A stretch of DNA of 64,000 bases. It comes from Gloeobacter violaceus PCC 7421 (lineage in GTDB: Bacteria > Cyanobacteriota > Cyanobacteriia > Gloeobacterales > Gloeobacteraceae). Made by a program: the position numbers and the translations under genes. The stretch spans positions 868,001 to 932,000 of the forward strand of contig NC_005125.1 of assembly GCF_000011385.1 (NCBI RefSeq), read 5' to 3'. The first letter of the stretch is position 1, and each line of letters begins with the position of its first letter. Below, in pieces: positions 1 to 64,000 of this stretch. Below the pieces are notes generated by a model. It did not search any database, was not told the origin of the DNA, and saw only the letters and a list, made by a program, of their open reading frames with translations.

Positions 1-186
1 CGCCGCCGCCGCGGCCAGAAGGGGTGAGCTGGCGATCCCCATAGACAGTTTCCGGGCGAATGTGGCACCCTCAGCCTAAGAGCGCCGCCTTCAATTCACC
101 CATAGGCCGGGTGTCGTATTGTGCGGGCGACTATGTGTCCCAGGAGATAGGCCGATGATCGTATTTGCCGCTCAGTGGGATTGCGA
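1..186. other. Window edge, no gene seen
   Basis: This short stretch lies downstream of the minus-strand response regulator. I see no open frame with a credible start, no clear terminator and no RNA gene in it. It may hold the end of a gene that continues outside the window. Confidence 0.4.
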
Positions 187-825
187 CTAGCGGATCCAAC
201 CTTCGCGCAGGGCGCGCACGGCGGCCTGCACCCGGTCGTTGACGCCGAGTTTGGCGATGATATTGCTGACGTGCACGCGCACGGTGCCGGAGGCGATGTA
301 GAGCCGCCGGCCGATTTCGGCGTTGGTGAGGCCGTCGGCGATCAGCTTGAGCACTTCCATCTCGCGCTCCGAGAGCGGATTGTCCGCCCCGGCCTGGGGA
401 ATGCGCCCCAGGTCCCGAAGCACCCGATCGGCAATGTCCGGGTCGAGCCAGGCCGCCCCGTCGCGCACCGAAGCGACGGCCGCCAGCAGGCGGCTGGCGA
501 TCCCGGCGGTCGCCTTGAGGCAGTAGCCGTCCGCTCCGGCGGCCAGGGCGCCGAAGACGCTCTCGTCCTCGTCGTGGGAGGTGAGTGCGAGGACACGCAT
601 CGCCGGGTATTCGCGCTTGAGGATGCGCGTCACCTCGGTGCCGCTCATCACCGGCAGCCCCAGATCCATCAGCACCAAATCGGGCTGCAACGAGCGGGCG
701 AGGGCGAGGGCCTGCTCGCCATCCGCCGCTTCGCCCGCCACTTCGTACTCGGGAGTCTGCGAGAGCACCTGGCGCAATCCGATGCGCATCAGGGCGTGGT
801 CTTCGACGATCAAGATCCGGGTCAT
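187..825 (-). CDS. NarL/LuxR-type response regulator
   Basis: This 212-residue DNA-binding regulator has a receiver domain at about residues 1-120, with acidic residues after the first strand (VEDH) and a phospho-acceptor aspartate near residue 54 (LMDLGLP). A LuxR-type helix-turn-helix follows at about 148-205 (LSEREMEVLKLIADG). Its start overlaps the end of the upstream sensor kinase gene by 4 bases, so the two are translationally coupled and almost certainly form one two-component system. The signal and target genes cannot be read from the sequence. Confidence 0.93.
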   Translation of the reverse strand: MTRILIVEDHALMRIGLRQVLSQTPEYEVAGEAADGEQALALARSLQPDLVLMDLGLPVMSGTEVTRILKREYPAMRVLALTSHDEDESVFGALAAGADGYCLKATAGIASRLLAAVASVRDGAAWLDPDIADRVLRDLGRIPQAGADNPLSEREMEVLKLIADGLTNAEIGRRLYIASGTVRVHVSNIIAKLGVNDRVQAAVRALREGWIR

Positions 826-2978
826 GGCCCCTCCGCAAGCGGCAGTGTGAAATAAAACGTGCTTCCGAGGCCCGGCTCGCTCTCAGCCCAGATCCGCCCG
901 CCGTGCGCTTCGACCACCTGTCGGCACAGATACAGCCCCAGCCCCGTGCCGGTGGCGTAGCTTTCCGCCTGGGCAAAGCGCACGAACAACAGAACACTCT
1001 TTTCGGGCGGGATGCCCCGGCCGGTGTCGCGCACCGCCACGCGCACAGCACCCTCGAAAGGCTCCAGGCGCAGGTGCACCCGGCCGCCGGCGGGGGTGAA
1101 CTTGAGGGCGTTGTCCACCAGATTGACGAGCACCCGCCGCAGCTGCTGGCGGTCGCAGGGCACCGGCGGCAACGGTCCGCTCACTTCCACCAGCAATGTC
1201 TGATTGCGGCTTTGAGCCAGGGGGCGCAACTCCTCGATGCCCTGAGCGACAAAGGCGGCCAGATCCGTCGGTTCTTTGCGCAGCCGCATGCGCCCGGCTT
1301 CGTAGCGGTAGATGGTGAGCAGGCTTTCGACCAGACCCAACAGTTCGCGGTGACTCTCGATGACCGCCAGGAGAATTTGCTGCTGGCCGTCGCTCAGAGG
1401 ACCGTACTGGCCATCGAGGGTGAATCCCAGGGTCTGGACTGCCGCGAGTAGCGGCGTGCGCAGATCGTGGGTGAGGGTGGCGACAAAATCTTCGCGCAGC
1501 CGCTCGCTTTCTTTTTGGGCAGTGATGTCGCGCAGAACGGCGACACCACCCAACAGTTCGCCCTCCCCGGTACGCAGGGGGGCGGCAGTAATCTGCAACA
1601 CCCGCGGTTGGGCGCCGGAACCCTCCAGGCGGTACAGATCGCTGGCAAGATTGCCTTCGCGTACGGCGCGCTCAAAGACTGTCCGCTCCGGTGCGACCGG
1701 TTCGCCGAGGGCGTCGCGCAGCCGCAGCGTCCGCCAGTGCGCGAGCTCCCCCGGCGGACTGTCCAATAGCGACCAGAGCGCCCGGTTGGCAGTGCGCAGC
1801 CGCCCGGACGAATCGTAGACCAGTACCCCTTCGGCGATCGCTTCGATCACCAGTTCGAGCTTGTCTTTTTCGGCGGTGAGGTTGGCAAGCAAGCGGCGGT
1901 TGGCCTCCGCCTCCGCGCCGATGCGCTCGCGCATCGCCCCGAACGAGTCGATGAGCACCTGTAACTCCAGGGCCGGCGCCGTCGGCATCGGTGGTCCCAC
2001 CTGGGCAGTCGGTGCTGCGAGCGCCTGGTTTTGCATCTGCTCGCTCAGTTGCTGCAGCGGCCGGCTGATGCGTTCGCTCAACCAGTAGGCGAATCCAACG
2101 GCGGCGGCGGCGACGAAAAGCAGCCCCGCGGCGAACCGCTGCAGGCCCACCAACGGATCGGCGAGGGCCGCGCGGGCGGGGCTCGTCACCACGACACCCC
2201 AATCGGTACCGGCGATCGGTGCAAACGCCGCCAGTTGCTCCACCCGGTCGCTGTCCACCGGCTGCTCGTAGCGCGCAGTGCCGCGCCGATTTTTGAGTAC
2301 CTGGCGGACCGGAGGCAGTTCCGTCGGCACCGCGCCGCTGAGGGCCAGCTGTCCCTGGGAGTGGGCCAGGGTATGACCGGTCCTGTCGACCACCCAGATC
2401 TGGCGGTCGGCGGTGGACTGCGAGCGCACCTGACTCTCGATGGCGCCCAGATCGAGCAGGCTGACGAGTGCCCCCCGTTCAAAGGTCGGATAGGCGACGG
2501 CGATGGCGGCCAGCGGCGCGCCGTCGTAGATCGAAGCGAAGACGGAGGAGTAGTACACGGGTCCTGCCGCCCCGGTAGTCGGGAAGACCGAAGCCGGCAG
2601 CACCCGACCCCGCCAGAGCGTCGGCTTGGCACTCGCCGTCACCCGGCGGCGACCATCCACCAGCAGCAGATGGCGAAACAGCGGCGTGGTGCTCATTAAG
2701 CGCGCCAGAGCCCCATCTTGCTCGGCAGATCTGAGGCGGGTAAGGGCTGAGCGTGGGTCGGCGGCTTTTTGCACCGGCTCGAGCACCAGGTTCAACTCGT
2801 AGCGCAGGTTGCTCGCCAGCAGATCCGCCAGGCGCAGGTGATCGTCGAGCACCGCCTGTTCGCGCTCCGGCAGGGCGCGTCGAAACAGAGCAAACTCGAC
2901 CAGCCCCAAGACCGCCACCGGCACGAGGGCCGCCAGCGCAAAGGCAAGCTGATACTGGGTGCGCAACCGGGTAGCCAT
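822..2978 (-). CDS. Membrane sensor histidine kinase (dCache-like, HAMP, PAS, HisKA, HATPase)
   Basis: This 718-residue inner-membrane kinase has a first membrane helix at about residues 12-32 and a long extracytoplasmic sensing region with the look of a double-Cache domain. A second helix near 285-302 leads into a HAMP linker (RISRPLQQL) and a PAS domain at about 375-485. The HisKA motif TLTHDLRTPL has its phosphoryl histidine near residue 503, and the ATPase motifs are NLVDNALKF, DTGRGIP and GTGLGLYLC. It is co-transcribed with the downstream LuxR-type regulator. Pairing a HisKA kinase with a NarL/LuxR regulator is unusual, because such regulators normally go with HisKA_3 kinases. Confidence 0.93.
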   Translation of the reverse strand: MATRLRTQYQLAFALAALVPVAVLGLVEFALFRRALPEREQAVLDDHLRLADLLASNLRYELNLVLEPVQKAADPRSALTRLRSAEQDGALARLMSTTPLFRHLLLVDGRRRVTASAKPTLWRGRVLPASVFPTTGAAGPVYYSSVFASIYDGAPLAAIAVAYPTFERGALVSLLDLGAIESQVRSQSTADRQIWVVDRTGHTLAHSQGQLALSGAVPTELPPVRQVLKNRRGTARYEQPVDSDRVEQLAAFAPIAGTDWGVVVTSPARAALADPLVGLQRFAAGLLFVAAAAVGFAYWLSERISRPLQQLSEQMQNQALAAPTAQVGPPMPTAPALELQVLIDSFGAMRERIGAEAEANRRLLANLTAEKDKLELVIEAIAEGVLVYDSSGRLRTANRALWSLLDSPPGELAHWRTLRLRDALGEPVAPERTVFERAVREGNLASDLYRLEGSGAQPRVLQITAAPLRTGEGELLGGVAVLRDITAQKESERLREDFVATLTHDLRTPLLAAVQTLGFTLDGQYGPLSDGQQQILLAVIESHRELLGLVESLLTIYRYEAGRMRLRKEPTDLAAFVAQGIEELRPLAQSRNQTLLVEVSGPLPPVPCDRQQLRRVLVNLVDNALKFTPAGGRVHLRLEPFEGAVRVAVRDTGRGIPPEKSVLLFVRFAQAESYATGTGLGLYLCRQVVEAHGGRIWAESEPGLGSTFYFTLPLAEGP

Positions 2979-3026
2979 GCATGGTTCAGTCGACTCCGGC
3001 TTTCAGGTTAACCGCTCAAGAAGCCC

Positions 3027-3878
3027 TTACAGCAGGCCGCTGAAGACCTTGCGGGCCGGACCGGTCATCAGCAAATGGTTCGTGGCGCCGTCCCAGCGGA
3101 TCTCGATTGGCCCGCCGGGCAGTTCGACGGTCGCTTCGGTGTGGGAAAGGCCGTTGAGCACCGCCGCCACCAGCACCGCGCACGCGCCGGTGCCGCAGGC
3201 GAGGGTGGGACCGGCACCGCGCTCCCAAGCTTTGACCCGCAGGTGGGTGGGACTGATCACCTCGGCAAAATGGGTGTTGACGCGCTCAGGAAAGTGGCGA
3301 TCGCGCTCAAAAAGCGGACCGAAGCGGTGCAGATCCACCGTGGCCAATTCGTCGACGAACACCACGGCGTGGGGGTTGCCCATGTTGACGCAGGTGACCC
3401 GCCAATCGACCCCGCCCACGGGGATGGACGCCGCCACCGCTTTTTGGTCCGCCGGGGCGAGGGTGGTCGGGATCTCATCCGCCAGCAGGTGGGGCGGTCC
3501 CATGTCTACTCTCACCCGGCCGTCGGCCAACAGATCAATATTCAACAGGCCCGCCCCGGTCTCCACCCGGTAGCCGCTTCCCGTCCCGCCCATCCCCAGT
3601 TCGCGGGCAAAGTGGGCCAGGCAGCGGATGCCGTTGCCGCACATCTGCGCCTCGGAGCCGTCGTTGTTGTAGATGCGCATGCGAAAGTCGGCACCCGTCT
3701 CGGCGCTCAGCAAAAAGATCACCCCGTCCGCCCCGACCCCGAAGTGCCGGTCGCACACCGCCGCGGCCTCTTCGGCGGAGAGCACCGGTTCGGCTGCGGT
3801 GCGGTTGTCGATGAGTACAAAGTCGTTGCCGAGGCCCTCGTACTTGACAAAAGAAAGCGTGCCGGGGGCGAAAGTCAT
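3027..3878 (-). CDS. dapF: Diaminopimelate epimerase
   Basis: DapF interconverts LL- and meso-diaminopimelate in the cytoplasm for lysine and peptidoglycan synthesis. The 283-residue protein has the usual family length and both catalytic cysteine motifs: MCGNGIRC near residue 78 and ACGTGACA near residue 226. The N-terminal KYEGLGNDFVLIDN is also typical. It stands alone between a kinase gene on the same strand and a divergent TerB-like gene. Confidence 0.97.
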   Translation of the reverse strand: MTFAPGTLSFVKYEGLGNDFVLIDNRTAAEPVLSAEEAAAVCDRHFGVGADGVIFLLSAETGADFRMRIYNNDGSEAQMCGNGIRCLAHFARELGMGGTGSGYRVETGAGLLNIDLLADGRVRVDMGPPHLLADEIPTTLAPADQKAVAASIPVGGVDWRVTCVNMGNPHAVVFVDELATVDLHRFGPLFERDRHFPERVNTHFAEVISPTHLRVKAWERGAGPTLACGTGACAVLVAAVLNGLSHTEATVELPGGPIEIRWDGATNHLLMTGPARKVFSGLL

Positions 3879-4016
3879 GGCCTGTTGGGATGAAGACTGC
3901 GCTTTCTATCATGCCATTCGGGCGGGGACAAATACGGAACCGCCCGGTGGAATCCCTTTCAGCAGGCTGGCCCGATCCCTACTGTTGCCCAGGACGCGCC
4001 GCCTTGCACCAGGACT

Positions 4017-4973
4017 ATGACCGATTTTTTCGATTCGATCCAACCGCTCATCGTTCATGCCGAACAGCAGGGAAGCACGCTGCAGTGCGCTTTTCGCTGC
4101 CCGGCTACCGGTGAAACCGTCGAAGCGAGCGCCCATCTGCAGAAGCGGGAGACCGCCATGGCCGGGGTGGCCCAGAGTGTCGGCACCGGCATGCTGCACA
4201 GTCTCAAGTACTCGGTGGGTCTGATGATTCGAAGTGCCCTGGGCTACGGTTTTATGGGCCGCCTGCTGGGGGATGCGAGCGACACGCTGCTCAACCAGGG
4301 CTACGGCGGCTCCCAGCCGCGCTTTAGCGAAGAAGAGCGCAAAGATGCCCTGGTACGGGCTTTTCAGGCCAGCAATTTCTTCATCTGGGACGGCCGCCAG
4401 GGCGGCTGGATCTCGGCGTCGGCGGCCCGGCAGCTCTATACCGACTTCGAGCAGCAACTGAGCGCCTACCCGGTCGAGGCCCTGTACGACCGGTCGATCC
4501 TGGCGCGGATGCTGATGGCGGTAGCCCGGGCGGACGGGCGGCTTGCCGAGCAGGAGCGGGCGTTTGTGGTCCAGTTTGTCGATCCGCAATTCGGTTCGCC
4601 CGATAGTCCGGACGGCGCGCCTCCTCCGAGCCCGGTCGAACTGGAGGAAACTGCCGAGGGACCGGCCCGCGAAACGATGCTGATGCTCGCCTGGTCGCTC
4701 GCCCTCACCGACGAACATTTAGATGCAAGTGAAACGGCTTTGCTCGGCGGGTTTGCCGACGGCCTTGGCATCGACGCCCACCGCCGGGGCGAATTGATGC
4801 ACTGGGCGCAGATCTATCTGCTGGAGCGGGTGATTGGCCAGTGTCTGATAGATGGCAAGCTTTCCCGGCAGTACGAAGAGCAGATTGTCCGGTGGGCTCC
4901 CCAGATCGGCCTCAACGCCTACCAGACTGAGCGGGCCATCGTCCAGTACAAAAAGCGGCACCACCTGGTTTGA
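4017..4973 (+). CDS. TerB-like helical protein
   Basis: This 318-residue protein of unknown role contains two tracts resembling the TerB (tellurite-resistance B, DjlA N-terminal) helical fold. One is around residues 160-185 (LARMLMAVARADGRLAEQER) and the other follows an acidic proline-rich linker at about 195-215. The N-terminal third has a conserved GTGMLHSLKYSVGLMIRSALGYG stretch that may lie against the membrane. TerB-like proteins are often found with membrane or stress complexes. No ter operon partners are present here, so no tellurite function should be inferred. Confidence 0.7.
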   Translation: MTDFFDSIQPLIVHAEQQGSTLQCAFRCPATGETVEASAHLQKRETAMAGVAQSVGTGMLHSLKYSVGLMIRSALGYGFMGRLLGDASDTLLNQGYGGSQPRFSEEERKDALVRAFQASNFFIWDGRQGGWISASAARQLYTDFEQQLSAYPVEALYDRSILARMLMAVARADGRLAEQERAFVVQFVDPQFGSPDSPDGAPPPSPVELEETAEGPARETMLMLAWSLALTDEHLDASETALLGGFADGLGIDAHRRGELMHWAQIYLLERVIGQCLIDGKLSRQYEEQIVRWAPQIGLNAYQTERAIVQYKKRHHLV

Positions 4974-5087
4974 CTTTATCCTGGCTTGGTTGTTGGCGAG
5001 TCGCGCTTGTGCAGTGCCTGATGCAGGCTGCGAAAGCTACTGTAGAGGCAAGAAACAACAAGAAGAAAAAGGCTTCGGACTCGGCCA

Positions 5088-6797
5088 ATGGCAAAAACCA
5101 ACTTACTGAACACCCGTACCATTAATTTTCTTGAACTATTGGGTAATGGCAGGTTCTACCGGGTGCCACCCTATCAGCGTGATTACTCCTGGTCTGAAGA
5201 GCAGTGGGAAGACCTTTGGAACGATATTCAGGAATTGCGCGACAAACGTGACGACAGCCACTACATGGGGGCTTTAGTCGTAGAAGGTAAAACTGACCGA
5301 GAATTTTTGATTATTGATGGTCAGCAAAGATTGGCCACCTTGAGCATCTTGGCTCTTGTAGTCATTGCCAAGCTAAGGGAGATGGCCGATCGCGAAGTTG
5401 ATCCTGAGGGGAATCGAGAGCGGGCGTCGGGACTGCGCAATCGGTTTGTAGGCGAAAAAGACCCGGCTTCTCTAATTGAAAGTAGCAAACTCTTTCTTAA
5501 CGAGACCGATAACGCATTTTATCAGGACTATCTCGTTCAACTAAAAAAGCCCCTCAATCCCAGAGGACTCTGTAACTCCAATAAATTGCTCTGGGATTGC
5601 TTCCAGTATTTCAGTAGTCAAATAAACAAAGTACCTGAATTCGACAGTAAAGGCAACGTCCTGGCTGAACTTTTGTCTGAGACGATTGCACGTCAACTCA
5701 TGTTTATCCTAATTACTGTAGATAACGAACTAAATGCCTACACCGTTTTTGAGACGCTAAATGCGCGTGGGCTTGAGCTTTCTTCGACAGACCTGCTGAA
5801 AAATTACCTCTTCTCCCGCATTAAGGTATCGGGAGATTTGGAGGCACTGCAACGACGCTGGCGCAGCCTAATTGCTACTGTTCAGCAAGAGCGTTTCCCA
5901 GAATTTTTGCGCTATCACTTGCAGTGCGACAAACCGAAGGTTCGAAGTCAACGCCTTTTTAAGTTGGTTCGGGGTGAGGTGAAGACTGCTGAGGGCGTAT
6001 TTGCTTTGATGGATAACTTGGAGAAACGCGCTGAACTCTTTTCAGCCATTTTGGATGTGCAGCATGGTTATTGGATTGAACGTCCTGAATGTAAGCCATT
6101 TATTCGCGAGCTAAACCTTTTCCAGGCCCGTCAAATGATGCCTCTGCTCTTTGCTGCTTGGGAACGCTTTGACGCTCAAGATTTTGCCCGTATCCTCAGA
6201 ATAGTGAGCGTCATTTCTTTTCGCTACTCGATCGTGAGTCATTTGAATCCTAACGCGCTAGAAATAGCCTACCACCAGGCTGCCAAGGCTGTCCTCACTA
6301 ATTCTGCTGCGTCACCAAGAGAAGTTTTTCAGGTTCTAAAATCTATCTATGTGCCGGATGACAAGCTAGAGCAAGACTTCTACCGACTTGCTTTCAAGAC
6401 TAATAGCCAACGCAAAAAATTGGCAAAATATATCCTGGCCCAGCTGGAGTGCGACGCCTCAGGACGCGCCTGCGATCCTGAGACAGATCCGGCTTCGGTG
6501 GAACACATTCTTCCTGAAAATCCAACCTCTGAATGGGAAGAAGCGTTTCCGCCAGAGTCTTGGGAGCGAGCGGTCGAGAGGCTTGGCAACCTTACCCTCC
6601 TGGAGCCTGCGGTCAATCGCAGCCTTGGCAATGCCCCTTACACCGCAAAAGTGACCGCTTATGGCCGGAGCATCTACGAAATCACCAGGCAAATCGAAGA
6701 TATTGCACCGGAACAGTGGACGCCAGACTTGCTCGATTTGCGCCAGCAACAGTTAGCCAAACGCGCGGTACATCTTTGGCAGGTAGATTTTTCCTAA
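5088..6797 (+). CDS. DUF262/DUF1524 protein, GmrSD-like type IV restriction candidate
   Basis: This 569-residue protein has an N-terminal DUF262 (ParB-like NTPase) domain with VPPYQRDYSW near residue 25 and the signature IIDGQQRLATL near residue 77. A C-terminal DUF1524 HNH-type nuclease domain carries VEHILPE near 470, LGNLTLL and the NRSLGN...PYTAK tail. In GmrSD enzymes these domains use nucleotide hydrolysis to cut modified phage DNA. All visible active-site blocks are intact, so the gene looks functional. Base composition is clearly more AT-rich than in both flanks, which suggests horizontal acquisition. Its stop overlaps the stop of the convergent methyltransferase gene (CTAA). No partner methylase or second subunit is adjacent. 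Confidence 0.88.
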   Translation: MAKTNLLNTRTINFLELLGNGRFYRVPPYQRDYSWSEEQWEDLWNDIQELRDKRDDSHYMGALVVEGKTDREFLIIDGQQRLATLSILALVVIAKLREMADREVDPEGNRERASGLRNRFVGEKDPASLIESSKLFLNETDNAFYQDYLVQLKKPLNPRGLCNSNKLLWDCFQYFSSQINKVPEFDSKGNVLAELLSETIARQLMFILITVDNELNAYTVFETLNARGLELSSTDLLKNYLFSRIKVSGDLEALQRRWRSLIATVQQERFPEFLRYHLQCDKPKVRSQRLFKLVRGEVKTAEGVFALMDNLEKRAELFSAILDVQHGYWIERPECKPFIRELNLFQARQMMPLLFAAWERFDAQDFARILRIVSVISFRYSIVSHLNPNALEIAYHQAAKAVLTNSAASPREVFQVLKSIYVPDDKLEQDFYRLAFKTNSQRKKLAKYILAQLECDASGRACDPETDPASVEHILPENPTSEWEEAFPPESWERAVERLGNLTLLEPAVNRSLGNAPYTAKVTAYGRSIYEITRQIEDIAPEQWTPDLLDLRQQQLAKRAVHLWQVDFS

Positions 6798-7408
6798 GCC
6801 CGCACGAAACGCCCAAAAAGCTCCTCCCCCCGGCGACTCGGTACCGACATCGGCGCCGGTAAAAGCGCAGTGATCTTGAAGCGCGGCGAGAATAACCGCT
6901 CGATCTCGCCTGCGTCGGTGCGGTAGGGCGGGCCGCCGGGGCGGGGGTGGGCAAAGAAAATGGCCACCAGTTCCCCACCGGGTTTGAGCAGCCAGTGGAC
7001 GATCTCGACGTACTCTTCGCGCCGGACCGGGTCGATGGCGCAAAAGCAGGTGTGTTCGACCACCAGGTCGAACAACCCCGCGAACGGCCGGGGCAGGTTG
7101 AAAAGATCCTGCTGCAAAAAAGTGGCCGCCGCCCCGGCGCGCAAAGCCAGCCGGGTGGCATCGGCGATGGCGTCGGCGGCAAAATCGAAACCGCACACCT
7201 TGTAGCCGCGGGCAGCAAACAACAGCGCGTCGTGGCCGCGCCCGCAGCCCGGTACCGCCACCGTCCCCAAGGGCGGCGCTTCGGAGCCGGAAAGCAAATG
7301 CACAAACGTAGGTGCCGGTTGACCCAGATCCCAACGATCCTGGCCGCCGCGGTAGCGATATTCCCAGAAGGCAGGCTGATCGACTCCGGAAGATTCCTCG
7401 GACGGCAT
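6794..7408 (-). CDS. SAM-dependent methyltransferase, TPMT/halide methyltransferase family
   Basis: This 204-residue class I methyltransferase begins with the family feature YRYRGGQDRWDLGQPAP (substrate-lid tryptophan and proline). It has the SAM motif VPGCGRGHDALLFAARGY near residue 50, the acidic end of strand 2 (GFDFAADAI) and VVEHTCFCAIDP near 115. The thiopurine methyltransferase family transfers methyl groups to thiols, selenols, tellurite or halides. The substrate here cannot be assigned. The gene is convergent with the DUF262 gene. Confidence 0.87.
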   Translation of the reverse strand: MPSEESSGVDQPAFWEYRYRGGQDRWDLGQPAPTFVHLLSGSEAPPLGTVAVPGCGRGHDALLFAARGYKVCGFDFAADAIADATRLALRAGAAATFLQQDLFNLPRPFAGLFDLVVEHTCFCAIDPVRREEYVEIVHWLLKPGGELVAIFFAHPRPGGPPYRTDAGEIERLFSPRFKITALLPAPMSVPSRRGEELFGRFVRA

Positions 7409-7521
7409 GGGACATCAAGCGGGGTGCATCCAAGTCTACCCGTTTGCCCCGATGGATTGAGGCACCGATGAACAGTTGGGCAGCAAGCCGCAATCCGGCC
7501 CCTGGGGGCCGCTGTGATAGC

Positions 7522-8871
<1,350 letters not shown>

Positions 8872-8883
8872 AGGAGCGCGGAT

Positions 8884-10035
8884 ATGGACCCCGGGGCAGG
8901 TATCGTCGAGCAGACACCCCCACCAGCCAAGAGCAACGGCCAGATGCGCAAGTCCGACAAACTGCGCCAGGTGCTCTCCAAACATCCGGATGAAAAACAT
9001 CTGGTCGTCTTGCAGGATTTTCCGGACCCCGACGCCCTCAGTGCCGCCTGGTCCTACGGCCTGATCTGCCGCCAGTTCGATATCGAGTGCGTCAACGTCT
9101 ACGCGGGCACACTAAGCCACCAGGAAAACATTGCCCTGGTGCGCCTGACGGGCCTGCCCGCCCAGCGCTGGAATTTACAGACCGAGCAGCGCGACTTGAG
9201 CGGATTCAATGGAGCGGTGTTTCTGGACAACCAGGGTACCACCAGCCAGATCACCCGGCTGGTCAAGCAGGCCAAACTGCCGGTGATTGCCGTCGTCGAT
9301 CACCACGCTCCCCAGGAAGATCTCGCTCCTCAGTTCTCCGACATCCGCACCACCTGCGGCGCCACCGCCACGATGTTCGTGCAGTACTTCCAGGAAGGGC
9401 TTTTGAGCCTGGACGCCACCGACCCCAACCACGTCAAGGTGGCCACCGCCCTGATGCACGGTCTGCGCTCCGAGACCCACCAACTGATGCAGGCCAAAGA
9501 AGAAGACTTCCTGGCCGCCGCCTATCTGGCCCGCTTCTACGACCCGAAGTTGCTGGAGGCGATTTTGCAGACCGCCCGCTCCCGCCGGGTAATGGACGTC
9601 ATCGAGCGCGCCCTCAAAAACCGGATCGTCAAAAACAGCTTCTCGGTCTCCGGGGTGGGCTATTTGCGCTACGAGGACCGCGACGCCATTCCCCAGGCGG
9701 CGGACTTTCTGATCACCGAGGAGAACATCCACACCGCTGTCGTCTACGGCATCGTGCGCACCGAGGACGAACGCGAGATGGTCTCAGGCTCGCTGCGCAC
9801 CAACAAGCTGACTCTTGACCCCGACGAATTTATCAAAAAGACCTTCGGCCACGACGCCGACGGCCGCTTTTTTGGCGGCGGACGCATGCGCGCGGGGGGC
9901 TTTGAAATCCCGGTGGGCTTTCTGGCGGGCAGCAGCGAAAATTCGGCTTTCAACCAGCTCAAATGGGAAGTCTTCGACGCCCAAATCAAACAAAAGCTCA
10001 ACCGGCTGATCACCGACGACGAAGAGGACGACTGA
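8884..10035 (+). CDS. DHH/DHHA1 phosphoesterase (NrnA-like)
   Basis: This 383-residue cytoplasmic enzyme has a DHH-family metal site: DPDALSAAW near residue 43, FLDNQGT, then VVDHHAP near 140. The C-terminal DHHA1 domain has the substrate loop FGGGRMRAGGFEIP near 332-345. Relatives degrade nano-RNA or pAp, or hydrolyse cyclic dinucleotides. There is no GGDEF or PAS part, which speaks against a GdpP-type enzyme. It starts 13 bases after the O-antigen-ligase-like gene and is probably co-transcribed with it. Confidence 0.88.
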   Translation: MDPGAGIVEQTPPPAKSNGQMRKSDKLRQVLSKHPDEKHLVVLQDFPDPDALSAAWSYGLICRQFDIECVNVYAGTLSHQENIALVRLTGLPAQRWNLQTEQRDLSGFNGAVFLDNQGTTSQITRLVKQAKLPVIAVVDHHAPQEDLAPQFSDIRTTCGATATMFVQYFQEGLLSLDATDPNHVKVATALMHGLRSETHQLMQAKEEDFLAAAYLARFYDPKLLEAILQTARSRRVMDVIERALKNRIVKNSFSVSGVGYLRYEDRDAIPQAADFLITEENIHTAVVYGIVRTEDEREMVSGSLRTNKLTLDPDEFIKKTFGHDADGRFFGGGRMRAGGFEIPVGFLAGSSENSAFNQLKWEVFDAQIKQKLNRLITDDEEDD

Positions 10036-10095
10036 TCCTGCCCAAATTGCACGTCGGCACGATACCCCCCGATCGTGTGCCTGCGTCCGCGGCCC

Positions 10096-11568
10096 TCACC
10101 CACCCGGGCTGCAGGCTGTCTTTTCCGTCCGCCGAAACTGCGGGATCGGCTGCGGTCCGGCGATTTCGTCTTCCAGCACAGTGCAGGGACCGAGGGCATC
10201 GCCGCGCGGTGCCAGGGGTACCCCTGCGGTCATAAAGCGGGCGATATCGAGGGTCGTATCCCGGCCAATGAACGGTTCGACGGCCCGGGCGACCCGCTTG
10301 CTGTCGAGCACACCCGGCTGCTGCCGGGCGGCGGCAAGCAACGAGCGCATCGCATCGTCGAGGGAGAATCGGCCCCGACTTATTTGTCGAATTTCGGCGT
10401 TCCAGTTGAGAGCCATCAGGCTGCCGCGCAGGTAGGGCAGTTTCTGCATCGCGGCATTGTTCCAGAACTCCCGTCGGAGACGGGCGTCGTCGGCGTCGCG
10501 GACAGGGGAAACAAAATAGTCCCGCAACGACCGATTGACGCTTTTGATGTATTCTTCAAAGCTCATCAGTCCGGCGCGCCGGAGCACCTCGCGGGTGTAG
10601 TAGTCGGTAAATCCTTCGCTAAACCAGTACATCGCCGCTTCAGGTTGCGCTAGTCTGCCAAATTTTTGCGGGTTCCAGGCGTGGAGCATTTCGTGGGCAA
10701 GCAGTTGCTGCAAATCCGTTTCGAGTTTGGTTCCTGGCGAAAGATAGGTGGCAAAGGCATTGGTGAGTCCCGTGCCTGCCAGGCTGCCGGGTTTACCTTC
10801 GGTAAGAATCACCGAGATCAGGTAATAGGGAAAGTCGTTGTCCTTGAAGAGATCCCTTTCGATTTTGAGGATCCTGGCAGCAAGATCAGCGAATTGATCG
10901 TCTCCAAAGGGCCACTGACCTCGGATGGCTACCTCGACCTGTTGTCCATCTATTTGGCGCTGGAGCAAGCGAAAATTGCCTCCGACAAACAAACTCTCGA
11001 ACAGTTTGCTCAGGGAACTTCGCACGTTGCGCACTGGCGCAAAGGGGCCGAAGCTGTCGGCGAGAGTCCATCCTTCGGGTAGGGAATTCCATACCAGCCG
11101 AACGTTCAACGGTTTGTCATTTTCCCAAATAGGATGAACTAGAAAGTTGATCCCAATGACCTGAAAGTAATCTTCTTGGAGAATCGGCCGAAAGTAGTTG
11201 CTCTGGGTCAGTTTGTCTTTCCAGTTCTGCACAAGCCGGTAGCGCAACTGCACCGGTTGTCCGGCCGGAAATCGGACGACTTTAATTGATGGTTTTGCTG
11301 TGTTTTCAAGCCGGGTTCCGGCTGAAAGAGGCCGCAGATCGCGGATGTTTTCGTAGAATTTTTCCTGGTTAGCCCAACGCGAAGGCAGTTCCAACTCGAC
11401 CCGGCCGTCAGCATTCCCAGGAAAGTACAACTCGATGTCGAGGGTGAGGACGTTGTCTTGAACCACCGGCGTAAAAGTGTATGCCAGATCTACAGGAGCA
11501 GCTGCGACTGCGGGCAATCCGCATAGCCACAGACTCAAAGCCGATAGCCACAACGCAAGAGACGGCAT
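10096..11568 (-). CDS. Exported M61-family metallopeptidase
   Basis: This 490-residue protein has a signal peptide at about residues 1-24 ending in PAVAAAPVD. A gluzincin zinc site HEMLHAW lies near residue 290, and the third ligand is in YWFSEGFTDYY near 317. Upstream is an immunoglobulin-like N-terminal domain. The M61 (glycyl aminopeptidase) family cleaves small N-terminal residues. Many members have a C-terminal PDZ domain, which is absent here. It is probably periplasmic. Confidence 0.88.
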   Translation of the reverse strand: MPSLALWLSALSLWLCGLPAVAAAPVDLAYTFTPVVQDNVLTLDIELYFPGNADGRVELELPSRWANQEKFYENIRDLRPLSAGTRLENTAKPSIKVVRFPAGQPVQLRYRLVQNWKDKLTQSNYFRPILQEDYFQVIGINFLVHPIWENDKPLNVRLVWNSLPEGWTLADSFGPFAPVRNVRSSLSKLFESLFVGGNFRLLQRQIDGQQVEVAIRGQWPFGDDQFADLAARILKIERDLFKDNDFPYYLISVILTEGKPGSLAGTGLTNAFATYLSPGTKLETDLQQLLAHEMLHAWNPQKFGRLAQPEAAMYWFSEGFTDYYTREVLRRAGLMSFEEYIKSVNRSLRDYFVSPVRDADDARLRREFWNNAAMQKLPYLRGSLMALNWNAEIRQISRGRFSLDDAMRSLLAAARQQPGVLDSKRVARAVEPFIGRDTTLDIARFMTAGVPLAPRGDALGPCTVLEDEIAGPQPIPQFRRTEKTACSPGG

Positions 11569-11630
11569 CTTACTATTCGGTACGAGAGCACACTCCGGGC
11601 AGGCGCTTTTGCGGTGCTGCCATGACCAGC

Positions 11631-12221
11631 CTACTGGTCCCCCCGGCGGATGGCTTCTACAAACTCGCTCACAGCGTCGTATTGATCGGCAAGATCCAGA
11701 TAGCGCTGGAGCATCAACAACTCCAGATCCGGAAAAAACACGCTGCGCTCGCGCTGGACGTAGCCCTGTTCTTCCAGGTGAAATAGCGTAATTTGACCTT
11801 TTTTCCAGAACCAGACTTCCGGCACTTGCTTGGGTCTGTAAATTTCGGTTTTATGCAGTCTGCCGCTGGTGATGATGACTTCAATGACAATGTCTGGAAT
11901 TTTCTTCCGGGTGCCGATGGCGTAGGATTCGTCCGGGGTACCTGAAGCTGTCTTGGGAGATTCGAGGGTGAAGCCGCCACAAACGTAGAACCGGATGCCT
12001 TTTTCTCGCATATAGGCTTCCAACAACAGGCCCAGGGTGCTTTTGACGTCTTCGTGCCGGGGACCGATCGGGGACATGATTTCAAGCACCCCATTGAAGT
12101 ACGACAGTTTGACCCCTTTGCCCAGATGGGCCAGGGCGGCTTCGATCGTTTTGAATTGTTCCCAGTCGACGCCATGCAGGGTGCTGATCCCCTCGACAAG
12201 CGGCGGTGCCGGTGTGGTCAT
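11631..12221 (-). CDS. Uma2-family (DUF820) PD-(D/E)XK nuclease-like protein
   Basis: This protein of about 196 residues has the DUF820/Uma2 pattern: YFNGVLEIMSPIGPRHEDVK, then PDESYAIG and KIPDIVIEVIITSG, and a late basic KTEIYRPKQVPEVWFWKKGQI block. These form a restriction-endonuclease-like fold that is strongly expanded in cyanobacteria and still without a firm role. I start at the ATG at 12221, because the extra 21 upstream codons do not resemble the family. A second, divergent member lies at 51068. Confidence 0.83.
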   Translation of the reverse strand: MTTPAPPLVEGISTLHGVDWEQFKTIEAALAHLGKGVKLSYFNGVLEIMSPIGPRHEDVKSTLGLLLEAYMREKGIRFYVCGGFTLESPKTASGTPDESYAIGTRKKIPDIVIEVIITSGRLHKTEIYRPKQVPEVWFWKKGQITLFHLEEQGYVQRERSVFFPDLELLMLQRYLDLADQYDAVSEFVEAIRRGDQ

Positions 12222-12382
12222 AGAACGTTCTCGCAGCGGTGCTGGCAAAATGCCCGAAGCACCTCCAGTGTAATCGTCCGGCAACTGCCGATCCTCACGG
12301 TGTTTTCGGCTGCTATCTGCGGCTGAAGATCAGCTACAGTTACCTGTGTTATCGAACACCTTGACAAGAAAGGACGATTGGC

Positions 12383-15300
12383 ATGACTGGCTTGAAGCCC
12401 CGGCAAAGCGCCGAACAGCGCGCGAAAATCCTGGCTGTTTCTGTCCTGGTGAGCCTGCTGGGCGCGCTGCCGGCCGCCGCCGCCTACGACAAACTCTTTT
12501 TTGCCGGCATGAAGGCGCGCAACGTCGGCCCCGGCAACATGAGCGGCCGGGTGGCCGCCGTCGCGGCGGTGAGCTCCCAGCCGGAGATTATCTACATCGG
12601 CACCGCCACCGGCGGCGTCTGGAAAAGCACCAACGGCGGCACCACCTGGAAGCCCATCTTTGACGATCAGGACACCTCTTCGATCGGGGCGGTGGCCGTC
12701 TTTCAGCCCCAGCCCGAGATCGTCTGGGCGGGCAGCGGCGAAGGCAACACCCGCAACAGCGCCGGGGTGGGCCGCGGCGTCTATAAATCCACCGACGGCG
12801 GCAAGAGCTGGCAGAAGCTGGGCCTCGAAAAAACCGAGCGCATCCACAGAATCTTGCTGCACCCCACCAACCCCGACATCGCCTACGTGGCGGCGATGGG
12901 GGCCACCTGGGGCGAGAACCCCGATCGAGGCGTCTTCAAGACCACCGACGGCGGCAAGAGCTGGAACAAAATCCTCTACGTCGATGAACGGACCGGCGTC
13001 GGGGATCTGGCCATCGACCCGTCCAACCCCGACAAGCTCATCGCCGCGATGTGGGAGCACCGGCGCTGGCCGTGGGCCTTCAAGTCCGGCGGTCCGGGAA
13101 GCGGCCTGTACGTCACCTTCGACGGCGGCGGCAGCTGGAAGAAACTCGAAGCCAAAGACGGTCTGCCGGCCGGGGAGTTGGGCCGCATCGGGGTGGCCGT
13201 TGCCCCGAGCAACCCGAAAGTCGTCTACGCCCTGGTCGAAGCGGGCAAGAACGTGCTGCTGCGTTCCGACGACGGGGGAACAAGCTGGAAGACCATTAAC
13301 ACCCGTCCCGACGTCAACCCGCGCCCCTTTTACTTCGCCGACCTCGAAGTCAATCCCAAGGACGAAAATCTGCTCTATCGGCTGCAGGTCAACCTGGATA
13401 TCAGCACCGACGGCGGCAAAACCTTCAAGCCCACCGCCCCCCAGGGCATCCACTCCGATCACCACGCCCTGTGGATCCACCCGAACGGCAACACCCTGAT
13501 CAACGGCAACGACGGCGGGGTAGCGATCAGCTACGACCGGGGCAAAAAGTGGCAGTTCGTCGACAATTTGCCCCTCGGGCAGTTCTACCACATCGGTGTG
13601 GATATGGAGCAGCCCTACAACGTCTACGGCGGTCTGCAGGACAACGGCTCCTGGCGCGGTCCCAGCAATGCGCTCAAACCTTCCGGCATCCTCAATGCCA
13701 GCTGGGAAGCGGTCGGCTTCGGAGACGGCTTCGCCACGCTGCCGGATCCCGAGAACGCCGAGTACGGCTACGCGATGAGCCAGGGCGGCAACCTGTTCTA
13801 TTTCAATTCCCGCACCGGCGTGCGCAAAGTCATCCGCCCCACCGAGACAGAAACCAAGCACCGCTACAACTGGAACGCGGCCCTCGCCATCGACCCGTTC
13901 GACCCCAAGACGATCTACTACGGCAGCCAGTTTGTCCACAAAAGCCCGGACAAGGGCAATACCTGGCAAATGATCAGCCCGGATCTGAGCACCGACGATC
14001 CCGAAAAGCAAAAACAGACCGAATCCGGCGGCCTTACCCGCGACGTGACCGCCGCCGAAAACCACTGCACGATCTTGAGCATCGCGCCCAGTGCGATCAA
14101 AAAGGGCCTGCTGTGGGCTTCCACCGACGACGGCAACGTGCAGCTCACCACCGACGGCGGCAAAAGCTGGCAGCGCGTCTCAGACAGTCTGACAAAAGCG
14201 GGGCTGGTCCCGGCGGGCACCTGGGCACCCCACGTCGAAGCTTCGAAGCACGATCCGGCCACGGCCTACGCGGTCTTCGACGATCACCGCCGCTCCAACT
14301 GGCAGAGCTACGTCTTTGTCACTCGCGACTACGGCAAGAGTTGGAAAAGCCTGGTCACCCCCACGATCGACGGCTTCGCCCACGTGATCGAAGAAGACCC
14401 GGTGAAGGCGGACCTGCTCTACCTGGGGACCGAATTCGGCTTGTTCGTGAGCGCCGACGCCGGCAGAAGCTGGTTCAAGTGGACCCAGGGACTGCCCACA
14501 GTGCCGGTCACCGATCTGGTGGTCCACCCGCGCGAGCAAGATCTGGTGATCGGCACCCACGGCCGGGGCATCTACATCCTCGACGACATCCGGCCGCTGC
14601 GCGCTTTGAGTGAGCAAGTCGCCGCCAAAGCTCTACACCTGTTCGCAGTAGCCGATCCCGATCAGATGCACTTTGCCCCCTTCTCGGGGCCGTACTTCTT
14701 TGCGGGCGACGCGCTCTTTCGCGGCAAAGCGCGCCCCTACGGAGCGCTATTGACTTACGTGCTGAACGGCCCCGGCCTGGAGCCCGCCAAAGCGGACGCC
14801 GAGGAAGGCGAAGAAGCCGACAAAGACAAAGAAGAAGCGGCCACGGCACCCAAAAGCAGCCAGCCGATTCCTCCTGCCGGAGCCCCGGCAACGGGTGAGG
14901 ACAAACCCGTCGCGACCGCCCCTGCTGCCGAGACCCAGAAAAAAGAAGAAGCGAAACTCGACATCGAGATTCTCGACGACACCGGCAAGGTGATCCGCAC
15001 GGTCAAAGCACCGATGAAGGCAGGTCTCAACCGGATAGCCTGGGATCTGCGCCGCGAAAAATTCGCCGTGCCCCAGTTTCCCCTCAGCGATCCCGAGCGG
15101 ATCAAAGAGCGCGAAAAAGCCGACAAAGAGCGGCGCGGGACGCTGGTGCCGCCGGGCAAGTACACCGCCCGCATCCAGTACCAGGGCTCGATCGTCAGCC
15201 AGAGTTTCGAAGTGAAACCCGATCCGCGCATTTCTTACTACCCGGCGGCGCGGCGCCAGAGCTATCAACTGGCCCTTGAAGCCGGGGCGATGCTCGAATC

Positions 15301-15712
15301 GGTGGCGAAGGCCTACCGGCAGATCTGGGACACCCGCAAAACGATCCAGACGGCGACGCAGGGGGATAAACCCGCCAACCCGTTGCTTGCCGAGCGCGGC
15401 AAGGCCCTCGACGCCAAACTGGCGAATCTGGCGGACCGCATGGCCCCCAACGAAGATCGCCAGGGTATCTACGACCGCACCGCCGAGGTCGCCAATCAGA
15501 TCGCTATTGTGCTCGGGGCTTTGCAGAGCAGCTACGACGGACCCAACCAGCCGGTGCTGGTCAAGTTCGAAAAAGTCAAACAGCAGACCGCCACCATCCT
15601 TGCCGAGTACGACACCCTCAAAAAAAGCGAAGTGGTCGCCTTCGAGCAAGCCCTGCGCGCCGCCGGTTACCCGGCCGGGGCGGGTACTGCCGGCCAGAGC
15701 GCCCAGCCATAG
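12383..15712 (+). CDS. Exported BNR/sortilin-like beta-propeller protein
   Basis: This 1109-residue protein has a signal peptide at about residues 15-37 (VLVSLLGALPAAAAYDK). At least eight BNR/Asp-box motifs of the form TDGGKSW recur through the first 700 residues and form one or two propellers of the VPS10/sortilin or glycosyl-hydrolase type. An acidic and Pro/Ala-rich linker follows at about 800-850 (EEGEEADKDKEE), then a C-terminal domain with IRTVKAPMKAGLNRIAWDLR, typical of these large surface proteins. The substrate is unknown and no catalytic residues can be assigned. It is a single gene with a terminator behind it. Confidence 0.85.
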   Translation: MTGLKPRQSAEQRAKILAVSVLVSLLGALPAAAAYDKLFFAGMKARNVGPGNMSGRVAAVAAVSSQPEIIYIGTATGGVWKSTNGGTTWKPIFDDQDTSSIGAVAVFQPQPEIVWAGSGEGNTRNSAGVGRGVYKSTDGGKSWQKLGLEKTERIHRILLHPTNPDIAYVAAMGATWGENPDRGVFKTTDGGKSWNKILYVDERTGVGDLAIDPSNPDKLIAAMWEHRRWPWAFKSGGPGSGLYVTFDGGGSWKKLEAKDGLPAGELGRIGVAVAPSNPKVVYALVEAGKNVLLRSDDGGTSWKTINTRPDVNPRPFYFADLEVNPKDENLLYRLQVNLDISTDGGKTFKPTAPQGIHSDHHALWIHPNGNTLINGNDGGVAISYDRGKKWQFVDNLPLGQFYHIGVDMEQPYNVYGGLQDNGSWRGPSNALKPSGILNASWEAVGFGDGFATLPDPENAEYGYAMSQGGNLFYFNSRTGVRKVIRPTETETKHRYNWNAALAIDPFDPKTIYYGSQFVHKSPDKGNTWQMISPDLSTDDPEKQKQTESGGLTRDVTAAENHCTILSIAPSAIKKGLLWASTDDGNVQLTTDGGKSWQRVSDSLTKAGLVPAGTWAPHVEASKHDPATAYAVFDDHRRSNWQSYVFVTRDYGKSWKSLVTPTIDGFAHVIEEDPVKADLLYLGTEFGLFVSADAGRSWFKWTQGLPTVPVTDLVVHPREQDLVIGTHGRGIYILDDIRPLRALSEQVAAKALHLFAVADPDQMHFAPFSGPYFFAGDALFRGKARPYGALLTYVLNGPGLEPAKADAEEGEEADKDKEEAATAPKSSQPIPPAGAPATGEDKPVATAPAAETQKKEEAKLDIEILDDTGKVIRTVKAPMKAGLNRIAWDLRREKFAVPQFPLSDPERIKEREKADKERRGTLVPPGKYTARIQYQGSIVSQSFEVKPDPRISYYPAARRQSYQLALEAGAMLESVAKAYRQIWDTRKTIQTATQGDKPANPLLAERGKALDAKLANLADRMAPNEDRQGIYDRTAEVANQIAIVLGALQSSYDGPNQPVLVKFEKVKQQTATILAEYDTLKKSEVVAFEQALRAAGYPAGAGTAGQSAQP

Positions 15713-15724
15713 GGAGCTGCATCA

Positions 15725-15758
15725 AAAAGCGCACCGCAGATAACCCCGGTGCGCTTTT
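15725..15758. terminator. Bidirectional intrinsic terminator
   Basis: A perfect 12-bp stem (AAAAGCGCACCG and its complement) encloses a 10-base loop. It is flanked by A and T runs on both sides and lies between the convergent BNR-protein gene and rpmA, so it can end transcription from either side. Confidence 0.85.
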
Positions 15759-15776
15759 GATTTTTCCAAGGCGTTG

Positions 15777-16064
15777 CTACTCGGCGGCTACGGGCTGCAT
15801 GGCCGTCTGAGCAAGCGGGTAAACGCTCACTTTCTTGCGGTCGCGGCCGAGGCGCTCGAAGGTGACGATGCCCTCGATAAGTGCGAAGAGCGTGTCGTCG
15901 GAGCCGCGTCCGACGTTGGCGCCCGGGTGAATCTTGGTGCCGCGCTGACGGATCAGGATATTGCCGGCTTTGACCCGCTCGCCGCCGTAGCGCTTGACAC
16001 CCAGGCGTTGGGCGTTGGAGTCGCGGCCGTTGCGGGTGGAGCCTGTGCCTTTTTTGTGTGCCAT
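15777..16064 (-). CDS. rpmA: 50S ribosomal protein L27
   Basis: L27 sits near the peptidyl transferase centre of the large subunit. The 95-residue protein begins [20 protein letters not shown] and contains [18 protein letters not shown], both diagnostic. The upstream in-frame codons are not part of the family, so the start is the ATG at 16064. The final residues extend past the usual end with a short Ala-rich tail. It lies 10 bases behind rplU in the usual order. Confidence 0.97.
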
Positions 16065-16074
16065 GGTTGCTTCC

Positions 16075-16440
16075 TCAGGTGCTGGATACTGCTTCGGCTT
16101 TCGCTTCGGCCGTGAAGCTCCGGCCTTCAAAATCGATCGATTCGATCATCACGCGCGTAAAACGCTGGCGATGGCCCTTTTTGCGGCGATAGCCCTTTTT
16201 GGGGCGCATCTTGTAGACGGTTACCTTGGCCGCCTTGCCGTGCTGGAGTATACGGCCCTGCACAGCCGCCCCCTCGACGGTCGGCCGACCGACGACGGCC
16301 CCGCCCTCGTGGCGCACCAGCAACACCTTGTCAAAGGTGAGCGCGGCCTCGACATCGAGGGCCAACAACTCGACATCATAGAAGCGGCCCGGTTGGACCA
16401 GCACCTGTTTGCCGCCCGTCTCCACGATCGCGTAGACCAT
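16075..16440 (-). CDS. rplU: 50S ribosomal protein L21
   Basis: L21 binds 23S rRNA. The 121-residue protein starts [19 protein letters not shown] and has the signature [21 protein letters not shown] near residue 75. The ATG at 16440 gives the normal N-terminus. It is the first gene of the rplU-rpmA operon. Confidence 0.97.
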
Positions 16441-16543
16441 ATCTCTCCTACCGCCGTACAGGTGCGCGCGGCGCGCGCTTGGGTAACCTGGTTCGAGCGA
16501 AATCACAACAGCTAACTATTATGGCAAAGCAGTGGACGGGCTG

Positions 16544-17767
16544 TCAAAGCCGCCCGGAGGTGCGGGGCCGGAAGAGGCCGAAGGAGGAGGTGTAGCCGTG
16601 CAGAAAGGTGGTGCTTCCCACCGGTCCGATCTCGCCATTACAGAAAAATCCGGCAAGCGGCACCCCCTCACCCAGGACCTGGGCGAACAGGGTACTGTCG
16701 ACGTCCGGTTCGCCATAGAGAGATTCACCCCGCCCGAGGCACGAAAAGAGCAAGGCCCCGGCGGGCGGCGCGCCGCTGTGCTCAAGACGGTGGCGCTGCA
16801 GTACCAGCTGCAGATCGTCTCGGGAGGTGGCCGCGTCGCGCAGGTGAAAGCGGACGGTCTGGCCGGTGCGCAGCCATTCGCCCACCGCCAACCCGCCCGT
16901 GCGCGAATCGACACCCATCAAATTGCGCACCAGAAAATCGCCCTGCTCGGAACCCGAGTGAAACTCGCTCATCCGCACGCCGACAAACAACGCATTGCGC
17001 GCCAGACGCTGATCGTTCTCGTCGAGTTGCTGCAGGACGGTTTGCAACACCTGCAACGCCGGTTGGCCGTCCAGTTCCCATAGCAGGTTGCCCTCGGCGC
17101 GGGTGATCTGAAAGGTCTCCCCCACCGGGCGACAACCCTGGGCCACCGCCGCTTCGACGGCGATGTCGCCTGCGAGGACCACCCCCACCGCGCCGCTGCC
17201 CACCGCCTGATCGCCAAAAAACAGGCGGTTCTGGCCGGGGCGGTTGCCGCCGCTCGCCAGGCCCCCCACCTTGATGGCCTTCGGAAAAGCAAAATCGAGG
17301 CCACCGATGAGCACGTCGACCGGAAAACTGCTGCCGTCGACCATCAGCACAAAATGGGGAGCCGCCCCGGCAGAGATTTCCATCAGATTCTCCCAGGTCT
17401 TGGGAGAGCTATCGAGATCGGGAAGCTCCTCGGCTTTGAGCCAGAAGGGTCGCAACTCGACCCCCGGCAGGTGCGCCGCCAGCAGCGACAGCGCCGAAGG
17501 CCCTTCGACCTCACTGCCCGCACCGATGATGCCGCCGCCGGAGCAGCCTATCTGCACCCGGCAGGCCAGTTCGCGCTGCAGTCCCCCCAGCCACTGCCCG
17601 GCACCCTGGGCAAAATCCGGGGAGGCGAACACAAACAGCAGATCCACCCGCCGACCGGCCATCTGGGAGCGGATCGCCCGGGTGGCTTCTGTGAGGGCCT
17701 CTGCCACGGTGGGGCGGCGCGAAAGGGCACCGGCCCAGTGCATCGTGTCTGAGGCAAAACCGGCCAT
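16544..17767 (-). CDS. FIST N/C-domain sensory protein
   Basis: This soluble protein of 407 residues has a FIST_N domain (IRSQMAGRRVDLLFVFASPDF, then IGCSGGGIIGAG near residue 75). The FIST_C domain spans about 230-390 and ends FLHGYTSSFGLFRPR, with the block GEGVPLAGFFCNGEIGPVG typical of the family. FIST proteins are thought to bind small ligands such as amino acids and are often fused or adjacent to signalling enzymes. No kinase is adjacent here. The start at 17767 matches family N-termini. Confidence 0.88.
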   Translation of the reverse strand: MAGFASDTMHWAGALSRRPTVAEALTEATRAIRSQMAGRRVDLLFVFASPDFAQGAGQWLGGLQRELACRVQIGCSGGGIIGAGSEVEGPSALSLLAAHLPGVELRPFWLKAEELPDLDSSPKTWENLMEISAGAAPHFVLMVDGSSFPVDVLIGGLDFAFPKAIKVGGLASGGNRPGQNRLFFGDQAVGSGAVGVVLAGDIAVEAAVAQGCRPVGETFQITRAEGNLLWELDGQPALQVLQTVLQQLDENDQRLARNALFVGVRMSEFHSGSEQGDFLVRNLMGVDSRTGGLAVGEWLRTGQTVRFHLRDAATSRDDLQLVLQRHRLEHSGAPPAGALLFSCLGRGESLYGEPDVDSTLFAQVLGEGVPLAGFFCNGEIGPVGSTTFLHGYTSSFGLFRPRTSGRL

Positions 17768-17828
17768 GCTCAATGCCTCCTTGTTGTGACGAACGCCAGA
17801 AGGTCTGTCCCCAAGATAGTATGTCCCA

Positions 17829-18359
17829 ATGAGTCGCGAGCCTGTCGAGATCCTCTCCGCCGCCGAGTTGCGACGCACGCTCCAGCGGCTTGCCACCCAA
17901 ATTATCGAGAACAACCGCGGTGTAGAAGATCTGGTGCTGTTGGGCATCTACACGCGGGGGGTACCCCTGGCCGAACGGCTCGGTCGGCTCATCGACGGCC
18001 TGGAGAACACCAGCGTGCCGGTGGGTGCCCTCGATATCACCCTCTACCGCGACGATCTGCGCGACATCGGTGTCAGGCCCCTCAGCCGCAGCGAAATCCC
18101 CTGCGACGTCACCGAGCGCAACGTCTATCTTGTCGACGATGTCATCTACCGGGGACGCACCGTGCGCGCCGCCCTCGACGCGCTCACCGACTACGGCCGT
18201 CCCGCCGCCATTCGCCTCGCGGTCCTCGTCGATCGCGGCTGGCGGGATCTGCCCATCCACCCGGATCTGGTGGGCCGCCAATTGCCCACCGCCCGCCACG
18301 AACAGGTCAAGGTGCTGCTCGAAGAGATCGACGGCCGCGACGGCGTGCTGCTGTACTGA
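17829..18359 (+). CDS. pyrR: PyrR: pyrimidine attenuator regulator / uracil phosphoribosyltransferase
   Basis: This 176-residue phosphoribosyltransferase has the PRPP-binding motif [18 protein letters not shown] near residue 99 and the PyrR signature [18 protein letters not shown] near 137. Bacillus PyrR binds pyr mRNA and makes UMP from uracil. In cyanobacteria the RNA-binding role is not settled. No pyr biosynthesis gene or visible anti-antiterminator is nearby, so salvage may be its main role here. Confidence 0.94.
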
Positions 18360-18422
18360 ACTTGCCGCCGATGATTTGTGGTGATAGGCTGGGACACTGT
18401 TGAGCATTCGCAAAAACCAATC

Positions 18423-18788
18423 ATGAACGCCCAGGAGATCATCCGCTCGATCGAAGCGGAACAGATGAAGACCCAGTTGCCCGTGCTGCACATCGGCGAT
18501 ACGGTCAAAGTCAACGTCCGCATCCGCGAAGGCGGCAAAGAGCGCATCCAGGCTTTTGAAGGCACGATCATCTCCATGGCGCGCGCCGGCATCAACCGCA
18601 CAGTCACGGTGCGCCGCATCTTCCAGGGCATTGGCGTCGAGCGGGTCTTTCTCGTCCACTCGCCGCGCATCGAGAGCATGACCGTCACCCGCCTCGGCAA
18701 GGTGCGCCGCGCCAAGCTCTACTACCTGCGCGACCGCATCGGCAAAGCCACCCGCGTCAAGCAAAAAATTACGCGCAAGGCCAACTGA
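18423..18788 (+). CDS. rplS: 50S ribosomal protein L19
   Basis: L19 lies at the 30S-50S interface. The protein of 121 residues begins [16 protein letters not shown] and contains [18 protein letters not shown] and [15 protein letters not shown], both diagnostic. I use the ATG at 18423; the upstream in-frame codons do not match the family. It precedes trnW-secE-nusG, as in other cyanobacteria. Confidence 0.97.
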
Positions 18789-18837
18789 GCCCCGGCCCCG
18801 GGGCGTTTGCACTGCGCCTCTTCTCGAAAGATGCTCC

Positions 18838-18866
18838 TTGACGGCAGGATCGACAATCTTTAAGAT
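18838..18866 (+). promoter_or_regulatory. Sigma70-type promoter for trnW-secE-nusG
   Basis: A near-consensus -35 TTGACG (18838-18843) and -10 TAAGAT (18861-18866) are separated by exactly 17 bases. They lie about 40 bases upstream of the tRNA and fit a strong housekeeping promoter that would drive trnW and the secE-nusG genes behind it. Confidence 0.75.
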
Positions 18867-18904
18867 CGGTAGTTGCACAGCCGCTTCGGGCGGCTGTTAC
18901 GCAT

Positions 18905-18977
18905 GCGTGGTTAGTTCAGTCGGTAGAACGCAGGTCTCCAAAACCTGATGTCGAGGGTTCGAGTCCTTCACCACGCG
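18905..18977 (+). tRNA. trnW: tRNA-Trp (CCA)
   Basis: The acceptor stem GCGTGGT pairs with ACCACGC, and the D arm, anticodon arm with loop CTCCAAA (anticodon CCA) and T arm GGGTTCGAGTCC are all present. Length is 73 bases and the 3' CCA is not encoded. It lies between rplS and secE. Confidence 0.96.
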
Positions 18978-19000
18978 CCTTTTTTCGGAGTGCCCCGCCA

Positions 19001-19222
19001 GTGACCACCGAGCCAAAGTCCACTTCCCCCGAGGTACCCGCCAAGTTCAATCCCCGGCAGTTTCTGACCGAGGTGCGCGGGGAACTCGACAAGGTCGTCT
19101 GGCCCGATCGCAAGCAGCTGATCAGCCAGTCGGTGTCGGTGGTGCTCATCGTGGTGGTGATCGCAAGCTTCATCTATTTGCTCGACGAGTTGTTGAAATG
19201 GTTATCGGGACTGATTTTCTGA
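19001..19222 (+). CDS. secE: SecE preprotein translocase subunit
   Basis: This 73-residue single-span inner-membrane subunit of SecYEG has the conserved amphipathic FLTEVRGELDKVVWPDRKQL before one membrane helix (about residues 46-66). It starts with GTG 23 bases behind trnW. Its stop overlaps the nusG start (TGATG), giving translational coupling. Confidence 0.95.
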   Translation: MTTEPKSTSPEVPAKFNPRQFLTEVRGELDKVVWPDRKQLISQSVSVVLIVVVIASFIYLLDELLKWLSGLIF

Positions 19223-19815
19223 TGGATTCCGCAAGAAAGCCCGAGCAGCCCGAGCCGCACTGGTACTTCGTCCAGGTGGCCTCCGGATGCGAAAAAAAGG
19301 TCAAGACCAATCTGGAGCAGCGCATCCAGACGATGGAGATGAGCGAGCGCATCCTCAAAGTCGAGATTCCCGAGCGCCAGGCGGTCCGCATTCGGCAAGA
19401 GGGCTCGCGTACCGCGAGTGCTGAGAAGATTTTTCCGGGCTACGTGCTCATCAACATGGTGATGGACGACGAGTCCTGGCAGGTGGTCAAAAATACCCCG
19501 AACGTGATCAACTTCGTGGGCACCGAGGAGCGCCGCCGCTACGGCCGCGGGCGCGGCCACGTCACCCCCCGGCCCTTGGGGTCGGCGGAGGTCAACCGCA
19601 TCTTCCGCGCCGCCGAGCAGGAGGAGCCGGTGATCAAGGTCGACCTCGAACCCGGGCACAAAATCGAAGTCACCGCCGGTCCGTTCCAGGACTTCAACGG
19701 CGAAGTGGTCGAGGTTAACCCCGAGCGGGGCACCCTCAAGGCGCTCATCTCCATCTTCGGCCGCGACACGCCGGTCGAACTGGGCTTCAATCAGGTCCGC
19801 CGTCTCGACGAATAG
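19222..19815 (+). CDS. nusG: Transcription termination/antitermination factor NusG
   Basis: NusG links RNA polymerase to ribosome or Rho. It has the NGN domain (HWYFVQVASGCEKKVKTNLEQ, PGYVLINMVMDDESWQVVKNT) and a C-terminal KOW domain (EVTAGPFQDFNGEVVEVNPE). The ATG at 19222 overlaps the secE stop; an ATG at 19198 is also in frame and would add 8 residues. Length is 197 residues. The gene that normally follows, rplK, is replaced here by secG. Confidence 0.96.
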   Translation: MDSARKPEQPEPHWYFVQVASGCEKKVKTNLEQRIQTMEMSERILKVEIPERQAVRIRQEGSRTASAEKIFPGYVLINMVMDDESWQVVKNTPNVINFVGTEERRRYGRGRGHVTPRPLGSAEVNRIFRAAEQEEPVIKVDLEPGHKIEVTAGPFQDFNGEVVEVNPERGTLKALISIFGRDTPVELGFNQVRRLDE

Positions 19816-19826
19816 GAGGTACCCCT

Positions 19827-20138
19827 GTGACCGTTCTGGTGATTGTTCTAAGAATCCTGTGGTCGCTGCTTGCGGTGGGTATTGTCGTCACAGTGCTCCT
19901 GCACGCCGCCAAGGGCGACGGCATCGCCGCCATCGGCGGCAGCGCCCAGCTTTTTTCGAGCCAAAAAAGTGCCGAGAGCAACCTCGACAAGGTGACTTGG
20001 GCAGCGGTGGCCGGCTTTCTGGCGATCACCATGGTATTGAGCGCGGGCTGGCTTGAGCCGCCGGGTGCGAACGCCCCGGCGACGGCCATTCCCCAGGCGG
20101 CTCCCACGCTTCCCGCGCCCCAAGCGCCCAAAAAATAG
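19827..20138 (+). CDS. secG: SecG preprotein translocase subunit
   Basis: This 103-residue protein has two membrane helices, the first at about residues 3-23. The SecG motif KGDGIAAIGGSAQLFSSQKSAE separates them, and the second helix is at about 57-76, followed by a Pro/Ala-rich tail. It starts with GTG preceded by a strong AGGAGG ribosome binding site, 11 bases after nusG. It completes the auxiliary SecE/SecG pair in one transcription unit. Confidence 0.93.
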   Translation: MTVLVIVLRILWSLLAVGIVVTVLLHAAKGDGIAAIGGSAQLFSSQKSAESNLDKVTWAAVAGFLAITMVLSAGWLEPPGANAPATAIPQAAPTLPAPQAPKK

Positions 20139-20163
20139 GGATATGCCCCTGCATATCCCTATT
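20134..20163 (-). terminator. Intrinsic terminator of the HU gene overlapping the secG end
   Basis: A perfect 13-bp stem with a 4-base loop is followed on the minus strand by a T run of six. It ends the HU transcript, includes the stop codon of secG, and may also serve the plus strand. Confidence 0.85.
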
Positions 20164-20179
20164 CGAAGTCTGGTATCTA

Positions 20180-20464
20180 CTACTTATTGTTGGTAAGCAC
20201 TGCTTCTTTGAAGGTTTTGCCCGCGCTGAAGGCCGGTGCAACCGTCGCAGGAATGATCATTTTTTCATTGGTCTTCGGGTTGCGTCCCTCCCGCTCGGCC
20301 CGTTTACGCGCTTCGAAGGTGCCAAATCCGACCAGGGTGACTTTTTCGCCACCGGCGACGGTGTCCTGGATTTCGTCGAAGACGGCGCTGATCACGGCAT
20401 CCGCTTCTTTGAGGGTTATCTTGGTTCGCTCGGCCACAGCCTTCACCAATTCGCCTTTGTTCAT
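20180..20464 (-). CDS. HU-family DNA-binding protein
   Basis: This 94-residue nucleoid protein starts MNKGELVKAVAERTKITLKEAD. It has the HU signature GFGTFEARKRAEREGRNPKT near residues 46-65 and the DNA-intercalating arm with IPATVAPAFSAGKTFKEAV. It is a single gene, convergent with secG. Confidence 0.96.
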   Translation of the reverse strand: MNKGELVKAVAERTKITLKEADAVISAVFDEIQDTVAGGEKVTLVGFGTFEARKRAEREGRNPKTNEKMIIPATVAPAFSAGKTFKEAVLTNNK

Positions 20465-20618
20465 GTAGTCGACGTCTCCTCAGATCTGTCTTGAAATATT
20501 AAAGCATGAGAGCCTTGAGTAGAGCCGATTTGAGCGCTTTGGCCGTCAATAATTCGCAATAACAGGTGAGCGTCGGCTGTTAATCTGAAGGGTGTGTAAG
20601 ACAAAAGAGTTCGCTCCG

Positions 20619-21470
20619 ATGCCAATTACCTTGCTCGTTCTCGATCTCGACGGCACGATCGTGGGCCAACAACTGCAGGTCAGCGACGCCGTGATCGAGG
20701 CGATCCGCCGGGTGCGCGGGCAAGGGGTGCGCGTGGCGGTGGCCACCGGCCGCATGTACCGCGCGGCGCTGCCTTTCTACCGGCTGGTGGGTTCGGACCT
20801 ACCGCTGGTGAGCTACCAGGGGGCGCTGGTCAAAGATCCGGTGGACGGTCGGGTGCTGCTGCACCGGCCGGTACCCGTCGAGCGGACTCTGGAGGTGCTT
20901 GCCTTTCTGGAGGGGGAGGGACTGGCGGTTCATCTATACCTCAACGACACGCTCTACGTGCGCGAACTCACAGCCGCAAGCCGGCGCTACGGCGAGCGCA
21001 CCGGGGTCACACCCCAGGTAGTGGGCGATCTGCGCCGGGTGCTGACGGCGGAACCGACCAAGATTTTGGGGCTCACCCCCGGCGAGGCGACGACCGACCG
21101 TCTGCTCGGAGAACTGCGCGAGCGCTACGCTCCCGAGACGCTCTACCTCACCAAGTCCGACCCGACCTTTGTGGAGGTGGCCCACCCCCAGGTCAACAAA
21201 GGGCTGGCGGTGCGCTATTTGGCCGAGCAAATGTTGCAGATCCCCCGCGAAGAGGTGATGTGCGTGGGCGACCAGTTCAACGACGCCGAGATGCTCGCCT
21301 ACGCCGGGATCGGGGTGGCGATGGGCAATGCGCCTGCCGGTGTGCAGGCGGTCGCCGACTGGGTGGCTCCCACGGTCGAGCAGGACGGCGTCGCCCGCGC
21401 GATCGAAAAATTTATCCTGGCACCCGAGAGCCTCCCATGCGTTCCTGCTCCCGTTTCACCGGCGCCCTAA
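20619..21470 (+). CDS. Cof-type HAD hydrolase
   Basis: This phosphatase of 283 residues has HAD motif [12 protein letters not shown] (nucleophile Asp near residue 8), motif II/III with [11 protein letters not shown] and motif [25 protein letters not shown]. The large C2B cap marks the Cof/sugar-phosphatase subfamily. I start at the ATG at 20619, close to motif I; a GTG at 20592 is the alternative. The downstream peptidase gene starts 34 bases inside this gene. Confidence 0.93.
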
Positions 21471-22372
21471 TCGGGTTTGCGGCCCTAGGCGGCATCTTGG
21501 CGTCCGCGGGCGACGCCCGCCTCCCGCGGACACCGCTCAGCTTGTCGGCTCTTTCCACCCTGCCCGCCGACGCCCGCGCTCTGCCGCTGCAATTGCCCTT
21601 TGCCCGGGGAGCCTGTTTCGTGGTCACCCAGGGCAACCAGGGCGGCTACAGCCACCACGAGCGCTCCAACCGCTACGCCTGGGACTTCGCCATGCCCACG
21701 GGCACCCCAATCGCCGCCGCCGCCGCCGGTCGGGTGGTGCCGGTGCCCAAAGTTTACGAAGGCATCGGCAAGAGCGTCGTGCTCGACCACGGCGGCGGTC
21801 TCTACACCCTCTACGCCCACCTGAGCCGCGTGAGGGTGCGTCCCGGCGAGCGCGTCGGGGCCGGTCAAATCATCGCCGCAAGCGGCCGGGATACCGGTGT
21901 GGCCCCACACCTGCACTTTGGGGCGATGACGCTGTTGCCCTCGCTCACTTCGCTCCCGGCCCGGCTGGCCGATAGCGCAGCCCCGGACGGTGTGCCCAAA
22001 CAGGGCGAGCGCGTCTGCGCCCGGGGGGCGGCGGCGAGCCAGCCTTCCGACACGCCAGTTACGGCCGACGCTTTCATCGGCCAGGGCATTTTGCTGAAGA
22101 CTGCCCCACCCGCCCACGCCCTGGTGATGGGCAAAAGCTACAAAGTGGCAGGGGTCTCCGCCCGCCCCTTCGGTGCGGTGTTCTATCAGGTGCGCTCGCT
22201 TGCGGGGCTCATCTACACCAACAACGCCGTTTACAGTGATGCGCGGGGTCGCTTCAGCTTCGAGGCAGAAACACCGCTGGGCAAGCCGGGCGAGCCGGTC
22301 CAGCAAGTGATCTTTAGCGACCTGGCCCGGCAGGGTACAGCTGTCTCGACGGTGGTGCTGGTCGAGCGCTAG
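21437..22372 (+). CDS. Exported M23-family (LytM) peptidase
   Basis: This protein of 311 residues has a signal peptide at about 1-27 ([19 protein letters not shown]). The M23 fold is visible as SHHERSNRYAWDFAMPTGTPI (zinc His and Asp) followed by DHGGGLYTLYAHLSRVRV and PHLHFG with the last ligand histidines. Such enzymes cut peptide bridges in peptidoglycan. A C-terminal beta-rich domain of about 110 residues is of unknown role. The start lies inside the HAD gene (34-base overlap), so the two are probably coupled. Confidence 0.87.
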   Translation: MRSCSRFTGALIGFAALGGILASAGDARLPRTPLSLSALSTLPADARALPLQLPFARGACFVVTQGNQGGYSHHERSNRYAWDFAMPTGTPIAAAAAGRVVPVPKVYEGIGKSVVLDHGGGLYTLYAHLSRVRVRPGERVGAGQIIAASGRDTGVAPHLHFGAMTLLPSLTSLPARLADSAAPDGVPKQGERVCARGAAASQPSDTPVTADAFIGQGILLKTAPPAHALVMGKSYKVAGVSARPFGAVFYQVRSLAGLIYTNNAVYSDARGRFSFEAETPLGKPGEPVQQVIFSDLARQGTAVSTVVLVER

Positions 22373-22420
22373 GGCGGCGGTTGTTGCGTATCATGGCAGG
22401 CAGGGTATCGATGTGCACCG

Positions 22421-23923
22421 ATGTCTACCAAAACTGTCCTTGTCTGGTACCGCAACGACCTGCGCGTGCACGACCACGAGCCGCTCACCAGCGCGCTGCA
22501 CAAAAATGCCAGGGTCGTGGCGCTGTATTGTTTCGATCCGCGGCAGTTCGGCAAAGCCCCCTTCGGTTTTGAGAAGACCGGGCCTTTTCGCGCCCGGTTT
22601 TTGCTCGAAAGTGTCGCGGATCTGCGCCGTTCGCTGAGGCAACTGGGAAGCGACCTGCTGGTGCGCCGGGGCCATCCCGAGGAGGTGATCCCAGCACTGG
22701 TAAGCGAGTTGGAGATTGCGGCCGTCCACTACCACGGCGAGGTCACTTCTGAAGAACTCGTGGTCGAGCGGGATCTTCAGGCAGCGCTCGCGCCTTTGAA
22801 CGTGCCGGTGCGTTCGTTCTGGGGAACAACCCTGGTGCACCCGGATGACTTGCCCTTCGCTATCGAGGCGATCCCTGAACTATTTACGGATTTTCGCAAG
22901 CAGGTCGAGCGCTCCGCCGCCATCAACCCGCCCCTGCCCGCCCCTGCGAAGCTGCCGCCCTTGCCTGCAGTCGATCCCGGCGAGATCCCGCAACTGGCGG
23001 ATTTGGGTCTTGAAAGCCCGGTCACAGACGAACGGGCTGTGCTGCAATTCAAAGGCGGCGAGACATCGGGGCTCGCTCGCCTCGAAGAATACTTTTGGCA
23101 AAAAAGTTTGCTCAAGTCCTACAAACAGACCCGCAATGGCATGCTCGGGGCCGATTATTCTTCAAAGTTTTCAGCCTGGCTCGCCCTGGGGTGCCTCTCC
23201 GCCCGCTATATCCACGAGCAGGTGCAGACCTACGAGACAAAGCGCATCAAGAACGATTCGACCTACTGGCTTATTTTCGAACTGCTTTGGCGCGATTACT
23301 TTCGCTTTATCGCCGCCAAGCACGGGGATCGGTTGTTTTACACTGCGGGCCTTCGGGGACTGGACATTCCCTGGAAAGAGGACTGGGAGCGCTTTGAACT
23401 GTGGCGGACGGGCCAAACCGGCTTTCCGCTGGTCGATGCCAACATGCGCGAACTGGCGGCTACCGGCTTTATGTCCAACCGGGGCCGACAGAACGTCGCG
23501 AGCTTTTTGACCAAGAACCTGGGCATCCACTGGCACATGGGAGCCGAGTGGTTCGAGTCGCGGCTGATCGATTACGACGTGGCGAGCAACTGGGGCAACT
23601 GGAACTACACCGCCGGTGTCGGCAACGACGCGCGCGGCTTTCGCTTCTTCAACATCCTCAAGCAGGCCAGAGACTACGACCCCGACGGCGCCTACGTCAA
23701 ACACTGGCTGCCGGAACTGGCCGGATTGCCCCCGGCCAGGGTGCACGAGCCCTGGAAATTGCTGCCCGTCGAGCAGAAGCGCTTCGGGGTCAGACTGGGT
23801 GTCGACTACCCGCAACCGGTGGTCGATCTGTTCCAATCGGCCGCCGCCAACGAGGCGATTTACAACGCTGCCTGGGAGCACCACCACAGAAAGCGCCGCG
23901 GACAACCGCGAAGCCGCACTTGA
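22421..23923 (+). CDS. DASH-type cryptochrome/photolyase
   Basis: This 500-residue flavoprotein has the N-terminal photolyase fold (VLVWYRNDLRVHDHEPL). The FAD-binding part carries SKFSAWLALGCLSARYI and the block SNWGNWNYTAGVGNDARGFR, which is characteristic of CRY-DASH proteins. DASH members repair cyclobutane dimers in single-stranded or looped DNA and may act in blue-light signalling. It is a single gene. Confidence 0.94.
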   Translation: MSTKTVLVWYRNDLRVHDHEPLTSALHKNARVVALYCFDPRQFGKAPFGFEKTGPFRARFLLESVADLRRSLRQLGSDLLVRRGHPEEVIPALVSELEIAAVHYHGEVTSEELVVERDLQAALAPLNVPVRSFWGTTLVHPDDLPFAIEAIPELFTDFRKQVERSAAINPPLPAPAKLPPLPAVDPGEIPQLADLGLESPVTDERAVLQFKGGETSGLARLEEYFWQKSLLKSYKQTRNGMLGADYSSKFSAWLALGCLSARYIHEQVQTYETKRIKNDSTYWLIFELLWRDYFRFIAAKHGDRLFYTAGLRGLDIPWKEDWERFELWRTGQTGFPLVDANMRELAATGFMSNRGRQNVASFLTKNLGIHWHMGAEWFESRLIDYDVASNWGNWNYTAGVGNDARGFRFFNILKQARDYDPDGAYVKHWLPELAGLPPARVHEPWKLLPVEQKRFGVRLGVDYPQPVVDLFQSAAANEAIYNAAWEHHHRKRRGQPRSRT

Positions 23924-23978
23924 GTCGATATATAGGAGCGGTTAAAGTACGTGTAGTGTCAAAGCACCACCTGCGACT

Positions 23979-24389
23979 ATGGACTGGCTGCAAGTTCCGC
24001 CTCTGCTGGAAAAAGATCCCGAATCCCCGGCAGCGAACGGCTGGGGAACGGTGCTGGCCAATGACCTCGACAGTCTGCTCTTTGGCAGCCAGCGCGGCAT
24101 CTACCGCGGTCGAGACCCACTTAAAAAGCGCTACGGCTGCGACGGCGGCCAGTTGATCGCCGAGGCCAGCTTCTGCTTGAGGCTGGGGGGCTGCCTGCTC
24201 AAAGGCTCCCCTGAGATCCGCTTTTGCTCCAATCCTCTGTTGGAAGTGCTGCTTCGAGAAGCCCTCGAAGCACTACCCAGTTACCCCATCTGGCTTGCGG
24301 ATCGCTGTGTCGAAGCGCGCTACCGCATCGGCATCGACGCCGGCCGCAACCAGGTGCAGATCAAGTGGCTGCCTGCCCCTCTGCGCTAG
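23979..24389 (+). CDS. Uncharacterised 136-residue protein
   Basis: I do not recognise this family. The protein is soluble, with aromatic and cysteine residues spread through it (RYGCDGG, ASFCLRLGGCLL, RFCSN) and a C-terminal VEARYRIGIDAGRNQVQIKWLP strand pair. It has no signal peptide or membrane span. Codon use matches the neighbours, and the long open frame with a start downstream of a clear gap supports a real gene. Confidence 0.6.
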   Translation: MDWLQVPPLLEKDPESPAANGWGTVLANDLDSLLFGSQRGIYRGRDPLKKRYGCDGGQLIAEASFCLRLGGCLLKGSPEIRFCSNPLLEVLLREALEALPSYPIWLADRCVEARYRIGIDAGRNQVQIKWLPAPLR

Positions 24390-24442
24390 CGTCCAGAAAG
24401 TTGGGCGAGGATAGAAACACCATGCCTCAGAGGAGAGGTTAG

Positions 24443-24712
24443 ATGCCGGCTATGCAAACCAAGCTGACGATACGGCTCGACAAGCGCCTTGTCGATAAAG
24501 TCAAGCGCTGGGCAGCCTCACGTCACCGCTCGGCGTCTGAAGCCGTCGAGCGGTTTTCTGCTCAGAGTCCGGATCCAGAGGCACTCCGAACACCAAAATC
24601 GAGTTCCTGGGTAAGGGGCTTGAGCGGGCTGCTCGATGAAGGCCAACCCGCTCCCACCGACGAGAAATTGCGCGATGAGTATATTGATTATCTGGAGGGT
24701 AAGTATCGGTAA
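24443..24712 (+). CDS. DUF6364-like ribbon-helix-helix antitoxin, without toxin
   Basis: This 89-residue protein has an N-terminal ribbon-helix-helix (KLTIRLDKRLVDKVKRWAAS, then SASEAVERF) and a flexible C-terminal half of the kind that wraps a toxin (YIDYLEGKYR). In this family the toxin, usually a PIN RNase, lies directly downstream. Here only about 56 bases separate it from the convergent aldo/keto reductase gene, so the partner is missing. Confidence 0.75.
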   Translation: MPAMQTKLTIRLDKRLVDKVKRWAASRHRSASEAVERFSAQSPDPEALRTPKSSSWVRGLSGLLDEGQPAPTDEKLRDEYIDYLEGKYR

Positions 24713-24768
24713 TCAGCACCTCATACAGGCATGGCTTCCAGGGCGTACTTCGCCAGGCTATCTCGAAG

Positions 24769-25749
24769 TTATCGATTGACCCCACTCATATCGGCATAGC
24801 GCTGCCCGGAAGCGGCTCCCCTGGGAGCAATCGCTTCAATGCTCGCCAGTTCCTCGGGAGCGAGGACAATTTCGGTGGCGGCGACGTTTTCTTCCAGGTA
24901 AGCGACGCGCTTGGTGCCGGGGATCGGTACGAGATCCTCGCCTTGCGCCAGGATCCAGGCGAGGGCCAATTGCGAAGGCTGCACGCCTTTTTGGGTGGCC
25001 AGTTCCCGGACTTTCTCCACCAGTTGCAGATTCTTTGTGAAGTTCTCGCCCTGAAAGCGCGGTGACTGGCGACGGTAGTCGTCGGGAGCAAAGTCGTCGG
25101 GGCTGGTGATGCTCCCGGAGAGAAAGCCCCGTCCGAGCGGGCTGTAGGGCACAAAGCCGATGCCCAATTCCCGCAAGGTGGGCAAAATCTCATCCTCGAC
25201 GTCGCGGCTCCACAGCGAATATTCCGACTGGAGGGCACTAATCGGATGCACTCTCTGGGCGCGGCGAAGCGTCTGGGGAGCCGCCTCCGAGAGACCGATA
25301 AAGCGCACCTTGCCCGCTTGCACCAGTTCGGCCATCGCCCCCACGGTCTCCTCGATGGGGACTTTCGGGTCGACCCGGTGCAGGTAGTACAGGTCGATGA
25401 CTTCGACCCCGAGCCGTTCAAGGGACGCTTCGCAGCTGGAGCGCACGTACTCCGGTGAACCGTTCACCCCGCGAAAGCCCCGGTCTTCGCTGCGCACGAT
25501 GCCGAATTTAGTGGCGAGCACCACTTTGTCGCGGCGGTCGCGAATTGCTTTACCCACCAGCTGCTCGTTAGTGTAGGGACCATACATGTCGGCGGTATCG
25601 AGAAAATTGATCCCCAGTTCCAGCGCCCGGTGGATGGTGGCGATCGACTCGGTTTCGTCGGTGGCGCCGTAGAACTCAGACATGCCCATGCAACCGAGGC
25701 CAAGTTCGGAGACCACCAGTCCCTGATTGCCCAGTGCGCGCACTTTCAT
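24769..25749 (-). CDS. Aldo/keto reductase
   Basis: This NADPH-dependent oxidoreductase of 326 residues forms a TIM barrel. The catalytic tetrad is visible as DTADMYGPY (Asp, Tyr), LATKFG (Lys) and YYLHRVD (His). The cofactor-binding end is [16 protein letters not shown]. It resembles the AKR11/13-like group that reduces aldehydes or methylglyoxal. I start at the ATG at 25749, because upstream codons run through the promoter. A MerR-type promoter lies upstream, suggesting induction by electrophiles or aldehydes. Confidence 0.94.
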
Positions 25750-25801
25750 GGTTGTTGCTCCTGCAAAATTGCTGGATGGTGAGTGCGGTAGGTATGGGAT
25801 C

Positions 25802-25832
25802 ACCTTAGAACTTGGAGCGCGCTCTAAGTCAA
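25802..25832 (-). promoter_or_regulatory. MerR-family-type promoter with 19-base spacer
   Basis: On the minus strand a -35 TTGACT (25827-25832) and a -10 TAAGGT (25802-25807) are separated by 19 bases instead of 17. The spacer holds a near-perfect palindrome of 18 bases at 25811-25828 (CTTGGAGCGCGCTCTAAG, one mismatched pair). This overlong spacer with a dyad is the hallmark of MerR-family activation. It drives the aldo/keto reductase gene. No merR gene is in the window. Confidence 0.82.
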
Positions 25833-25845
25833 GGCACTGCGCCAA

Positions 25846-26829
25846 CTAGCGCGAGTAGACACCCAGATTCTCGATCACCATCTCGGCTAGATCGTCGATG
25901 AACGTCTTGTTGACGTTGAGGGCCTTGGCGCGGCGAAAGTCGTGAATGCCGGCAGCTTCAGCCACTTCGCGGTATTCGATCTCGATTTCTTGCAGGGTCT
26001 CGATGTGCTCGGAAATAAAGCTCACCGGCACCGCCAGCAGGGAGCGCACCCCTTTTTGGGCCAGTTCGTTGATGGTGTCTTCTGTGTAGGGCTTCAGCCA
26101 CTCCACCGGGCCGACCCGGCTCTGATAGGCGAGCGAATGGGCGTTGGGGCGTCCAAGCGATTGCATGACCAGGTCGACCGTTTCCTCGGTCTGGCGCTGG
26201 TACGGATCGCCGTCTTGATCGACGTAGGTGCGGGGCACACCGTGGGCGGAAAAAAGAATATGCACCCCGTCGGGGTTGTCGAATTTGTCGAGGCCCTCGC
26301 GCACGCGCTCGCCCATCGCCCGGATGTAGCCGGGGCGGCTGTACCAGGAGTTGATCGTGATGCGCTCGATGGCTTTGAGGGACGGATCGCGCGCCCAGAT
26401 CTGGTCGAGCAATTTGAAGCTCGAACCGCTGGTGGAAATCGAGTACTGCGGGTAGAGGGGCAGAAGCACCAGGCGGCGAATGCCGTCGGCTTTGATTTTG
26501 CGCACGGCTTCCTCGGTAAACGGGTGCCAGTAGCGCATACCGACGTAGACTTCGATGTCGAGTCCGCGGGCGGCGAGCGCTTTTTTGAGCACCCGGCCCT
26601 GCTGGTTGGTGATCGCCCTGAGGGGCGAACCGCCGCCGATGGCCTGATAATTCTTGCGCGATTTGGGAGCGCGCAAAGTCGAAATCAACCAGGCGAGCGG
26701 CTTTTGCAAGGGCGGCACCGGAATGCGAATAATTTCCGGGTCGGCAAACAGGTTATACAGAAAAGGCCTGACGTCCTCTTGTTTGTCCGGCCCCCCCAGG
26801 TTGAGCAACAGCACTCCGACTTCAGCCAT
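25846..26829 (-). CDS. hemH: Ferrochelatase without C-terminal chlorophyll-binding extension
   Basis: HemH inserts iron into protoporphyrin IX to make heme. The 327-residue protein has the N-terminal [22 protein letters not shown], the catalytic histidine in [19 protein letters not shown] near residue 185, and [19 protein letters not shown] near 270. It ends at GVYSR. The hydrophobic linker and Hlip-like helix found at the C-terminus of most cyanobacterial enzymes are missing. Its start codon overlaps the divergent cytochrome start. Confidence 0.96.
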
Positions 26830-27427
26830 GCGCCACCCTGACTACACAACGATCCTCAATCAGGCTAGCTCCGATTTGGTTTCCCGAAAAGACATCGCGC
26901 CCAAGAAGCGATCCCGGCCGCTGATCCTGGGTGGGTGCTTCGCTGTGACCCTGTTTGTCGCCGTCGGTACCAGCTGGATGGTGCGTGCCCAACCCGCCCC
27001 CCAGAAACCCCTCGAGGGCAAGCTCGAAAGCAGCCGCGAGGAGCAGCTGGCTCCCCAGTACAAACTGGGCCGGGAACTTTATATCAAGAATTGCAGCCAC
27101 TGCCACCTGGCCATCCCGCCGGAGGTGTTCCCGAGCGATACCTGGCGGGCGCTGTTGCTCGATAGCTACCACTACGGCCGTCAGGTGCAGATCGACTTTC
27201 GCCCCGAGAAGCTGCTCGTCTGGCAGTACCTGCGCGACTACTCGCGCGCGTTGCAGGAAAAAGAACCGGTACCCTACTACTTCGCTGAATCGCGCTACTT
27301 CCGGGCGCTGCACCCGAAAGTGCCGCTGCCGAAGCGGCCCGACGCCGCCTCCTGCCTGCAGTGCCACCCGGGGGCCAAGGCGGACAACTACCTGCGCCTC
27401 AGCGCCGAGTGGGAAGAAAAACCGTAG
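26828..27427 (+). CDS. Membrane-anchored diheme cytochrome c
   Basis: This protein of 199 residues has an N-terminal uncleaved anchor or signal ([21 protein letters not shown], about 32-52) and two heme-binding motifs, CSHCH near residue 89 and CLQCH near 178. The pattern between them ([21 protein letters not shown]) resembles the dihaem cytochrome DHC family. It is likely to face the periplasm and carry electrons; partners are unknown. The ATG at 26828 shares two bases with the hemH ATG on the other strand; an internal start is possible but would remove the anchor. Confidence 0.8.
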
Positions 27428-27479
27428 CCCAAACGGCAGCCTGCGCTACACTCGTTCAGGTTGAAATTACAAGCGGGCC

Positions 27480-27965
27480 ATGCTCAACAAATTTACTCGC
27501 CTCACCCTCGCCACCGCCTTGCTGCTTGCGGCCACCGCCGTAGCGGTGGGCGAGACTGCCGTTGCCCAGAGCCCCAGCCCCACCACAGGAAAAAATAAAA
27601 TGCCTCAGCCAGGCCAAACTCCCTCGTACACCACCACCACCTCCGGCCTCAAGTACCTCGACGAGACCGTGGGCAACGGTGCTTCGCCCCAGAAAGGCCA
27701 GCGCGTCACCGTGCACTACACCGGCACCCTCGAAGACGGCAAGAAGTTCGACTCCTCGCGGGATCGGGGCCAGCCCTTCAGCTTTACCATCGGTGTCGGC
27801 CAGGTGATTCAGGGCTGGGACGAGGGTGTCGCCACGATGAAGGTGGGCGGCAAGCGCAAACTGGTCGTCCCGGCCAACCTGGGCTACGGTGCCCGCGGTG
27901 CGGGAGGGGTGATCCCGCCCAACGCCACGCTGCTGTTCGACGTCGAACTGTTGGGCGTGCAGTAG
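27480..27965 (+). CDS. Exported FKBP-type peptidyl-prolyl isomerase
   Basis: This 161-residue protein has a signal peptide ([21 protein letters not shown], cut near residue 29). A complete FKBP domain follows: [40 protein letters not shown] and [23 protein letters not shown]. It catalyses proline isomerisation in the periplasm or thylakoid-like lumen and helps protein folding. Confidence 0.95.
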
Positions 27966-28009
27966 GTTTCAGGCACCGGGCGTCAGTGACCGCCTCCCGA
28001 CACGAGTGC

Positions 28010-28462
28010 TTAGACCACGGACTGGCTGGGAGTTTCGGCTTCCACCATCGTCTGAAAACGCTTGAGGTCGTCCAGCAGATTTTCGTCCACCCAACGCTGT
28101 ACCCCGACGCGATCCAGAAATGCCCCGACCATCCCGCCCGGGGTATCGAAGGACAGGGTAAGACGCAGGCGGCAACCCCGCTCGGTGGGAAAAAATTCCG
28201 CCGATCCGCGGTTGGAGAGGCCTGAGACTGATTCCCAGCCGATGAGCCTGAGGGGAATGCGCCGGGTGATCCGCGAGGTCCATTCCACCAACAGCGGTGC
28301 AGCCGGGCCAAACTTCCAGCGCGAAAGATCTCCCGCACCCGGCAGAATCTTGACCTCCTGCACAAAGCGCATCCAGCGCGGCAGATTTTCCATGTCCGCC
28401 CAGATTGCGTATACCTGCGCCACCGGAGCAGCCACATCCACTTCCACCGTGCGTTCGATCAT
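28010..28462 (-). CDS. SRPBCC-family (polyketide cyclase-like) protein
   Basis: This 150-residue protein starts RTVEVDVAAPVAQVYAIWADMENLPRWM, the typical first strand and helix of the START/SRPBCC fold. It ends with a long C-terminal helix (FLDRVGVQRWVDENLLDDLKRF). The fold makes a deep cavity for hydrophobic ligands. No catalytic role can be given. Confidence 0.82.
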   Translation of the reverse strand: MIERTVEVDVAAPVAQVYAIWADMENLPRWMRFVQEVKILPGAGDLSRWKFGPAAPLLVEWTSRITRRIPLRLIGWESVSGLSNRGSAEFFPTERGCRLRLTLSFDTPGGMVGAFLDRVGVQRWVDENLLDDLKRFQTMVEAETPSQSVV

Positions 28463-28640
28463 CGTGTACCCACTTCAGTCCTTTACAAAAGTATAAACTA
28501 TCGGAAATTGCGCCGGGTCGTCCCTATTGCTGATTACGCCGCGAACTGGTGCTGCGGAGCATGTGAGTGTATGACAGAAGGTCTATGGCGACCTAGCCCC
28601 GATTCGGTGGCATGGTTGCAATGCAGGACTGTGCCTACCG

Positions 28641-29090
28641 ATGTACGACTGGTTTTTGATCGCCCACAGTCTCACCCGCTGGCTGCTGCTCGCTGCCATG
28701 GCATTGGCGCTCGGCTGGAGCTGGTTTGGCTTTTTGAGCCGCCGCAAGTGGCAGCCGGAAGATCAGCGGCCGGGGGCCTGGTTCGCCAATCTCGCCTCGC
28801 TGCAGTTTGTGCTGGGACTGGGGCTGTTTCTGGACCCGTCGGGTCTCGCCCGCAACGCCCTTGGCAATTTGGGCGAAACGATGAAAAACCGCGAACTGCG
28901 TCTATTTGCCCTCGAACACCCCCTGCAGATGTTTGTGGCCATCGCCCTCGCCCACTTGGGCTCCACCCGTTCAAGAAAAGCGAAGACGAGCGCCGGCAGT
29001 TGGCTGTGGTCGGTGGTGTGCTACACCTCTGCGGCCTTGCTGATCTTGACGGCCATTCCCTGGAGCCGTCCATTGTTGCGCTTGCCTTAG
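28641..29090 (+). CDS. Small polytopic membrane protein of unknown function
   Basis: This 149-residue protein has about four hydrophobic helices, including LLLAAMALALGWSWFGFL near the N-terminus and VVCYTSAALLILTAIPW near the C-terminus. It starts MYDWFLIAHSLTRW and has conserved-looking histidines (AHSLTRW, ALEHPLQM, ALAHLGS) that could hold a metal or heme. I do not recognise a named family. It ends 10 bases before the convergent VapC-like gene. Confidence 0.65.
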   Translation: MYDWFLIAHSLTRWLLLAAMALALGWSWFGFLSRRKWQPEDQRPGAWFANLASLQFVLGLGLFLDPSGLARNALGNLGETMKNRELRLFALEHPLQMFVAIALAHLGSTRSRKAKTSAGSWLWSVVCYTSAALLILTAIPWSRPLLRLP

Positions 29091-29100
29091 GGCTACCCCC

Positions 29101-29508
29101 CTACGAGCGCCAGTTCTCCAGACGAAGGCCGCCGACCCGCTCGAATTCAGTGGTGTTCGAGGTGACGAAAATCAGACCGCGGCATACCGCGCAACCAGCC
29201 AGGAGCACATCGTATGCCCCAATGGGTCTGCCTTGTTTTGTCAGGCCGGCGCGGATTGCGCCGGCCGCACGAGCGTCCTCAAGACTCAAGGGCAGTATCT
29301 GAACGCTGTCCACAAATGCGGCCAACACAGGAGCCACCTTCTCAGCCCGTTTCGGATTGAACTGAAGCCCGCATTCGATTTCCATCACCGTGATGCTGGA
29401 AATGGAAACCAGCGTCGGCGCCGTGGACTTGATCCGGGCGATCACGCCGGGCTGCGCTTTTGCAAAGTCGCTAACAGTGCAGGTGTCGAGTAAATACACA
29501 AATGTCAC
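29101..29508 (-). CDS. VapC-like PIN-domain RNase toxin
   Basis: This 135-residue PIN protein has the acidic active-site residues in order: LLDTCTVSDF near residue 8, VMEIECGL near 42 and IGAYDVLLAG near 97, then VTSNTTEFERV. VapC toxins cut RNA, often tRNA, when freed from their antitoxin. Its start overlaps the antitoxin stop by 4 bases. Confidence 0.9.
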   Translation of the reverse strand: MTFVYLLDTCTVSDFAKAQPGVIARIKSTAPTLVSISSITVMEIECGLQFNPKRAEKVAPVLAAFVDSVQILPLSLEDARAAGAIRAGLTKQGRPIGAYDVLLAGCAVCRGLIFVTSNTTEFERVGGLRLENWRS

Positions 29509-29741
29509 GCCAGCGGATCCTGTCTCGGTGGCAAAAGCTCGTCTCGATAGCTCTCGAACGTCGGCAGATCTTCGACACCCTTAAATTCCATGACTATGTC
29601 CGGCCAACGCGGTTGATCTCTTGTCGCAAGCCACTCGCGCAAGGCCTGACGGATGAGCGCGTTGCGGGTGAGCCCCGTCTGGCCGGCTACACGCTTGAGT
29701 TGTTCGCCTGTCTGATCGTCAACGTAAATATTGAAGTGCAC
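29505..29741 (-). CDS. Ribbon-helix-helix antitoxin (VapB-like)
   Basis: This small protein has a CopG-like ribbon-helix-helix (VHFNIYVDDQTGEQLKRVAGQ, then GLTRNALIRQALREWLA) and a C-terminal toxin-binding tail. It overlaps the PIN toxin gene by 4 bases, the usual arrangement. I prefer the GTG at 29741, directly before the DNA-binding strand; an ATG at 29804 would add about 21 residues. Confidence 0.85.
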   Translation of the reverse strand: MHFNIYVDDQTGEQLKRVAGQTGLTRNALIRQALREWLATRDQPRWPDIVMEFKGVEDLPTFESYRDELLPPRQDPLA

Positions 29742-29844
29742 GACACCCTCGGATATTTTTATCACATATTGATATGTTATACGTGCCCGGAGCACAAACA
29801 CCATGGGCAGCCACGCCCGCGCGGATCGCCGATAATAGCGGATT

Positions 29845-31437
29845 ATGAAAGCTTACGATGCGATCGTGATCGGCAGCGGCGCGGCGGGACTGTATACGGC
29901 CCTGAAGCTGCCGCGCGAGTGGCGTATCGCCCTACTCACCAAAGAAAATTTGACCCTTTCTTCGAGCCAATGGGCCCAGGGGGGGATCGCTGCGGTAGTC
30001 GAGCCGGATGACTCCTTTCGGCTCCATTACGAGGACACCCTGGCGGCTGGGGCAGGCTTGTGCGAGCCGGAGGCGGTGCGGGTGCTGGTGGAGGAAGCGC
30101 CCGAGCGCATTCGCGAACTGATCGCACTGGGGGTCGAGTTCGATCGCTACCAGGGGCGGCTCGCAGTCACCCTCGAAGCGGCCCACTCCCGCAGGCGCAT
30201 CTTGCACGCCGCCGACGCCACCGGCCGCGAACTGGTGCGCGCCCTGGTCGAGGAGGTGCGCGACCTTGGCAACATCCGCGTCGTCGAGGAGGCCCTTGCC
30301 ATCGACCTGGCCCTCGACGGCGGGCGCTGTCGCGGGGTGCTGGTGGACGCGCTCGGGGTGCGCGAATGGTACATGTCGCCGGTGACAGTGCTTGCCACCG
30401 GCGGGGCCGGGCAGGTGTTCGCCTACACCACCAACCCCGCAGTCGCTACAGGCGACGGGATCGCCATGGCGGCCCGGGCGGGGGTGGCGCTGCGGGATCT
30501 CGAATTCGTCCAGTTTCATCCGACGGCGCTTGCCATCGACGGGGCGCCGCGCTTTTTGATCTCAGAAGCGGTGCGCGGCGAAGGGGGACAACTGGTCAAC
30601 CTGGCCGGCGAGCGCTTCATGGGCCGCTACCACCCTCAGGGGGAACTGGCTCCGCGCGACGTGGTCGCCCGGGCCATCTTCGATCAGATGCAATCGAGCG
30701 GCGCCACCCACGTGCTTATCGACCTGCGGCCCATCGGCGAAGCGACGATTGAGCAGCGCTTTCCCAACATCGCCCACGTCTGCCGCAAGTTCGGCGTCGA
30801 TGTCTTCAGTGAAGCGGTCCCCGTCGCCCCCGCCGCCCACTACTGGATGGGCGGCGTTCTCACCGATCTCGATGGCCGCACAAGCTTGCCGGGGCTGTTT
30901 GCCGTGGGTGAAGTCGCTTCCACCGGCGTGCACGGCGCCAATCGCCTCGCGAGCAATTCGCTGCTGGAATGTCTGGTTTTTGCCCACCGCATCGCCGAGG
31001 CCGTGCGCAGTAGCGGCATCAGCCGTACCGCCGCAGGCATCATTCACTTTCCGCCCGCCGCCGCCCAGAGCCCGGTCAACTTTGAACTGGTTCAACGCAT
31101 CCGCAACGAAATGCCGTGGTTGGTTTGGCGCACCTGCGGGATCATCCGCGAGGCAGACGGCCTCAGGCGCGGCTTGGAGCAGTTGCAAATGTGGAAACAG
31201 CAACTGAGCGGCGTCGATGCCACCACCGAGCGAGCCACCCTGGAGGTGCGCAATCTGGTGATTGCTGCGGAACTGTTGCTCAAAAGCGCCCTCTTGCGCA
31301 CCGAGTCGCGGGGGGGGCACTACCGCAGCGACCACCCGGCCCCGGATCCCGCCTGGCAGGTACACACTGAGATTGCCGAGGGCCGCTTGTTTCAAACCCC
31401 GCTCGCGGTCGCTAAAATAAGACCAACTTCAGGCTAG
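29845..31437 (+). CDS. nadB: L-aspartate oxidase
   Basis: NadB oxidises aspartate to iminoaspartate, the first step of de novo NAD synthesis. The 530-residue flavoprotein has the FAD motif [15 protein letters not shown] at the N-terminus, [13 protein letters not shown], the catalytic region FVQFHPTAL and [13 protein letters not shown], and the C-terminal [29 protein letters not shown]-type block. The last 100 residues are the helical domain of the family. coaD follows directly. Confidence 0.96.
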
Positions 31438-31441
31438 CCAC

Positions 31442-31927
31442 TTGATCGCACTGTATCCGGGGAGCTTTGATCCCCTGACCTACGGCCATCTGGATATTAT
31501 CGAGCGCGCCGCCCGTCTGTTCGACCGGGTGGTCGTCGCCGTACTGCGCAACCCGGCCAAGGTGCCGCTGTTTACCGTCGAGGAGCGCCTCAGCCAGATC
31601 CAAAAGGCCGTACGCCACCTCGACAATGTCGAAGTCGAAGCGTTCCATGGGCTCACGGTCACCGTCGCCCGCCGCCTTGATGCCCGGGTACTGCTGCGCG
31701 GGCTGCGGGCGGTCTCCGATTTTGAGGCCGAACTGCAAATGGCCCAGACCAACCGCACCCTGGCGACCGAAATCGAGACGCTGTTTTTGAGCACTTCGAC
31801 CGAGCACAGCTTCTTGAGCAGTTCGCTGGTCAAGAACATCGCCGCGGCCGGCGGCCCGGTGTCGCACATGGTGCCTGAGCACATTGAGAAAGAACTGCGG
31901 ACGCGGTTCGCCGGAGCGCCTCTATGA
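31442..31927 (+). CDS. coaD: Phosphopantetheine adenylyltransferase
   Basis: CoaD makes dephospho-CoA from phosphopantetheine and ATP. The 161-residue protein has the nucleotidyltransferase motif [16 protein letters not shown] (T/HxGH) and [18 protein letters not shown]. It uses a TTG start 4 bases after nadB, the only start that keeps the family N-terminus. It overlaps the next gene by 4 bases. Confidence 0.96.
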
Positions 31928-32397
31928 ACATCCAGAAGGAACTCGACCGCTTGGAGGACATGATTCTTTCCTCGCCGCGCATCCCCTTTACCGGCCGCAC
32001 CGTGATCGACGAGAATGCCATCCTCGACATCCTCGACCGCATCCGCATGAATTTACCCAAGGTGATCGAAGAAGCCGAGCGCGTCGTCGATCAAAGCGAA
32101 GCACTCGTCGCCCAGGCCCAACAGGAGGCCGAGCGCATCTTGACCCTGGCCGAACAACGCGCCGAGCGGGTGGTGGAAGAATCGGAACTGTTGCGGGTGG
32201 CCCGTTCGCGCGCCGAAGACCTCAAAGCTGCCGCCCAAAAAGAAGCCGACCAGATCCAGCAGACCGCCCTTCAGCAGGCCCAGGCGGTCCAAAGCGGCGC
32301 CGATCAATACGCCGAGCGCGTTTTAGGCAAACTCGAAGGCGACCTCGGCCAGCTGTTGCAAATTGTCAAAAACGGCCGCCAGAGCCTGCACGGCTAA
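31924..32397 (+). CDS. DivIVA-like coiled-coil protein
   Basis: This 157-residue protein is almost wholly helical. A short N-terminal segment ([27 protein letters not shown]) is followed by heptad-rich Glu/Gln/Ala sequence (residues 50-150). Cyanobacterial homologues are usually labelled DivIVA-domain or ATP-synthase-B-like, but no function is proven. It overlaps coaD by 4 bases, so they are co-translated. Confidence 0.75.
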
Positions 32398-32907
32398 TCA
32401 CATCAACCAGCAGAGCAAGGCTTCGACGGCATAGAAAAGGGCGAGGGCAGCCAGGGTGCGCCGCAGCCGCCGCATCACCGGGGCTACCTGGTACTCAACC
32501 ACCAACCGGTCTTTTGCCAGATCCTCGGCGGGCTTGGTCCAGAAACTGCCGTCGTACCAACCGGTTTCTTCGTAGTGCACGCTCGCCGAGAGCAAGCGCG
32601 TATGCACATAGGACCAGCCCAGGTAGAGCCGCAGCAGCACCAGCCCCAGGATGATCCCAGCACCGCCCGCACCGCCCACCAGAAACTGCCATGGCATGCG
32701 CCCCGGCGGGAAACTCCAGGCGGCCACCGGCCCGCTCACAATCCAGGCCACTGACCAGACCGCCAGGATTGTGCCCAGGTAAACCCGCGGCTCGACGGTC
32801 GCCCAACGAAAAAAGTACGAACTGCGTAGCTGCTGATACTCGTTGAACGGGCGCTGTTCGGGAGGTATCGCTACGGTGGGAGTCCGGCGCTCCATGCCTG
32901 AGTACAA
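32398..32907 (-). CDS. CGLD27/DUF1230-family membrane protein
   Basis: This 169-residue protein matches the family conserved in the green lineage and cyanobacteria: IPPEQRPFNEYQQLRSSYFFRW at the N-terminus, two central membrane helices, then LYLGWSYVHTRLLSASVHYEETGWYDG. A further hydrophobic helix lies at the C-terminus. It is thought to act in photosynthetic or iron-related physiology, not proven. The start may be the ATG at 32895 (MERRTPT). Confidence 0.85.
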   Translation of the reverse strand: MYSGMERRTPTVAIPPEQRPFNEYQQLRSSYFFRWATVEPRVYLGTILAVWSVAWIVSGPVAAWSFPPGRMPWQFLVGGAGGAGIILGLVLLRLYLGWSYVHTRLLSASVHYEETGWYDGSFWTKPAEDLAKDRLVVEYQVAPVMRRLRRTLAALALFYAVEALLCWLM

Positions 32908-32958
32908 ACTCCTATCCTGGAGAGGGGCTCCTCTCCAGTCTATCGGTCACCACTACCT

Positions 32959-33957
32959 ATGTTGCATTTCTTAATGCCTCCCTGGCCCACGGCGATCGTG
33001 GGCACGGGTTACGCAGCCCGCCAGCGGGCCATCACCCTCTCGGGCGATCCGCGCATCAAGCTCGTCGGTTTTATCGGCCACAGCCCGGCTGCAAGCGAAA
33101 AGTTTATGGCCGAATTCGGCATCGGGACGGGTGACGAAACGCTGCTTGCCGGGGCGCACTTGGTCTTTGTCTGCACTGTCAACCGCGACCACGGCCTCTG
33201 GGTGCGCCGCGCCCTGGAGCAGGGTGCCCACGTCGTAGTCGAGTATCCGCTGGCGCTGGATGCTGCCGAGGGGGCGGCGCTGATCGCCCTGGCACGCGAG
33301 CGCCGCCTGCTGTTGCATGTCGAACATATCGAGCTGATGAGCGGCATCCACCAGGCATTGGCCGGGCAGATGGCGGCGGTGGGTCCGGTGCATCTGGCCC
33401 GCTACAGCAATGTGGTCGCCCGCCTGCCCGAGCCGGGGCGCTGGACCTTTTCGGTGGATCTGTTCGGTTTTCCGCTGGTGGGGGCACTCTCGCGCCTCAG
33501 CCGCCTGGTGGACCTGGTAGGGCCGGTCGCCTCGGTCTTCTGCCAGAACCGCTACTTCGATTTGACCCCCGACGGCTACTACCGCGGCTGTTCGTGCGTG
33601 GCGCAACTTCAATTTGAGTGCGGAGCGGTCGGACAGCTCGCCTACGCCAAAGGAGCGGGCTGCTACCAATCCGAGACCCGCCTCGAACTGGCAGGCAGCC
33701 GGGGGGCGGTCATCCACGACGGCGAAAAGCTGCTGGTGCTGGATGGCCAGGATACCCGCATCCTGGAGCCCGGCAGCCGCCGGGGGCTTTTCGAGCGTGA
33801 CACGCGCATGGTGCTCGATGTCCTCCAAGGCAGGGGCGAACTGTACACCACCCCCGAGCGCAGCCTGCACATTCTGGCGACAGCCGCCGCCTGCGAGCGC
33901 TCCGCCGCCCTCGGCCGCAGCGAAGCGGTGGAAGTTCCGGCACTCCCCATAGGATAG
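32959..33957 (+). CDS. bvdR: Biliverdin reductase
   Basis: This protein of 332 residues is a Gfo/Idh/MocA-fold oxidoreductase with the NAD(P) motif AIVGTGYAARQRA. The BvdR-specific blocks are VVEYPLAL, LLHVEHIELMSGIHQAL, ARYSNVV, FGFPLVGALSRLSRLVDL and GSRRGLFERDT, and their order and wording closely follow the Synechocystis enzyme as I remember it. BvdR reduces biliverdin to bilirubin and has been linked to phycobilisome formation. It lies 23 bases upstream of cysS on the same strand. Confidence 0.88.
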   Translation: MLHFLMPPWPTAIVGTGYAARQRAITLSGDPRIKLVGFIGHSPAASEKFMAEFGIGTGDETLLAGAHLVFVCTVNRDHGLWVRRALEQGAHVVVEYPLALDAAEGAALIALARERRLLLHVEHIELMSGIHQALAGQMAAVGPVHLARYSNVVARLPEPGRWTFSVDLFGFPLVGALSRLSRLVDLVGPVASVFCQNRYFDLTPDGYYRGCSCVAQLQFECGAVGQLAYAKGAGCYQSETRLELAGSRGAVIHDGEKLLVLDGQDTRILEPGSRRGLFERDTRMVLDVLQGRGELYTTPERSLHILATAAACERSAALGRSEAVEVPALPIG

Positions 33958-33980
33958 AAACAGCACGCCCAGGGTGGTCC

Positions 33981-35429
33981 ATGGCCTTGCAGATCTACAA
34001 CACGCTCACGCGCCGCAAAGAACCGTTCGTCCCCCTCGAAGCGGGCACAGTCAAAATGTACGTCTGCGGCGTCACCGTCTACGATTACTGTCACCTGGGC
34101 CACGGGCGCACCTACGTCGTCTGGGACACCGTTCGCCGCTACCTGATTTCGCGCGGCTACGCGGTCACGTATGTTCAGAATTTTACGGACGTCGACGACA
34201 AGATCCTGCGCCGCGCCCAGCAGGAAGGCACCACGATGGAGGCGGTTGCCGAAAAGTACATCGCCGCCTACTTCGAGGACATGGACAGACTCAACGTCCT
34301 GCGGGCGGACAGCTACCCGCGCGCCACCCAGACGATGCCCGAGATCGGCGCATTGATCGATCGGCTCACCTCGATCGGGTACGCCTATCCGGCGGCGGGG
34401 GATGTCTACTACAGCGTCCGGCGCTTTGCCGAGTACGGCAAGCTCTCGGGCAAGCGCCTGGCCGAACTGGAGGCGGGAGCAAGCGAGCGGCTGCAGGACG
34501 AAGAACTGGCGCGCAAGAAAGACCCGTTCGACTTCGCCCTCTGGAAAGGAGCCAAACCGGGAGAGCCCGCCTGGGATTCACCCTGGGGAGCGGGTCGGCC
34601 GGGCTGGCACATCGAGTGCTCGGCGATGGTGAGAAAAAGTCTGGGAGAAACCATCGACATCCACGCCGGGGGCGAGGATTTGCAATTTCCCCACCACGAA
34701 AACGAAATTGCCCAGTCGGAGGCCGTGACGGGTAAGCCGCTCGCGCGCTACTGGATGCACAACGCTTTTCTCAACGTCGTGAACTCCTCCGGGGCCGAGG
34801 AGAAGATGTCTAAGTCCCTGGGCAACTTCAAGACGCTGCGGGATCTGTTCGAAGTTTTCCCACCGATGGCCCTGCGGTTATTTTTGCTCAAGACCTCCTA
34901 CCGCAACCCGATCGCCTTTTCGGCCGAAGCTTTCAAGGGTTCCGAGCAAAACTGGCGAGAGCTGGAAGAGGTGCTGCAACTGGCGGGCTGGATTGCTGGG
35001 CAGGGCCGGCCTGCCACCGACGACATCGAGTCCGAACCCTGGGTGCGGCGCTTCAACGAGGCGATGGACGACGATTTTAATACTGCCGCCGCCCTCGCCG
35101 AGGTAATCGCCCTGGGTAAGCAACTGGCCGGCCGCTACCACGCCGCCATCCACGGCACGCCCCTCGCGGACCCGGCGCGATTTGCCCGGGAGTGGCGCAC
35201 ATTTGCTCTGCTGTGCGACATCCTGGGCCTGAAGGCCGCTGAGCCCGAGGCGCGCCAATCGGCCCTTCCCGAGGCTGAGATCGAAGCGCAAATCGCCCTG
35301 CGCCGTCAGGCCCGCGAAGAGCGCAACTGGGCGGAGGCCGACCGCATCCGCAAGCAACTACTGGATCAGGGCATCGTGCTTATCGACCACAAAGAAAAAC
35401 CGACCACCTGGCGCCACGCCGATCCGTGA
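33981..35429 (+). CDS. cysS: Cysteinyl-tRNA synthetase
   Basis: This 482-residue class I synthetase has the zinc cysteine and HIGH-like motif [18 protein letters not shown] near residue 29, [11 protein letters not shown], the HxxE zinc part [12 protein letters not shown] and the KMSKS loop [10 protein letters not shown] near 273. Length and domain order are those of the family. Confidence 0.97.
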
Positions 35430-35433
35430 GCGT

Positions 35434-35763
35434 TCACGGCCTGAGGGTGAGAAGCCAGCTAATCAACAGCAACAGCGCAAACAGCAGCGGCACGCTCCAG
35501 AAGCGCTTACTCACGGGCGTCTGGTACATCGGCGGCGGCTCGGCCGGGGCGCGCTCGTCGCGGTAAAGCGTGCAGCGCCGCGCCTCCGGAAAATCGGGCA
35601 GATTGCAATCCTCCCGGTAGGTGCAGTGCCCGCAGAGCACTTCGCCTTTGGGGGCCACCGCGATGCGGATACCCGGACGGTCGCCCGCCAGAAAACCCAG
35701 CCGGCATTCGGGGCAATGCAGTTCCTTCTCGCTCAGCAAGGTGCCGCAGCGGGGGCAGCGCAT
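35434..35763 (-). CDS. Zinc-ribbon protein with C-terminal membrane anchor
   Basis: This 109-residue protein begins with a zinc ribbon (CPRC near residue 3 and CPEC near 17) and has a second cysteine set (CGHCTYREDC near 44, then a cysteine in RRCTLY). A single membrane helix lies near the C-terminus (FWSVPLLFALLLLISWLLTL). The tail-anchored layout suggests a membrane-associated assembly or binding factor. No named family was recognised. It lies 6 bases downstream of the DUF4346-like gene and is probably co-transcribed with it. Confidence 0.7.
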   Translation of the reverse strand: MRCPRCGTLLSEKELHCPECRLGFLAGDRPGIRIAVAPKGEVLCGHCTYREDCNLPDFPEARRCTLYRDERAPAEPPPMYQTPVSKRFWSVPLLFALLLLISWLLTLRP

Positions 35764-35769
35764 CGGTCT

Positions 35770-36192
35770 TCAGTCCTGCACGTACTCGGTACCGTGGATG
35801 AGGGCGTACTCGGCGCGTTGCAATTCGCGTCCCAGGTAGGCGGCGTGGTTGAACATGCCCACCGGCGGCGGGGCGTCCGATTCGAACAGCTTGACGCACA
35901 TCTCCTTGGCCGTGCGCGCTGTGTAAGTGGACAGCAGCGGCGTGCTCACCGGGCCGCGCGCCGGCAGCGGCTTACCGGTCTGGGGGTCAATCGCCAGACC
36001 GCGAGCGTCGACGGTGAGGCCGAAGTGCCGGGCGACAAGCAGACCCTCCTGACGGTCGACGGCGATTAAAAAATACCCGGCCGCGTCGAGATCGATATGG
36101 CGACTGGACAGATTGCGGTCCACCTCTTCGATGCGCGATTGCCAGGGGGAAATTTGCTGAACCATGAAGATCTGCTGAAGAATTGTTTCCAT
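35770..36192 (-). CDS. DUF4346-like protein
   Basis: This soluble protein of 140 residues carries DLDAAGYFLIAVDRQEGLLVARHF, IDPQTGKPLPARGP, YTARTAKEMCVKL and the closing HAAYLGRELQRAEYALIHGTEYVQD, a pattern I associate with DUF4346. Relatives occur throughout cyanobacteria and in some archaeal methyltransferase proteins. The function is unknown. I start at the ATG at 36192. The gene is divergent from rubA. Confidence 0.75.
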   Translation of the reverse strand: METILQQIFMVQQISPWQSRIEEVDRNLSSRHIDLDAAGYFLIAVDRQEGLLVARHFGLTVDARGLAIDPQTGKPLPARGPVSTPLLSTYTARTAKEMCVKLFESDAPPPVGMFNHAAYLGRELQRAEYALIHGTEYVQD

Positions 36193-36314
36193 CCTAAATA
36201 CGGCGATAGGGAGCGTCAAATCGTGGCACAAAGCGGAGGGAGGGGGTATCCTCTATAGTGAAGAGAAATTAAGTTTTTCTTCATATTTAGCCCGTCGCTT
36301 TGCTGCCAACCGCC

Positions 36315-36650
36315 ATGACGACCCAGATTACCGACCCAACGCAACTCGACCGCTACGAGTGCCGTACCTGCGGCTACATCTACGAGCCGACCAAGGGTGA
36401 CGCTACGGTACCGGCGGGCACACCCTTCGAGGAACTCGCCGCCGACTGGCGCTGTCCGATTTGCTCCTCGGCCACCAGCCGCTTCAAAAGCATCGGCCCG
36501 AAGGTGGGAACGGTGGCCGGGTTCGAGGAGAACGCCGGCTACGGCTGGGGTGTCAATGTCCTCAACGCCCAGACCAAGAACGTCTTGATCTTTGGCGCTT
36601 TGTTCTTGGGTTTTCTGTTTTTCATGAGCATCTATTTTTTGGGCAACTGA
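36315..36650 (+). CDS. rubA: Membrane-anchored rubredoxin RubA
   Basis: This protein of 111 residues has a rubredoxin domain with the two iron-binding cysteine pairs ([10 protein letters not shown] and CPICSS), a linker and a C-terminal membrane helix ([20 protein letters not shown]). RubA is needed for photosystem assembly in cyanobacteria and chloroplasts. The position directly before ycf48 and psbEFLJ is the usual one. The ATG at 36315 fits the family better than the one at 36300. Confidence 0.95.
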
Positions 36651-36651
36651 C

Positions 36652-37623
36652 ATGGGCAAATGGAGCGGGCTGGGGCTGGGGTTGCTGCTGCTGGTGCTCG
36701 CCGGTTGCGGGGCGCCTCCCCTCGAGCGCGATGAATGGAAAGTGATCCCGACGGGTCTTTCCGATAAGGCCGATTTGCTGGATATCGCTTTTGTCGACGA
36801 CAAGAACGGCTGGGCGGTAGGCAGCCGCTCGACGCTGCTGCGCACCGCCGACGGTGGTGAGAGCTGGACCGCCGTCCCCGTCAAGCTCGATTCGGATTCG
36901 CGCTTTTTGTCGGTGAGCTTCGACGGCAAAAACGGCTGGATAGGCGGCGAACCGAAGCGGCTGTTGCGCACCGTCAACGGTGGCGCAAGCTGGACGTCGA
37001 TCACCCTCGATCAGCGCCTGCCGGGTAGCCCCCTCAAAGTTTATGCCCTTGGTGCCGACACCGCCGAAGTCGTGCTCAATTCGGGCCTGGTGATCAAGAC
37101 CGTCAACGGCGGCAAGAACTGGCAGGTGGTTACCCCGGCCTCAGCGGGCGGCATCCGCAGCGCCGAGCGCGTCGCCGACGGTTCCTACTGGGTGGTCTCC
37201 ACTCGGGGCGGCTCCTATTTGCAATGGAAGCCCGGCGATCCGCAGTGGACCAACTACGAACGCACCAGTTCCCGGCGCATCCAGGCGATGGGCTTTAGCA
37301 GCGGCAAAGCCGGCTGGATGATCAACCAGGGCGGCGAGATGCAATTTACCGCCAACCAGGGCGAAACCTGGACGCCGGGCCGCTCGGTGATCCTCAACGG
37401 CCTCAGTCTGCTCGACGCCGACTACACCGCCGCCGACAAAAAAATCTGGGCGGCGGGCGGCGGCGGCACGCTCATCGTCAGCGCCGACGACGGCCAGAAC
37501 TGGAAGGCTGAGGAGGTTCCCGGCATCAAAGGCAGCCTGCTTAACGTCGAATTTATCGGCAACAAAGGCTTCGTGTTGGGCCAGAACGGCGTGTTGCTCA
37601 AATACCGGGGGGCCGCAGATTAA
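36652..37623 (+). CDS. ycf48: Photosystem II assembly factor Ycf48 (HCF136)
   Basis: This 323-residue seven-bladed propeller lipoprotein has a signal peptide ending in the lipobox LAGC (Cys near 19). Repeats such as [23 protein letters not shown] and the basic patch near [12 protein letters not shown] are typical. It binds early D1 and helps build the PSII reaction centre on the lumenal side. It begins 1 base after the rubA stop. Confidence 0.96.
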
Positions 37624-37627
37624 ATTC

Positions 37628-37656
37628 TTGTTGTCTCGTGTAATGTTCCGTATCAT
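37628..37656 (+). promoter_or_regulatory. Candidate sigma70-type promoter of psbEFLJ
   Basis: TTGTTG (37628-37633) and TATCAT (37651-37656) are 17 bases apart, about 40 bases before psbE. A GGGAGG ribosome binding site precedes the psbE ATG. It would allow psbEFLJ to be expressed apart from rubA-ycf48. Confidence 0.6.
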
Positions 37657-37697
37657 TGTGTAAAATTGCAGTCAAGAGTCCTGGGAGGCCTTATCTT

Positions 37698-37952
37698 ATG
37701 TCGAGCCGCAGCACTGGCGAGCGCCCTTTCACCGATATCATCACCAGTACGCGCTACTGGATCATTCACATTCCCGCTATAACCATTTTGTTTGCGAGTG
37801 GTTTTCTATTCGTTTACACGGGGCTCGCCTACGACGTGTTCGGCACTCCCCGCCCCGACGAATACTACAACTCCGACAACACCAAAAAGCCGCTGGTGAA
37901 CAAGCGCTTCGAGGCGAAGCAGCAGCTGGACGAAGCCACCAAGAACAAATAA
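37698..37952 (+). CDS. psbE: Cytochrome b559 alpha subunit
   Basis: This 84-residue PSII core subunit begins [21 protein letters not shown]. The heme-ligating histidine lies in [21 protein letters not shown], followed by the lumenal [10 protein letters not shown]. It pairs with PsbF to hold the b559 heme. The ATG at 37698 is supported by the ribosome binding site and family N-terminus. Confidence 0.98.
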
Positions 37953-37971
37953 TTTTGCAGGAAGCACTGTC

Positions 37972-38127
37972 ATGACCACTTCTTCGAACCGTCCCACCCC
38001 CGGTGGCCCGACCCAGCCCGTCTCCTACCCGGTCTTCACCGTCCGCTGGCTGGCGGTCCACGCCCTGACCGTGCCCACGATCTTCTTCCTGGGCGCTCTG
38101 GCCGCGATGCAGTTTATCCAGCGCTAA
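37972..38127 (+). CDS. psbF: Cytochrome b559 beta subunit
   Basis: This 51-residue single-span protein has the histidine ligand in [15 protein letters not shown] and ends AAMQFIQR, as in all PsbF proteins. The N-terminal leader (about 16 residues rich in Pro, Thr and Gly) is longer than in many homologues. It follows psbE by 19 bases. Confidence 0.97.
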
Positions 38128-38142
38128 GACGGAGAAAATCTC

Positions 38143-38256
38143 GTGTCCAAAGATCCGAAAAATCCTGGCGTCGAGCTGAACCGCACTTCCCTGTACATGG
38201 GCCTGGTGCTGGTGCTCGTGATCATCTTGCTGTTCTCCAACTACTTCATCAACTAA
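38143..38256 (+). CDS. psbL: Photosystem II protein L
   Basis: This 37-residue single-span protein has the family pattern [20 protein letters not shown] and the end LLFSNYFIN. It stabilises the Q-A site and the PSII dimer. The start is GTG with a GGAG ribosome binding site 10 bases upstream. Confidence 0.97.
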
Positions 38257-38269
38257 TCGGAGCGCGACG

Positions 38270-38380
38270 ATGCCGCAAAGAATTCCCCTGTGGATGGTGG
38301 GTGTGATGGCCGGTCTGGGCGTGATTGCGATCCTGGGGCTGTTCTTCTACGGTTCCTACGCCGGTCTCGGCGCCGGTTAG
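38270..38380 (+). CDS. psbJ: Photosystem II protein J
   Basis: This 36-residue single-span protein has [20 protein letters not shown] and the closing [11 protein letters not shown]. It is the last gene of the psbEFLJ operon. PsbJ influences electron flow from Q-A and PSII assembly. Confidence 0.97.
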
Positions 38381-38454
38381 ATCCCGCGTTTCCCATCGAT
38401 TCGCGCAAGCGCGCAGTCTGTCGGCACCTGCCGCGGCTGGGCGTTTTCCCGTGT

Positions 38455-38473
38455 TTAACAGATTTCTAACATT
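38455..38473 (+). promoter_or_regulatory. Direct-repeat box upstream of the OmpR-type regulator
   Basis: TTAACAGATTTCTAACAT holds two TAACA half-sites 11 bases apart, the geometry of OmpR/PhoB-family binding sites. It lies 65 bases before the response regulator start. A copy matching in 17 of 18 bases lies upstream of the DUF305 gene (42546-42563), and a diverged copy lies upstream of the gene starting at 43807. Confidence 0.72.
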
Positions 38474-38537
38474 CTTTCGGTAGCCTGGGTCTCAAGGCAG
38501 AGCCTCCCCGCCTGTGCCGCCGTCTCCGGGTGTAACC

Positions 38538-39230
38538 ATGCCGAACGCCGCTATCCTCGTCGTCGAAGACGACCCGCTCATTCTTGAGACCATTCGCCGC
38601 TACCTCGAACACGCAGGGCACCGTTGCCATTGCGCCGCCGACGGTTGGGAGGCCGACCGGCTCGCCCTGCGCCACCGCCCGGATCTGGTGGTGCTCGACT
38701 GGATGCTGCCGGGCGTGGACGGTCTGGCGCTGTGCGAGCGCTGGCGCAAAGGGGAGTACTTCGCGCCTGTGTTGATGCTCACGGCGCGCACCGAGGAGGA
38801 CCACCGCGTGCGCGCTCTGGCGGGCGGGGCAGACGACTACCTGGACAAACCTTTCTCTGCAAAGGAACTGGTGGCCCGGGTGCAGGCCCTGCTGCGCCGC
38901 GCCTACGCCAGCGGTTACCGCGACTGCAGCCCCAAAAACGGCCTGCTGGTCGATCGCAACACCCGTCAGGTGCAGCTGCACGGTCGCCCGATCGACCTGC
39001 GGGCCCGGGAATTCGACCTGCTCGCCCAGTTGGCCGATCACCCCGGCCGGGTGTACTCGCGCGACGAACTGCTCGAGCGGGTCTGGGGCTACGACTTCGA
39101 AGGCGGTCACCGGACGATCGACGTGCACGTGCGCAAGCTCCGCGAGAAGCTCGAGCCGGATCCCACCCGCCCGGTCTATGTGCTCACCGTCTGGGGTGTG
39201 GGTTACAAATTCGCGGGACCGCCGCGGTGA
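38538..39230 (+). CDS. OmpR/PhoB-type response regulator
   Basis: This 230-residue regulator has a receiver domain with VVEDDPLIL, the phospho-acceptor in VVLDWMLPGVDG near residue 53 and DKPFSAKEL near 105. A winged helix follows at about 130-228 (DLRAREFDLLAQLADHPGRVYSRDELLERVWG; HVRKLREKLEPDP). I start at the ATG at 38538 just before motif I. The stop overlaps the kinase GTG (GTGA). It resembles cyanobacterial regulators of metal or redox responses, but the ligand is unknown. Confidence 0.95.
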   Translation: MPNAAILVVEDDPLILETIRRYLEHAGHRCHCAADGWEADRLALRHRPDLVVLDWMLPGVDGLALCERWRKGEYFAPVLMLTARTEEDHRVRALAGGADDYLDKPFSAKELVARVQALLRRAYASGYRDCSPKNGLLVDRNTRQVQLHGRPIDLRAREFDLLAQLADHPGRVYSRDELLERVWGYDFEGGHRTIDVHVRKLREKLEPDPTRPVYVLTVWGVGYKFAGPPR

Positions 39231-40669
39231 GCTTCCACCCAAGGGCCCTGGTGCCCCGCACGCTCTGGGGCCGCCTGACCCTCGCCTTCGTGGGCCTGAC
39301 GGCCGCCTGCCTGTGGGGAATCGGCCTGGTGCTCGGCGACGCCCTCAACAATTTTTTTGTTCAAGACGCCCAGGCGCGCCTCGACCGCCAGGCTCGCGGG
39401 CTCGCGGAGTTGGCGCCCTCCGATTGGCGGGCGGCGACTCGCCTGAGCGCCCGTCAAAATCAACTGCAGGTGCTCGTCTTCGACGCGCGGGAGAACACGG
39501 TGGCGAGCGCCCAGGGGCTCGCCGGGGTGCACCAGGTGGTGATCCCCCGCGGCATCGTCCGCAAGACCCTCACAGGCCAGGGCCAGCGGGGCCGCCTCTG
39601 GGTCGAGGGGGAGACCAAGTATCCCTGGTGGCTCTACAGCACCGCACCCGTGCGCACCAGCGGCGCGATCGGCGCGGCGGTCTACGTGGCGATGCCCCTG
39701 CTGCGGCCCCGCCGTTTTGCCCAGCAGGTGACCGGTCTTGCGATGCTGTGCGTGGGCGGGGCGATGGTGCTGGCGGTACTGGCCGGTTTGGGCCTCGCCC
39801 GCACGATCGCGGGTCCTTTGCAGCGGTTGACCCGGCAGGCCAGACAGCTGGAAGCGGGGGACTACCAGGCCCGCTGCGGCCTGGACGGGGACGATGAAAT
39901 CGCCCGCCTGGGCTTGACGCTCGACGCGATGGCCGGACGACTGGAGGAGACGATCGCGAGCCTCAAAGCCCAGGAAGCTTCCCGCCGGGAGTTGCTGGCC
40001 AACATTTCCCACGATCTGCGCACGCCGTTGACGGCAATGCGCCTCAGCTTAGAGGCGGTGCTCGACGGGGTCGTCAACGGCGAGCAGGTGGGCGGCTACC
40101 TGGAGAAGATGCGGCGCGAAGCGATTTACCTCGGGCAACTGGTTGATCAATTGATGCTGTTGGCCCGCTCCGACAGCGGCCAACTCGAAGTCAGCCTGCG
40201 GGAGGTCCCGATCGCCGCACTGCTCGGCGAAGCGCTCGAGCGGATCGAGCCGCAGGCCATCGCCCGGGGCGTCTTCCTGGATGGGCGCTGGTCCGGGCAC
40301 CTGCCGGCCGTCAGGTTGGACGCGCATCTGAGCGCCCAGGTGCTCGCCAACCTGCTCGACAACGCCGTCAAGTACACCCCTGAAGGCGGTTCGGTGATCC
40401 TCTCGGCGCGCGACACCGGCGGCGGGGCGGTGCAGATCACCGTCGAAGACACCGGATCCGGCATGGACGCGCAGGTGCTCAAACGGGCGACCGAACGCTT
40501 CTGGCGGGCGGATCCGGCTCGCTCGGGAGGCGGGTTCGGCCTGGGGCTCGCCATCGCCGAGCGCCTGTGCCGCCTGCAGGGGGTCGGCCTCGAAATCGCC
40601 AGCGCCCCGGGCCGGGGAACGGCGGTGATCCTGCGCCTGCCCGTGCGGCGCCCCGACTCGGCGGCGTAG
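39227..40669 (+). CDS. Membrane sensor histidine kinase (HAMP, HisKA, HATPase)
   Basis: This 480-residue kinase begins at the GTG overlapping the regulator stop. It has membrane helices at about residues 17-39 and 165-190 with a sensing loop of about 125 residues between them. A HAMP domain and a dimerisation motif LLANISHDLRTPLTAMRL (His near residue 260) follow, then NLLDNAVKYTPEGG, DTGSGM and GGFGLGLAIAERLC. The periplasmic loop has no His/Met cluster that would prove metal sensing. It phosphorylates the regulator encoded before it. Confidence 0.95.
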   Translation: MSFHPRALVPRTLWGRLTLAFVGLTAACLWGIGLVLGDALNNFFVQDAQARLDRQARGLAELAPSDWRAATRLSARQNQLQVLVFDARENTVASAQGLAGVHQVVIPRGIVRKTLTGQGQRGRLWVEGETKYPWWLYSTAPVRTSGAIGAAVYVAMPLLRPRRFAQQVTGLAMLCVGGAMVLAVLAGLGLARTIAGPLQRLTRQARQLEAGDYQARCGLDGDDEIARLGLTLDAMAGRLEETIASLKAQEASRRELLANISHDLRTPLTAMRLSLEAVLDGVVNGEQVGGYLEKMRREAIYLGQLVDQLMLLARSDSGQLEVSLREVPIAALLGEALERIEPQAIARGVFLDGRWSGHLPAVRLDAHLSAQVLANLLDNAVKYTPEGGSVILSARDTGGGAVQITVEDTGSGMDAQVLKRATERFWRADPARSGGGFGLGLAIAERLCRLQGVGLEIASAPGRGTAVILRLPVRRPDSAA

Positions 40670-40681
40670 CCGGAGCACAAC

Positions 40682-42151
40682 TTAGGGCAGACCGGGCGGG
40701 GGCAACTGCACCTGCACCGGTTTGGCCGCCTCGCCGCCTTCGCTCGGCACGATCACCAGGTAGCGGCGCGGCAGGGGGTCGTCGCCCTCGCCCAGGAGCG
40801 TCTTGAGCGGGCCGAGGGCGGCAACGATCGCCGCCCCGGCCGGGTTGGTCTTGAAGAGCGCTAGCGGTTGGAGCCGTCCGAAAGGTTCGCTGGGTCGCTC
40901 GGCGAGGGCGAGCCGGTAGGTGCGGCCGGGTTCCAGGCCGCTCACGGCCGCCTGCAGGTGGTCGAGCAGCCCCTGGGGGTTGACGGCGACGGTGGTCGCG
41001 GGCCGACGGGCCGACGAGCCGGGCGGTCCCAGGGCGAGCAGCACCCCGGGAACGGGCGTTAGGGTTTCGAGGGCGGCGCCTTCCCCGGGGTCCCCGGCCG
41101 CCCCCGGCGCGTAGACGATGGCCTGCGGCGATTGCCCGCCCGGGATGGTAGCTGTGACCCGGTTGGCGAGGGTATCGACCACGGCAATGGCGTTGGCGTG
41201 CTCCAGCCCGACGTACAGGCGCGTGCCGTCGGCGGAGGGCCACAACCCGTGGGGCAAAGCCCCCACCGGGATGGTGGCGACCGGCCGGGGAGTGTCGTCG
41301 GTGGTGAAGACTTTGACGGTGTTTTCGCCGCCGACGGTCACGTAGGCAAATTGCCCCCTGGCGTTGCGCACGAAGTTGACGTGGTTGGTGATCGGCCCGG
41401 TGTCGAGGACCGCCAGGGTGGAAAAAGGCGGCTCGGCGCTCAGGATCTGGGTTTTACCGGTGTCTTTGAGCGTCAGCCAGACCTGGCGGCCGTCGGGGGT
41501 GGCGGCCAGGTTGGGGCAGAAGGGCGAAAGCTGCCGGACGATCGCGACGGTCTGGTAGGTGCGCGGGTCGATCGCGGCGAGTTCGGGGGTAAAACTCGAA
41601 CAGACGAACGCGTAGCGGCCGTCGGGGCGGAAAACGGCCATGCCCGGGCCATCCGCCACCACGATGCGCCGCTTTTCCCGGTAGGTCCGCGCGTCGAGCA
41701 CCGCCACGTAATCCTCGCCGCGCACCGTCACCCACAGTTCGCCGCCGTCGGGGGTAAAAAAGGCTTCGTGGGGAGCCCGCCCCAAGTAGGCGGTGTGCCG
41801 GACCCGGTGGGTGCCGGTGTCGATAAATGAGACAGAATTGGAGCCGATCGAGACGACGGCGAGGGTGCGGCGATCGGGCGAGAGCGCCAGACCATGCACG
41901 AGCAACTGGCCGCGGTACAGCGGGCTCAAGTTCTGAGGAACGGTGTCCCCCAACCGGATGACGCCCAGCAGGCGCTGGGACCCGGGCTCGTAAACCGAAA
42001 CCGTGTTGGAAGTCTGATCGGCGCTGTAGAGTCGGTCGCGGGGGCCGATGGGAACGTCCGGCGCCGAGGCGGGGCCTGGCACCTGTCCTGCGAGAGCGGG
42101 AGTGGCCAGGACCGCCAGCAGCAAAGCGCACGTTATGGCTCGTCTCGCCAT
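40682..42151 (-). CDS. Exported YVTN/YncE-type beta-propeller protein
   Basis: This protein of 489 residues has a signal peptide (ITCALLLAVLATPALA, cut near residue 22). A run of YVTN-type propeller blades follows (NTVSVYEPGSQRLLGVIRLG, GSNSVSFIDTGTHRVRHTAYL, NTVKVFTTDDTPRPVATI, NAIAVVDTLANRVTATIPGG). The C-terminal 150 residues form a separate domain. I start at the ATG at 42151, 17 bases behind the DUF305 gene, and the pair looks like one operon. Such propellers often act in metal or surface functions; no ligand is visible. Confidence 0.87.
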   Translation of the reverse strand: MARRAITCALLLAVLATPALAGQVPGPASAPDVPIGPRDRLYSADQTSNTVSVYEPGSQRLLGVIRLGDTVPQNLSPLYRGQLLVHGLALSPDRRTLAVVSIGSNSVSFIDTGTHRVRHTAYLGRAPHEAFFTPDGGELWVTVRGEDYVAVLDARTYREKRRIVVADGPGMAVFRPDGRYAFVCSSFTPELAAIDPRTYQTVAIVRQLSPFCPNLAATPDGRQVWLTLKDTGKTQILSAEPPFSTLAVLDTGPITNHVNFVRNARGQFAYVTVGGENTVKVFTTDDTPRPVATIPVGALPHGLWPSADGTRLYVGLEHANAIAVVDTLANRVTATIPGGQSPQAIVYAPGAAGDPGEGAALETLTPVPGVLLALGPPGSSARRPATTVAVNPQGLLDHLQAAVSGLEPGRTYRLALAERPSEPFGRLQPLALFKTNPAGAAIVAALGPLKTLLGEGDDPLPRRYLVIVPSEGGEAAKPVQVQLPPPGLP

Positions 42152-42167
42152 AAAAGTCTCCTCGTAG

Positions 42168-42497
42168 TTAGCGCTGTCTGGCAAGCCACAGGCGCATCAG
42201 TTCGATTTCGGCTTGCTGCTCGATAACGATTTCCTGAGCAAGCCGGCGCAGGGCCGGGTCTTTGCCGTGGAGCAGTTGCGCGCGCGCCATGTCGATGGCC
42301 CCCCGGTGGTGCAACAGCATCAATCCGGCAAAATCGCGGTCGGTGTCGCCGCCGGCCGGCAGGGCGGCCATCGCCCGGTGCATGTCCTCCATCGCCTGCA
42401 GGAAGGGGGTCTCGGAGTGGGAGCCACCCGGAGAGGCAAACGCACCCAGCCCGGCAAGCCAGAGGCCCGCCGCCAGAATCGACCAGGGTCTGTGCAT
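42168..42497 (-). CDS. Exported DUF305 protein
   Basis: This 109-residue protein has a signal peptide (about residues 1-22) and a four-helix DUF305 domain. The diagnostic motif is DFAGLMLLHHRGAIDMARAQL (His-His, Asp, Met), with a further EQQAEIELMRLWL. DUF305 proteins are rich in His and Met and are often linked to copper handling. It is followed 17 bases later by the propeller gene and preceded by a regulator box. Confidence 0.88.
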   Translation of the reverse strand: MHRPWSILAAGLWLAGLGAFASPGGSHSETPFLQAMEDMHRAMAALPAGGDTDRDFAGLMLLHHRGAIDMARAQLLHGKDPALRRLAQEIVIEQQAEIELMRLWLARQR

Positions 42498-42545
42498 CGG
42501 CGGTTTGGCCTCCTTGCCTGTCGTGGTCTTCAGTCTGTCGGGCGG

Positions 42546-42563
42546 ATGTTAGCAATCTGTTAA
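42546..42563 (-). promoter_or_regulatory. Direct-repeat box upstream of DUF305-propeller genes
   Basis: Read on the minus strand this is TTAACAGATTGCTAACAT, 17 of 18 bases identical to the box at 38455-38472. It lies 49 bases before the DUF305 start and shows the same 11-base spacing of TAACA half-sites. It is the best candidate target of the OmpR-type regulator outside its own promoter. Confidence 0.72.
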
Positions 42564-42571
42564 TTTGGGGC

Positions 42572-42617
42572 GCCGACTTTTGCGGGGGCGCAGAGCACGA
42601 CCCCCGCAAAAGTCGGC
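42572..42617. terminator. Long perfect hairpin after the duplicated-domain gene
   Basis: A perfect 17-bp inverted repeat (GCCGACTTTTGCGGGGG and complement) has a 12-base loop and lies a few bases after the stop of the gene at 42623-43807. There is no T run behind it, so it may be a Rho-independent terminator of weak type or an mRNA-stabilising hairpin. Confidence 0.6.
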
Positions 42618-42622
42618 TCGGC

Positions 42623-43807
42623 TCAAGGTGTCGCCGTCAGATCCTGGCCGTTGGTCACCGGGCTGATGCCCAGGATCTGGCGGGTGCTGCCCGTGCGGCC
42701 GGTGGCGTCGGTGACGCTGGCGATGACGGTGAGCGTGGTCTTGCCGGCCGGCAATTCCAGCGAGCCGCCCACCACCCAGTCGGCGGTGGCGCGCACCAAC
42801 CCTTCGGTCGTCAGTTCGCTGCCCGCGATATTGAACAGCGGCGCGAGGTTGGCCCCGGCCGGGATCAAATTGCCGTTCGGCTGGCGCAAAGGCGCATCGA
42901 AGGTCAGCACCAACCCGGGGTAGAAGCGGTTCGGTCCGCCCGCCGGATTGACCGCCGGGTCCGGAACCTGCGACCCATCAAGGATCACCCCTTCGGTCAG
43001 GCCGATGCCGTGGCGGGAGCGGTCCACCGCGCTCACCTGGATGAAAAACAGCGATCCGTCCGGGGCCACCGGCGTACCGGTCGGTCCCGGGGAGACCCCC
43101 GTAGGCACGCGCGGGGCGATCATCGTCACCTCCGGTCCGTCCGGATCGTCCTGGCCGTCGCCTGCTACCGCTTCCGGCTGGGGGGTGAGGGCCTGTCCGG
43201 AGGTGGCGCCGTTTTTGGCCACCCGGTAGCCGACGCGATCGACACCGACCCGGCCGCTCTGGTCGACCACCGCGACAGTGACAGCAAAGCGATCGACCCC
43301 CGGCGGCAGCGACTCGAGCACGTGCCAGCCGGCCCAAACGGTGATCCCGGAGCCGGGGGTGTCGTCGGTGCCCGCCACGTTGAACAGGGCGGCCAGGTTG
43401 GTGCCCTTCGGGATGATCCCGCCGTCCGGTTTGACAAGGTCGGTATCGAAGAACACCAGCAGTCCCGGAAAACTCTGGTTGGTCAGGCCCAACCGGGAGG
43501 TGTCGCGGATGTCGGTGGCCTCGCGGACCGCAAGCGGAACCCGGTCGCGGGTGACCACCTCGACGTTGAGGGCAAAGCCGGTTCCATTCTGGCTGCCCGC
43601 ACCGACGACACCTTCACCGGGGGCGATCAGCGACTCCGGTACAGGCGAGACGATGCGGACGATGGGACCGAAGTCTTCTTTGGAAAGATTCTGGGCGCCA
43701 CTTTTTTGGCTGTTTCCGAACGGCGCCGATTGGGCGAAGGCCGGGGCGGCCTGGGTGGCCAGGCCCAGCAGCATCAGCGCTGTGCAAATCGATTTGATGG
43801 GCGGCAT
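42623..43807 (-). CDS. Exported protein with an internal domain duplication
   Basis: This 394-residue protein has a signal peptide (ICTALMLLGLATQAAPAFAQ). Two copies of one beta-rich domain of about 160 residues follow, at about 45-205 and 225-390. The core phrases match: FPGLLVFFDTDL...GGIIPKGTNLAALFNVAG and YPGLVLTFDAPL...GNLIPAGANLAPLFNIAG. I recognise no named family. It probably lies in the periplasm or on the surface and belongs to the set facing the two-component system. Confidence 0.8.
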   Translation of the reverse strand: MPPIKSICTALMLLGLATQAAPAFAQSAPFGNSQKSGAQNLSKEDFGPIVRIVSPVPESLIAPGEGVVGAGSQNGTGFALNVEVVTRDRVPLAVREATDIRDTSRLGLTNQSFPGLLVFFDTDLVKPDGGIIPKGTNLAALFNVAGTDDTPGSGITVWAGWHVLESLPPGVDRFAVTVAVVDQSGRVGVDRVGYRVAKNGATSGQALTPQPEAVAGDGQDDPDGPEVTMIAPRVPTGVSPGPTGTPVAPDGSLFFIQVSAVDRSRHGIGLTEGVILDGSQVPDPAVNPAGGPNRFYPGLVLTFDAPLRQPNGNLIPAGANLAPLFNIAGSELTTEGLVRATADWVVGGSLELPAGKTTLTVIASVTDATGRTGSTRQILGISPVTNGQDLTATP

Positions 43808-43850
43808 GGAAAGTCTTGCCTCGTAAGGTCAATTCCATGCTTCGGCACAG

Positions 43851-43867
43851 TTGTTATCGATCTGTAT
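43851..43867 (-). promoter_or_regulatory. Diverged direct-repeat box upstream of the duplicated-domain gene
   Basis: On the minus strand ATACAGATCGATAACAA keeps ACAGAT and TAACA with the half-sites 11 bases apart, as in the boxes at 38455 and 42546. It lies about 44 bases before the start codon. Similarity is weaker than for the other two. Confidence 0.5.
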
Positions 43868-43881
43868 GCCGTTCGAACGGC
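43868..43881. promoter_or_regulatory. Perfect 14-base palindrome
   Basis: GCCGTTCGAACGGC is a perfect palindrome next to the diverged regulator box and 61 bases before the start of the duplicated-domain gene. It may be an operator. Its position also lies downstream of the CHRD gene. Confidence 0.4.
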
Positions 43882-43884
43882 GCA

Positions 43885-43902
43885 GGGTGCCGGATGGCAC
43901 CC
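43885..43902 (-). terminator. Hairpin behind the CHRD gene
   Basis: GGGTGCC and GGCACCC pair across a 4-base loop about 65 bases after the CHRD stop. There is no clear T run. It may separate the CHRD transcript from the next gene. Confidence 0.4.
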
Positions 43903-43964
43903 CTTCCCATCGCAGTGCCGGACCTGGCTTTTATTTGCCCGGAGGTGCAGGTGCGGCCGTGGCT

Positions 43965-44426
43965 TTAGAAGCGCCGGTAGAACAGTTGGCCGCGCAAAGC
44001 GCCATCCGGAAACTCTTCTGTGTGGAAGTTGACGTAAAACTCCAGCGGCTGGTTAAGTATTTGCTCGGCAACCGCCGGATCGGCCGGCACGCATTTGTTG
44101 ATGCTGCCCGGATCGGCACTGTCGGGTGGAACCAGATCGACAACCACAGAGCCGTTCACCCCGGCCTTGGCGTTGTGGATATGAAAGACGGTCGGTTTGC
44201 CGAGGTTGTCGACCCTGAGCGAGTAGCACGCCTGCCCCTTTGCCGGGTCGATGCGGACGTGGATGAAGCCGATGCCGTCTTGATCGCCAGCGTTGGCCTG
44301 ACCGGTGCTGCTCACTTCGTTGCCGCCCAAGAGGATGGCCGACAGCGTGGGAGTCTCGGCAAAGGCGGGGTGGGCGCCCACGGTAAGGGCAGCCAGCGCG
44401 CCGAGAGTAACCATAACCTTGCGCAT
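43965..44426 (-). CDS. Exported CHRD-domain protein
   Basis: This 153-residue protein has a signal peptide (VTLGALAALTVGAHPAFAE). A CHRD (chordin-like) domain follows with LLGGNEVSSTGQANAGDQDGIG, the histidine-containing FHIHNAKAGVNGSVVVDL and the closing FYVNFHTEEFPDGALRGQL. CHRD proteins in bacteria are periplasmic or surface proteins of unknown role, often in metal-related neighbourhoods. It heads the group of exported proteins facing the two-component system. Confidence 0.9.
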   Translation of the reverse strand: MRKVMVTLGALAALTVGAHPAFAETPTLSAILLGGNEVSSTGQANAGDQDGIGFIHVRIDPAKGQACYSLRVDNLGKPTVFHIHNAKAGVNGSVVVDLVPPDSADPGSINKCVPADPAVAEQILNQPLEFYVNFHTEEFPDGALRGQLFYRRF

Positions 44427-44699
44427 AGTGCGGTTCTCCGAAAGTAAGTGGGATCAAAAATCGCAAGCCAGAAGCCTCTGGGGAACGCTCCACAAGTCGG
44501 CGGAACGGAAATCGTCCGCGCGGCGGGCACTTGACGCAACTCGGGTGGAATAGTGACGGCGCCTCTGGCGGGCAGCAGACCGTAGGTCGAACAATCGGGC
44601 GTTCAGTATGCTTCGCTCAAACGTTTCAAAAAGCACAGTTTGCCGCTGCCCGTTTCAGGATACTCCCCCTCCTGTGGTGGGGTGCGTCTGCTGGCATAC

Positions 44700-45827
44700 T
44701 CAGTCGACGGAGACTTTCGGGAGTGCCTCTTTCAAAAGCTTGCAGATCTTGTGAACATAACCCGGCATCGGGAATTTAAGCCAGCACTCGGGGGGCTGCC
44801 AGGTGTGTTCACGGCAGTCAAAAACCTTCGGCAGCGCAGCCGGAGCGGCAATCCACTGTGCCCGCAGTACTTGGGCTGTCAGATGGCGGTGGGTAAATTC
44901 GTGCTCCACCTGCCCCAGCCGCTCAAGCGATTCCAGGCGATTGCCAAAGGCCACTCGGACGGTTTCTTCCGGCTCGCCGCCGCCAACTGATTCGACAAAC
45001 GGAAATTCCCAGAGCCCAGCGAGCAATCCCCGCTCCGGTCGGCGGACAAGTAAGAATTTTCCCTGGCACTCGATCGCGACGCTGACCCCTGCGATCTCGG
45101 AGCGCACCGCGCGGGCGGGGCGAACCGGAAAGTGCGTGGGATCTCCCGAGCGGCGCCCCAGACAATCGACTTGCCACGGACAGAGCAGACACAGAGGAGA
45201 TCTTGCTGTACAAACTGTCGCTCCTAGATCCATCAACGCCTGATTGAAGTTGTGGGGAGCTTGCGGGTCTACCAGCCGCTGTGAGATCTCCCAAAGCTTC
45301 GCTTCTGCCCGCGCAGGAGGATCGCCCACCGCGAACAGGCGCCCCAGTACCCTGCGGGCGTTGGCATCGAGGATTGCTTCACACCGGCCGAAGGCACTGC
45401 TTGCGATTGCACCTGCCGTCGAGCGGCCGATACCCGGCAGCGCTTGTTGCAACTGCTGGGCGGTCTCGGGAAAAACTCCGCCGTGCTCTTTGACAATCAC
45501 CTGCGCGGCTTTATGGAGGTTGCGCGCCCGGGTGTAGTAGCCCAGGCCCTCCCAGAGCTTAAGCACCGCCTCCAGCTCGGCGGCGGCAAGAGCCGCGACG
45601 GTCGGCAGAGCCGCAAGCCACCTTTGGTAGTAGGGCAGGACCGTTTTCACCTGGGTCTGCTGAAGCATGATCTCCGAAATCCAGATGGCATAAGGATCAC
45701 GGGTACGGCGCCAGGGCAAATCTCGACCCATGCGGCCGTACCATTCCAACAGTTGGGCCCGCAGCCGGACGACCTGTTCGGGCTCGGAGCAGTTGTTGAG
45801 CGATGGTTTTGCACTGCTGTATCCCAC
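44700..45827 (-). CDS. mutY: A/G-specific adenine glycosylase
   Basis: MutY removes adenine mispaired with 8-oxoguanine. The 375-residue protein has the helix-hairpin-helix and catalytic region (ISEIMLQQTQVKTVLPYYQRW, ALPGIGRSTAGAI). It also has the iron-sulfur motif CTARSPLCLLCPWQVDC (Cys spacing 6-2-5) and a C-terminal NUDIX-like recognition domain (LLVRRPERGLLAGLWEFP). It is divergent from crtI. Confidence 0.96.
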   Translation of the reverse strand: MGYSSAKPSLNNCSEPEQVVRLRAQLLEWYGRMGRDLPWRRTRDPYAIWISEIMLQQTQVKTVLPYYQRWLAALPTVAALAAAELEAVLKLWEGLGYYTRARNLHKAAQVIVKEHGGVFPETAQQLQQALPGIGRSTAGAIASSAFGRCEAILDANARRVLGRLFAVGDPPARAEAKLWEISQRLVDPQAPHNFNQALMDLGATVCTARSPLCLLCPWQVDCLGRRSGDPTHFPVRPARAVRSEIAGVSVAIECQGKFLLVRRPERGLLAGLWEFPFVESVGGGEPEETVRVAFGNRLESLERLGQVEHEFTHRHLTAQVLRAQWIAAPAALPKVFDCREHTWQPPECWLKFPMPGYVHKICKLLKEALPKVSVD

Positions 45828-46066
45828 AACTTGCCCGTCCCTTCAAAGACCTTTGACAGGCTAGCATCGTCCCCCCGCGGCCAATAAAACAAACGCTGCA
45901 GCACAACAGAGGCGAAACTTCCGCACTTTCAGCTCTGCATCCACAAATCATTGCCGCTCAGGCCCTGCCAAGGATGTTCGAGACATGGGCAGCCTGGAAT
46001 CGGCACTGTGAGCCTGGGGCAGTGTTACGATCTGTAATCAAGCGTCGGACACGGAAGGGAGCAGCT

Positions 46067-47704
46067 TTGGAGCGTAAGAAGGCCATTGTCATCGGTTCGG
46101 GTGTCGGCGGGCTTTCGCTGGGGATCCGTCTGCAGAGCCTCGGGTTTGACACGACGATCTTCGAGAAGCTGGACGGACCGGGCGGGCGGGCCTACGTGCG
46201 CCGCGCCGAGGGCTTCACCTTCGACATGGGGCCGACGGTGATCACCGTGCCCCACTTTATCGAGGAACTGTTCGCCCTTGAACGGGATCAACCTGCACTC
46301 GATAAGCCGGACTTTCCGGCAGCTGTCCTGGATGAAAACCGCCGAATCACCTCGGGGGTGAGCGGGGGACCGGCCACCTCGAAGTATGTCCAGATCATTC
46401 CGATTTTGCCCTTCTACCGCATTTACTTCGACGACGGGACACACTTTGACTACGACGGCGATCCCGAGCGCACCCGCGAGCAGATCCGCGCCATCGCACC
46501 GGAAGATCTCGAAGGCTACGAGCGCTTTCACCGCGACGCGCGGGCCATCTTCGAGCGCGGTTTTCTGGAGCTGGGATTTACCTACTTTCGCGACGTGCCC
46601 TCGATGCTGCGCATCGCCCCGGATCTGGTGAAGCTGGATGCGGTGCGGCCGTTGTTTTCGTTCGTGAAGCGCTACTTCAAAAGCGACAAGCTCCGGCAGG
46701 TCTTCAGCTTTGAGCCCTTGCTGGTGGGCGGCAACCCGCTCGCGGTGCCCGCCATCTACGCGATGATCCATTTTGTCGAGAAGACCTGGGGTATCCACTT
46801 CGCCATGGGCGGCACGGGGGCACTCGTGCGCGGCTTCGTGCGCAAATTCGAAGAACTGGGCGGGACGATGCGCTATGGGAGCGAAGTCGCCCGCATCGAA
46901 ATCGAAGGCAGCGGCAAGCATCGCCGGGCCACCGCCGTTGTGCCGGCGGACGGCAGCCGCCACCCGGCGGACCTCGTCGCTTCCAACGGCGATTACGTCA
47001 ACACGTACTTGAAGCTCATCGACCGCGTCCACCGGCCGAGCCACCCGGACATACGCCTGAAGCTCGCGCGCCAATCGATGTCGCTGCTGGTCGTTTACTT
47101 CGGCTTTCGCTCGGACGGATTGAATCTAGACCTCAGACACCACAACATCATCCTCGGTCCGCGTTACGAAGAATTGCTCAAGGACATCTTCGGCCGGAAG
47201 ATCCTAGCGGAGGACTTCTCGCAGTACCTGCACATTCCTTCGATTACCGACCCGAGCCTGGCGCCGCCGGGGCACCACTGCGCCTATACCCTCGTACCCG
47301 TCCCCCACAACGGCAGCGGCCTCGACTGGTCGAAACTCGCCGATCCTTTCGTAGACCGGGTGCTGCGCTTTTTGGACGAGCGCGGGTATATTCCGGGGCT
47401 GGGCGAGCGGCTCGTCTACAAGAGCTTCATCACCCCCGACTACTTCGAGCACACGCTCAACAGCCGGCTGGGCAACGGCTTCGGCATCGAGCCGGTGCTG
47501 TGGCAGTCGGCGTACTTTCGCCCCCACAACAAAAGCGAAGACATCGCCAACTTCTACTTAGTCGGCGCCAACACCCAACCCGGCGGCGGTACCCCGGCGG
47601 TGATGATGTCCGCCAAGATGACGGCCCGGGAGATCGCCCGCGACTTCGATATTCCCTTTGATGTCGTGGATAGACCGCAGGTGCGCGGGACGGTCGCGAA
47701 GTAG
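46067..47704 (+). CDS. crtI: Bacterial-type phytoene desaturase
   Basis: CrtI converts phytoene to lycopene in one enzyme. The protein of 545 residues has the FAD motif [44 protein letters not shown], and the C-terminal signature [23 protein letters not shown]. Most cyanobacteria use CrtP, CrtQ and CrtH; Gloeobacter is the known exception with CrtI. The TTG at 46067 is preceded by an AAGGGAG ribosome binding site and directly precedes the FAD motif. No crtB is adjacent. Confidence 0.92.
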
Positions 47705-47768
47705 GTCGGCTGGGTATATTACTGGAAGTGCCTATCGGCGCGAGACACGCGAAGCGGGGAGGAGCAGC

Positions 47769-48263
47769 ATGACTTCCAAAGCGGATTTTTCGGCCGGGGA
47801 GTGGCGCCTGTTGCGGGAGACGCCCCTCAGCATCGGGGCGGCGGTGATGGTGGCAGATACCGCGAGCGGTTTTTTCGGGATGCTCCAGGAGGGCGTGGCC
47901 CTCGCCATGGGAGCGATTGCCTGCGCCGCCGATTTTCCCGACAACGTCATTATCAAAGGCATCCTCTCCGAGGAAAAGCAACTGGACACCAAGCCCCGCC
48001 TCGATAGCCCCGAAGCGCGCACCCAATTCAAAGCCGAGACGCTCGATCTGTGCCGCCGAAGTGTGGCCCTGCTCGCCGAAAAAGCCACCCCTCAGGAAGC
48101 CGAGCAGTACCGCCGCTGGCTCGCGGCCATCGCCCGTAAGGTGGCCGAGGCCGCCAAAGAAGGCGGATTTATGGGTATCGGCGGCAAGCGGGTGAGCGAG
48201 GCGGAGGCGGTTTATCTGACAGAAATCGACACTGCCCTCGGCGTGGGGACGCAGGCCGGTTGA
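47769..48263 (+). CDS. Conserved protein of unknown function, 164 residues
   Basis: This soluble, largely helical protein starts SKADFSAGEWRLLRETPLSIGAAVMVADTASG. It contains LDTKPRLDSPEARTQFKAETLDLC and ends GKRVSEAEAVYLTEIDTALGV. I know similar bacterial proteins but no function for them. It has a good ribosome binding site (GGGGAGG) and directly abuts the NUDIX gene, with the stop immediately followed by the next ATG. It lies in the crtI-to-chlD run. Confidence 0.7.
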   Translation: MTSKADFSAGEWRLLRETPLSIGAAVMVADTASGFFGMLQEGVALAMGAIACAADFPDNVIIKGILSEEKQLDTKPRLDSPEARTQFKAETLDLCRRSVALLAEKATPQEAEQYRRWLAAIARKVAEAAKEGGFMGIGGKRVSEAEAVYLTEIDTALGVGTQAG

Positions 48264-48656
48264 ATGCCCAAAGCAATTGCCATCGGCATCGTGTGCTTCG
48301 CAGGCAAAGTGCTCATCGATCGCAGGCCCGTGGACGCGGCGCTGGGTGGGTTGTGGGAGTTTCCCGGCGGCAAAATCCTCCCCGGAGAGACACCTGAGGC
48401 GTGCGTGGCCCGCGAGGTGCTGGAGGAAGTGGGACTTACCGTAACCGTGGGCGAACTGCTGGCTATTCTGGAGCACGACTACTCCGATTTTTTCGTCCGC
48501 ATCCGCGCCTACCTGTGCCACAGTGAGAGCGACGCCGCCCGGGCGATCGCCTGCGATGCCGTCGAGTGGGTGGAGCCGCGGGAACTGGATGGCTACACGT
48601 TTCCGGTGGCGAACGCCCCGCTTATCCCGCTGATTCAGCAGCGCCTTTGCCCATGA
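48264..48656 (+). CDS. MutT-like NUDIX hydrolase
   Basis: This 130-residue protein carries the full NUDIX box [23 protein letters not shown] near residues 35-57 and the flanking [20 protein letters not shown] of 8-oxo-dGTP hydrolases. It probably cleans the nucleotide pool. It overlaps the start of chlD by 4 bases (ATGA). Confidence 0.93.
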
Positions 48657-50662
48657 CTGCCTCTGTGCCCCTTGCCTTTCCGATCACCGCCGTCGTCGCC
48701 CAGGAGGCGATCAAGCTCGCCCTGCTGCTCGCGGTCACCGATCCGGGGCTGGGGGGGGTGGCCATCAGCGGTCGGCGCGGCACGGCCAAATCGGTGATGG
48801 CCCGGGGCATCCACGCCCTGCTGCCGCCCATCGAAGTGATCGCCGGTTGCCCAGCAAACGACGATCCCGACTGGCCCGAATCCTGGTGTGACCAGTGCCG
48901 CCGCCTCTATGCCCAGCAGACTCCCCAACGGGCGATGCGGCCGGTGCCTTTTGTGCAGGTGCCGCTCGGGGCTACCGAGGACCGGGTGATCGGCACCGTC
49001 GATCTCGAAAAATCGATGCGCCTGGGCGAACCGGTCTTTCAGCCGGGGCTGCTCGCCGAGGCGAACCGGGGTATCCTCTACATCGATGAGATCAACCTGC
49101 TCGACAACCAGATCGCCAATTTATTGCTGACAACCCTCAGCGAAGGCATCAACCGCGTCGAGCGTGAGGGCCTCAGCTTTGAGCATGCCTGCGCGATGGT
49201 GTTGCTCGCCACGTTCAACCCTGAAGAGGGCGAACTGCGCGAACACCTGCTCGACCGCATCGCCATCTGCCTGCCCGCCGAGGCGCAGTTGAGCCTGGAG
49301 GAGCGTCTCGAAGTGGTGGACCAGGCGCGCGGGTACGCCCGCGATCCGGCGGCGTTTGTGGCCGCTCACCGCGGCGAGATCGAAGAATTGCAGACGCAGA
49401 TTGTGCTTGCCCGCCAGCGTCTCGCGGAAGTGAGCATCGAAGCTGAGCAGATTGCCTACCTGGTCGAAGAAGCCGTGCGCGGCGAGGTAGAGGGCCACCG
49501 GGCGGAACTGTTTGCCCTCCGGGCGGCGAAGGTGCATTGCGCCCTCGATGGGCGCACCCGCGTCAACGCCGAGGACTTGCGCCGGGCGGTCGAGCTGGTG
49601 ATTATTCCGCGCTCGACGGTGATCCCCTCGGAGGAGCCCCCACCGCCGCCACCCCCACCGCCACCGCCTCCCACCGACGAGCAGGAGCAGGACGAGGACG
49701 AGCAGCAGGACGACGACCCCGAGGAAAACGACACTGACGAGCAGGAGGAGCAGGAAGCGCCCCCGAGCCTACCCGAGGATTTTGTCTTCGACGCCGAGGG
49801 GGTCATTCTCGATCCGAGGCTATTGGCCTTTGCCCAGACGGTGCGGCGCAAGAGCAAATCCGGGGCGCGCACCAAGATTTATTCCGACTCGCGCGGCCGT
49901 TACGTCAAGCCGATCCTGCCCCGGGGCCGGGTGAACCGCATCGCTGTAGATGCCACCCTGCGCGCCGCCGCCCCGCACCAGAAAGCCCGCCGCGAGCGCG
50001 AACCGGGTAGACGGGTGATTGTCGAAGCGGGCGATGTGCGCGCCAAGCGCCTGGCGCGCAAGGCCGGGGCGCTCATCACCTTTGTGGTCGACGCCAGCGG
50101 CTCGATGGCCCTCAACCGGATGCGCTCAGCCAAAGGTGCCGTGTTGAAACTGCTCACCGAGGCCTATCAAAACCGCGACAAGGTGGCACTCGTTCCCTTT
50201 CGCGGCGAAAAAGCGGACGTGCTGCTGCCGCCCACCCGCTCGATCGCCCAGGCCCGCAGGCGCCTGGAATCATTGCCTTGCGGTGGCGGTTCGCCCTTGG
50301 CCCACGCCCTCAGCCAGGCGATCCGCCTGGGGGTGAACGCCCAGAGCGCGGGCGATGTCGGCCAGGTGATTATCGTGGCGATTACCGACGGCCGGGGCAA
50401 CATACCCCTCGCCCGCTCGCTGGGCGAACCGCCGGGGGACGACAAACCCGACATCAAGGGTGAACTGCTCGCCCTCGCGGGCCGCATCCGTACCCTGGGT
50501 TTCAAGTTGCTGGTCATCGACACCGAGAACCGCTTCGTCTCCACCGGTTTTGCCAAAGAACTGACCACCCAGGCGGGCGGGCGCTACTTTTATCTGCCCC
50601 GCGCCAGCGAGCAGACCCTGGCGCGGGCCACCCAGGACGCGATTGCCGAACTGCGCGACTGA
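48653..50662 (+). CDS. chlD: Magnesium chelatase subunit D
   Basis: ChlD works with ChlI and ChlH to insert magnesium into protoporphyrin IX. The 669-residue protein has an AAA+ domain ([48 protein letters not shown]-like strand at [21 protein letters not shown]). A proline run and a very acidic linker lie at about 325-375. The C-terminal von Willebrand A domain has the MIDAS motif [17 protein letters not shown]. The ATG at 48653 overlaps the NUDIX stop. Confidence 0.96.
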
Positions 50663-51067
50663 GACCGCTCAGAAAAGTCCCACAGAAGCTTTTCGCCGCC
50701 ACTGTGGGACATGGTATTACGCTGCATTTTGGGAGTAAACAACCACCAGCAACATGACTGGAGGCTTCACCGCTCAACCGAAAATTGAGCGCCTCGGCCC
50801 GTCTACAGAGGCCGTTCGCCCAGGGAAACCCAGAAGCTGTACAGGCAATCTGTGCATAGCCCCGGTGCGACTCAGTCAATCTATCACGGGGGCGGGGATC
50901 AAGCCTGTGGCTGTAACAGAACATTGCCTTTGCAACAGCAAAGCTTTCGAGGCTCTCGATATCCCGATTGACAATCGCATCGGGTGTTTTGCTGTAAAGG
51001 GATCGGCTGCTCTACGATAGAGGCCAGAACGCTGCGAAAACCATTCCTCTTTTACTGGAGCATCTCC
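50663..51067. other. 405-base non-coding stretch with several hairpins
   Basis: The stretch begins with a 9-bp hairpin (GTCCCACAG and CTGTGGGAC, 50677-50710) that may end the chlD transcript. Further small hairpins follow, such as CGCTCAA/TTGAGCG near 50769-50788, CGGCC/GGCCG near 50795-50815 and TGTACAG/CTGTGCA near 50837-50855. The short open frames in it look non-genic. It may hold a structured RNA or a remnant of a mobile element; neither could be recognised. Confidence 0.4.
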
Positions 51068-51655
51068 ATGGTCAGCGTCCCCAGACGGATGTCCCCTGCC
51101 GAGTACATCGAGTGGGAGACCCACCAGCAAATCCGGCACGAGTACGTGAATGGCGAAATTTTCGCTATGACGGGTAGCAGCATTGCCCACAACACGATCG
51201 CTGTCAATGTAGCCAGGTTGATTGGCAACTACCTGGAGGACTCGAGGAGTCCCTGCCGGGTCTTCGTCTCCGATGTCAAAGCCCAGATCACCGAGGACGG
51301 TCCGTTCTATTACCCAGATGTGATGGCTACCTGTGACGAACGCGATCGCAATGCCGTCTACACCATTCGCCATCCCTGCTTGATTGTCGAAGTGCTCTCT
51401 CCGACCACCGAGGCTTTCGATCGTGGCGACAAGTTCGGCGACTACCGGCGCATCGACACGTTGCAAGAATACATGCTTTTCGATTCGCGCAAGCTTGCTG
51501 TGGAGCATTACCGCCGCGAGTCGGAGCGTACCTGGAAACTGGTGCTCTACGCCGCTGAAGACACCATGCACCTGGAAAGCCTAGATTGCGAACTGGCGAT
51601 TGCAAGGTGCTACAAAGACGTGATTTTCGAGGACGCTCTATCGGCTCAACGTTAA
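51068..51655 (+). CDS. Uma2-family (DUF820) PD-(D/E)XK nuclease-like protein
   Basis: This protein of 195 residues matches the Uma2 pattern closely: MSPAEYIEWETHQQIRHEYVNGEIFAM, YYPDVMATCD, HPCLIVEVLSPTTEAFDRGDKFGDYRRI and LQEYMLFDSRKLAVEHYRR. The acidic and Lys residues of the nuclease site are present. The real target is unknown. It is the second family member in the window and differs considerably from the one at 11631. The start at 51068 fits the family. Confidence 0.9.
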   Translation: MVSVPRRMSPAEYIEWETHQQIRHEYVNGEIFAMTGSSIAHNTIAVNVARLIGNYLEDSRSPCRVFVSDVKAQITEDGPFYYPDVMATCDERDRNAVYTIRHPCLIVEVLSPTTEAFDRGDKFGDYRRIDTLQEYMLFDSRKLAVEHYRRESERTWKLVLYAAEDTMHLESLDCELAIARCYKDVIFEDALSAQR

Positions 51656-51789
51656 GGGTTGACCGAGCATGGGCGAGAGCGTGACTACTTGTATTTTGTC
51701 ACCCCTTTACGCAACACACAGATGACGATTCTTACGCCGTCTTGACAATTGCCACTGCTTTGCATAGGCTTTCTGGAGAATCTTTCTGC

Positions 51790-51821
51790 GCAGGAACATT
51801 TGGACGCAGGAACATTTGGAC
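51790..51821. repeat. 16-base perfect tandem repeat at the IS target
   Basis: GCAGGAACATTTGGAC occurs twice head to tail (51790-51805 and 51806-51821). The last 9 bases of the second copy are the left target-site duplication of the IS element. The native gene downstream would have had both copies directly before its ATG. Confidence 0.9.
51813..51821. repeat. Left 9-base target-site duplication
   Basis: CATTTGGAC flanks the IS element on its left and is repeated exactly on its right at 52982-52990. This proves insertion by transposition and allows the original target to be rebuilt. Confidence 0.9.
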
Positions 51822-51857
51822 CAGAAGTGTTGAATGTCAGGAATTGATCCTACAAAA

Positions 51858-51888
51858 ACAGCTCGAAGTCGTGTAAACTTCGAGCTGT
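51858..51888. other. Hairpin inside the left end of the IS
   Basis: A perfect 12-bp stem (ACAGCTCGAAGT and complement) with a short loop lies between the left terminal repeat and the transposase start. In other insertion sequences such hairpins block read-in transcription or translation from outside promoters. Confidence 0.65.
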
Positions 51889-51912
51889 GTTCAATTTCAT
51901 TATGTTGAGACA

Positions 51913-52968
51913 ATGCTACTCGATTTTCCGCAACTTGTCAAAACCGCTCTGTCTTCCTTGCCCAATGATGATTTTCCTGTTCTCGATTCCAGGCTCTTTT
52001 TCAGTTGCTGGCTTGCCCTGGTGATGGACAAAAGTACCGTCAGCATGCGGGACCTCTTCAAACGCGTCAACCACACTGGCATCCCCGTCGATATCTCCAC
52101 TTTTTCCAAAGCCTGCAAGTCCCGCTCTCTCCAAATCTTCGAGCAGTTGTATCAGGCCTTGCTGGTCCGGGTCAGGCGAGAACTGCCCGCTAAAAAACTA
52201 CATCCTTGCCCAATTGACTCGACGGTAGTCGGCTTGACAAGCAAATTGCTATGGGCACAAGACTATCACCAGGTCAAACTGCTCACCTGCCTTGAACACG
52301 GCAGCGGCGCCACCGAGGGTAGCCTGATCAACTTTGGCTACGACCACGATTCCAACTTCGTAAATGATATGCTTGAAGCGATTCCTGAAAATGGCGTAGG
52401 TATATTCGACCGGGGCTTTGCAGGACTGGAATATCTAAAAAATGCCCAGGCATCAAGCAAATATTTTTTAATGCGCATCCCGAGCAATTACAAGCTCACC
52501 TTCGAGGGCAATGCTGGCCAGATGCGGGTGGGAACGGGCAAAGAGTCCGGGGTGTATCGGGTGGTCAACTTCTGCGATATCGAGAACCGGGCTGAGTATC
52601 GATTGGTCACCAATTTGCCTGCCGAAGGCGAATGGTTAGTCAGGGACGAGGAGGTGATGGAACTGTACCGTCAACGCTGGCAAATAGAGCTGTTATGGAA
52701 GTTTCTGAAAATGCATTTGAAGCTGAAGCGGCTGATGACAAAAAATGAGAATGGTATCCGGATGCAGCTCTACATCACCCTGATTGCCCACCTGTTGCTG
52801 GAACTGGTGAGCGTGCCGAAGATTTGGGGGAGCCAACGGTTGGATAAGTTGCGCTACTTGCAATGTTGTATGTGCCAAGAAATCAGTTATGTGCATTGGC
52901 TAGGAAAATTACTCGGTAGCCAGAGGCGTAGAGCGCGGCTGCCCAGAGCGTGTACATATGTCCATTGA
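51913..52968 (+). CDS. IS4-family DDE transposase
   Basis: This 351-residue transposase has the acidic triad in typical surroundings: PIDSTVVGL near residue 99 (Asp), GIFDRGFAGLEYL near 165 (Asp) and ELYRQRWQIELLWKFLK near 255 (Glu, the YREK-like motif). The frame is intact. Its stop codon reaches the first base of the right terminal repeat. It is probably active or recently active. Confidence 0.92.
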   Translation: MLLDFPQLVKTALSSLPNDDFPVLDSRLFFSCWLALVMDKSTVSMRDLFKRVNHTGIPVDISTFSKACKSRSLQIFEQLYQALLVRVRRELPAKKLHPCPIDSTVVGLTSKLLWAQDYHQVKLLTCLEHGSGATEGSLINFGYDHDSNFVNDMLEAIPENGVGIFDRGFAGLEYLKNAQASSKYFLMRIPSNYKLTFEGNAGQMRVGTGKESGVYRVVNFCDIENRAEYRLVTNLPAEGEWLVRDEEVMELYRQRWQIELLWKFLKMHLKLKRLMTKNENGIRMQLYITLIAHLLLELVSVPKIWGSQRLDKLRYLQCCMCQEISYVHWLGKLLGSQRRRARLPRACTYVH

Positions 52969-52981
52969 TTCAACATTTCTG

Positions 52982-52990
52982 CATTTGGAC
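52982..52990. repeat. Right 9-base target-site duplication
   Basis: CATTTGGAC matches the left duplication exactly. The ATG of the next gene begins at the following base. Confidence 0.9.
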
Positions 52991-53803
52991 ATGGAAGAGG
53001 AAGATTTCCTTCAAGGCGATCTAGGTTGCAGCGAGAGCGCTACCTACATCGACACGCTCCACAGAAACACAGATTTTGAAAGCTTGAGTCAATTTGGAGA
53101 AGAGCAAACTTCAGGCGAAGAATGGCATGAAGAGCTCCAGCAAGAGTACAGACCACAGGAGGTTGCTTACGGATTCCAGGAGCAGACTAGCCTGGACGAT
53201 AAGTCTGAGCTGTGGTCGTCTGCAGATTACTCGCAGAATTGGACTGAAAATCCAGAGCATTGGTGGGCACAGGCCCATGAAGACTTCCAGCAGCCTGACC
53301 AAAGCCAAGGAGTGATCGACAGTTATGTGGCCACTAGAATCGGTTTCGGCAGTGAAACTGAGGGACAGTTATTAGATACAGATACTGACCTTATCGCCGG
53401 GCGGCCAACAGATTCATCGGATTATGCTGGAGACTATCCGAATGGTTATCCTGACGATAGATTGTGTGCATTTGAACATGAGCTGGCAAAGAAGTACCCG
53501 GAAACTCCCCAGCAAAAGCGGGCTGAAGAAGAGCGGCGTTCGATGGAGCAAGTGACCTACCCCGGGATTTACGGCGGTTTGGCAGGTATGGGGACCGGTG
53601 CTTTGGGAGGAGCTTTAGGTGGTGCTGTGGGTGGTCCTGCAGGCATGGCATTTGGTATGGCTGTAGGCAGCTTGGCGGGGGGTATCGGTGGAACGATCTA
53701 CGGCGAAAAGGTGCGCCAGGACAATGCTTGGGTTCTTGATGCTCATCAGCATTGTGAGGAACATGGCACGCAGGCTCCTTACACAAAACCAGACAAACCT
53801 TAA
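52991..53803 (+). CDS. Acidic protein with C-terminal glycine-zipper, cut off from its promoter by the IS
   Basis: The protein of 270 residues has a very acidic, Gln/Glu/Trp-rich N-terminal 170 residues (for example NWTENPEHWWAQAHEDFQQ). A C-terminal glycine-zipper of about 45 residues follows (GLAGMGTGALGGALGGAVGG and GMAVGSLAGGIGGTIYG), able to form packed membrane helices. There is no signal peptide. The ATG at 52991 directly follows the target duplication. The IS end also supplies an in-frame ATG at 52958 that would add 11 residues. Composition is more AT-rich than in the core genes. I recognise no family. Confidence 0.7.
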   Translation: MEEEDFLQGDLGCSESATYIDTLHRNTDFESLSQFGEEQTSGEEWHEELQQEYRPQEVAYGFQEQTSLDDKSELWSSADYSQNWTENPEHWWAQAHEDFQQPDQSQGVIDSYVATRIGFGSETEGQLLDTDTDLIAGRPTDSSDYAGDYPNGYPDDRLCAFEHELAKKYPETPQQKRAEEERRSMEQVTYPGIYGGLAGMGTGALGGALGGAVGGPAGMAFGMAVGSLAGGIGGTIYGEKVRQDNAWVLDAHQHCEEHGTQAPYTKPDKP

Positions 53804-53818
53804 AAATAAAAGCGCAAC

Positions 53819-54085
53819 ATGGACGGACTGATTAAACCCGAATTTATCGCATGGGCCTTCACTTTCGGCGGTTTAGGCGGTTTAGTATCACAGATGGCGT
53901 TTGCATTGATGGGACGCCCCCTTCTGCGAAGGTTCACCATTGCCTGTGCTCTCGTCGCTTTGGTAGCTGGGGCGTGGAGTTTCTGGCTTAGTCCCTTGGG
54001 CACAAGCATCGCTATCGGCACTTATTTGCTCGGATTGGTCTTTCTCTTGTCTCTATGCATAGGAGTTCTCAAGCTCCGGCATTGA
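53819..54085 (+). CDS. Small membrane protein, possible partner of the glycine-zipper protein
   Basis: This 88-residue protein has three hydrophobic helices (about residues 8-30, 37-56 and 60-82) separated by short charged turns (GRPLLRR). It starts 15 bases after the glycine-zipper gene on the same strand and is probably co-transcribed. Small multi-span proteins next to pore-like proteins often act as immunity or anchor partners; this is inference only. Confidence 0.65.
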   Translation: MDGLIKPEFIAWAFTFGGLGGLVSQMAFALMGRPLLRRFTIACALVALVAGAWSFWLSPLGTSIAIGTYLLGLVFLLSLCIGVLKLRH

Positions 54086-54108
54086 AGGCAGCTTGCTGAG
54101 TGCCAAAA

Positions 54109-54495
54109 TCAGTCTGCAATCAGGGGAACGTGCAGCAACTGCGCGAGGGTGGCAGCGATAGCCGCAGCAAACTGGGGGCGTTCTTCGTAGGCGGGAAGGC
54201 GGTTGACTTTGCCGCCGGGGGTGCGCTCCAGACCGTAGTTGCTGTTGAGGCGCAGTTGTTCTCCCCAGTCGAGTACCTCGATGAGCGTGTTCGCCGGCAG
54301 ATTGCCTATCACCCGAAACACATAGTTGAACGTGTTCTGGCGGGCGGCAGCGACGGTAGAAGGCTCCCCGTAGCCAGCTTTGAGCCTTAGGCGCACCTGC
54401 TCGACCAGGGCCGGGTCGTGCCACTCGTAAAGGAGCCGCGTGTCGAGGGTGAGGGCGAAATAAAATTCTTCGACAGAAACAAAATCCAGCTGCAT
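54109..54495 (-). CDS. Uncharacterised 128-residue protein
   Basis: I do not recognise this soluble protein. It starts QLDFVSVEEFYFALTLDTRLLYEWHD and contains NTFNYVFRVIGNLPANTLIEVLDWGE and a C-terminal helix. Base composition fits the core genome. It is convergent with the small membrane gene before it. Confidence 0.6.
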   Translation of the reverse strand: MQLDFVSVEEFYFALTLDTRLLYEWHDPALVEQVRLRLKAGYGEPSTVAAARQNTFNYVFRVIGNLPANTLIEVLDWGEQLRLNSNYGLERTPGGKVNRLPAYEERPQFAAAIAATLAQLLHVPLIAD

Positions 54496-54603
54496 CCGCG
54501 GCCTGTAAGGCTTGGTATCCAGTAGACGAGATTACCAGCCCTTGCCTCGCTGCGACAATCGCGTCCACAATGAACACTGGGCCACCAAACCACCAAAATC
54601 GCC

Positions 54604-55272
54604 ATGCCGGAAGAGAATCAGGCGCCGCCGCCCGCCGAGGCCGCCGCCACCCAGACTCCCGAAAGCCCCACCGACACCAAAGCGGCGGATGCCACCCCCG
54701 CCCCCGACGGAGAAGCGCCCGCTCCCAAACCCCGCCCGCCGCGCCCCCGGCCCGCCGCGGCGAGTGCCGAGGGGGATGCTACTGAAGCGGCTCCAGCTGC
54801 TGCCGAGGGCGAGGCTGCCCCGGCCAGACCACCCCGGCCCAAACCCGGCGATGCCCCGGCCAAGCCGCTGCCGCAGTACATCCAGGAAGATATTCTGCCG
54901 CTACTCGAAAAGCGCATGAAGGCGGAAGGGGCGGCCGATGTCGCACTCACGGCCGGGGAGGCCGACTTTACCGCCACCTGGGACAACGGCAACAAGACCT
55001 TTACGATCTACTTCGACGAAGGCAATCTCGAAGGCCGCAAGACCATCGCCTACAACGAGGTCAAGTCCCCCGGCCGGGTGCTGCAGATGTTCATGCCCCC
55101 CGAGCGCGGCTTCAAAGGCGTCGATGCCAAACAGATCGTCGTGATGATCCTGCAGCAGTTCACGACGACGCTGACCTGGATTAAAAAACAACCGGCCGCG
55201 GCGGGTGGCGGTGCTGCCGCCAAAGGCAAGCCTCCCCGTCCGGAGCGGCCTGCCAAGTCGGTGGCAAGTTAA
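54604..55272 (+). CDS. DUF2996-like protein with Pro/Ala-rich N-terminus
   Basis: This 222-residue protein has a disordered N-terminal 90 residues rich in Ala, Pro and Glu. A compact domain follows (PQYIQEDILPLLEKRMKAEGAADVAL, TWDNGNKTFTIYFDEGNLEGRKTI, VDAKQIVVMILQQFTTTLTWI) that resembles the cyanobacterial DUF2996 family, and a basic tail ends it. No function is known. Confidence 0.68.
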   Translation: MPEENQAPPPAEAAATQTPESPTDTKAADATPAPDGEAPAPKPRPPRPRPAAASAEGDATEAAPAAAEGEAAPARPPRPKPGDAPAKPLPQYIQEDILPLLEKRMKAEGAADVALTAGEADFTATWDNGNKTFTIYFDEGNLEGRKTIAYNEVKSPGRVLQMFMPPERGFKGVDAKQIVVMILQQFTTTLTWIKKQPAAAGGGAAAKGKPPRPERPAKSVAS

Positions 55273-55318
55273 GCGTTTTAACACCCGTGGCCTGGAAGCT
55301 TTGTGCCCACGCTCGCGG

Positions 55319-56500
55319 CTACTCGTGCGGAGCCGCAACTTCGACTTTCTTGCCCTCGGCAATCTCGTCGCCCGGATTGACCACCAGCCGTTCGCTGCCG
55401 ACAAGTCCCGAGACAATTTCTACCGTTTCGCCCAGATCGCGCCCGAGACCTACCCGGCGCAAGTGTACGACGCTGTCGGAACCCACCACCGCCACCTGCG
55501 TGCTCCCCGCGCGCACCAGCAGCGTATTGGCCGGGACGGTGAGCGGTGGGCTGACTCGCCTACCCGCGATCTCCACCTGGGCGTACATACCCGGCAGCAG
55601 CCGGTCGTTGCGGTTGTCGAGCTGCACCTCAGTGCGCAGCGTGCGCGCCGCCGGGTCGAGCGCACCCGCCGTGCGCGTCACCCGGCCTTCGAAGGGGCGC
55701 GGGTACTCCTGGACAGAGACTCGGGCGCTCTGGCCGGCTCGGATTGCTGGAGCAAAAGTCTGGGGCACATCGATGAAGATGCGCAATCGCTCAGTTTTGG
55801 CGACCCGAAATAGACCGTTCTGGCTGCTGCCTGCGGCGATGAGCGCCCCGGTATCGACGTTGCGGGCGGTGACGATACCCGAAAAAGGGGCGCGCACCTG
55901 CTTGAAGTTTTGCAAGGCCACCTGCCGATCGAGATCCGCCTGGCGGGCGCGGAGGTTGGCGCGCTGGGCTTCGACCGCCGCCATTTGCGCCCGGTAGGCC
56001 GATTGGCGCTCATCGACGTCCTGCTGGGAGACGGCTCGCTCCTCGCGCAGAGTGCGCCAGCGCTCGAAGGTGGTGCGGGCGAGGGCCAAATTGGCCTCCT
56101 GTTGCTGGAGATCGGCGCGGGCCTGGGCCAATGTCGAGCGCAGTTCGCTCACCCGTTGATCTAGTTCGGGGGTGTCGATCTCGGCCAGCAGTTGGCCCGA
56201 GCGCACCCGGTCGCCGATATCGACGAGGCGGCGGCGCAGGTAACCGTCTGAGCGGGCGTTCACGACCGTTTCCTGCAAAGCCTGGATGTTGCCGGGTAGC
56301 CGCACAGGAGCCGGGGCCGCCGCGCGCGTCGGGCGCGCCAACGCCACAACACTGGTTTCGCTCGCCGCTTCGTTTGCCGCGGCAAGCAACTCCTGCTGAC
56401 GAGTGAGGCGGGGAAGCAAACCCAGGGCGAACAGTCCCCCGAATAGCAAACCGCCTACGACGAGGCCGGCTATCACCTTTGACGTTGTCGAAGAAGGCAT
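55319..56500 (-). CDS. RND efflux periplasmic adaptor (HlyD/MFP family)
   Basis: This 393-residue adaptor has an N-terminal membrane helix (KVIAGLVVGGLLFGGLFALG) and a lipoyl half-motif (VNARSDGYLRRRLVDIGDRV). A long coiled-coil hairpin at about 110-185 and beta-barrel parts (APFSGIVTARNVDTGALIAAG) follow. It connects the inner-membrane pump to an outer-membrane channel. The pump gene lies 6 bases behind it in the genome but upstream in transcription, so both are in one operon. Confidence 0.92.
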   Translation of the reverse strand: MPSSTTSKVIAGLVVGGLLFGGLFALGLLPRLTRQQELLAAANEAASETSVVALARPTRAAAPAPVRLPGNIQALQETVVNARSDGYLRRRLVDIGDRVRSGQLLAEIDTPELDQRVSELRSTLAQARADLQQQEANLALARTTFERWRTLREERAVSQQDVDERQSAYRAQMAAVEAQRANLRARQADLDRQVALQNFKQVRAPFSGIVTARNVDTGALIAAGSSQNGLFRVAKTERLRIFIDVPQTFAPAIRAGQSARVSVQEYPRPFEGRVTRTAGALDPAARTLRTEVQLDNRNDRLLPGMYAQVEIAGRRVSPPLTVPANTLLVRAGSTQVAVVGSDSVVHLRRVGLGRDLGETVEIVSGLVGSERLVVNPGDEIAEGKKVEVAAPHE

Positions 56501-56506
56501 GGCGGA

Positions 56507-59500
56507 CTACTCCTGCTGTTGCTGCGGTAGGGCTGAGTAGGCGGGGCGGGCAAGGGATTCGGCGGGTTCAGTTTCCTCGGCCTCCGGATCGTGGGGCGGC
56601 TTGCGGCGCAGGACGCTATAGACCACCGGCACAAAAAAGAGGGTCGTAAATGTCGCTACCAGCAAGCCGCCAATCACCGCCCGGCCCAGGGGTGCGTTCT
56701 GCTCGCCCCCTTCACCGAGACCAAGCGCCATCGGCAGCATGCCCAGAATCATCGCAAGCGCCGTCATCAGCACCGGCCTTAGGCGCGTGTACCCGGCCGC
56801 GAGGGCGGCGGCGGTGGCGTCGTCGCCCTCGCCGCGCCGGTCGTTGGCGAAGGTGACCAGCAAAATGCTGTTGGCGGTGGCCACGCCGATGGCCATGATC
56901 GTTCCCATCAAAGCGGGCACGCTCACGGTGGTCTGGGTGACGAAGAGCATCCAGCAGATGCCCGCCAGTGCCCCGGGTAGAGCAGCGATAATCACCAGCG
57001 GATCGACCCAGGACTGGAAGTTCACCACCATCAGGCAGTAGACCAGTACGACGGCAAAAATCAGACCCAACGCGAGGCTGGTAAAGGCCGTATTCATGCT
57101 CTCCACCTGGCCGCGCATCGCGATGCGGCTGCCCCTGGGCAGTTCTTTTTCGGCCCGGGCGACGATGGCGCCGATCTCCGAGGCGACACCGCCCAAGTCG
57201 CGGTTCTGGACGTTCGCGTAGATGTCGAAGGTGGGCTGGACGTTGTAGTGGTTGACCACCTGCATCTGGTTGCGCCGCTCCAGTGAAGCCAGGTTGCTCA
57301 GCAACTGGGGCGCGCTGAGCCCGGCGGCGGTGATGGGTGTGTTTTCGAGGGCCGCAGCCGAATCGACCCGGTACTGGGGAGTTTGGATGGCCACCAGATA
57401 GTTGACGCCGTTTTTGGGGTTGAGCCAGTAGTTGGGCGCCGATTGGCCGCTCGACGCAAGCGAATAAAGTAGCGTGTTTGCCACATCGCGCTGGCTGAGG
57501 CCGATCTGGGCCGCCCGGGTGCGATCGACGTTGACGCGCAGGGCAGGAGCATCAAGGATCTGGTGCAGGTGCACATCGACCGCGCCGGGGATGCGGGCGA
57601 TCTCGCTTTCGAGTTTTCTGGCGATGCGATAGTTTTCGGCCTGGTTGCGCGGCGGGCCGCTCACCTGCACGTCGATGGGGGCAGGCAGGCCGAAGTTGAG
57701 AATCTGGGTGACGATGTCGCTGGGCTGAAAGAAAAAGGTCAACTCGGGAAATTCGGTTTCGAGCGTCCGGCGCAGGCGCTCGACGTACTGGTGGGTGGGA
57801 CCGTGTCCCTCTTCGAGGGAAACGAGAATTTCGCCGTCCGCCGCGCCGATCGTGGCGCTGTCGCTAAAAGCCAGGTTCACCCCACCCACGGGTAGACCGA
57901 TGTTGTCGATGATGAGCGCCAGTTCGCGCTCGGGCACCGTCCGGCGAATCGCCGCCTCGACTTTGGCGAAAGACACTTCGGTTTGTTCGATGCGCGTTCC
58001 CGCCGGGGCGCGCACATGCAGGCGGAACTGGCCACCATCCACACTCGGAAAGAAGTCCTGACCCAATAGCGGGTAAAGCAGCGCAGAAAGAGCAAAAAAG
58101 CCGCCAAACAGTGCAAAGACGGCACCCCGATGGCCGAGCGCCCAGGTGAGTATCCCCCGGTACCCGCCACGAAAGTGCTCAAAGCCGCGATCGAAGCCCC
58201 GGTGGATTCCCCAGATCCAGTCGCCTTGGGCTTGCTCGGGTGCGATGTAAAGCTCGACTTCGGGCTTGAGCAAATAGCGCACCAGCACCGGCACCAGCGT
58301 GCGCGAGAGCAGATACGAAGCGAGCATCGCGAAGACCACCGCCATCCCCAGGGGTACGAACAGCGAGCGGGCCGCTCCGCTCAAGAAGAACACCGGCACA
58401 AAGACGATGCAGATGCACAGGGTCGAGACGAAGGCAGGGGTGGCAATCTGCTGCGCTCCATCGAGGATCGCTTCGCGCAGCGGTTTACCCTGGCCCAGGT
58501 TGCGGTGGATATTTTCGATTTCAACGGTGGCGTCGTCCACCAGAATGCCCACCGCCAGGGCCAACCCGCCCAGGGTCATGACGTTGAGGGTCTGGCCGAG
58601 GGTGCTCAAGGCCACGATCGAGCAGAGAATCGACAGCGGAATCGAGATGGTGATGATGAGGGTGCTGCGCCAGGAGCCCAAAAACAACAAGATCATCGTG
58701 CCGGTGAGCAGCGCGGCGATGAGCGCTTCTTTGACGACGCCGTCGACGGCCGCGCGCACGAAAAGCGATTGATCGAAAAGCAGCTTGACTTCCAGTTCCG
58801 GCGGCAAGGTGGCCTGGATGCGCGGCAGGGCCGCCTTGATACGCTCGACGACATCGAGCGTCGAAGCGCCGCCGTTTTTGATCACCGTGAGCAGGCTGGA
58901 GCGCCGCCCGTCCTGGCGCACGACGTTGGTCTGCACGGCGTAGCCGTCGCGCACCTGCGCCACGTCGCGGATGTAGACCGTGCTGCCGTTCACCTCGCGA
59001 ATGGGCAGGTCCGCCAGTTGGGCCAGCACCTCGGGACTGGAATTGATCTGCACGTTGTACTCGCGCTCGCCGATCTTGGCGGTACCGGCGGGGAGGATGA
59101 GATTCTGGGCGTTGATGGCGGCGGTGACGTCGGTCGCCGAGAGCCCGCGGGCAAACAGCGCCTCCGGATCCAGGTCGATCATCACCTGCCGCGGTTTGCC
59201 GCCGTAGGGAAGCGGAATCGACGCCCCCTGCACCGTGGCCAGCTGCGTGCGCACAAAGTTGAGGTTGTAGTCGTACAGTTCCTGCTCAGAAAGCGTTTTG
59301 CTGCCGATGCCCACCTGTAGAACCGGTACGCTCGCGGCACTGTAGCGAATAATCAGCGGCGGAGTGATCCCCGGCGGCAAAATGCGCAGAATCGTCTGGG
59401 AGATCGACGTGAGCTGGGCGACCGCCGCCTCGACCTTGGCCCCCGGCTGGAAGAAGACCTTGATGACGCTCACCCCGTTCATCGACTGCGATTCCATGTG

Positions 59501-59737
59501 CTCGATGTCGTTGACCGTGGTGGTGTAGGCCCGCTCGGCGACCGTGACGATCCGTTTTTCCATGTCCTCGGGGCTTACCCCGGGATACGCCCAAATGACG
59601 CTCACCACCGGCACGTCGATTTCCGGCAGGATGTCGGTAGCCATTCGGCGGATGGTCACCACCCCCAACAACACGACAAGCAAACTGGCGACGATAAACG
59701 TGTAGGGACGGCGCAGGGCCAACCGGACAATCCACAT
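56507..59737 (-). CDS. RND-family efflux pump (AcrB/HAE1-like)
   Basis: This 1076-residue inner-membrane transporter has twelve membrane helices and two large periplasmic loops. It starts IVRLALRRPYTFIVASLLVVLLG and has the proton-relay region GGLALAVGILVDDATVEIENIHR near residue 400 and the C-terminal MAIGVATANSILLVTFANDRR and RLRPVLMTALAMILGMLPMALG. The paired Asp residues mark the drug/organic-compound type and not the heavy-metal CzcA type. It forms an operon with the adaptor; no outer-membrane channel gene is adjacent. A divergent ArsR-type gene probably controls it. Confidence 0.94.
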   Translation of the reverse strand: MWIVRLALRRPYTFIVASLLVVLLGVVTIRRMATDILPEIDVPVVSVIWAYPGVSPEDMEKRIVTVAERAYTTTVNDIEHMESQSMNGVSVIKVFFQPGAKVEAAVAQLTSISQTILRILPPGITPPLIIRYSAASVPVLQVGIGSKTLSEQELYDYNLNFVRTQLATVQGASIPLPYGGKPRQVMIDLDPEALFARGLSATDVTAAINAQNLILPAGTAKIGEREYNVQINSSPEVLAQLADLPIREVNGSTVYIRDVAQVRDGYAVQTNVVRQDGRRSSLLTVIKNGGASTLDVVERIKAALPRIQATLPPELEVKLLFDQSLFVRAAVDGVVKEALIAALLTGTMILLFLGSWRSTLIITISIPLSILCSIVALSTLGQTLNVMTLGGLALAVGILVDDATVEIENIHRNLGQGKPLREAILDGAQQIATPAFVSTLCICIVFVPVFFLSGAARSLFVPLGMAVVFAMLASYLLSRTLVPVLVRYLLKPEVELYIAPEQAQGDWIWGIHRGFDRGFEHFRGGYRGILTWALGHRGAVFALFGGFFALSALLYPLLGQDFFPSVDGGQFRLHVRAPAGTRIEQTEVSFAKVEAAIRRTVPERELALIIDNIGLPVGGVNLAFSDSATIGAADGEILVSLEEGHGPTHQYVERLRRTLETEFPELTFFFQPSDIVTQILNFGLPAPIDVQVSGPPRNQAENYRIARKLESEIARIPGAVDVHLHQILDAPALRVNVDRTRAAQIGLSQRDVANTLLYSLASSGQSAPNYWLNPKNGVNYLVAIQTPQYRVDSAAALENTPITAAGLSAPQLLSNLASLERRNQMQVVNHYNVQPTFDIYANVQNRDLGGVASEIGAIVARAEKELPRGSRIAMRGQVESMNTAFTSLALGLIFAVVLVYCLMVVNFQSWVDPLVIIAALPGALAGICWMLFVTQTTVSVPALMGTIMAIGVATANSILLVTFANDRRGEGDDATAAALAAGYTRLRPVLMTALAMILGMLPMALGLGEGGEQNAPLGRAVIGGLLVATFTTLFFVPVVYSVLRRKPPHDPEAEETEPAESLARPAYSALPQQQQE

Positions 59738-59902
59738 AAAGCCACCCGCAACAACAGCAACGAAAAGTGCAGCCGACCGAAGTCGGCCGACCGGTAACTG
59801 AAATTGGTGGAACCGAAGCGCTCACCCGGCCCATTGAAAAACCAACCGGGAACGCTGTACGTGTGGAAATCTACAACCACAGTACGGGAAACGACTTGGT
59901 TA

Positions 59903-59928
59903 GTCAAACACTTATTTGAGCATTTGAC
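59903..59928. promoter_or_regulatory. Candidate ArsR-type operator
   Basis: GTCAAA and TTTGAC form an interrupted dyad with a 14-base centre, with further partial matches inward. It lies in the divergent promoter region, about 32 bases before the ArsR-type gene, and could control both directions. Confidence 0.5.
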
Positions 59929-59960
59929 CATTCAGGATGGTGGTGGTACTTTAAGAAGCC

Positions 59961-60248
59961 ATGGACGTGCAATCGGACTACGAACAGCGGGCACGGGCCT
60001 TCATGGCCCTTTCCGATCCGACGCGGCTGCAAATCGTCGAACTGCTGGGCTCGGGCGGCGAGTCGAGCACTTCGGAGGTGGCGGAGCGGCTGGGAATCAG
60101 CCTACCGCTGGCCTGCCACCATACGAAGCTGCTCGTGGACGTGGGACTGATCAACAAACGGAAGGAGGGGCAGACCAAGTACGTCTCCCTCAACCAGGGA
60201 CTGCTGAACGCTTTGCTTGCAAGCCTGTCCGGTCGCGCCGCCCGCTGA
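59961..60248 (+). CDS. ArsR/SmtB-family regulator
   Basis: This 95-residue winged-helix repressor has FMALSDPTRLQIVELLGSGGESSTSEVAERL and the recognition helix ISLPLACHHTKLLVDVGLI, then the wing KEGQTKYVSLN. The classic metal site (ELCVCDL) is absent. The only cysteine lies in the recognition helix, so metal sensing is unlikely and thiol or ligand sensing is possible. It is divergent from the RND operon. Confidence 0.9.
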   Translation: MDVQSDYEQRARAFMALSDPTRLQIVELLGSGGESSTSEVAERLGISLPLACHHTKLLVDVGLINKRKEGQTKYVSLNQGLLNALLASLSGRAAR

Positions 60249-60265
60249 AGGGGTCAAGCCTGCCG

Positions 60266-60320
60266 ACGGGTGACGCTTTGAAGCCGTTAGTAGAATCTAA
60301 CAACTGTAAGCGTCACCCGT
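60266..60320. terminator. Two-level hairpin between convergent genes
   Basis: A perfect 13-bp stem (ACGGGTGACGCTT at 60266-60278 with its complement at 60308-60320) holds a smaller inner hairpin (GTTAG/CTAAC). It lies behind the ArsR-type gene and about 60 bases from the end of the convergent bciB. No T run follows, so it is either an unusual terminator or an RNA element. Confidence 0.5.
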
Positions 60321-60382
60321 TCCCCTGCAATGATTCAAGATATCTATTTGCTATTTGGAGGTTGTGCCGATCGAAGAGCGTG

Positions 60383-61546
60383 CTAATCGACCGGCAGCTT
60401 GTATCGGGAGACAATTTTTTTGGCGTAACGGGGAATGTGCCGGTCGAACTTACCGGGGTAGCGGCGGCGCACGTAGAGATAGTTGCGGGCAAAGTGCGAA
60501 TCGATCGAGAAGCGGGCATATTCCAGGCCACGCGGACCGATCTTGTCGATCACCGCGCCCATGACCTTCGCCACCCACATCGGCAGCGTCACCGCTTTGT
60601 CGTAGGCTTCGATGCCCTGCTGCACAGCCGCAAAGCGCTTGCCCGATTCGACAATGTCGGTAAATTCCAGTTCATCGCGCACCAGGTCCAGCAGCACCCG
60701 TCCTTTTTCGTTGCGCTCGACGATCCACTGCCAGCCGAACTGGGCGCCCATATAGCCCACCACCAGATCTGCGAGGCCGTTGACGTAATCAAAACAGCTC
60801 AGGCAGGAAGGGGCAAAGACCTCTTTGAGGGCTTTGGTGTCCAGACCAAAAAAGGGTACCTTCTCGATCGAGCCGTCCTCGTGTTTGAAGTGGATGCGAA
60901 AGTCCTGCATGAACTCGTAATGCACCACCGTGGCGGGCGAGCGGCTGGTGCTGTCGAGAAACGTTTGCAGACCCTGGCGGGTGACGTTGTCGACACAAGG
61001 GGTGCCCAGTACATAGAGCGCTTCGAGGCCCAGTTTGTCCTGTACCGTTCGCAAAGCCTGAATCTGGCAGCCCACGCCGATGGCAAGCAACCGCTTGATC
61101 CCGAGCTTGGGGATCTCGTCGAGCACCGAGAGATTGGGGCTGAGGGTAGGCTTGTTGACGCGGGCGGCGAGCACTTCTTCGGGAGTCCGGGCCAGCAGCG
61201 GTCGGGGGGTAAACCGGTCGATTTTGTCGGCACCCACGCACAGCACCGCGTCCACCAGACCACTTTCGAGGGCTCTCACGCCGATCGTGCTCACGATGCC
61301 GGTCCACTGCGCCCCTTCGACGGGCTTGCGCTTGCGGGCGGCGTACATCTGCCGGTGCACCCCAAAGTACAGTTCGCGCTCATTGTCGAGGTCGCGCTCG
61401 CGGCCGTGGGTTTTGCTTTCCAGCTCGTCCATGTGCTGGGTGATGAAGGCGCAGGCCCATTTGGCGTAGCGCAGATAGCTGGTGTCGCACAGCCCGCACT
61501 CGCTGCACAGTTCCAGGGCGGGCCGGTTCTTGGGCTTCGGGTGCAT
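60383..61546 (-). CDS. bciB: Ferredoxin-dependent divinyl (proto)chlorophyllide 8-vinyl reductase
   Basis: This protein of 387 residues belongs to the F420-hydrogenase beta-subunit family. It has the N-terminal cysteine motif CSECGLCDTSYLRYAKWACAF, then YAARKRKPVEGAQWTGIVSTIG, CQIQALR and LYVLGTPCVDNVTRQG, and a second cysteine set SCLSCFDYVNGLADLVVG. This wording matches cyanobacterial BciB (Slr1923 type), which reduces the 8-vinyl group in chlorophyll synthesis using iron-sulfur clusters and flavin. I start at the ATG at 61546 before the conserved part. Confidence 0.88.
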   Translation of the reverse strand: MHPKPKNRPALELCSECGLCDTSYLRYAKWACAFITQHMDELESKTHGRERDLDNERELYFGVHRQMYAARKRKPVEGAQWTGIVSTIGVRALESGLVDAVLCVGADKIDRFTPRPLLARTPEEVLAARVNKPTLSPNLSVLDEIPKLGIKRLLAIGVGCQIQALRTVQDKLGLEALYVLGTPCVDNVTRQGLQTFLDSTSRSPATVVHYEFMQDFRIHFKHEDGSIEKVPFFGLDTKALKEVFAPSCLSCFDYVNGLADLVVGYMGAQFGWQWIVERNEKGRVLLDLVRDELEFTDIVESGKRFAAVQQGIEAYDKAVTLPMWVAKVMGAVIDKIGPRGLEYARFSIDSHFARNYLYVRRRYPGKFDRHIPRYAKKIVSRYKLPVD

Positions 61547-61689
61547 CGAACTTGCCACGGTCGAGTCGCTAGCAGTGTAGCGCAGCAAAGCAGTAACACC
61601 CAGAGCCGCGTCGGGCTTGCTTGAGTTTGGACGACAACTCAACGCAGTGGGTTTTCCCAAGCTGTACCGAAACTAACGATAGCGATAAA

Positions 61690-61707
61690 TGCCGGCAATC
61701 ACCGGCA
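61690..61707 (-). terminator. Weak terminator behind the carboxyltransferase gene
   Basis: TGCCGG and CCGGCA pair across a 6-base loop directly after the stop codon. On the minus strand TTTA follows, so it may end the transcript. Confidence 0.5.
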
Positions 61708-61708
61708 A

Positions 61709-63235
61709 TTAGCGGACCAGTCGAAGGCGCAGACCGTTCACTTCGCACTCAAAGCGATCGAGAGCAGTCGCTTCGGCAAAACCGCGCACCATTTCGTTCA
61801 CCTGACGCAGTGCGACCGGGAAGGGCCGACGCTCGCCGCAAAGCTTGCGCGCCCGGGCTTTGAAGTAGTTGGTGGCCACCTGCGGAAACATCGCATAGGT
61901 AAGCACATCTTCCTCAGAAGTGGCCCAGGGGGCACTTTCGGCCAGCGCCGGCTCCCAACCCGGCTCGAGATCGTCGGCGGGTCGGTGGGTGATCGGTTGC
62001 CGGCCTTCGGCGACGCGCTCGAACAGATGCTCGGCGATGGGGTGGGGCGGGCGGCCGTAGCGCCCCAAGAGATAGTCGCGCGCCTCGGCCGGGATAATCT
62101 TGTAGCGCTCGCCCATCAGCACGTTGAGCACCGCCTGGGTGCCCACGATCTGGCTGGTGGGGGTGACCAGGGGCGGATAGCCAAAATCGGCGCGCACCCG
62201 CGGCAATTCGCGCAGCACTTCTTGCAGGCGATGCGAAGCGCGCTGCTGGTCGAGTTGGGCGAGCAAGTTGGTGATCATGCCGCCGGGCACCTGGTGCGAG
62301 AGTACGCGCGTGTCGATGATCGTCTGGCGAATCGGGGCGTTGCCCGCGTCGCGGAAGATGCGCTCGATAGATTCGGCCACGTCGACTAAAGCGTCAATGT
62401 CGAGGCCCGTGTCGAAGGGCGTATCGCGCAGTACCACTACCATCGTCTCGGTGGCCGGCTGGCTCGATCCCAGGGCCAGAGGCGAAATGGCCGTGTCGAC
62501 GGCGTTGGCTCCCATCTGGATGGCTTCCCAGTACGCCATCGAGGCCATGCCCGAGAGCGAATGGGCGTGCATCTGGATAGGCAGCAGGGTACCCACCACC
62601 GGGCGCAGAGCGCGCACGAGGCGGCCGGCGGCGTCGGGTTTCAGCAGACCCGCCATATCTTTGATGCACAACGAGTCGATACCCATAGCTACCAGGTCAC
62701 GGGCAACCGCCATGTAATGATCAACGTCGTGCACGGGGCTCACGGTATAGACCAGCGTGCCCTGCACGTGGGCACCGCACTCCTTGCCCGTCTCGATCGT
62801 TTTGCGCATGTTGCGCACGTCGTTGAGGGCGTCGAAGGTGCGGATGATATCGATGCCGTTGGCCACCGAGCGGCGAATGAATCGCTCGACGATGTCGTCA
62901 GGATAATGGCGGTAACCGAGCAGGTTCTGTCCGCGCACCAGCATCTGCAGGCGGGTGTCGGGCATCTCGCGGCGCAAAACTTTCAGCCGCTCCCACGGAT
63001 CTTCGCCCAAAAACCGGATACAGGCGTCGAAGGTGGCGCCGCCCCAGACCTCCATCGAATGAAAACCGATGCGGTTCATCCGCGACGCGACCGGCAACAT
63101 CTGGGCCGTGGTCATGCGCGTGGCCAAAAGCGATTGGTGGGCGTCGCGAAAGGTGGTATCGGTGACGCCGACCCGGGAAGTGGACCCGGTCGATAGTTGC
63201 CACTCGCTGTGGGGATCAACCGCAATCGAGGTCAA
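61709..63235 (-). CDS. Pyruvate carboxylase subunit B / transcarboxylase 5S-type carboxyltransferase
   Basis: This 508-residue TIM-barrel protein has the start motif VTDTTFRDAHQSLLATRM, the carboxylated-lysine region SLCIKDMAGLL and the metal motif QMHAHSLSGMA. The PYC/OADA domain follows (VPGGMITNLLAQL, FGYPPLVTPTSQIVGTQAVLNVL). Such subunits move carboxyl groups between biotin and pyruvate or oxaloacetate. There is no C-terminal biotinyl domain and no biotin carboxylase gene nearby. Cyanobacteria usually rely on PEP carboxylase instead. It precedes nothing but non-coding DNA on its 3' side, and trxA lies 12 bases upstream. Confidence 0.88.
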   Translation of the reverse strand: MTSIAVDPHSEWQLSTGSTSRVGVTDTTFRDAHQSLLATRMTTAQMLPVASRMNRIGFHSMEVWGGATFDACIRFLGEDPWERLKVLRREMPDTRLQMLVRGQNLLGYRHYPDDIVERFIRRSVANGIDIIRTFDALNDVRNMRKTIETGKECGAHVQGTLVYTVSPVHDVDHYMAVARDLVAMGIDSLCIKDMAGLLKPDAAGRLVRALRPVVGTLLPIQMHAHSLSGMASMAYWEAIQMGANAVDTAISPLALGSSQPATETMVVVLRDTPFDTGLDIDALVDVAESIERIFRDAGNAPIRQTIIDTRVLSHQVPGGMITNLLAQLDQQRASHRLQEVLRELPRVRADFGYPPLVTPTSQIVGTQAVLNVLMGERYKIIPAEARDYLLGRYGRPPHPIAEHLFERVAEGRQPITHRPADDLEPGWEPALAESAPWATSEEDVLTYAMFPQVATNYFKARARKLCGERRPFPVALRQVNEMVRGFAEATALDRFECEVNGLRLRLVR

Positions 63236-63247
63236 AGCACACCTGCA

Positions 63248-63580
63248 CTATTTGATATCGATATGCTTTTCGAGGGTGGTGGCCAGCGTCGTCTTCGGAA
63301 CGGCACCGACGACCATATCCACCTTGGAGCCGGACTTAAAAACCATCAGCGTCGGAATGCTGCGGATGCCGTACTGGCTTGCCACCTGGGGATTTTCGTC
63401 GGTGTTGACCTTGACCACCTTGAGCTTGCCACTGTACTGCTGGGCAATCTCGTCGACCACCGGCGCCACCATGCGGCACGGCCCGCACCAGGGAGCCCAG
63501 AAATCAACCAGCACTGGCAATTCGCTGTCGAGAACTTCGGTTTTGAAGTTCGAATCACCAACCGGCACTGCAGCTGACAT
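63248..63580 (-). CDS. trxA: Thioredoxin
   Basis: This 110-residue thioredoxin has the active site [17 protein letters not shown] near residue 32 and the cis-proline loop [15 protein letters not shown] near 75. It reduces disulfides in target enzymes. It lies next to the Yfr1 gene, an arrangement also known from other cyanobacteria, and directly before the carboxyltransferase gene, with which it is probably co-transcribed. Confidence 0.97.
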
Positions 63581-63670
63581 ATCTAATGGTGCTCCTGATA
63601 CAAGGGTTTTTCCTCAGTGTACCATGGGCCTTCGGCCCGCGCCTACGGCGGGGATCAAGGCCCCGGCACA

Positions 63671-63740
63671 AAGAAACCGCCCGGAGCGACCGGGCGGAAC
63701 ATGGTGTGAGGAGTGAACGGAAACATGCGTCTCCGCTTCC
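63671..63740 (-). ncRNA. yfr1: Small regulatory RNA Yfr1
   Basis: The minus strand carries the invariant unpaired Yfr1 core CACTCCTCACAC at 63704-63715. On the 5' side it is flanked by a small hairpin (GGAAGCG...CGC...TTCC), and on the 3' side by a perfect 8-bp terminator stem CCGCCCGG/CCGGGCGG followed by TTTCTTT. This two-hairpin layout with the core between them is diagnostic. Yfr1 base-pairs with porin and other mRNAs and is found near trxA in many cyanobacteria. The exact 5' end is estimated from the promoter. Confidence 0.92.
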
Positions 63741-63743
63741 TTC

Positions 63744-63772
63744 ATTCTATGCGATGCCCCACCCATTCAAAA
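63744..63772 (-). promoter_or_regulatory. Promoter of Yfr1
   Basis: On the minus strand a -35 TTTTGA (63767-63772) and a -10 TAGAAT (63744-63749) lie 17 bases apart, directly before the Yfr1 5' hairpin. Confidence 0.65.
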
Positions 63773-63785
63773 AGCTTCCCAAATA

Positions 63786-63830
63786 AAGAAGGGCTGCAGG
63801 ACTGTCCGCGTTTCGTCCTGAGCCCTTCTT
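63786..63830 (-). terminator. Terminator of mnmG
   Basis: AAGAAGGGCT pairs with AGCCCTTCTT, and AGGAC with GTCCT inside it. On the minus strand the stem is followed by TTTATTT. It lies 80 bases after the mnmG stop and before the Yfr1 promoter. Confidence 0.85.
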
Positions 63831-63909
63831 CCATTCACCCCTCACTAGTCCTGAAGTATACGACGAGCGGCATAGTCTGTAAACCCCACGGTAGTCTTTC
63901 TCCACATTT

Positions 63910-64000
63910 TCAGGGGGCAGCAGGGGTCAAACGCCCAGCCTGGGCTAGTTCTAGATACACCAAGAGCGCACTGACATCCGCCGGGTTCACCCCACCGATG
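63910..64000 (-). CDS. mnmG: tRNA uridine-5-carboxymethylaminomethyl modification enzyme, 3' end
   Basis: Only the last 29 codons are inside the window. They read IGGVNPADVSALLVYLELAQ and then a short Ala/Pro tail, which matches the C-terminus of MnmG (GidA), where a domain of this wording binds MnmE. The rest of the gene lies beyond base 64000. Confidence 0.72.
   Translation of the reverse strand, partial: IGGVNPADVSALLVYLELAQAGRLTPAAP

Follow-up and report, generated by a model that had tools for sequence, protein, structure and literature searches.

The 64,000-nucleotide stretch of Gloeobacter violaceus PCC 7421 analysed here (NC_005125.1, positions 868,001 to 932,000; the window) contains six genes that form one unit, found or missing as a whole at a single site. 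We read this block as a self-contained extracytoplasmic stress module with its own OmpR-type two-component system, in which a DUF305 protein would metallate a probably copper-dependent propeller directed at reactive sulfur or some related stress. The probability of this reading as a whole is roughly 0.45, somewhat below even odds, and its parts differ in strength. Inheritance of the block as a unit is well supported and so, as judged from sequence, is its regulation by its two-component system; the chemistry and the signal we infer.

All six genes are real and lie where an earlier sequence-only reading had placed them. Two are on the plus strand. The first (38538-39230) encodes an OmpR/PhoB-family response regulator (Pfam Response_reg, 98 bits; Trans_reg_C, 101 bits) that falls under the cut-off of every NCBIfam model listed. 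The second (39227-40669) starts with GTG, overlaps the stop of the first and encodes a sensor histidine kinase (Pfam HAMP, HisKA and HATPase); with its receiver, winged-helix output and HAMP kinase, the pair is an OmpR/PhoB-family two-component system. Convergent with it are four genes on the minus strand, encoding a CHRD-domain protein (43965-44426; Pfam PF07452, 83 bits against a gathering score of 24.1), a protein in which an uncharacterised beta-rich domain of about 170 residues occurs twice (42623-43807), a DUF305 protein of the CopM family of metallochaperones (42168-42497; Pfam DUF305, 65 bits against a cut-off of 27) and, 16 bp downstream of the DUF305 gene, a YVTN/YncE-type propeller with a C-terminal extension (40682-42151; NCBIfam beta_rpt_yvtn, 104 bits, and a Pfam Lactonase/YNCE-type match). 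The signal peptides ascribed earlier to all four minus-strand proteins were seen again by rule-based inspection (a short N-region, a hydrophobic core and A-x-A-type sites), and the four products look exported.

The limits of the block (38428-44852, from the psbEFLJ side to the mutY side) are set by a close relative (G005) that is without exactly this segment at the same site between psbEFLJ and mutY. Compared by blastn with that locus (L133), the flanks align at 93% identity over 29886-38427 and at 89% over 44853-45937, with about 322 unrelated bases between them. The psbE gene adjoins mutY in a second genome, G006, as well (L135). In G004 the regulator-kinase pair is kept (98%), and a deletion that adjoins a transposase-like open reading frame runs from the 3' end of the propeller gene into the duplicated-domain gene. 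A search of other Gloeobacterales, which the sequence-only reading had proposed, found the genes together elsewhere (G006 and G007). Two further genera of the Gloeobacteraceae have the set, and in one of these, represented by G007, all six genes are clustered (64-72%), in the order duplicated-domain, CHRD, DUF305 and propeller, then the convergent kinase and regulator; G006 has five of the six, the CHRD gene not being found there. Within the order, matches to the sensor domain of the kinase came only from this genome, G004, G006 and G007, and no plasmid gave one.

How are the exported proteins tied to the regulator? A direct repeat with an 11-bp period (TTAACAGATTNCTAACA) precedes both the regulator gene and the DUF305 gene. 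Its perfect form, TTAACA-N5-CTAACA, has only two sites in the window, one before the regulator (38455-38471, plus strand) and one before the DUF305-propeller pair (42547-42563, minus strand); allowing two mismatches, chance alone would give 0.88 matches. The pattern was built from these two sites only and was then searched blind in relatives. The first site is kept in G004 (one mismatch) and G007 (three mismatches, 0/200 shuffles), and the second is kept before the DUF305 gene of G007 (two mismatches, 0/200). The DUF305 promoter of G006 has a weak box (four mismatches, 3/200 shuffles), and none was found before the G006 regulator (46/200). G342, whose DUF305-propeller pair had no two-component gene located near it, is without the box. 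A degenerate box (CATACAGATCGATAACA; 43852-43868, minus strand; five mismatches, 3/200 shuffles) precedes the duplicated-domain gene and aligns with a site in the same promoter of G007, AAAACAGATTGTTAACA; the duplicated-domain promoters of G007 and G006 carry the box with three mismatches (1/200) and two mismatches (0/200), respectively. The CHRD promoter of this genome is without a box, and CHRD was rejected as a member of the box regulon here. The earlier count of two boxed promoters out of three thus becomes three of the four promoters at the locus, the duplicated-domain promoter only weakly. Genome-wide, a simple pattern scan with a relaxed form gave three exact matches in 4.66 Mb, two of them at this locus. 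The third (G000:C1:1042794) stands before a cellulose-synthase-like gene, and G005, which is without this kinase, has a one-mismatch match to the relaxed box; on these grounds the third was not counted.

A long G+C-rich hairpin follows the duplicated-domain gene (42572-42617, minus strand; -40.1 kcal/mol, z -6.6, 0/200 shuffles), a candidate terminator that would divide the minus strand into separate transcripts. A strong hairpin between transcription units, together with the convergent arrangement, is what one might expect if the genes were chance neighbours and the two-component system did not control the exported proteins, and G342 has a DUF305-propeller pair with no two-component gene found nearby (L154). 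Against this, the same box stands before the regulator and the target genes across genera, the block comes and goes as one, and the set is kept in G006 and G007. The chance-neighbour reading is already disfavoured, and we consider it very improbable. Instead, the sensor pair probably switches on the four secreted proteins: the periplasmic domain of the kinase would detect envelope stress, and the phosphorylated regulator would bind the repeat and turn on its own promoter as well as the genes of the exported proteins. Considering that the six genes are co-inherited and recurrent and have a box in common, the earlier proposal of a periplasmic or cell-surface response module is supported; the claim that the module is undescribed holds for the whole set and fails for its DUF305-propeller core (PMC6527743).

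The DUF305 protein passes the NCBIfam CopM model (NF049983; 93.2 bits, above the cut-off of 90), and its PDB relatives are 7vw1 and 5fej (CopM). As had been supposed, its residues suit a metal: a CopM-type Met/His ligand set is kept, and M36, M39, M43, M60, H63, H64 and M70, including an HH motif, are conserved in the propeller-linked clade. These features favour the main rival, copper resistance, in which the block is a copMRS-like tolerance module whose kinase detects copper in the periplasm, and the DUF305 protein and other His/Met proteins bind copper and keep it outside the cytoplasm. In Synechocystis, CopM, likewise a cyanobacterial DUF305 protein of this family encoded with a two-component system (CopRS), binds copper (PMC4335983), and in Myxococcus xanthus the copper-induced, CorSR-controlled curA operon is a comparable set, its two-component system being joined by two lipoproteins, one of them DUF305 and the other a PQQ-type (PQQ_2) propeller (PMC3707914). 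Plastocyanin-like genes also adjoin the gene set in Deinococcus.

Both precedents differ from the present block, however. CopM is a two-domain DUF305 protein that acts together with CopBAC efflux, whereas here there are one domain, a propeller partner, a convergent gene order and no efflux genes; the M. xanthus operon has a sigma-54-type regulator, a multicopper oxidase, a CopA ATPase and a cupredoxin, and its propeller is of the PQQ_2 rather than the YVTN type. Within 38428-44852 no P-type ATPase, RND, multicopper oxidase or CopZ gene was found. The kinase stays under the cut-off of the Cus/Cop kinase model (TIGR01386; 157 bits versus 292.55), and its sensor domain has no His, Cys or Met conserved in four orthologs. 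Moreover, in a tree that is without CopM itself, the DUF305 proteins of propeller pairs fall into a single clade (100/98; 25 of 27 rows) that is separate from the efflux-linked Gloeobacterales DUF305s; this tree rejects orthology of the present protein with those efflux-linked DUF305s, and the metal-efflux clusters of G007 and G002 have their own DUF305, from another clade. The copper signal suggested earlier is possible, being favoured by the ligand set and the curA precedent and opposed by the lack of an efflux gene, the sensor domain and the DUF305 clade, and we regard copper tolerance as unlikely. In our preferred reading, the DUF305 protein would bind copper(I) through its Met/His set and, as a chaperone, deliver it to the propeller.

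The propeller has eight residues (H86, H128, H257, H301, R125, E129, R144 and K229) that are invariant in 28/28 sequences. H86, H128 and H301 occupy the same repeat position, as H257 probably does, and the archaeal YVTN protein 1l0q does not have these residues at the aligned places. We suggest that axis-facing histidines on neighbouring blades hold a metal and that the propeller carries out redox chemistry, its substrate most likely being a reactive sulfur species, whether sulfite, tetrathionate or a thiol; the histidines could instead bind an anion or substrate. A copper propeller that acts on thiols is known in SELENBP1 (PMC10362175). Like the bacterial methanethiol oxidase it is seven-bladed, has cavity histidines and binds copper, a works-like comparison only, the sequence family being different (PMC10362175): membership of the SELENBP1/methanethiol oxidase family was not found, since the only Pfam propeller models that match are Lactonase, YNCE, THOC3 and Cytochrom_D1. 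The AF2 model (pLDDT 72) gave no usable ligand information. Its best Foldseek match is 1l0q; the matches were only generic propellers, together with low-identity ones to nitrous oxide reductase and hydrazine synthase, and were not taken as evidence of function.

Perhaps the block serves a general response to oxidative or envelope damage and has no metal or sulfur chemistry of its own; its propeller and both beta-rich proteins would then be scaffolds or adhesins, and its DUF305 protein a metal sink. The closest solved propeller by sequence, 1l0q, is an archaeal surface-layer protein, the duplicated-domain protein is without a known enzyme relative (one ortholog marginally matches a bacterial Ig-like model), and the sensors vary among lineages. 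Against such a role, the invariant His, Arg, Glu and Lys residues, three or four of the histidines at one repeat position, and the near-obligate DUF305 partner speak for chemistry; we judge it quite improbable.

The partnership itself is widespread. DUF305 genes adjoin YVTN/YncE propeller genes in Pseudomonadota, Deinococcota and Bacteroidota, at 9/9 loci in six non-cyanobacterial genomes and at nearly all annotated plasmid loci. The neighbour of the pair is usually an ECF sigma/anti-sigma pair (6/9 of the genome loci) and in some cases a two-component system of the LytTR or OmpR type; at the present locus no adjacent ECF sigma/anti-sigma pair was found, and a two-component system is there instead. 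A published case is that of Starkeya novella: Snov_0990 (DUF305) and Snov_0991 (YVTN propeller) lie 12 bp apart and belong to the regulon of the ECF factor RpoE1, which is linked to the oxidation of tetrathionate and sulfite. This regulon responds to tetrathionate and can also switch on sulfite dehydrogenase: RpoE1 activates the duf305 and sorA promoters, and the propeller gene is high on tetrathionate (PMC6527743). As here, the pair adjoins a dedicated regulator of extracytoplasmic signals, there RpoE1/anti-sigma (Snov_0992/0993) rather than an OmpR-type system, and unlike here, no CHRD or duplicated-domain protein is reported. The likeness is one of gene anatomy, the 54-61% identity of the present propeller to those of ECF-linked pairs coming from other pairs of that anatomy.

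SorT (over cut-off) or SorA-like enzymes stand beside several pairs, and sulfite-gene neighbours are common on plasmids, a set picked for variety and not at random, and rare at the sampled genome loci (1/9). The genes that surround the pair elsewhere suggest sulfur-oxyanion stress at least as strongly as copper. The block itself has no sulfite dehydrogenase, sulfur transporter or rhodanese gene, and no open paper joining YncE-family proteins with sulfite oxidase was found in the literature searched. Sulfite-oxidase-like genes (PF00174) occur in 9/9 Gloeobacterales genomes, with or without the block, and do not correlate with it.

A broader proposal, which we consider doubtful as it stands, is that DUF305 and a histidine-bearing YVTN propeller make up a widespread extracytoplasmic copper-enzyme system with its own chaperone, borne on plasmids and islands across at least four phyla under interchangeable sensors (ECF/anti-sigma, LytTR, OmpR two-component), that removes a reactive sulfur species; the Gloeobacter block would be a more complete form, run by a two-component system and extended by two further exported partners. 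If true, 'CopM' annotations beside propellers would mark an enzyme-maturation chaperone, not copper resistance. The block is also an example of an effector set retained while the sensor is swapped, ECF sigma/anti-sigma in most other bacteria and two-component here. Two poorly understood families, the propeller-linked DUF305 proteins and an unnamed two-repeat secreted family, together with CHRD, gain a common genetic context, in which hypotheses on the regulator, the operator and the metal site can be tested.

The closest parallels to the larger set are on plasmids of Deinococcus sp. KNUC1210 (L137) and Hymenobacter (L148 and L211), where a duplicated-domain protein (50-59% identical) accompanies the propeller and DUF305; no description of these clusters was found in the literature searched. 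The Deinococcus cluster has CHRD too, as here, along with ECF/anti-sigma and sulfur genes, unlike here, and those of Hymenobacter have a kinase and a LytTR regulator in place of the OmpR type. Relatives of the duplicated-domain protein occur in Gloeobacteraceae, Deinococcus, Methylibium and Hymenobacter. The internal duplication noticed in the sequence-only reading is real, the halves being 33% identical (E 3e-19; local score 193, shuffled maximum 59). The protein has no Pfam or NCBIfam match, no PDB relative was found by its profile, and its structure model is poor (pLDDT 46). No open paper linking the CHRD domain with DUF305 was found in the literature searched. The CHRD and duplicated-domain proteins may be accessory exported partners, and the CHRD ortholog in the G007 cluster is at 69%.

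The gene set at 38428-44852 is a variant of an already published DUF305-propeller pair. In Starkeya novella, a DUF305 gene lies 12 bp ahead of a YVTN propeller gene, and the pair sits beside rpoE1 and the gene for its anti-sigma factor (Tan et al. 2019; PMC6527743). The Gloeobacter block differs in having a two-component system where S. novella has an ECF sigma factor and anti-sigma, and in adding two further exported proteins. All six genes lie where the sequence-only reading had placed them: on the plus strand, an OmpR/PhoB-type response regulator (RR, 38538-39230) and its sensor kinase (HK, 39227-40669), and on the minus strand, the propeller (42151-40682, convergent with HK and 12 bp from it), DUF305 (42497-42168), duplicated-domain (43807-42623) and CHRD (44426-43965) genes. 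The N-termini of the four minus-strand proteins fit the predicted signal peptides by rule. The duplicated-domain protein could be assigned to no known family; its two halves share 33% identity (E 3e-19). The observation of this gene set was borne out and strengthened, and its first interpretation as a response module is partly right: comparison supports co-inheritance and regulation well, and the metal chemistry and signal stand as hypotheses.

Co-inheritance of the six genes is well supported. The check proposed earlier, conservation in other Gloeobacterales, found all six in G007 (contig sequence that of MAG ES-bin-313), at 64-72% identity and in the order duplicated-domain, CHRD, DUF305, propeller, then HK and RR convergent. 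All but CHRD, which was not found there, occur in the more distant G006, where one contig carries RR-HK-DUF305-propeller in one direction and, on a second, the remainder of the propeller faces the duplicated-domain gene. Both matches come from a separate search of the order; among 386 sampled cyanobacterial genomes, the propeller occurs only in this genome and one other (G342), and the duplicated-domain protein only in this genome. In the relative G003, the genes for DUF305, the duplicated-domain protein, CHRD and the kinase sensor are all missing. The close relative G005 aligns on both sides of the block, to 29886-38427 at 93% identity and to 44853-45937 at 89%, but carries just about 322 unrelated bases in place of 38428-44852, so that the missing segment is exactly the six genes. 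Because psbE adjoins mutY in G006 as well (L135), the empty psbE-mutY arrangement is apparently the ancestral one, and the block would have been gained, or moved in, along the G. violaceus line. In G004 (DNA 94% identical), RR and HK are kept at 98%, and the sequence skips from the 3' end of the propeller gene to a point halfway through the duplicated-domain gene (L097 11440-11934). This apparent deletion, which takes out the propeller and DUF305 genes and the greater part of the duplicated-domain gene, lies at a contig end of a draft genome and could be an assembly fault. It borders a transposase-like ORF, IS30-type as judged by eye.

How might the block be regulated? The direct repeat TTAACA-N5-CTAACA occurs without mismatch at two sites in the window, upstream of RR (box 1) and of DUF305 (box 2), and has the 11-bp period expected of sites for OmpR/PhoB-family regulators. 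A pattern built from these two sites only was scanned against the relatives' promoters and dinucleotide shuffles (n=200). Matches were found in G007 before DUF305 (2 mismatches, 0/200 shuffles), RR (3 mismatches, 0/200) and the duplicated-domain gene (3 mismatches, 1/200), in G006 before the duplicated-domain gene (2 mismatches, 0/200) and DUF305 (4 mismatches, 3/200), and in G004 before RR (1 mismatch, 0/200). The G006 RR promoter gave no significant match (46/200), and neither did G342 (198/200), whose DUF305-propeller pair has no two-component gene found nearby (L154). In this genome, the box is exact before RR and DUF305, degenerate before the duplicated-domain gene (5 mismatches, 3/200) and not significant before CHRD (162/200). 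A relaxed pattern placed two of its three exact genome-wide matches at this locus; since it was drawn knowing the relatives' sites, the two-site scan is the cleaner test. Comparison gives good support to a predicted regulation of the block through the shared box. A hairpin at 42572-42617 (20-bp stem, -40 kcal/mol, z -6.6), between the duplicated-domain and DUF305 genes, is probably a terminator, and would end the duplicated-domain transcript immediately ahead of box 2. The third relaxed match (G000:C1:1042794-1042810; L196 about 2995-3011) lies about 80 bp upstream of a cellulose-synthase-like glycosyltransferase gene; G005, which is without this kinase, has a one-mismatch candidate counterpart.

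Against the curated CopM model of NCBIfam, the DUF305 protein scores 93.2 bits, above the cut-off of 90. When 109 DUF305 cores were placed in a tree, it fell with the G006 and G007 proteins inside a propeller-linked branch (support 100/98; 25 of 27 rows propeller-linked), and the remaining Gloeobacterales DUF305s (L098, L099, L100) form a distant group with Phormidesmis; the alignment is short (94 columns), and only this main split is trustworthy. The DUF305s of L098 and L100 sit in separate metal-efflux clusters (G007, L098 566-8990 and L195 6456-9098; G002, L100 8324-17001) with a CusA/CzcA-type RND (over cut-off in L098), a copper ATPase (in G007 on the same contig), BlaI/BlaR-like repressor and protease ORFs judged by eye and, in G007, a cupredoxin-like ORF. 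Because the tree sets it apart from these proteins, the block's DUF305, CopM-family by sequence, probably differs in function from efflux-linked CopM.

The propeller has its own candidate metal site. H86, H128, H257 and H301 are invariant in 28 homologs, as are R125, E129, R144, N256, K229, W140 and W225. H86, H128 and H301 occupy an equal repeat position in three separate blades, with H257 apparently their match in a fourth blade; G170, P213 and Q343 stand at the other equivalent positions. If the ring is regular, the histidines would point to the axis from adjacent blades. The AlphaFold model supports a propeller (pLDDT about 83-95 across most blades). In the thiol oxidase SELENBP1, the cavity histidines of the propeller have been proposed as copper ligands (PMC10362175). 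Given the near-obligate adjacency of the two genes and its conserved Met/His, DUF305 would donate copper to the propeller.

Plasmid searches found propeller relatives in about 80 records, at ~45-60% identity over most of the length. Twenty neighbourhoods, picked for taxonomic spread (L137-L139, L141-L152, L211-L215), were tallied by eye from annotations: 17 have a DUF305 annotated next to the propeller or close by, and a 'hypothetical protein' adjoining the propeller in L212 is DUF305 as well (49%); ECF sigma and anti-sigma lie close in 10; a two-component system occurs in three (Pantoea and two Hymenobacter with LytTR); and sulfite oxidase/molybdopterin oxidoreductase, TDT transporter or sulfate/sulfite exporter annotations occur in 11 or 12. 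The Methylibium enzyme was confirmed as SorT by NCBIfam (651, cut-off 570); the SorA-like enzymes of Sphingomonas and Deinococcus fall below cut-off. At nine less selected propeller loci, from six of 39 genomes chosen solely for having a DUF305, these counts were 9/9 for an adjoining DUF305, 6/9 for ECF and anti-sigma and 1/9 for sulfite genes; eleven control stretches, taken from three of these genomes, had none of these groupings. These counts make both the core pair and its ECF link robust; the link to sulfite genes is also real, yet partial. In Deinococcus and Hymenobacter, the pair comes with the duplicated-domain protein; in Methylibium, that protein is encoded close to a DUF305 and a more divergent propeller. 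CHRD stands alongside the propeller in two Deinococcus plasmids; the one adjoining the pair in Deinococcus sp. KNUC1210 (L137 10718-11161) also has a weak match to the model for Cu/Zn superoxide dismutase (E 4e-4), a hint of a possible common fold of CHRD and SodC.

Direct expression evidence for a pair of this kind was found only for S. novella, where RpoE1 activates the promoters of duf305 and the sulfite dehydrogenase gene sorA, and expression of the propeller gene is high on tetrathionate (PMC6527743). Copper as the kinase's signal ranks moderately below reactive sulfur: the CopMRS system (PMC4335983), the curA operon of M. xanthus (PMC3707914) and the metal ligands of DUF305 speak for it, but no His, Cys or Met of the sensor domain is conserved across four orthologs, and HK scores well below the Cus/Cop kinase cut-off. 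Reactive sulfur is preferred, though only moderately; inside the Gloeobacterales, sulfite-oxidase-like genes are present with or without the block and show no association with it. Near the plasmid pairs, CrcB or CLC family fluoride/chloride-type channels recur within a few kb (L146, L150, L212, L214, L215).
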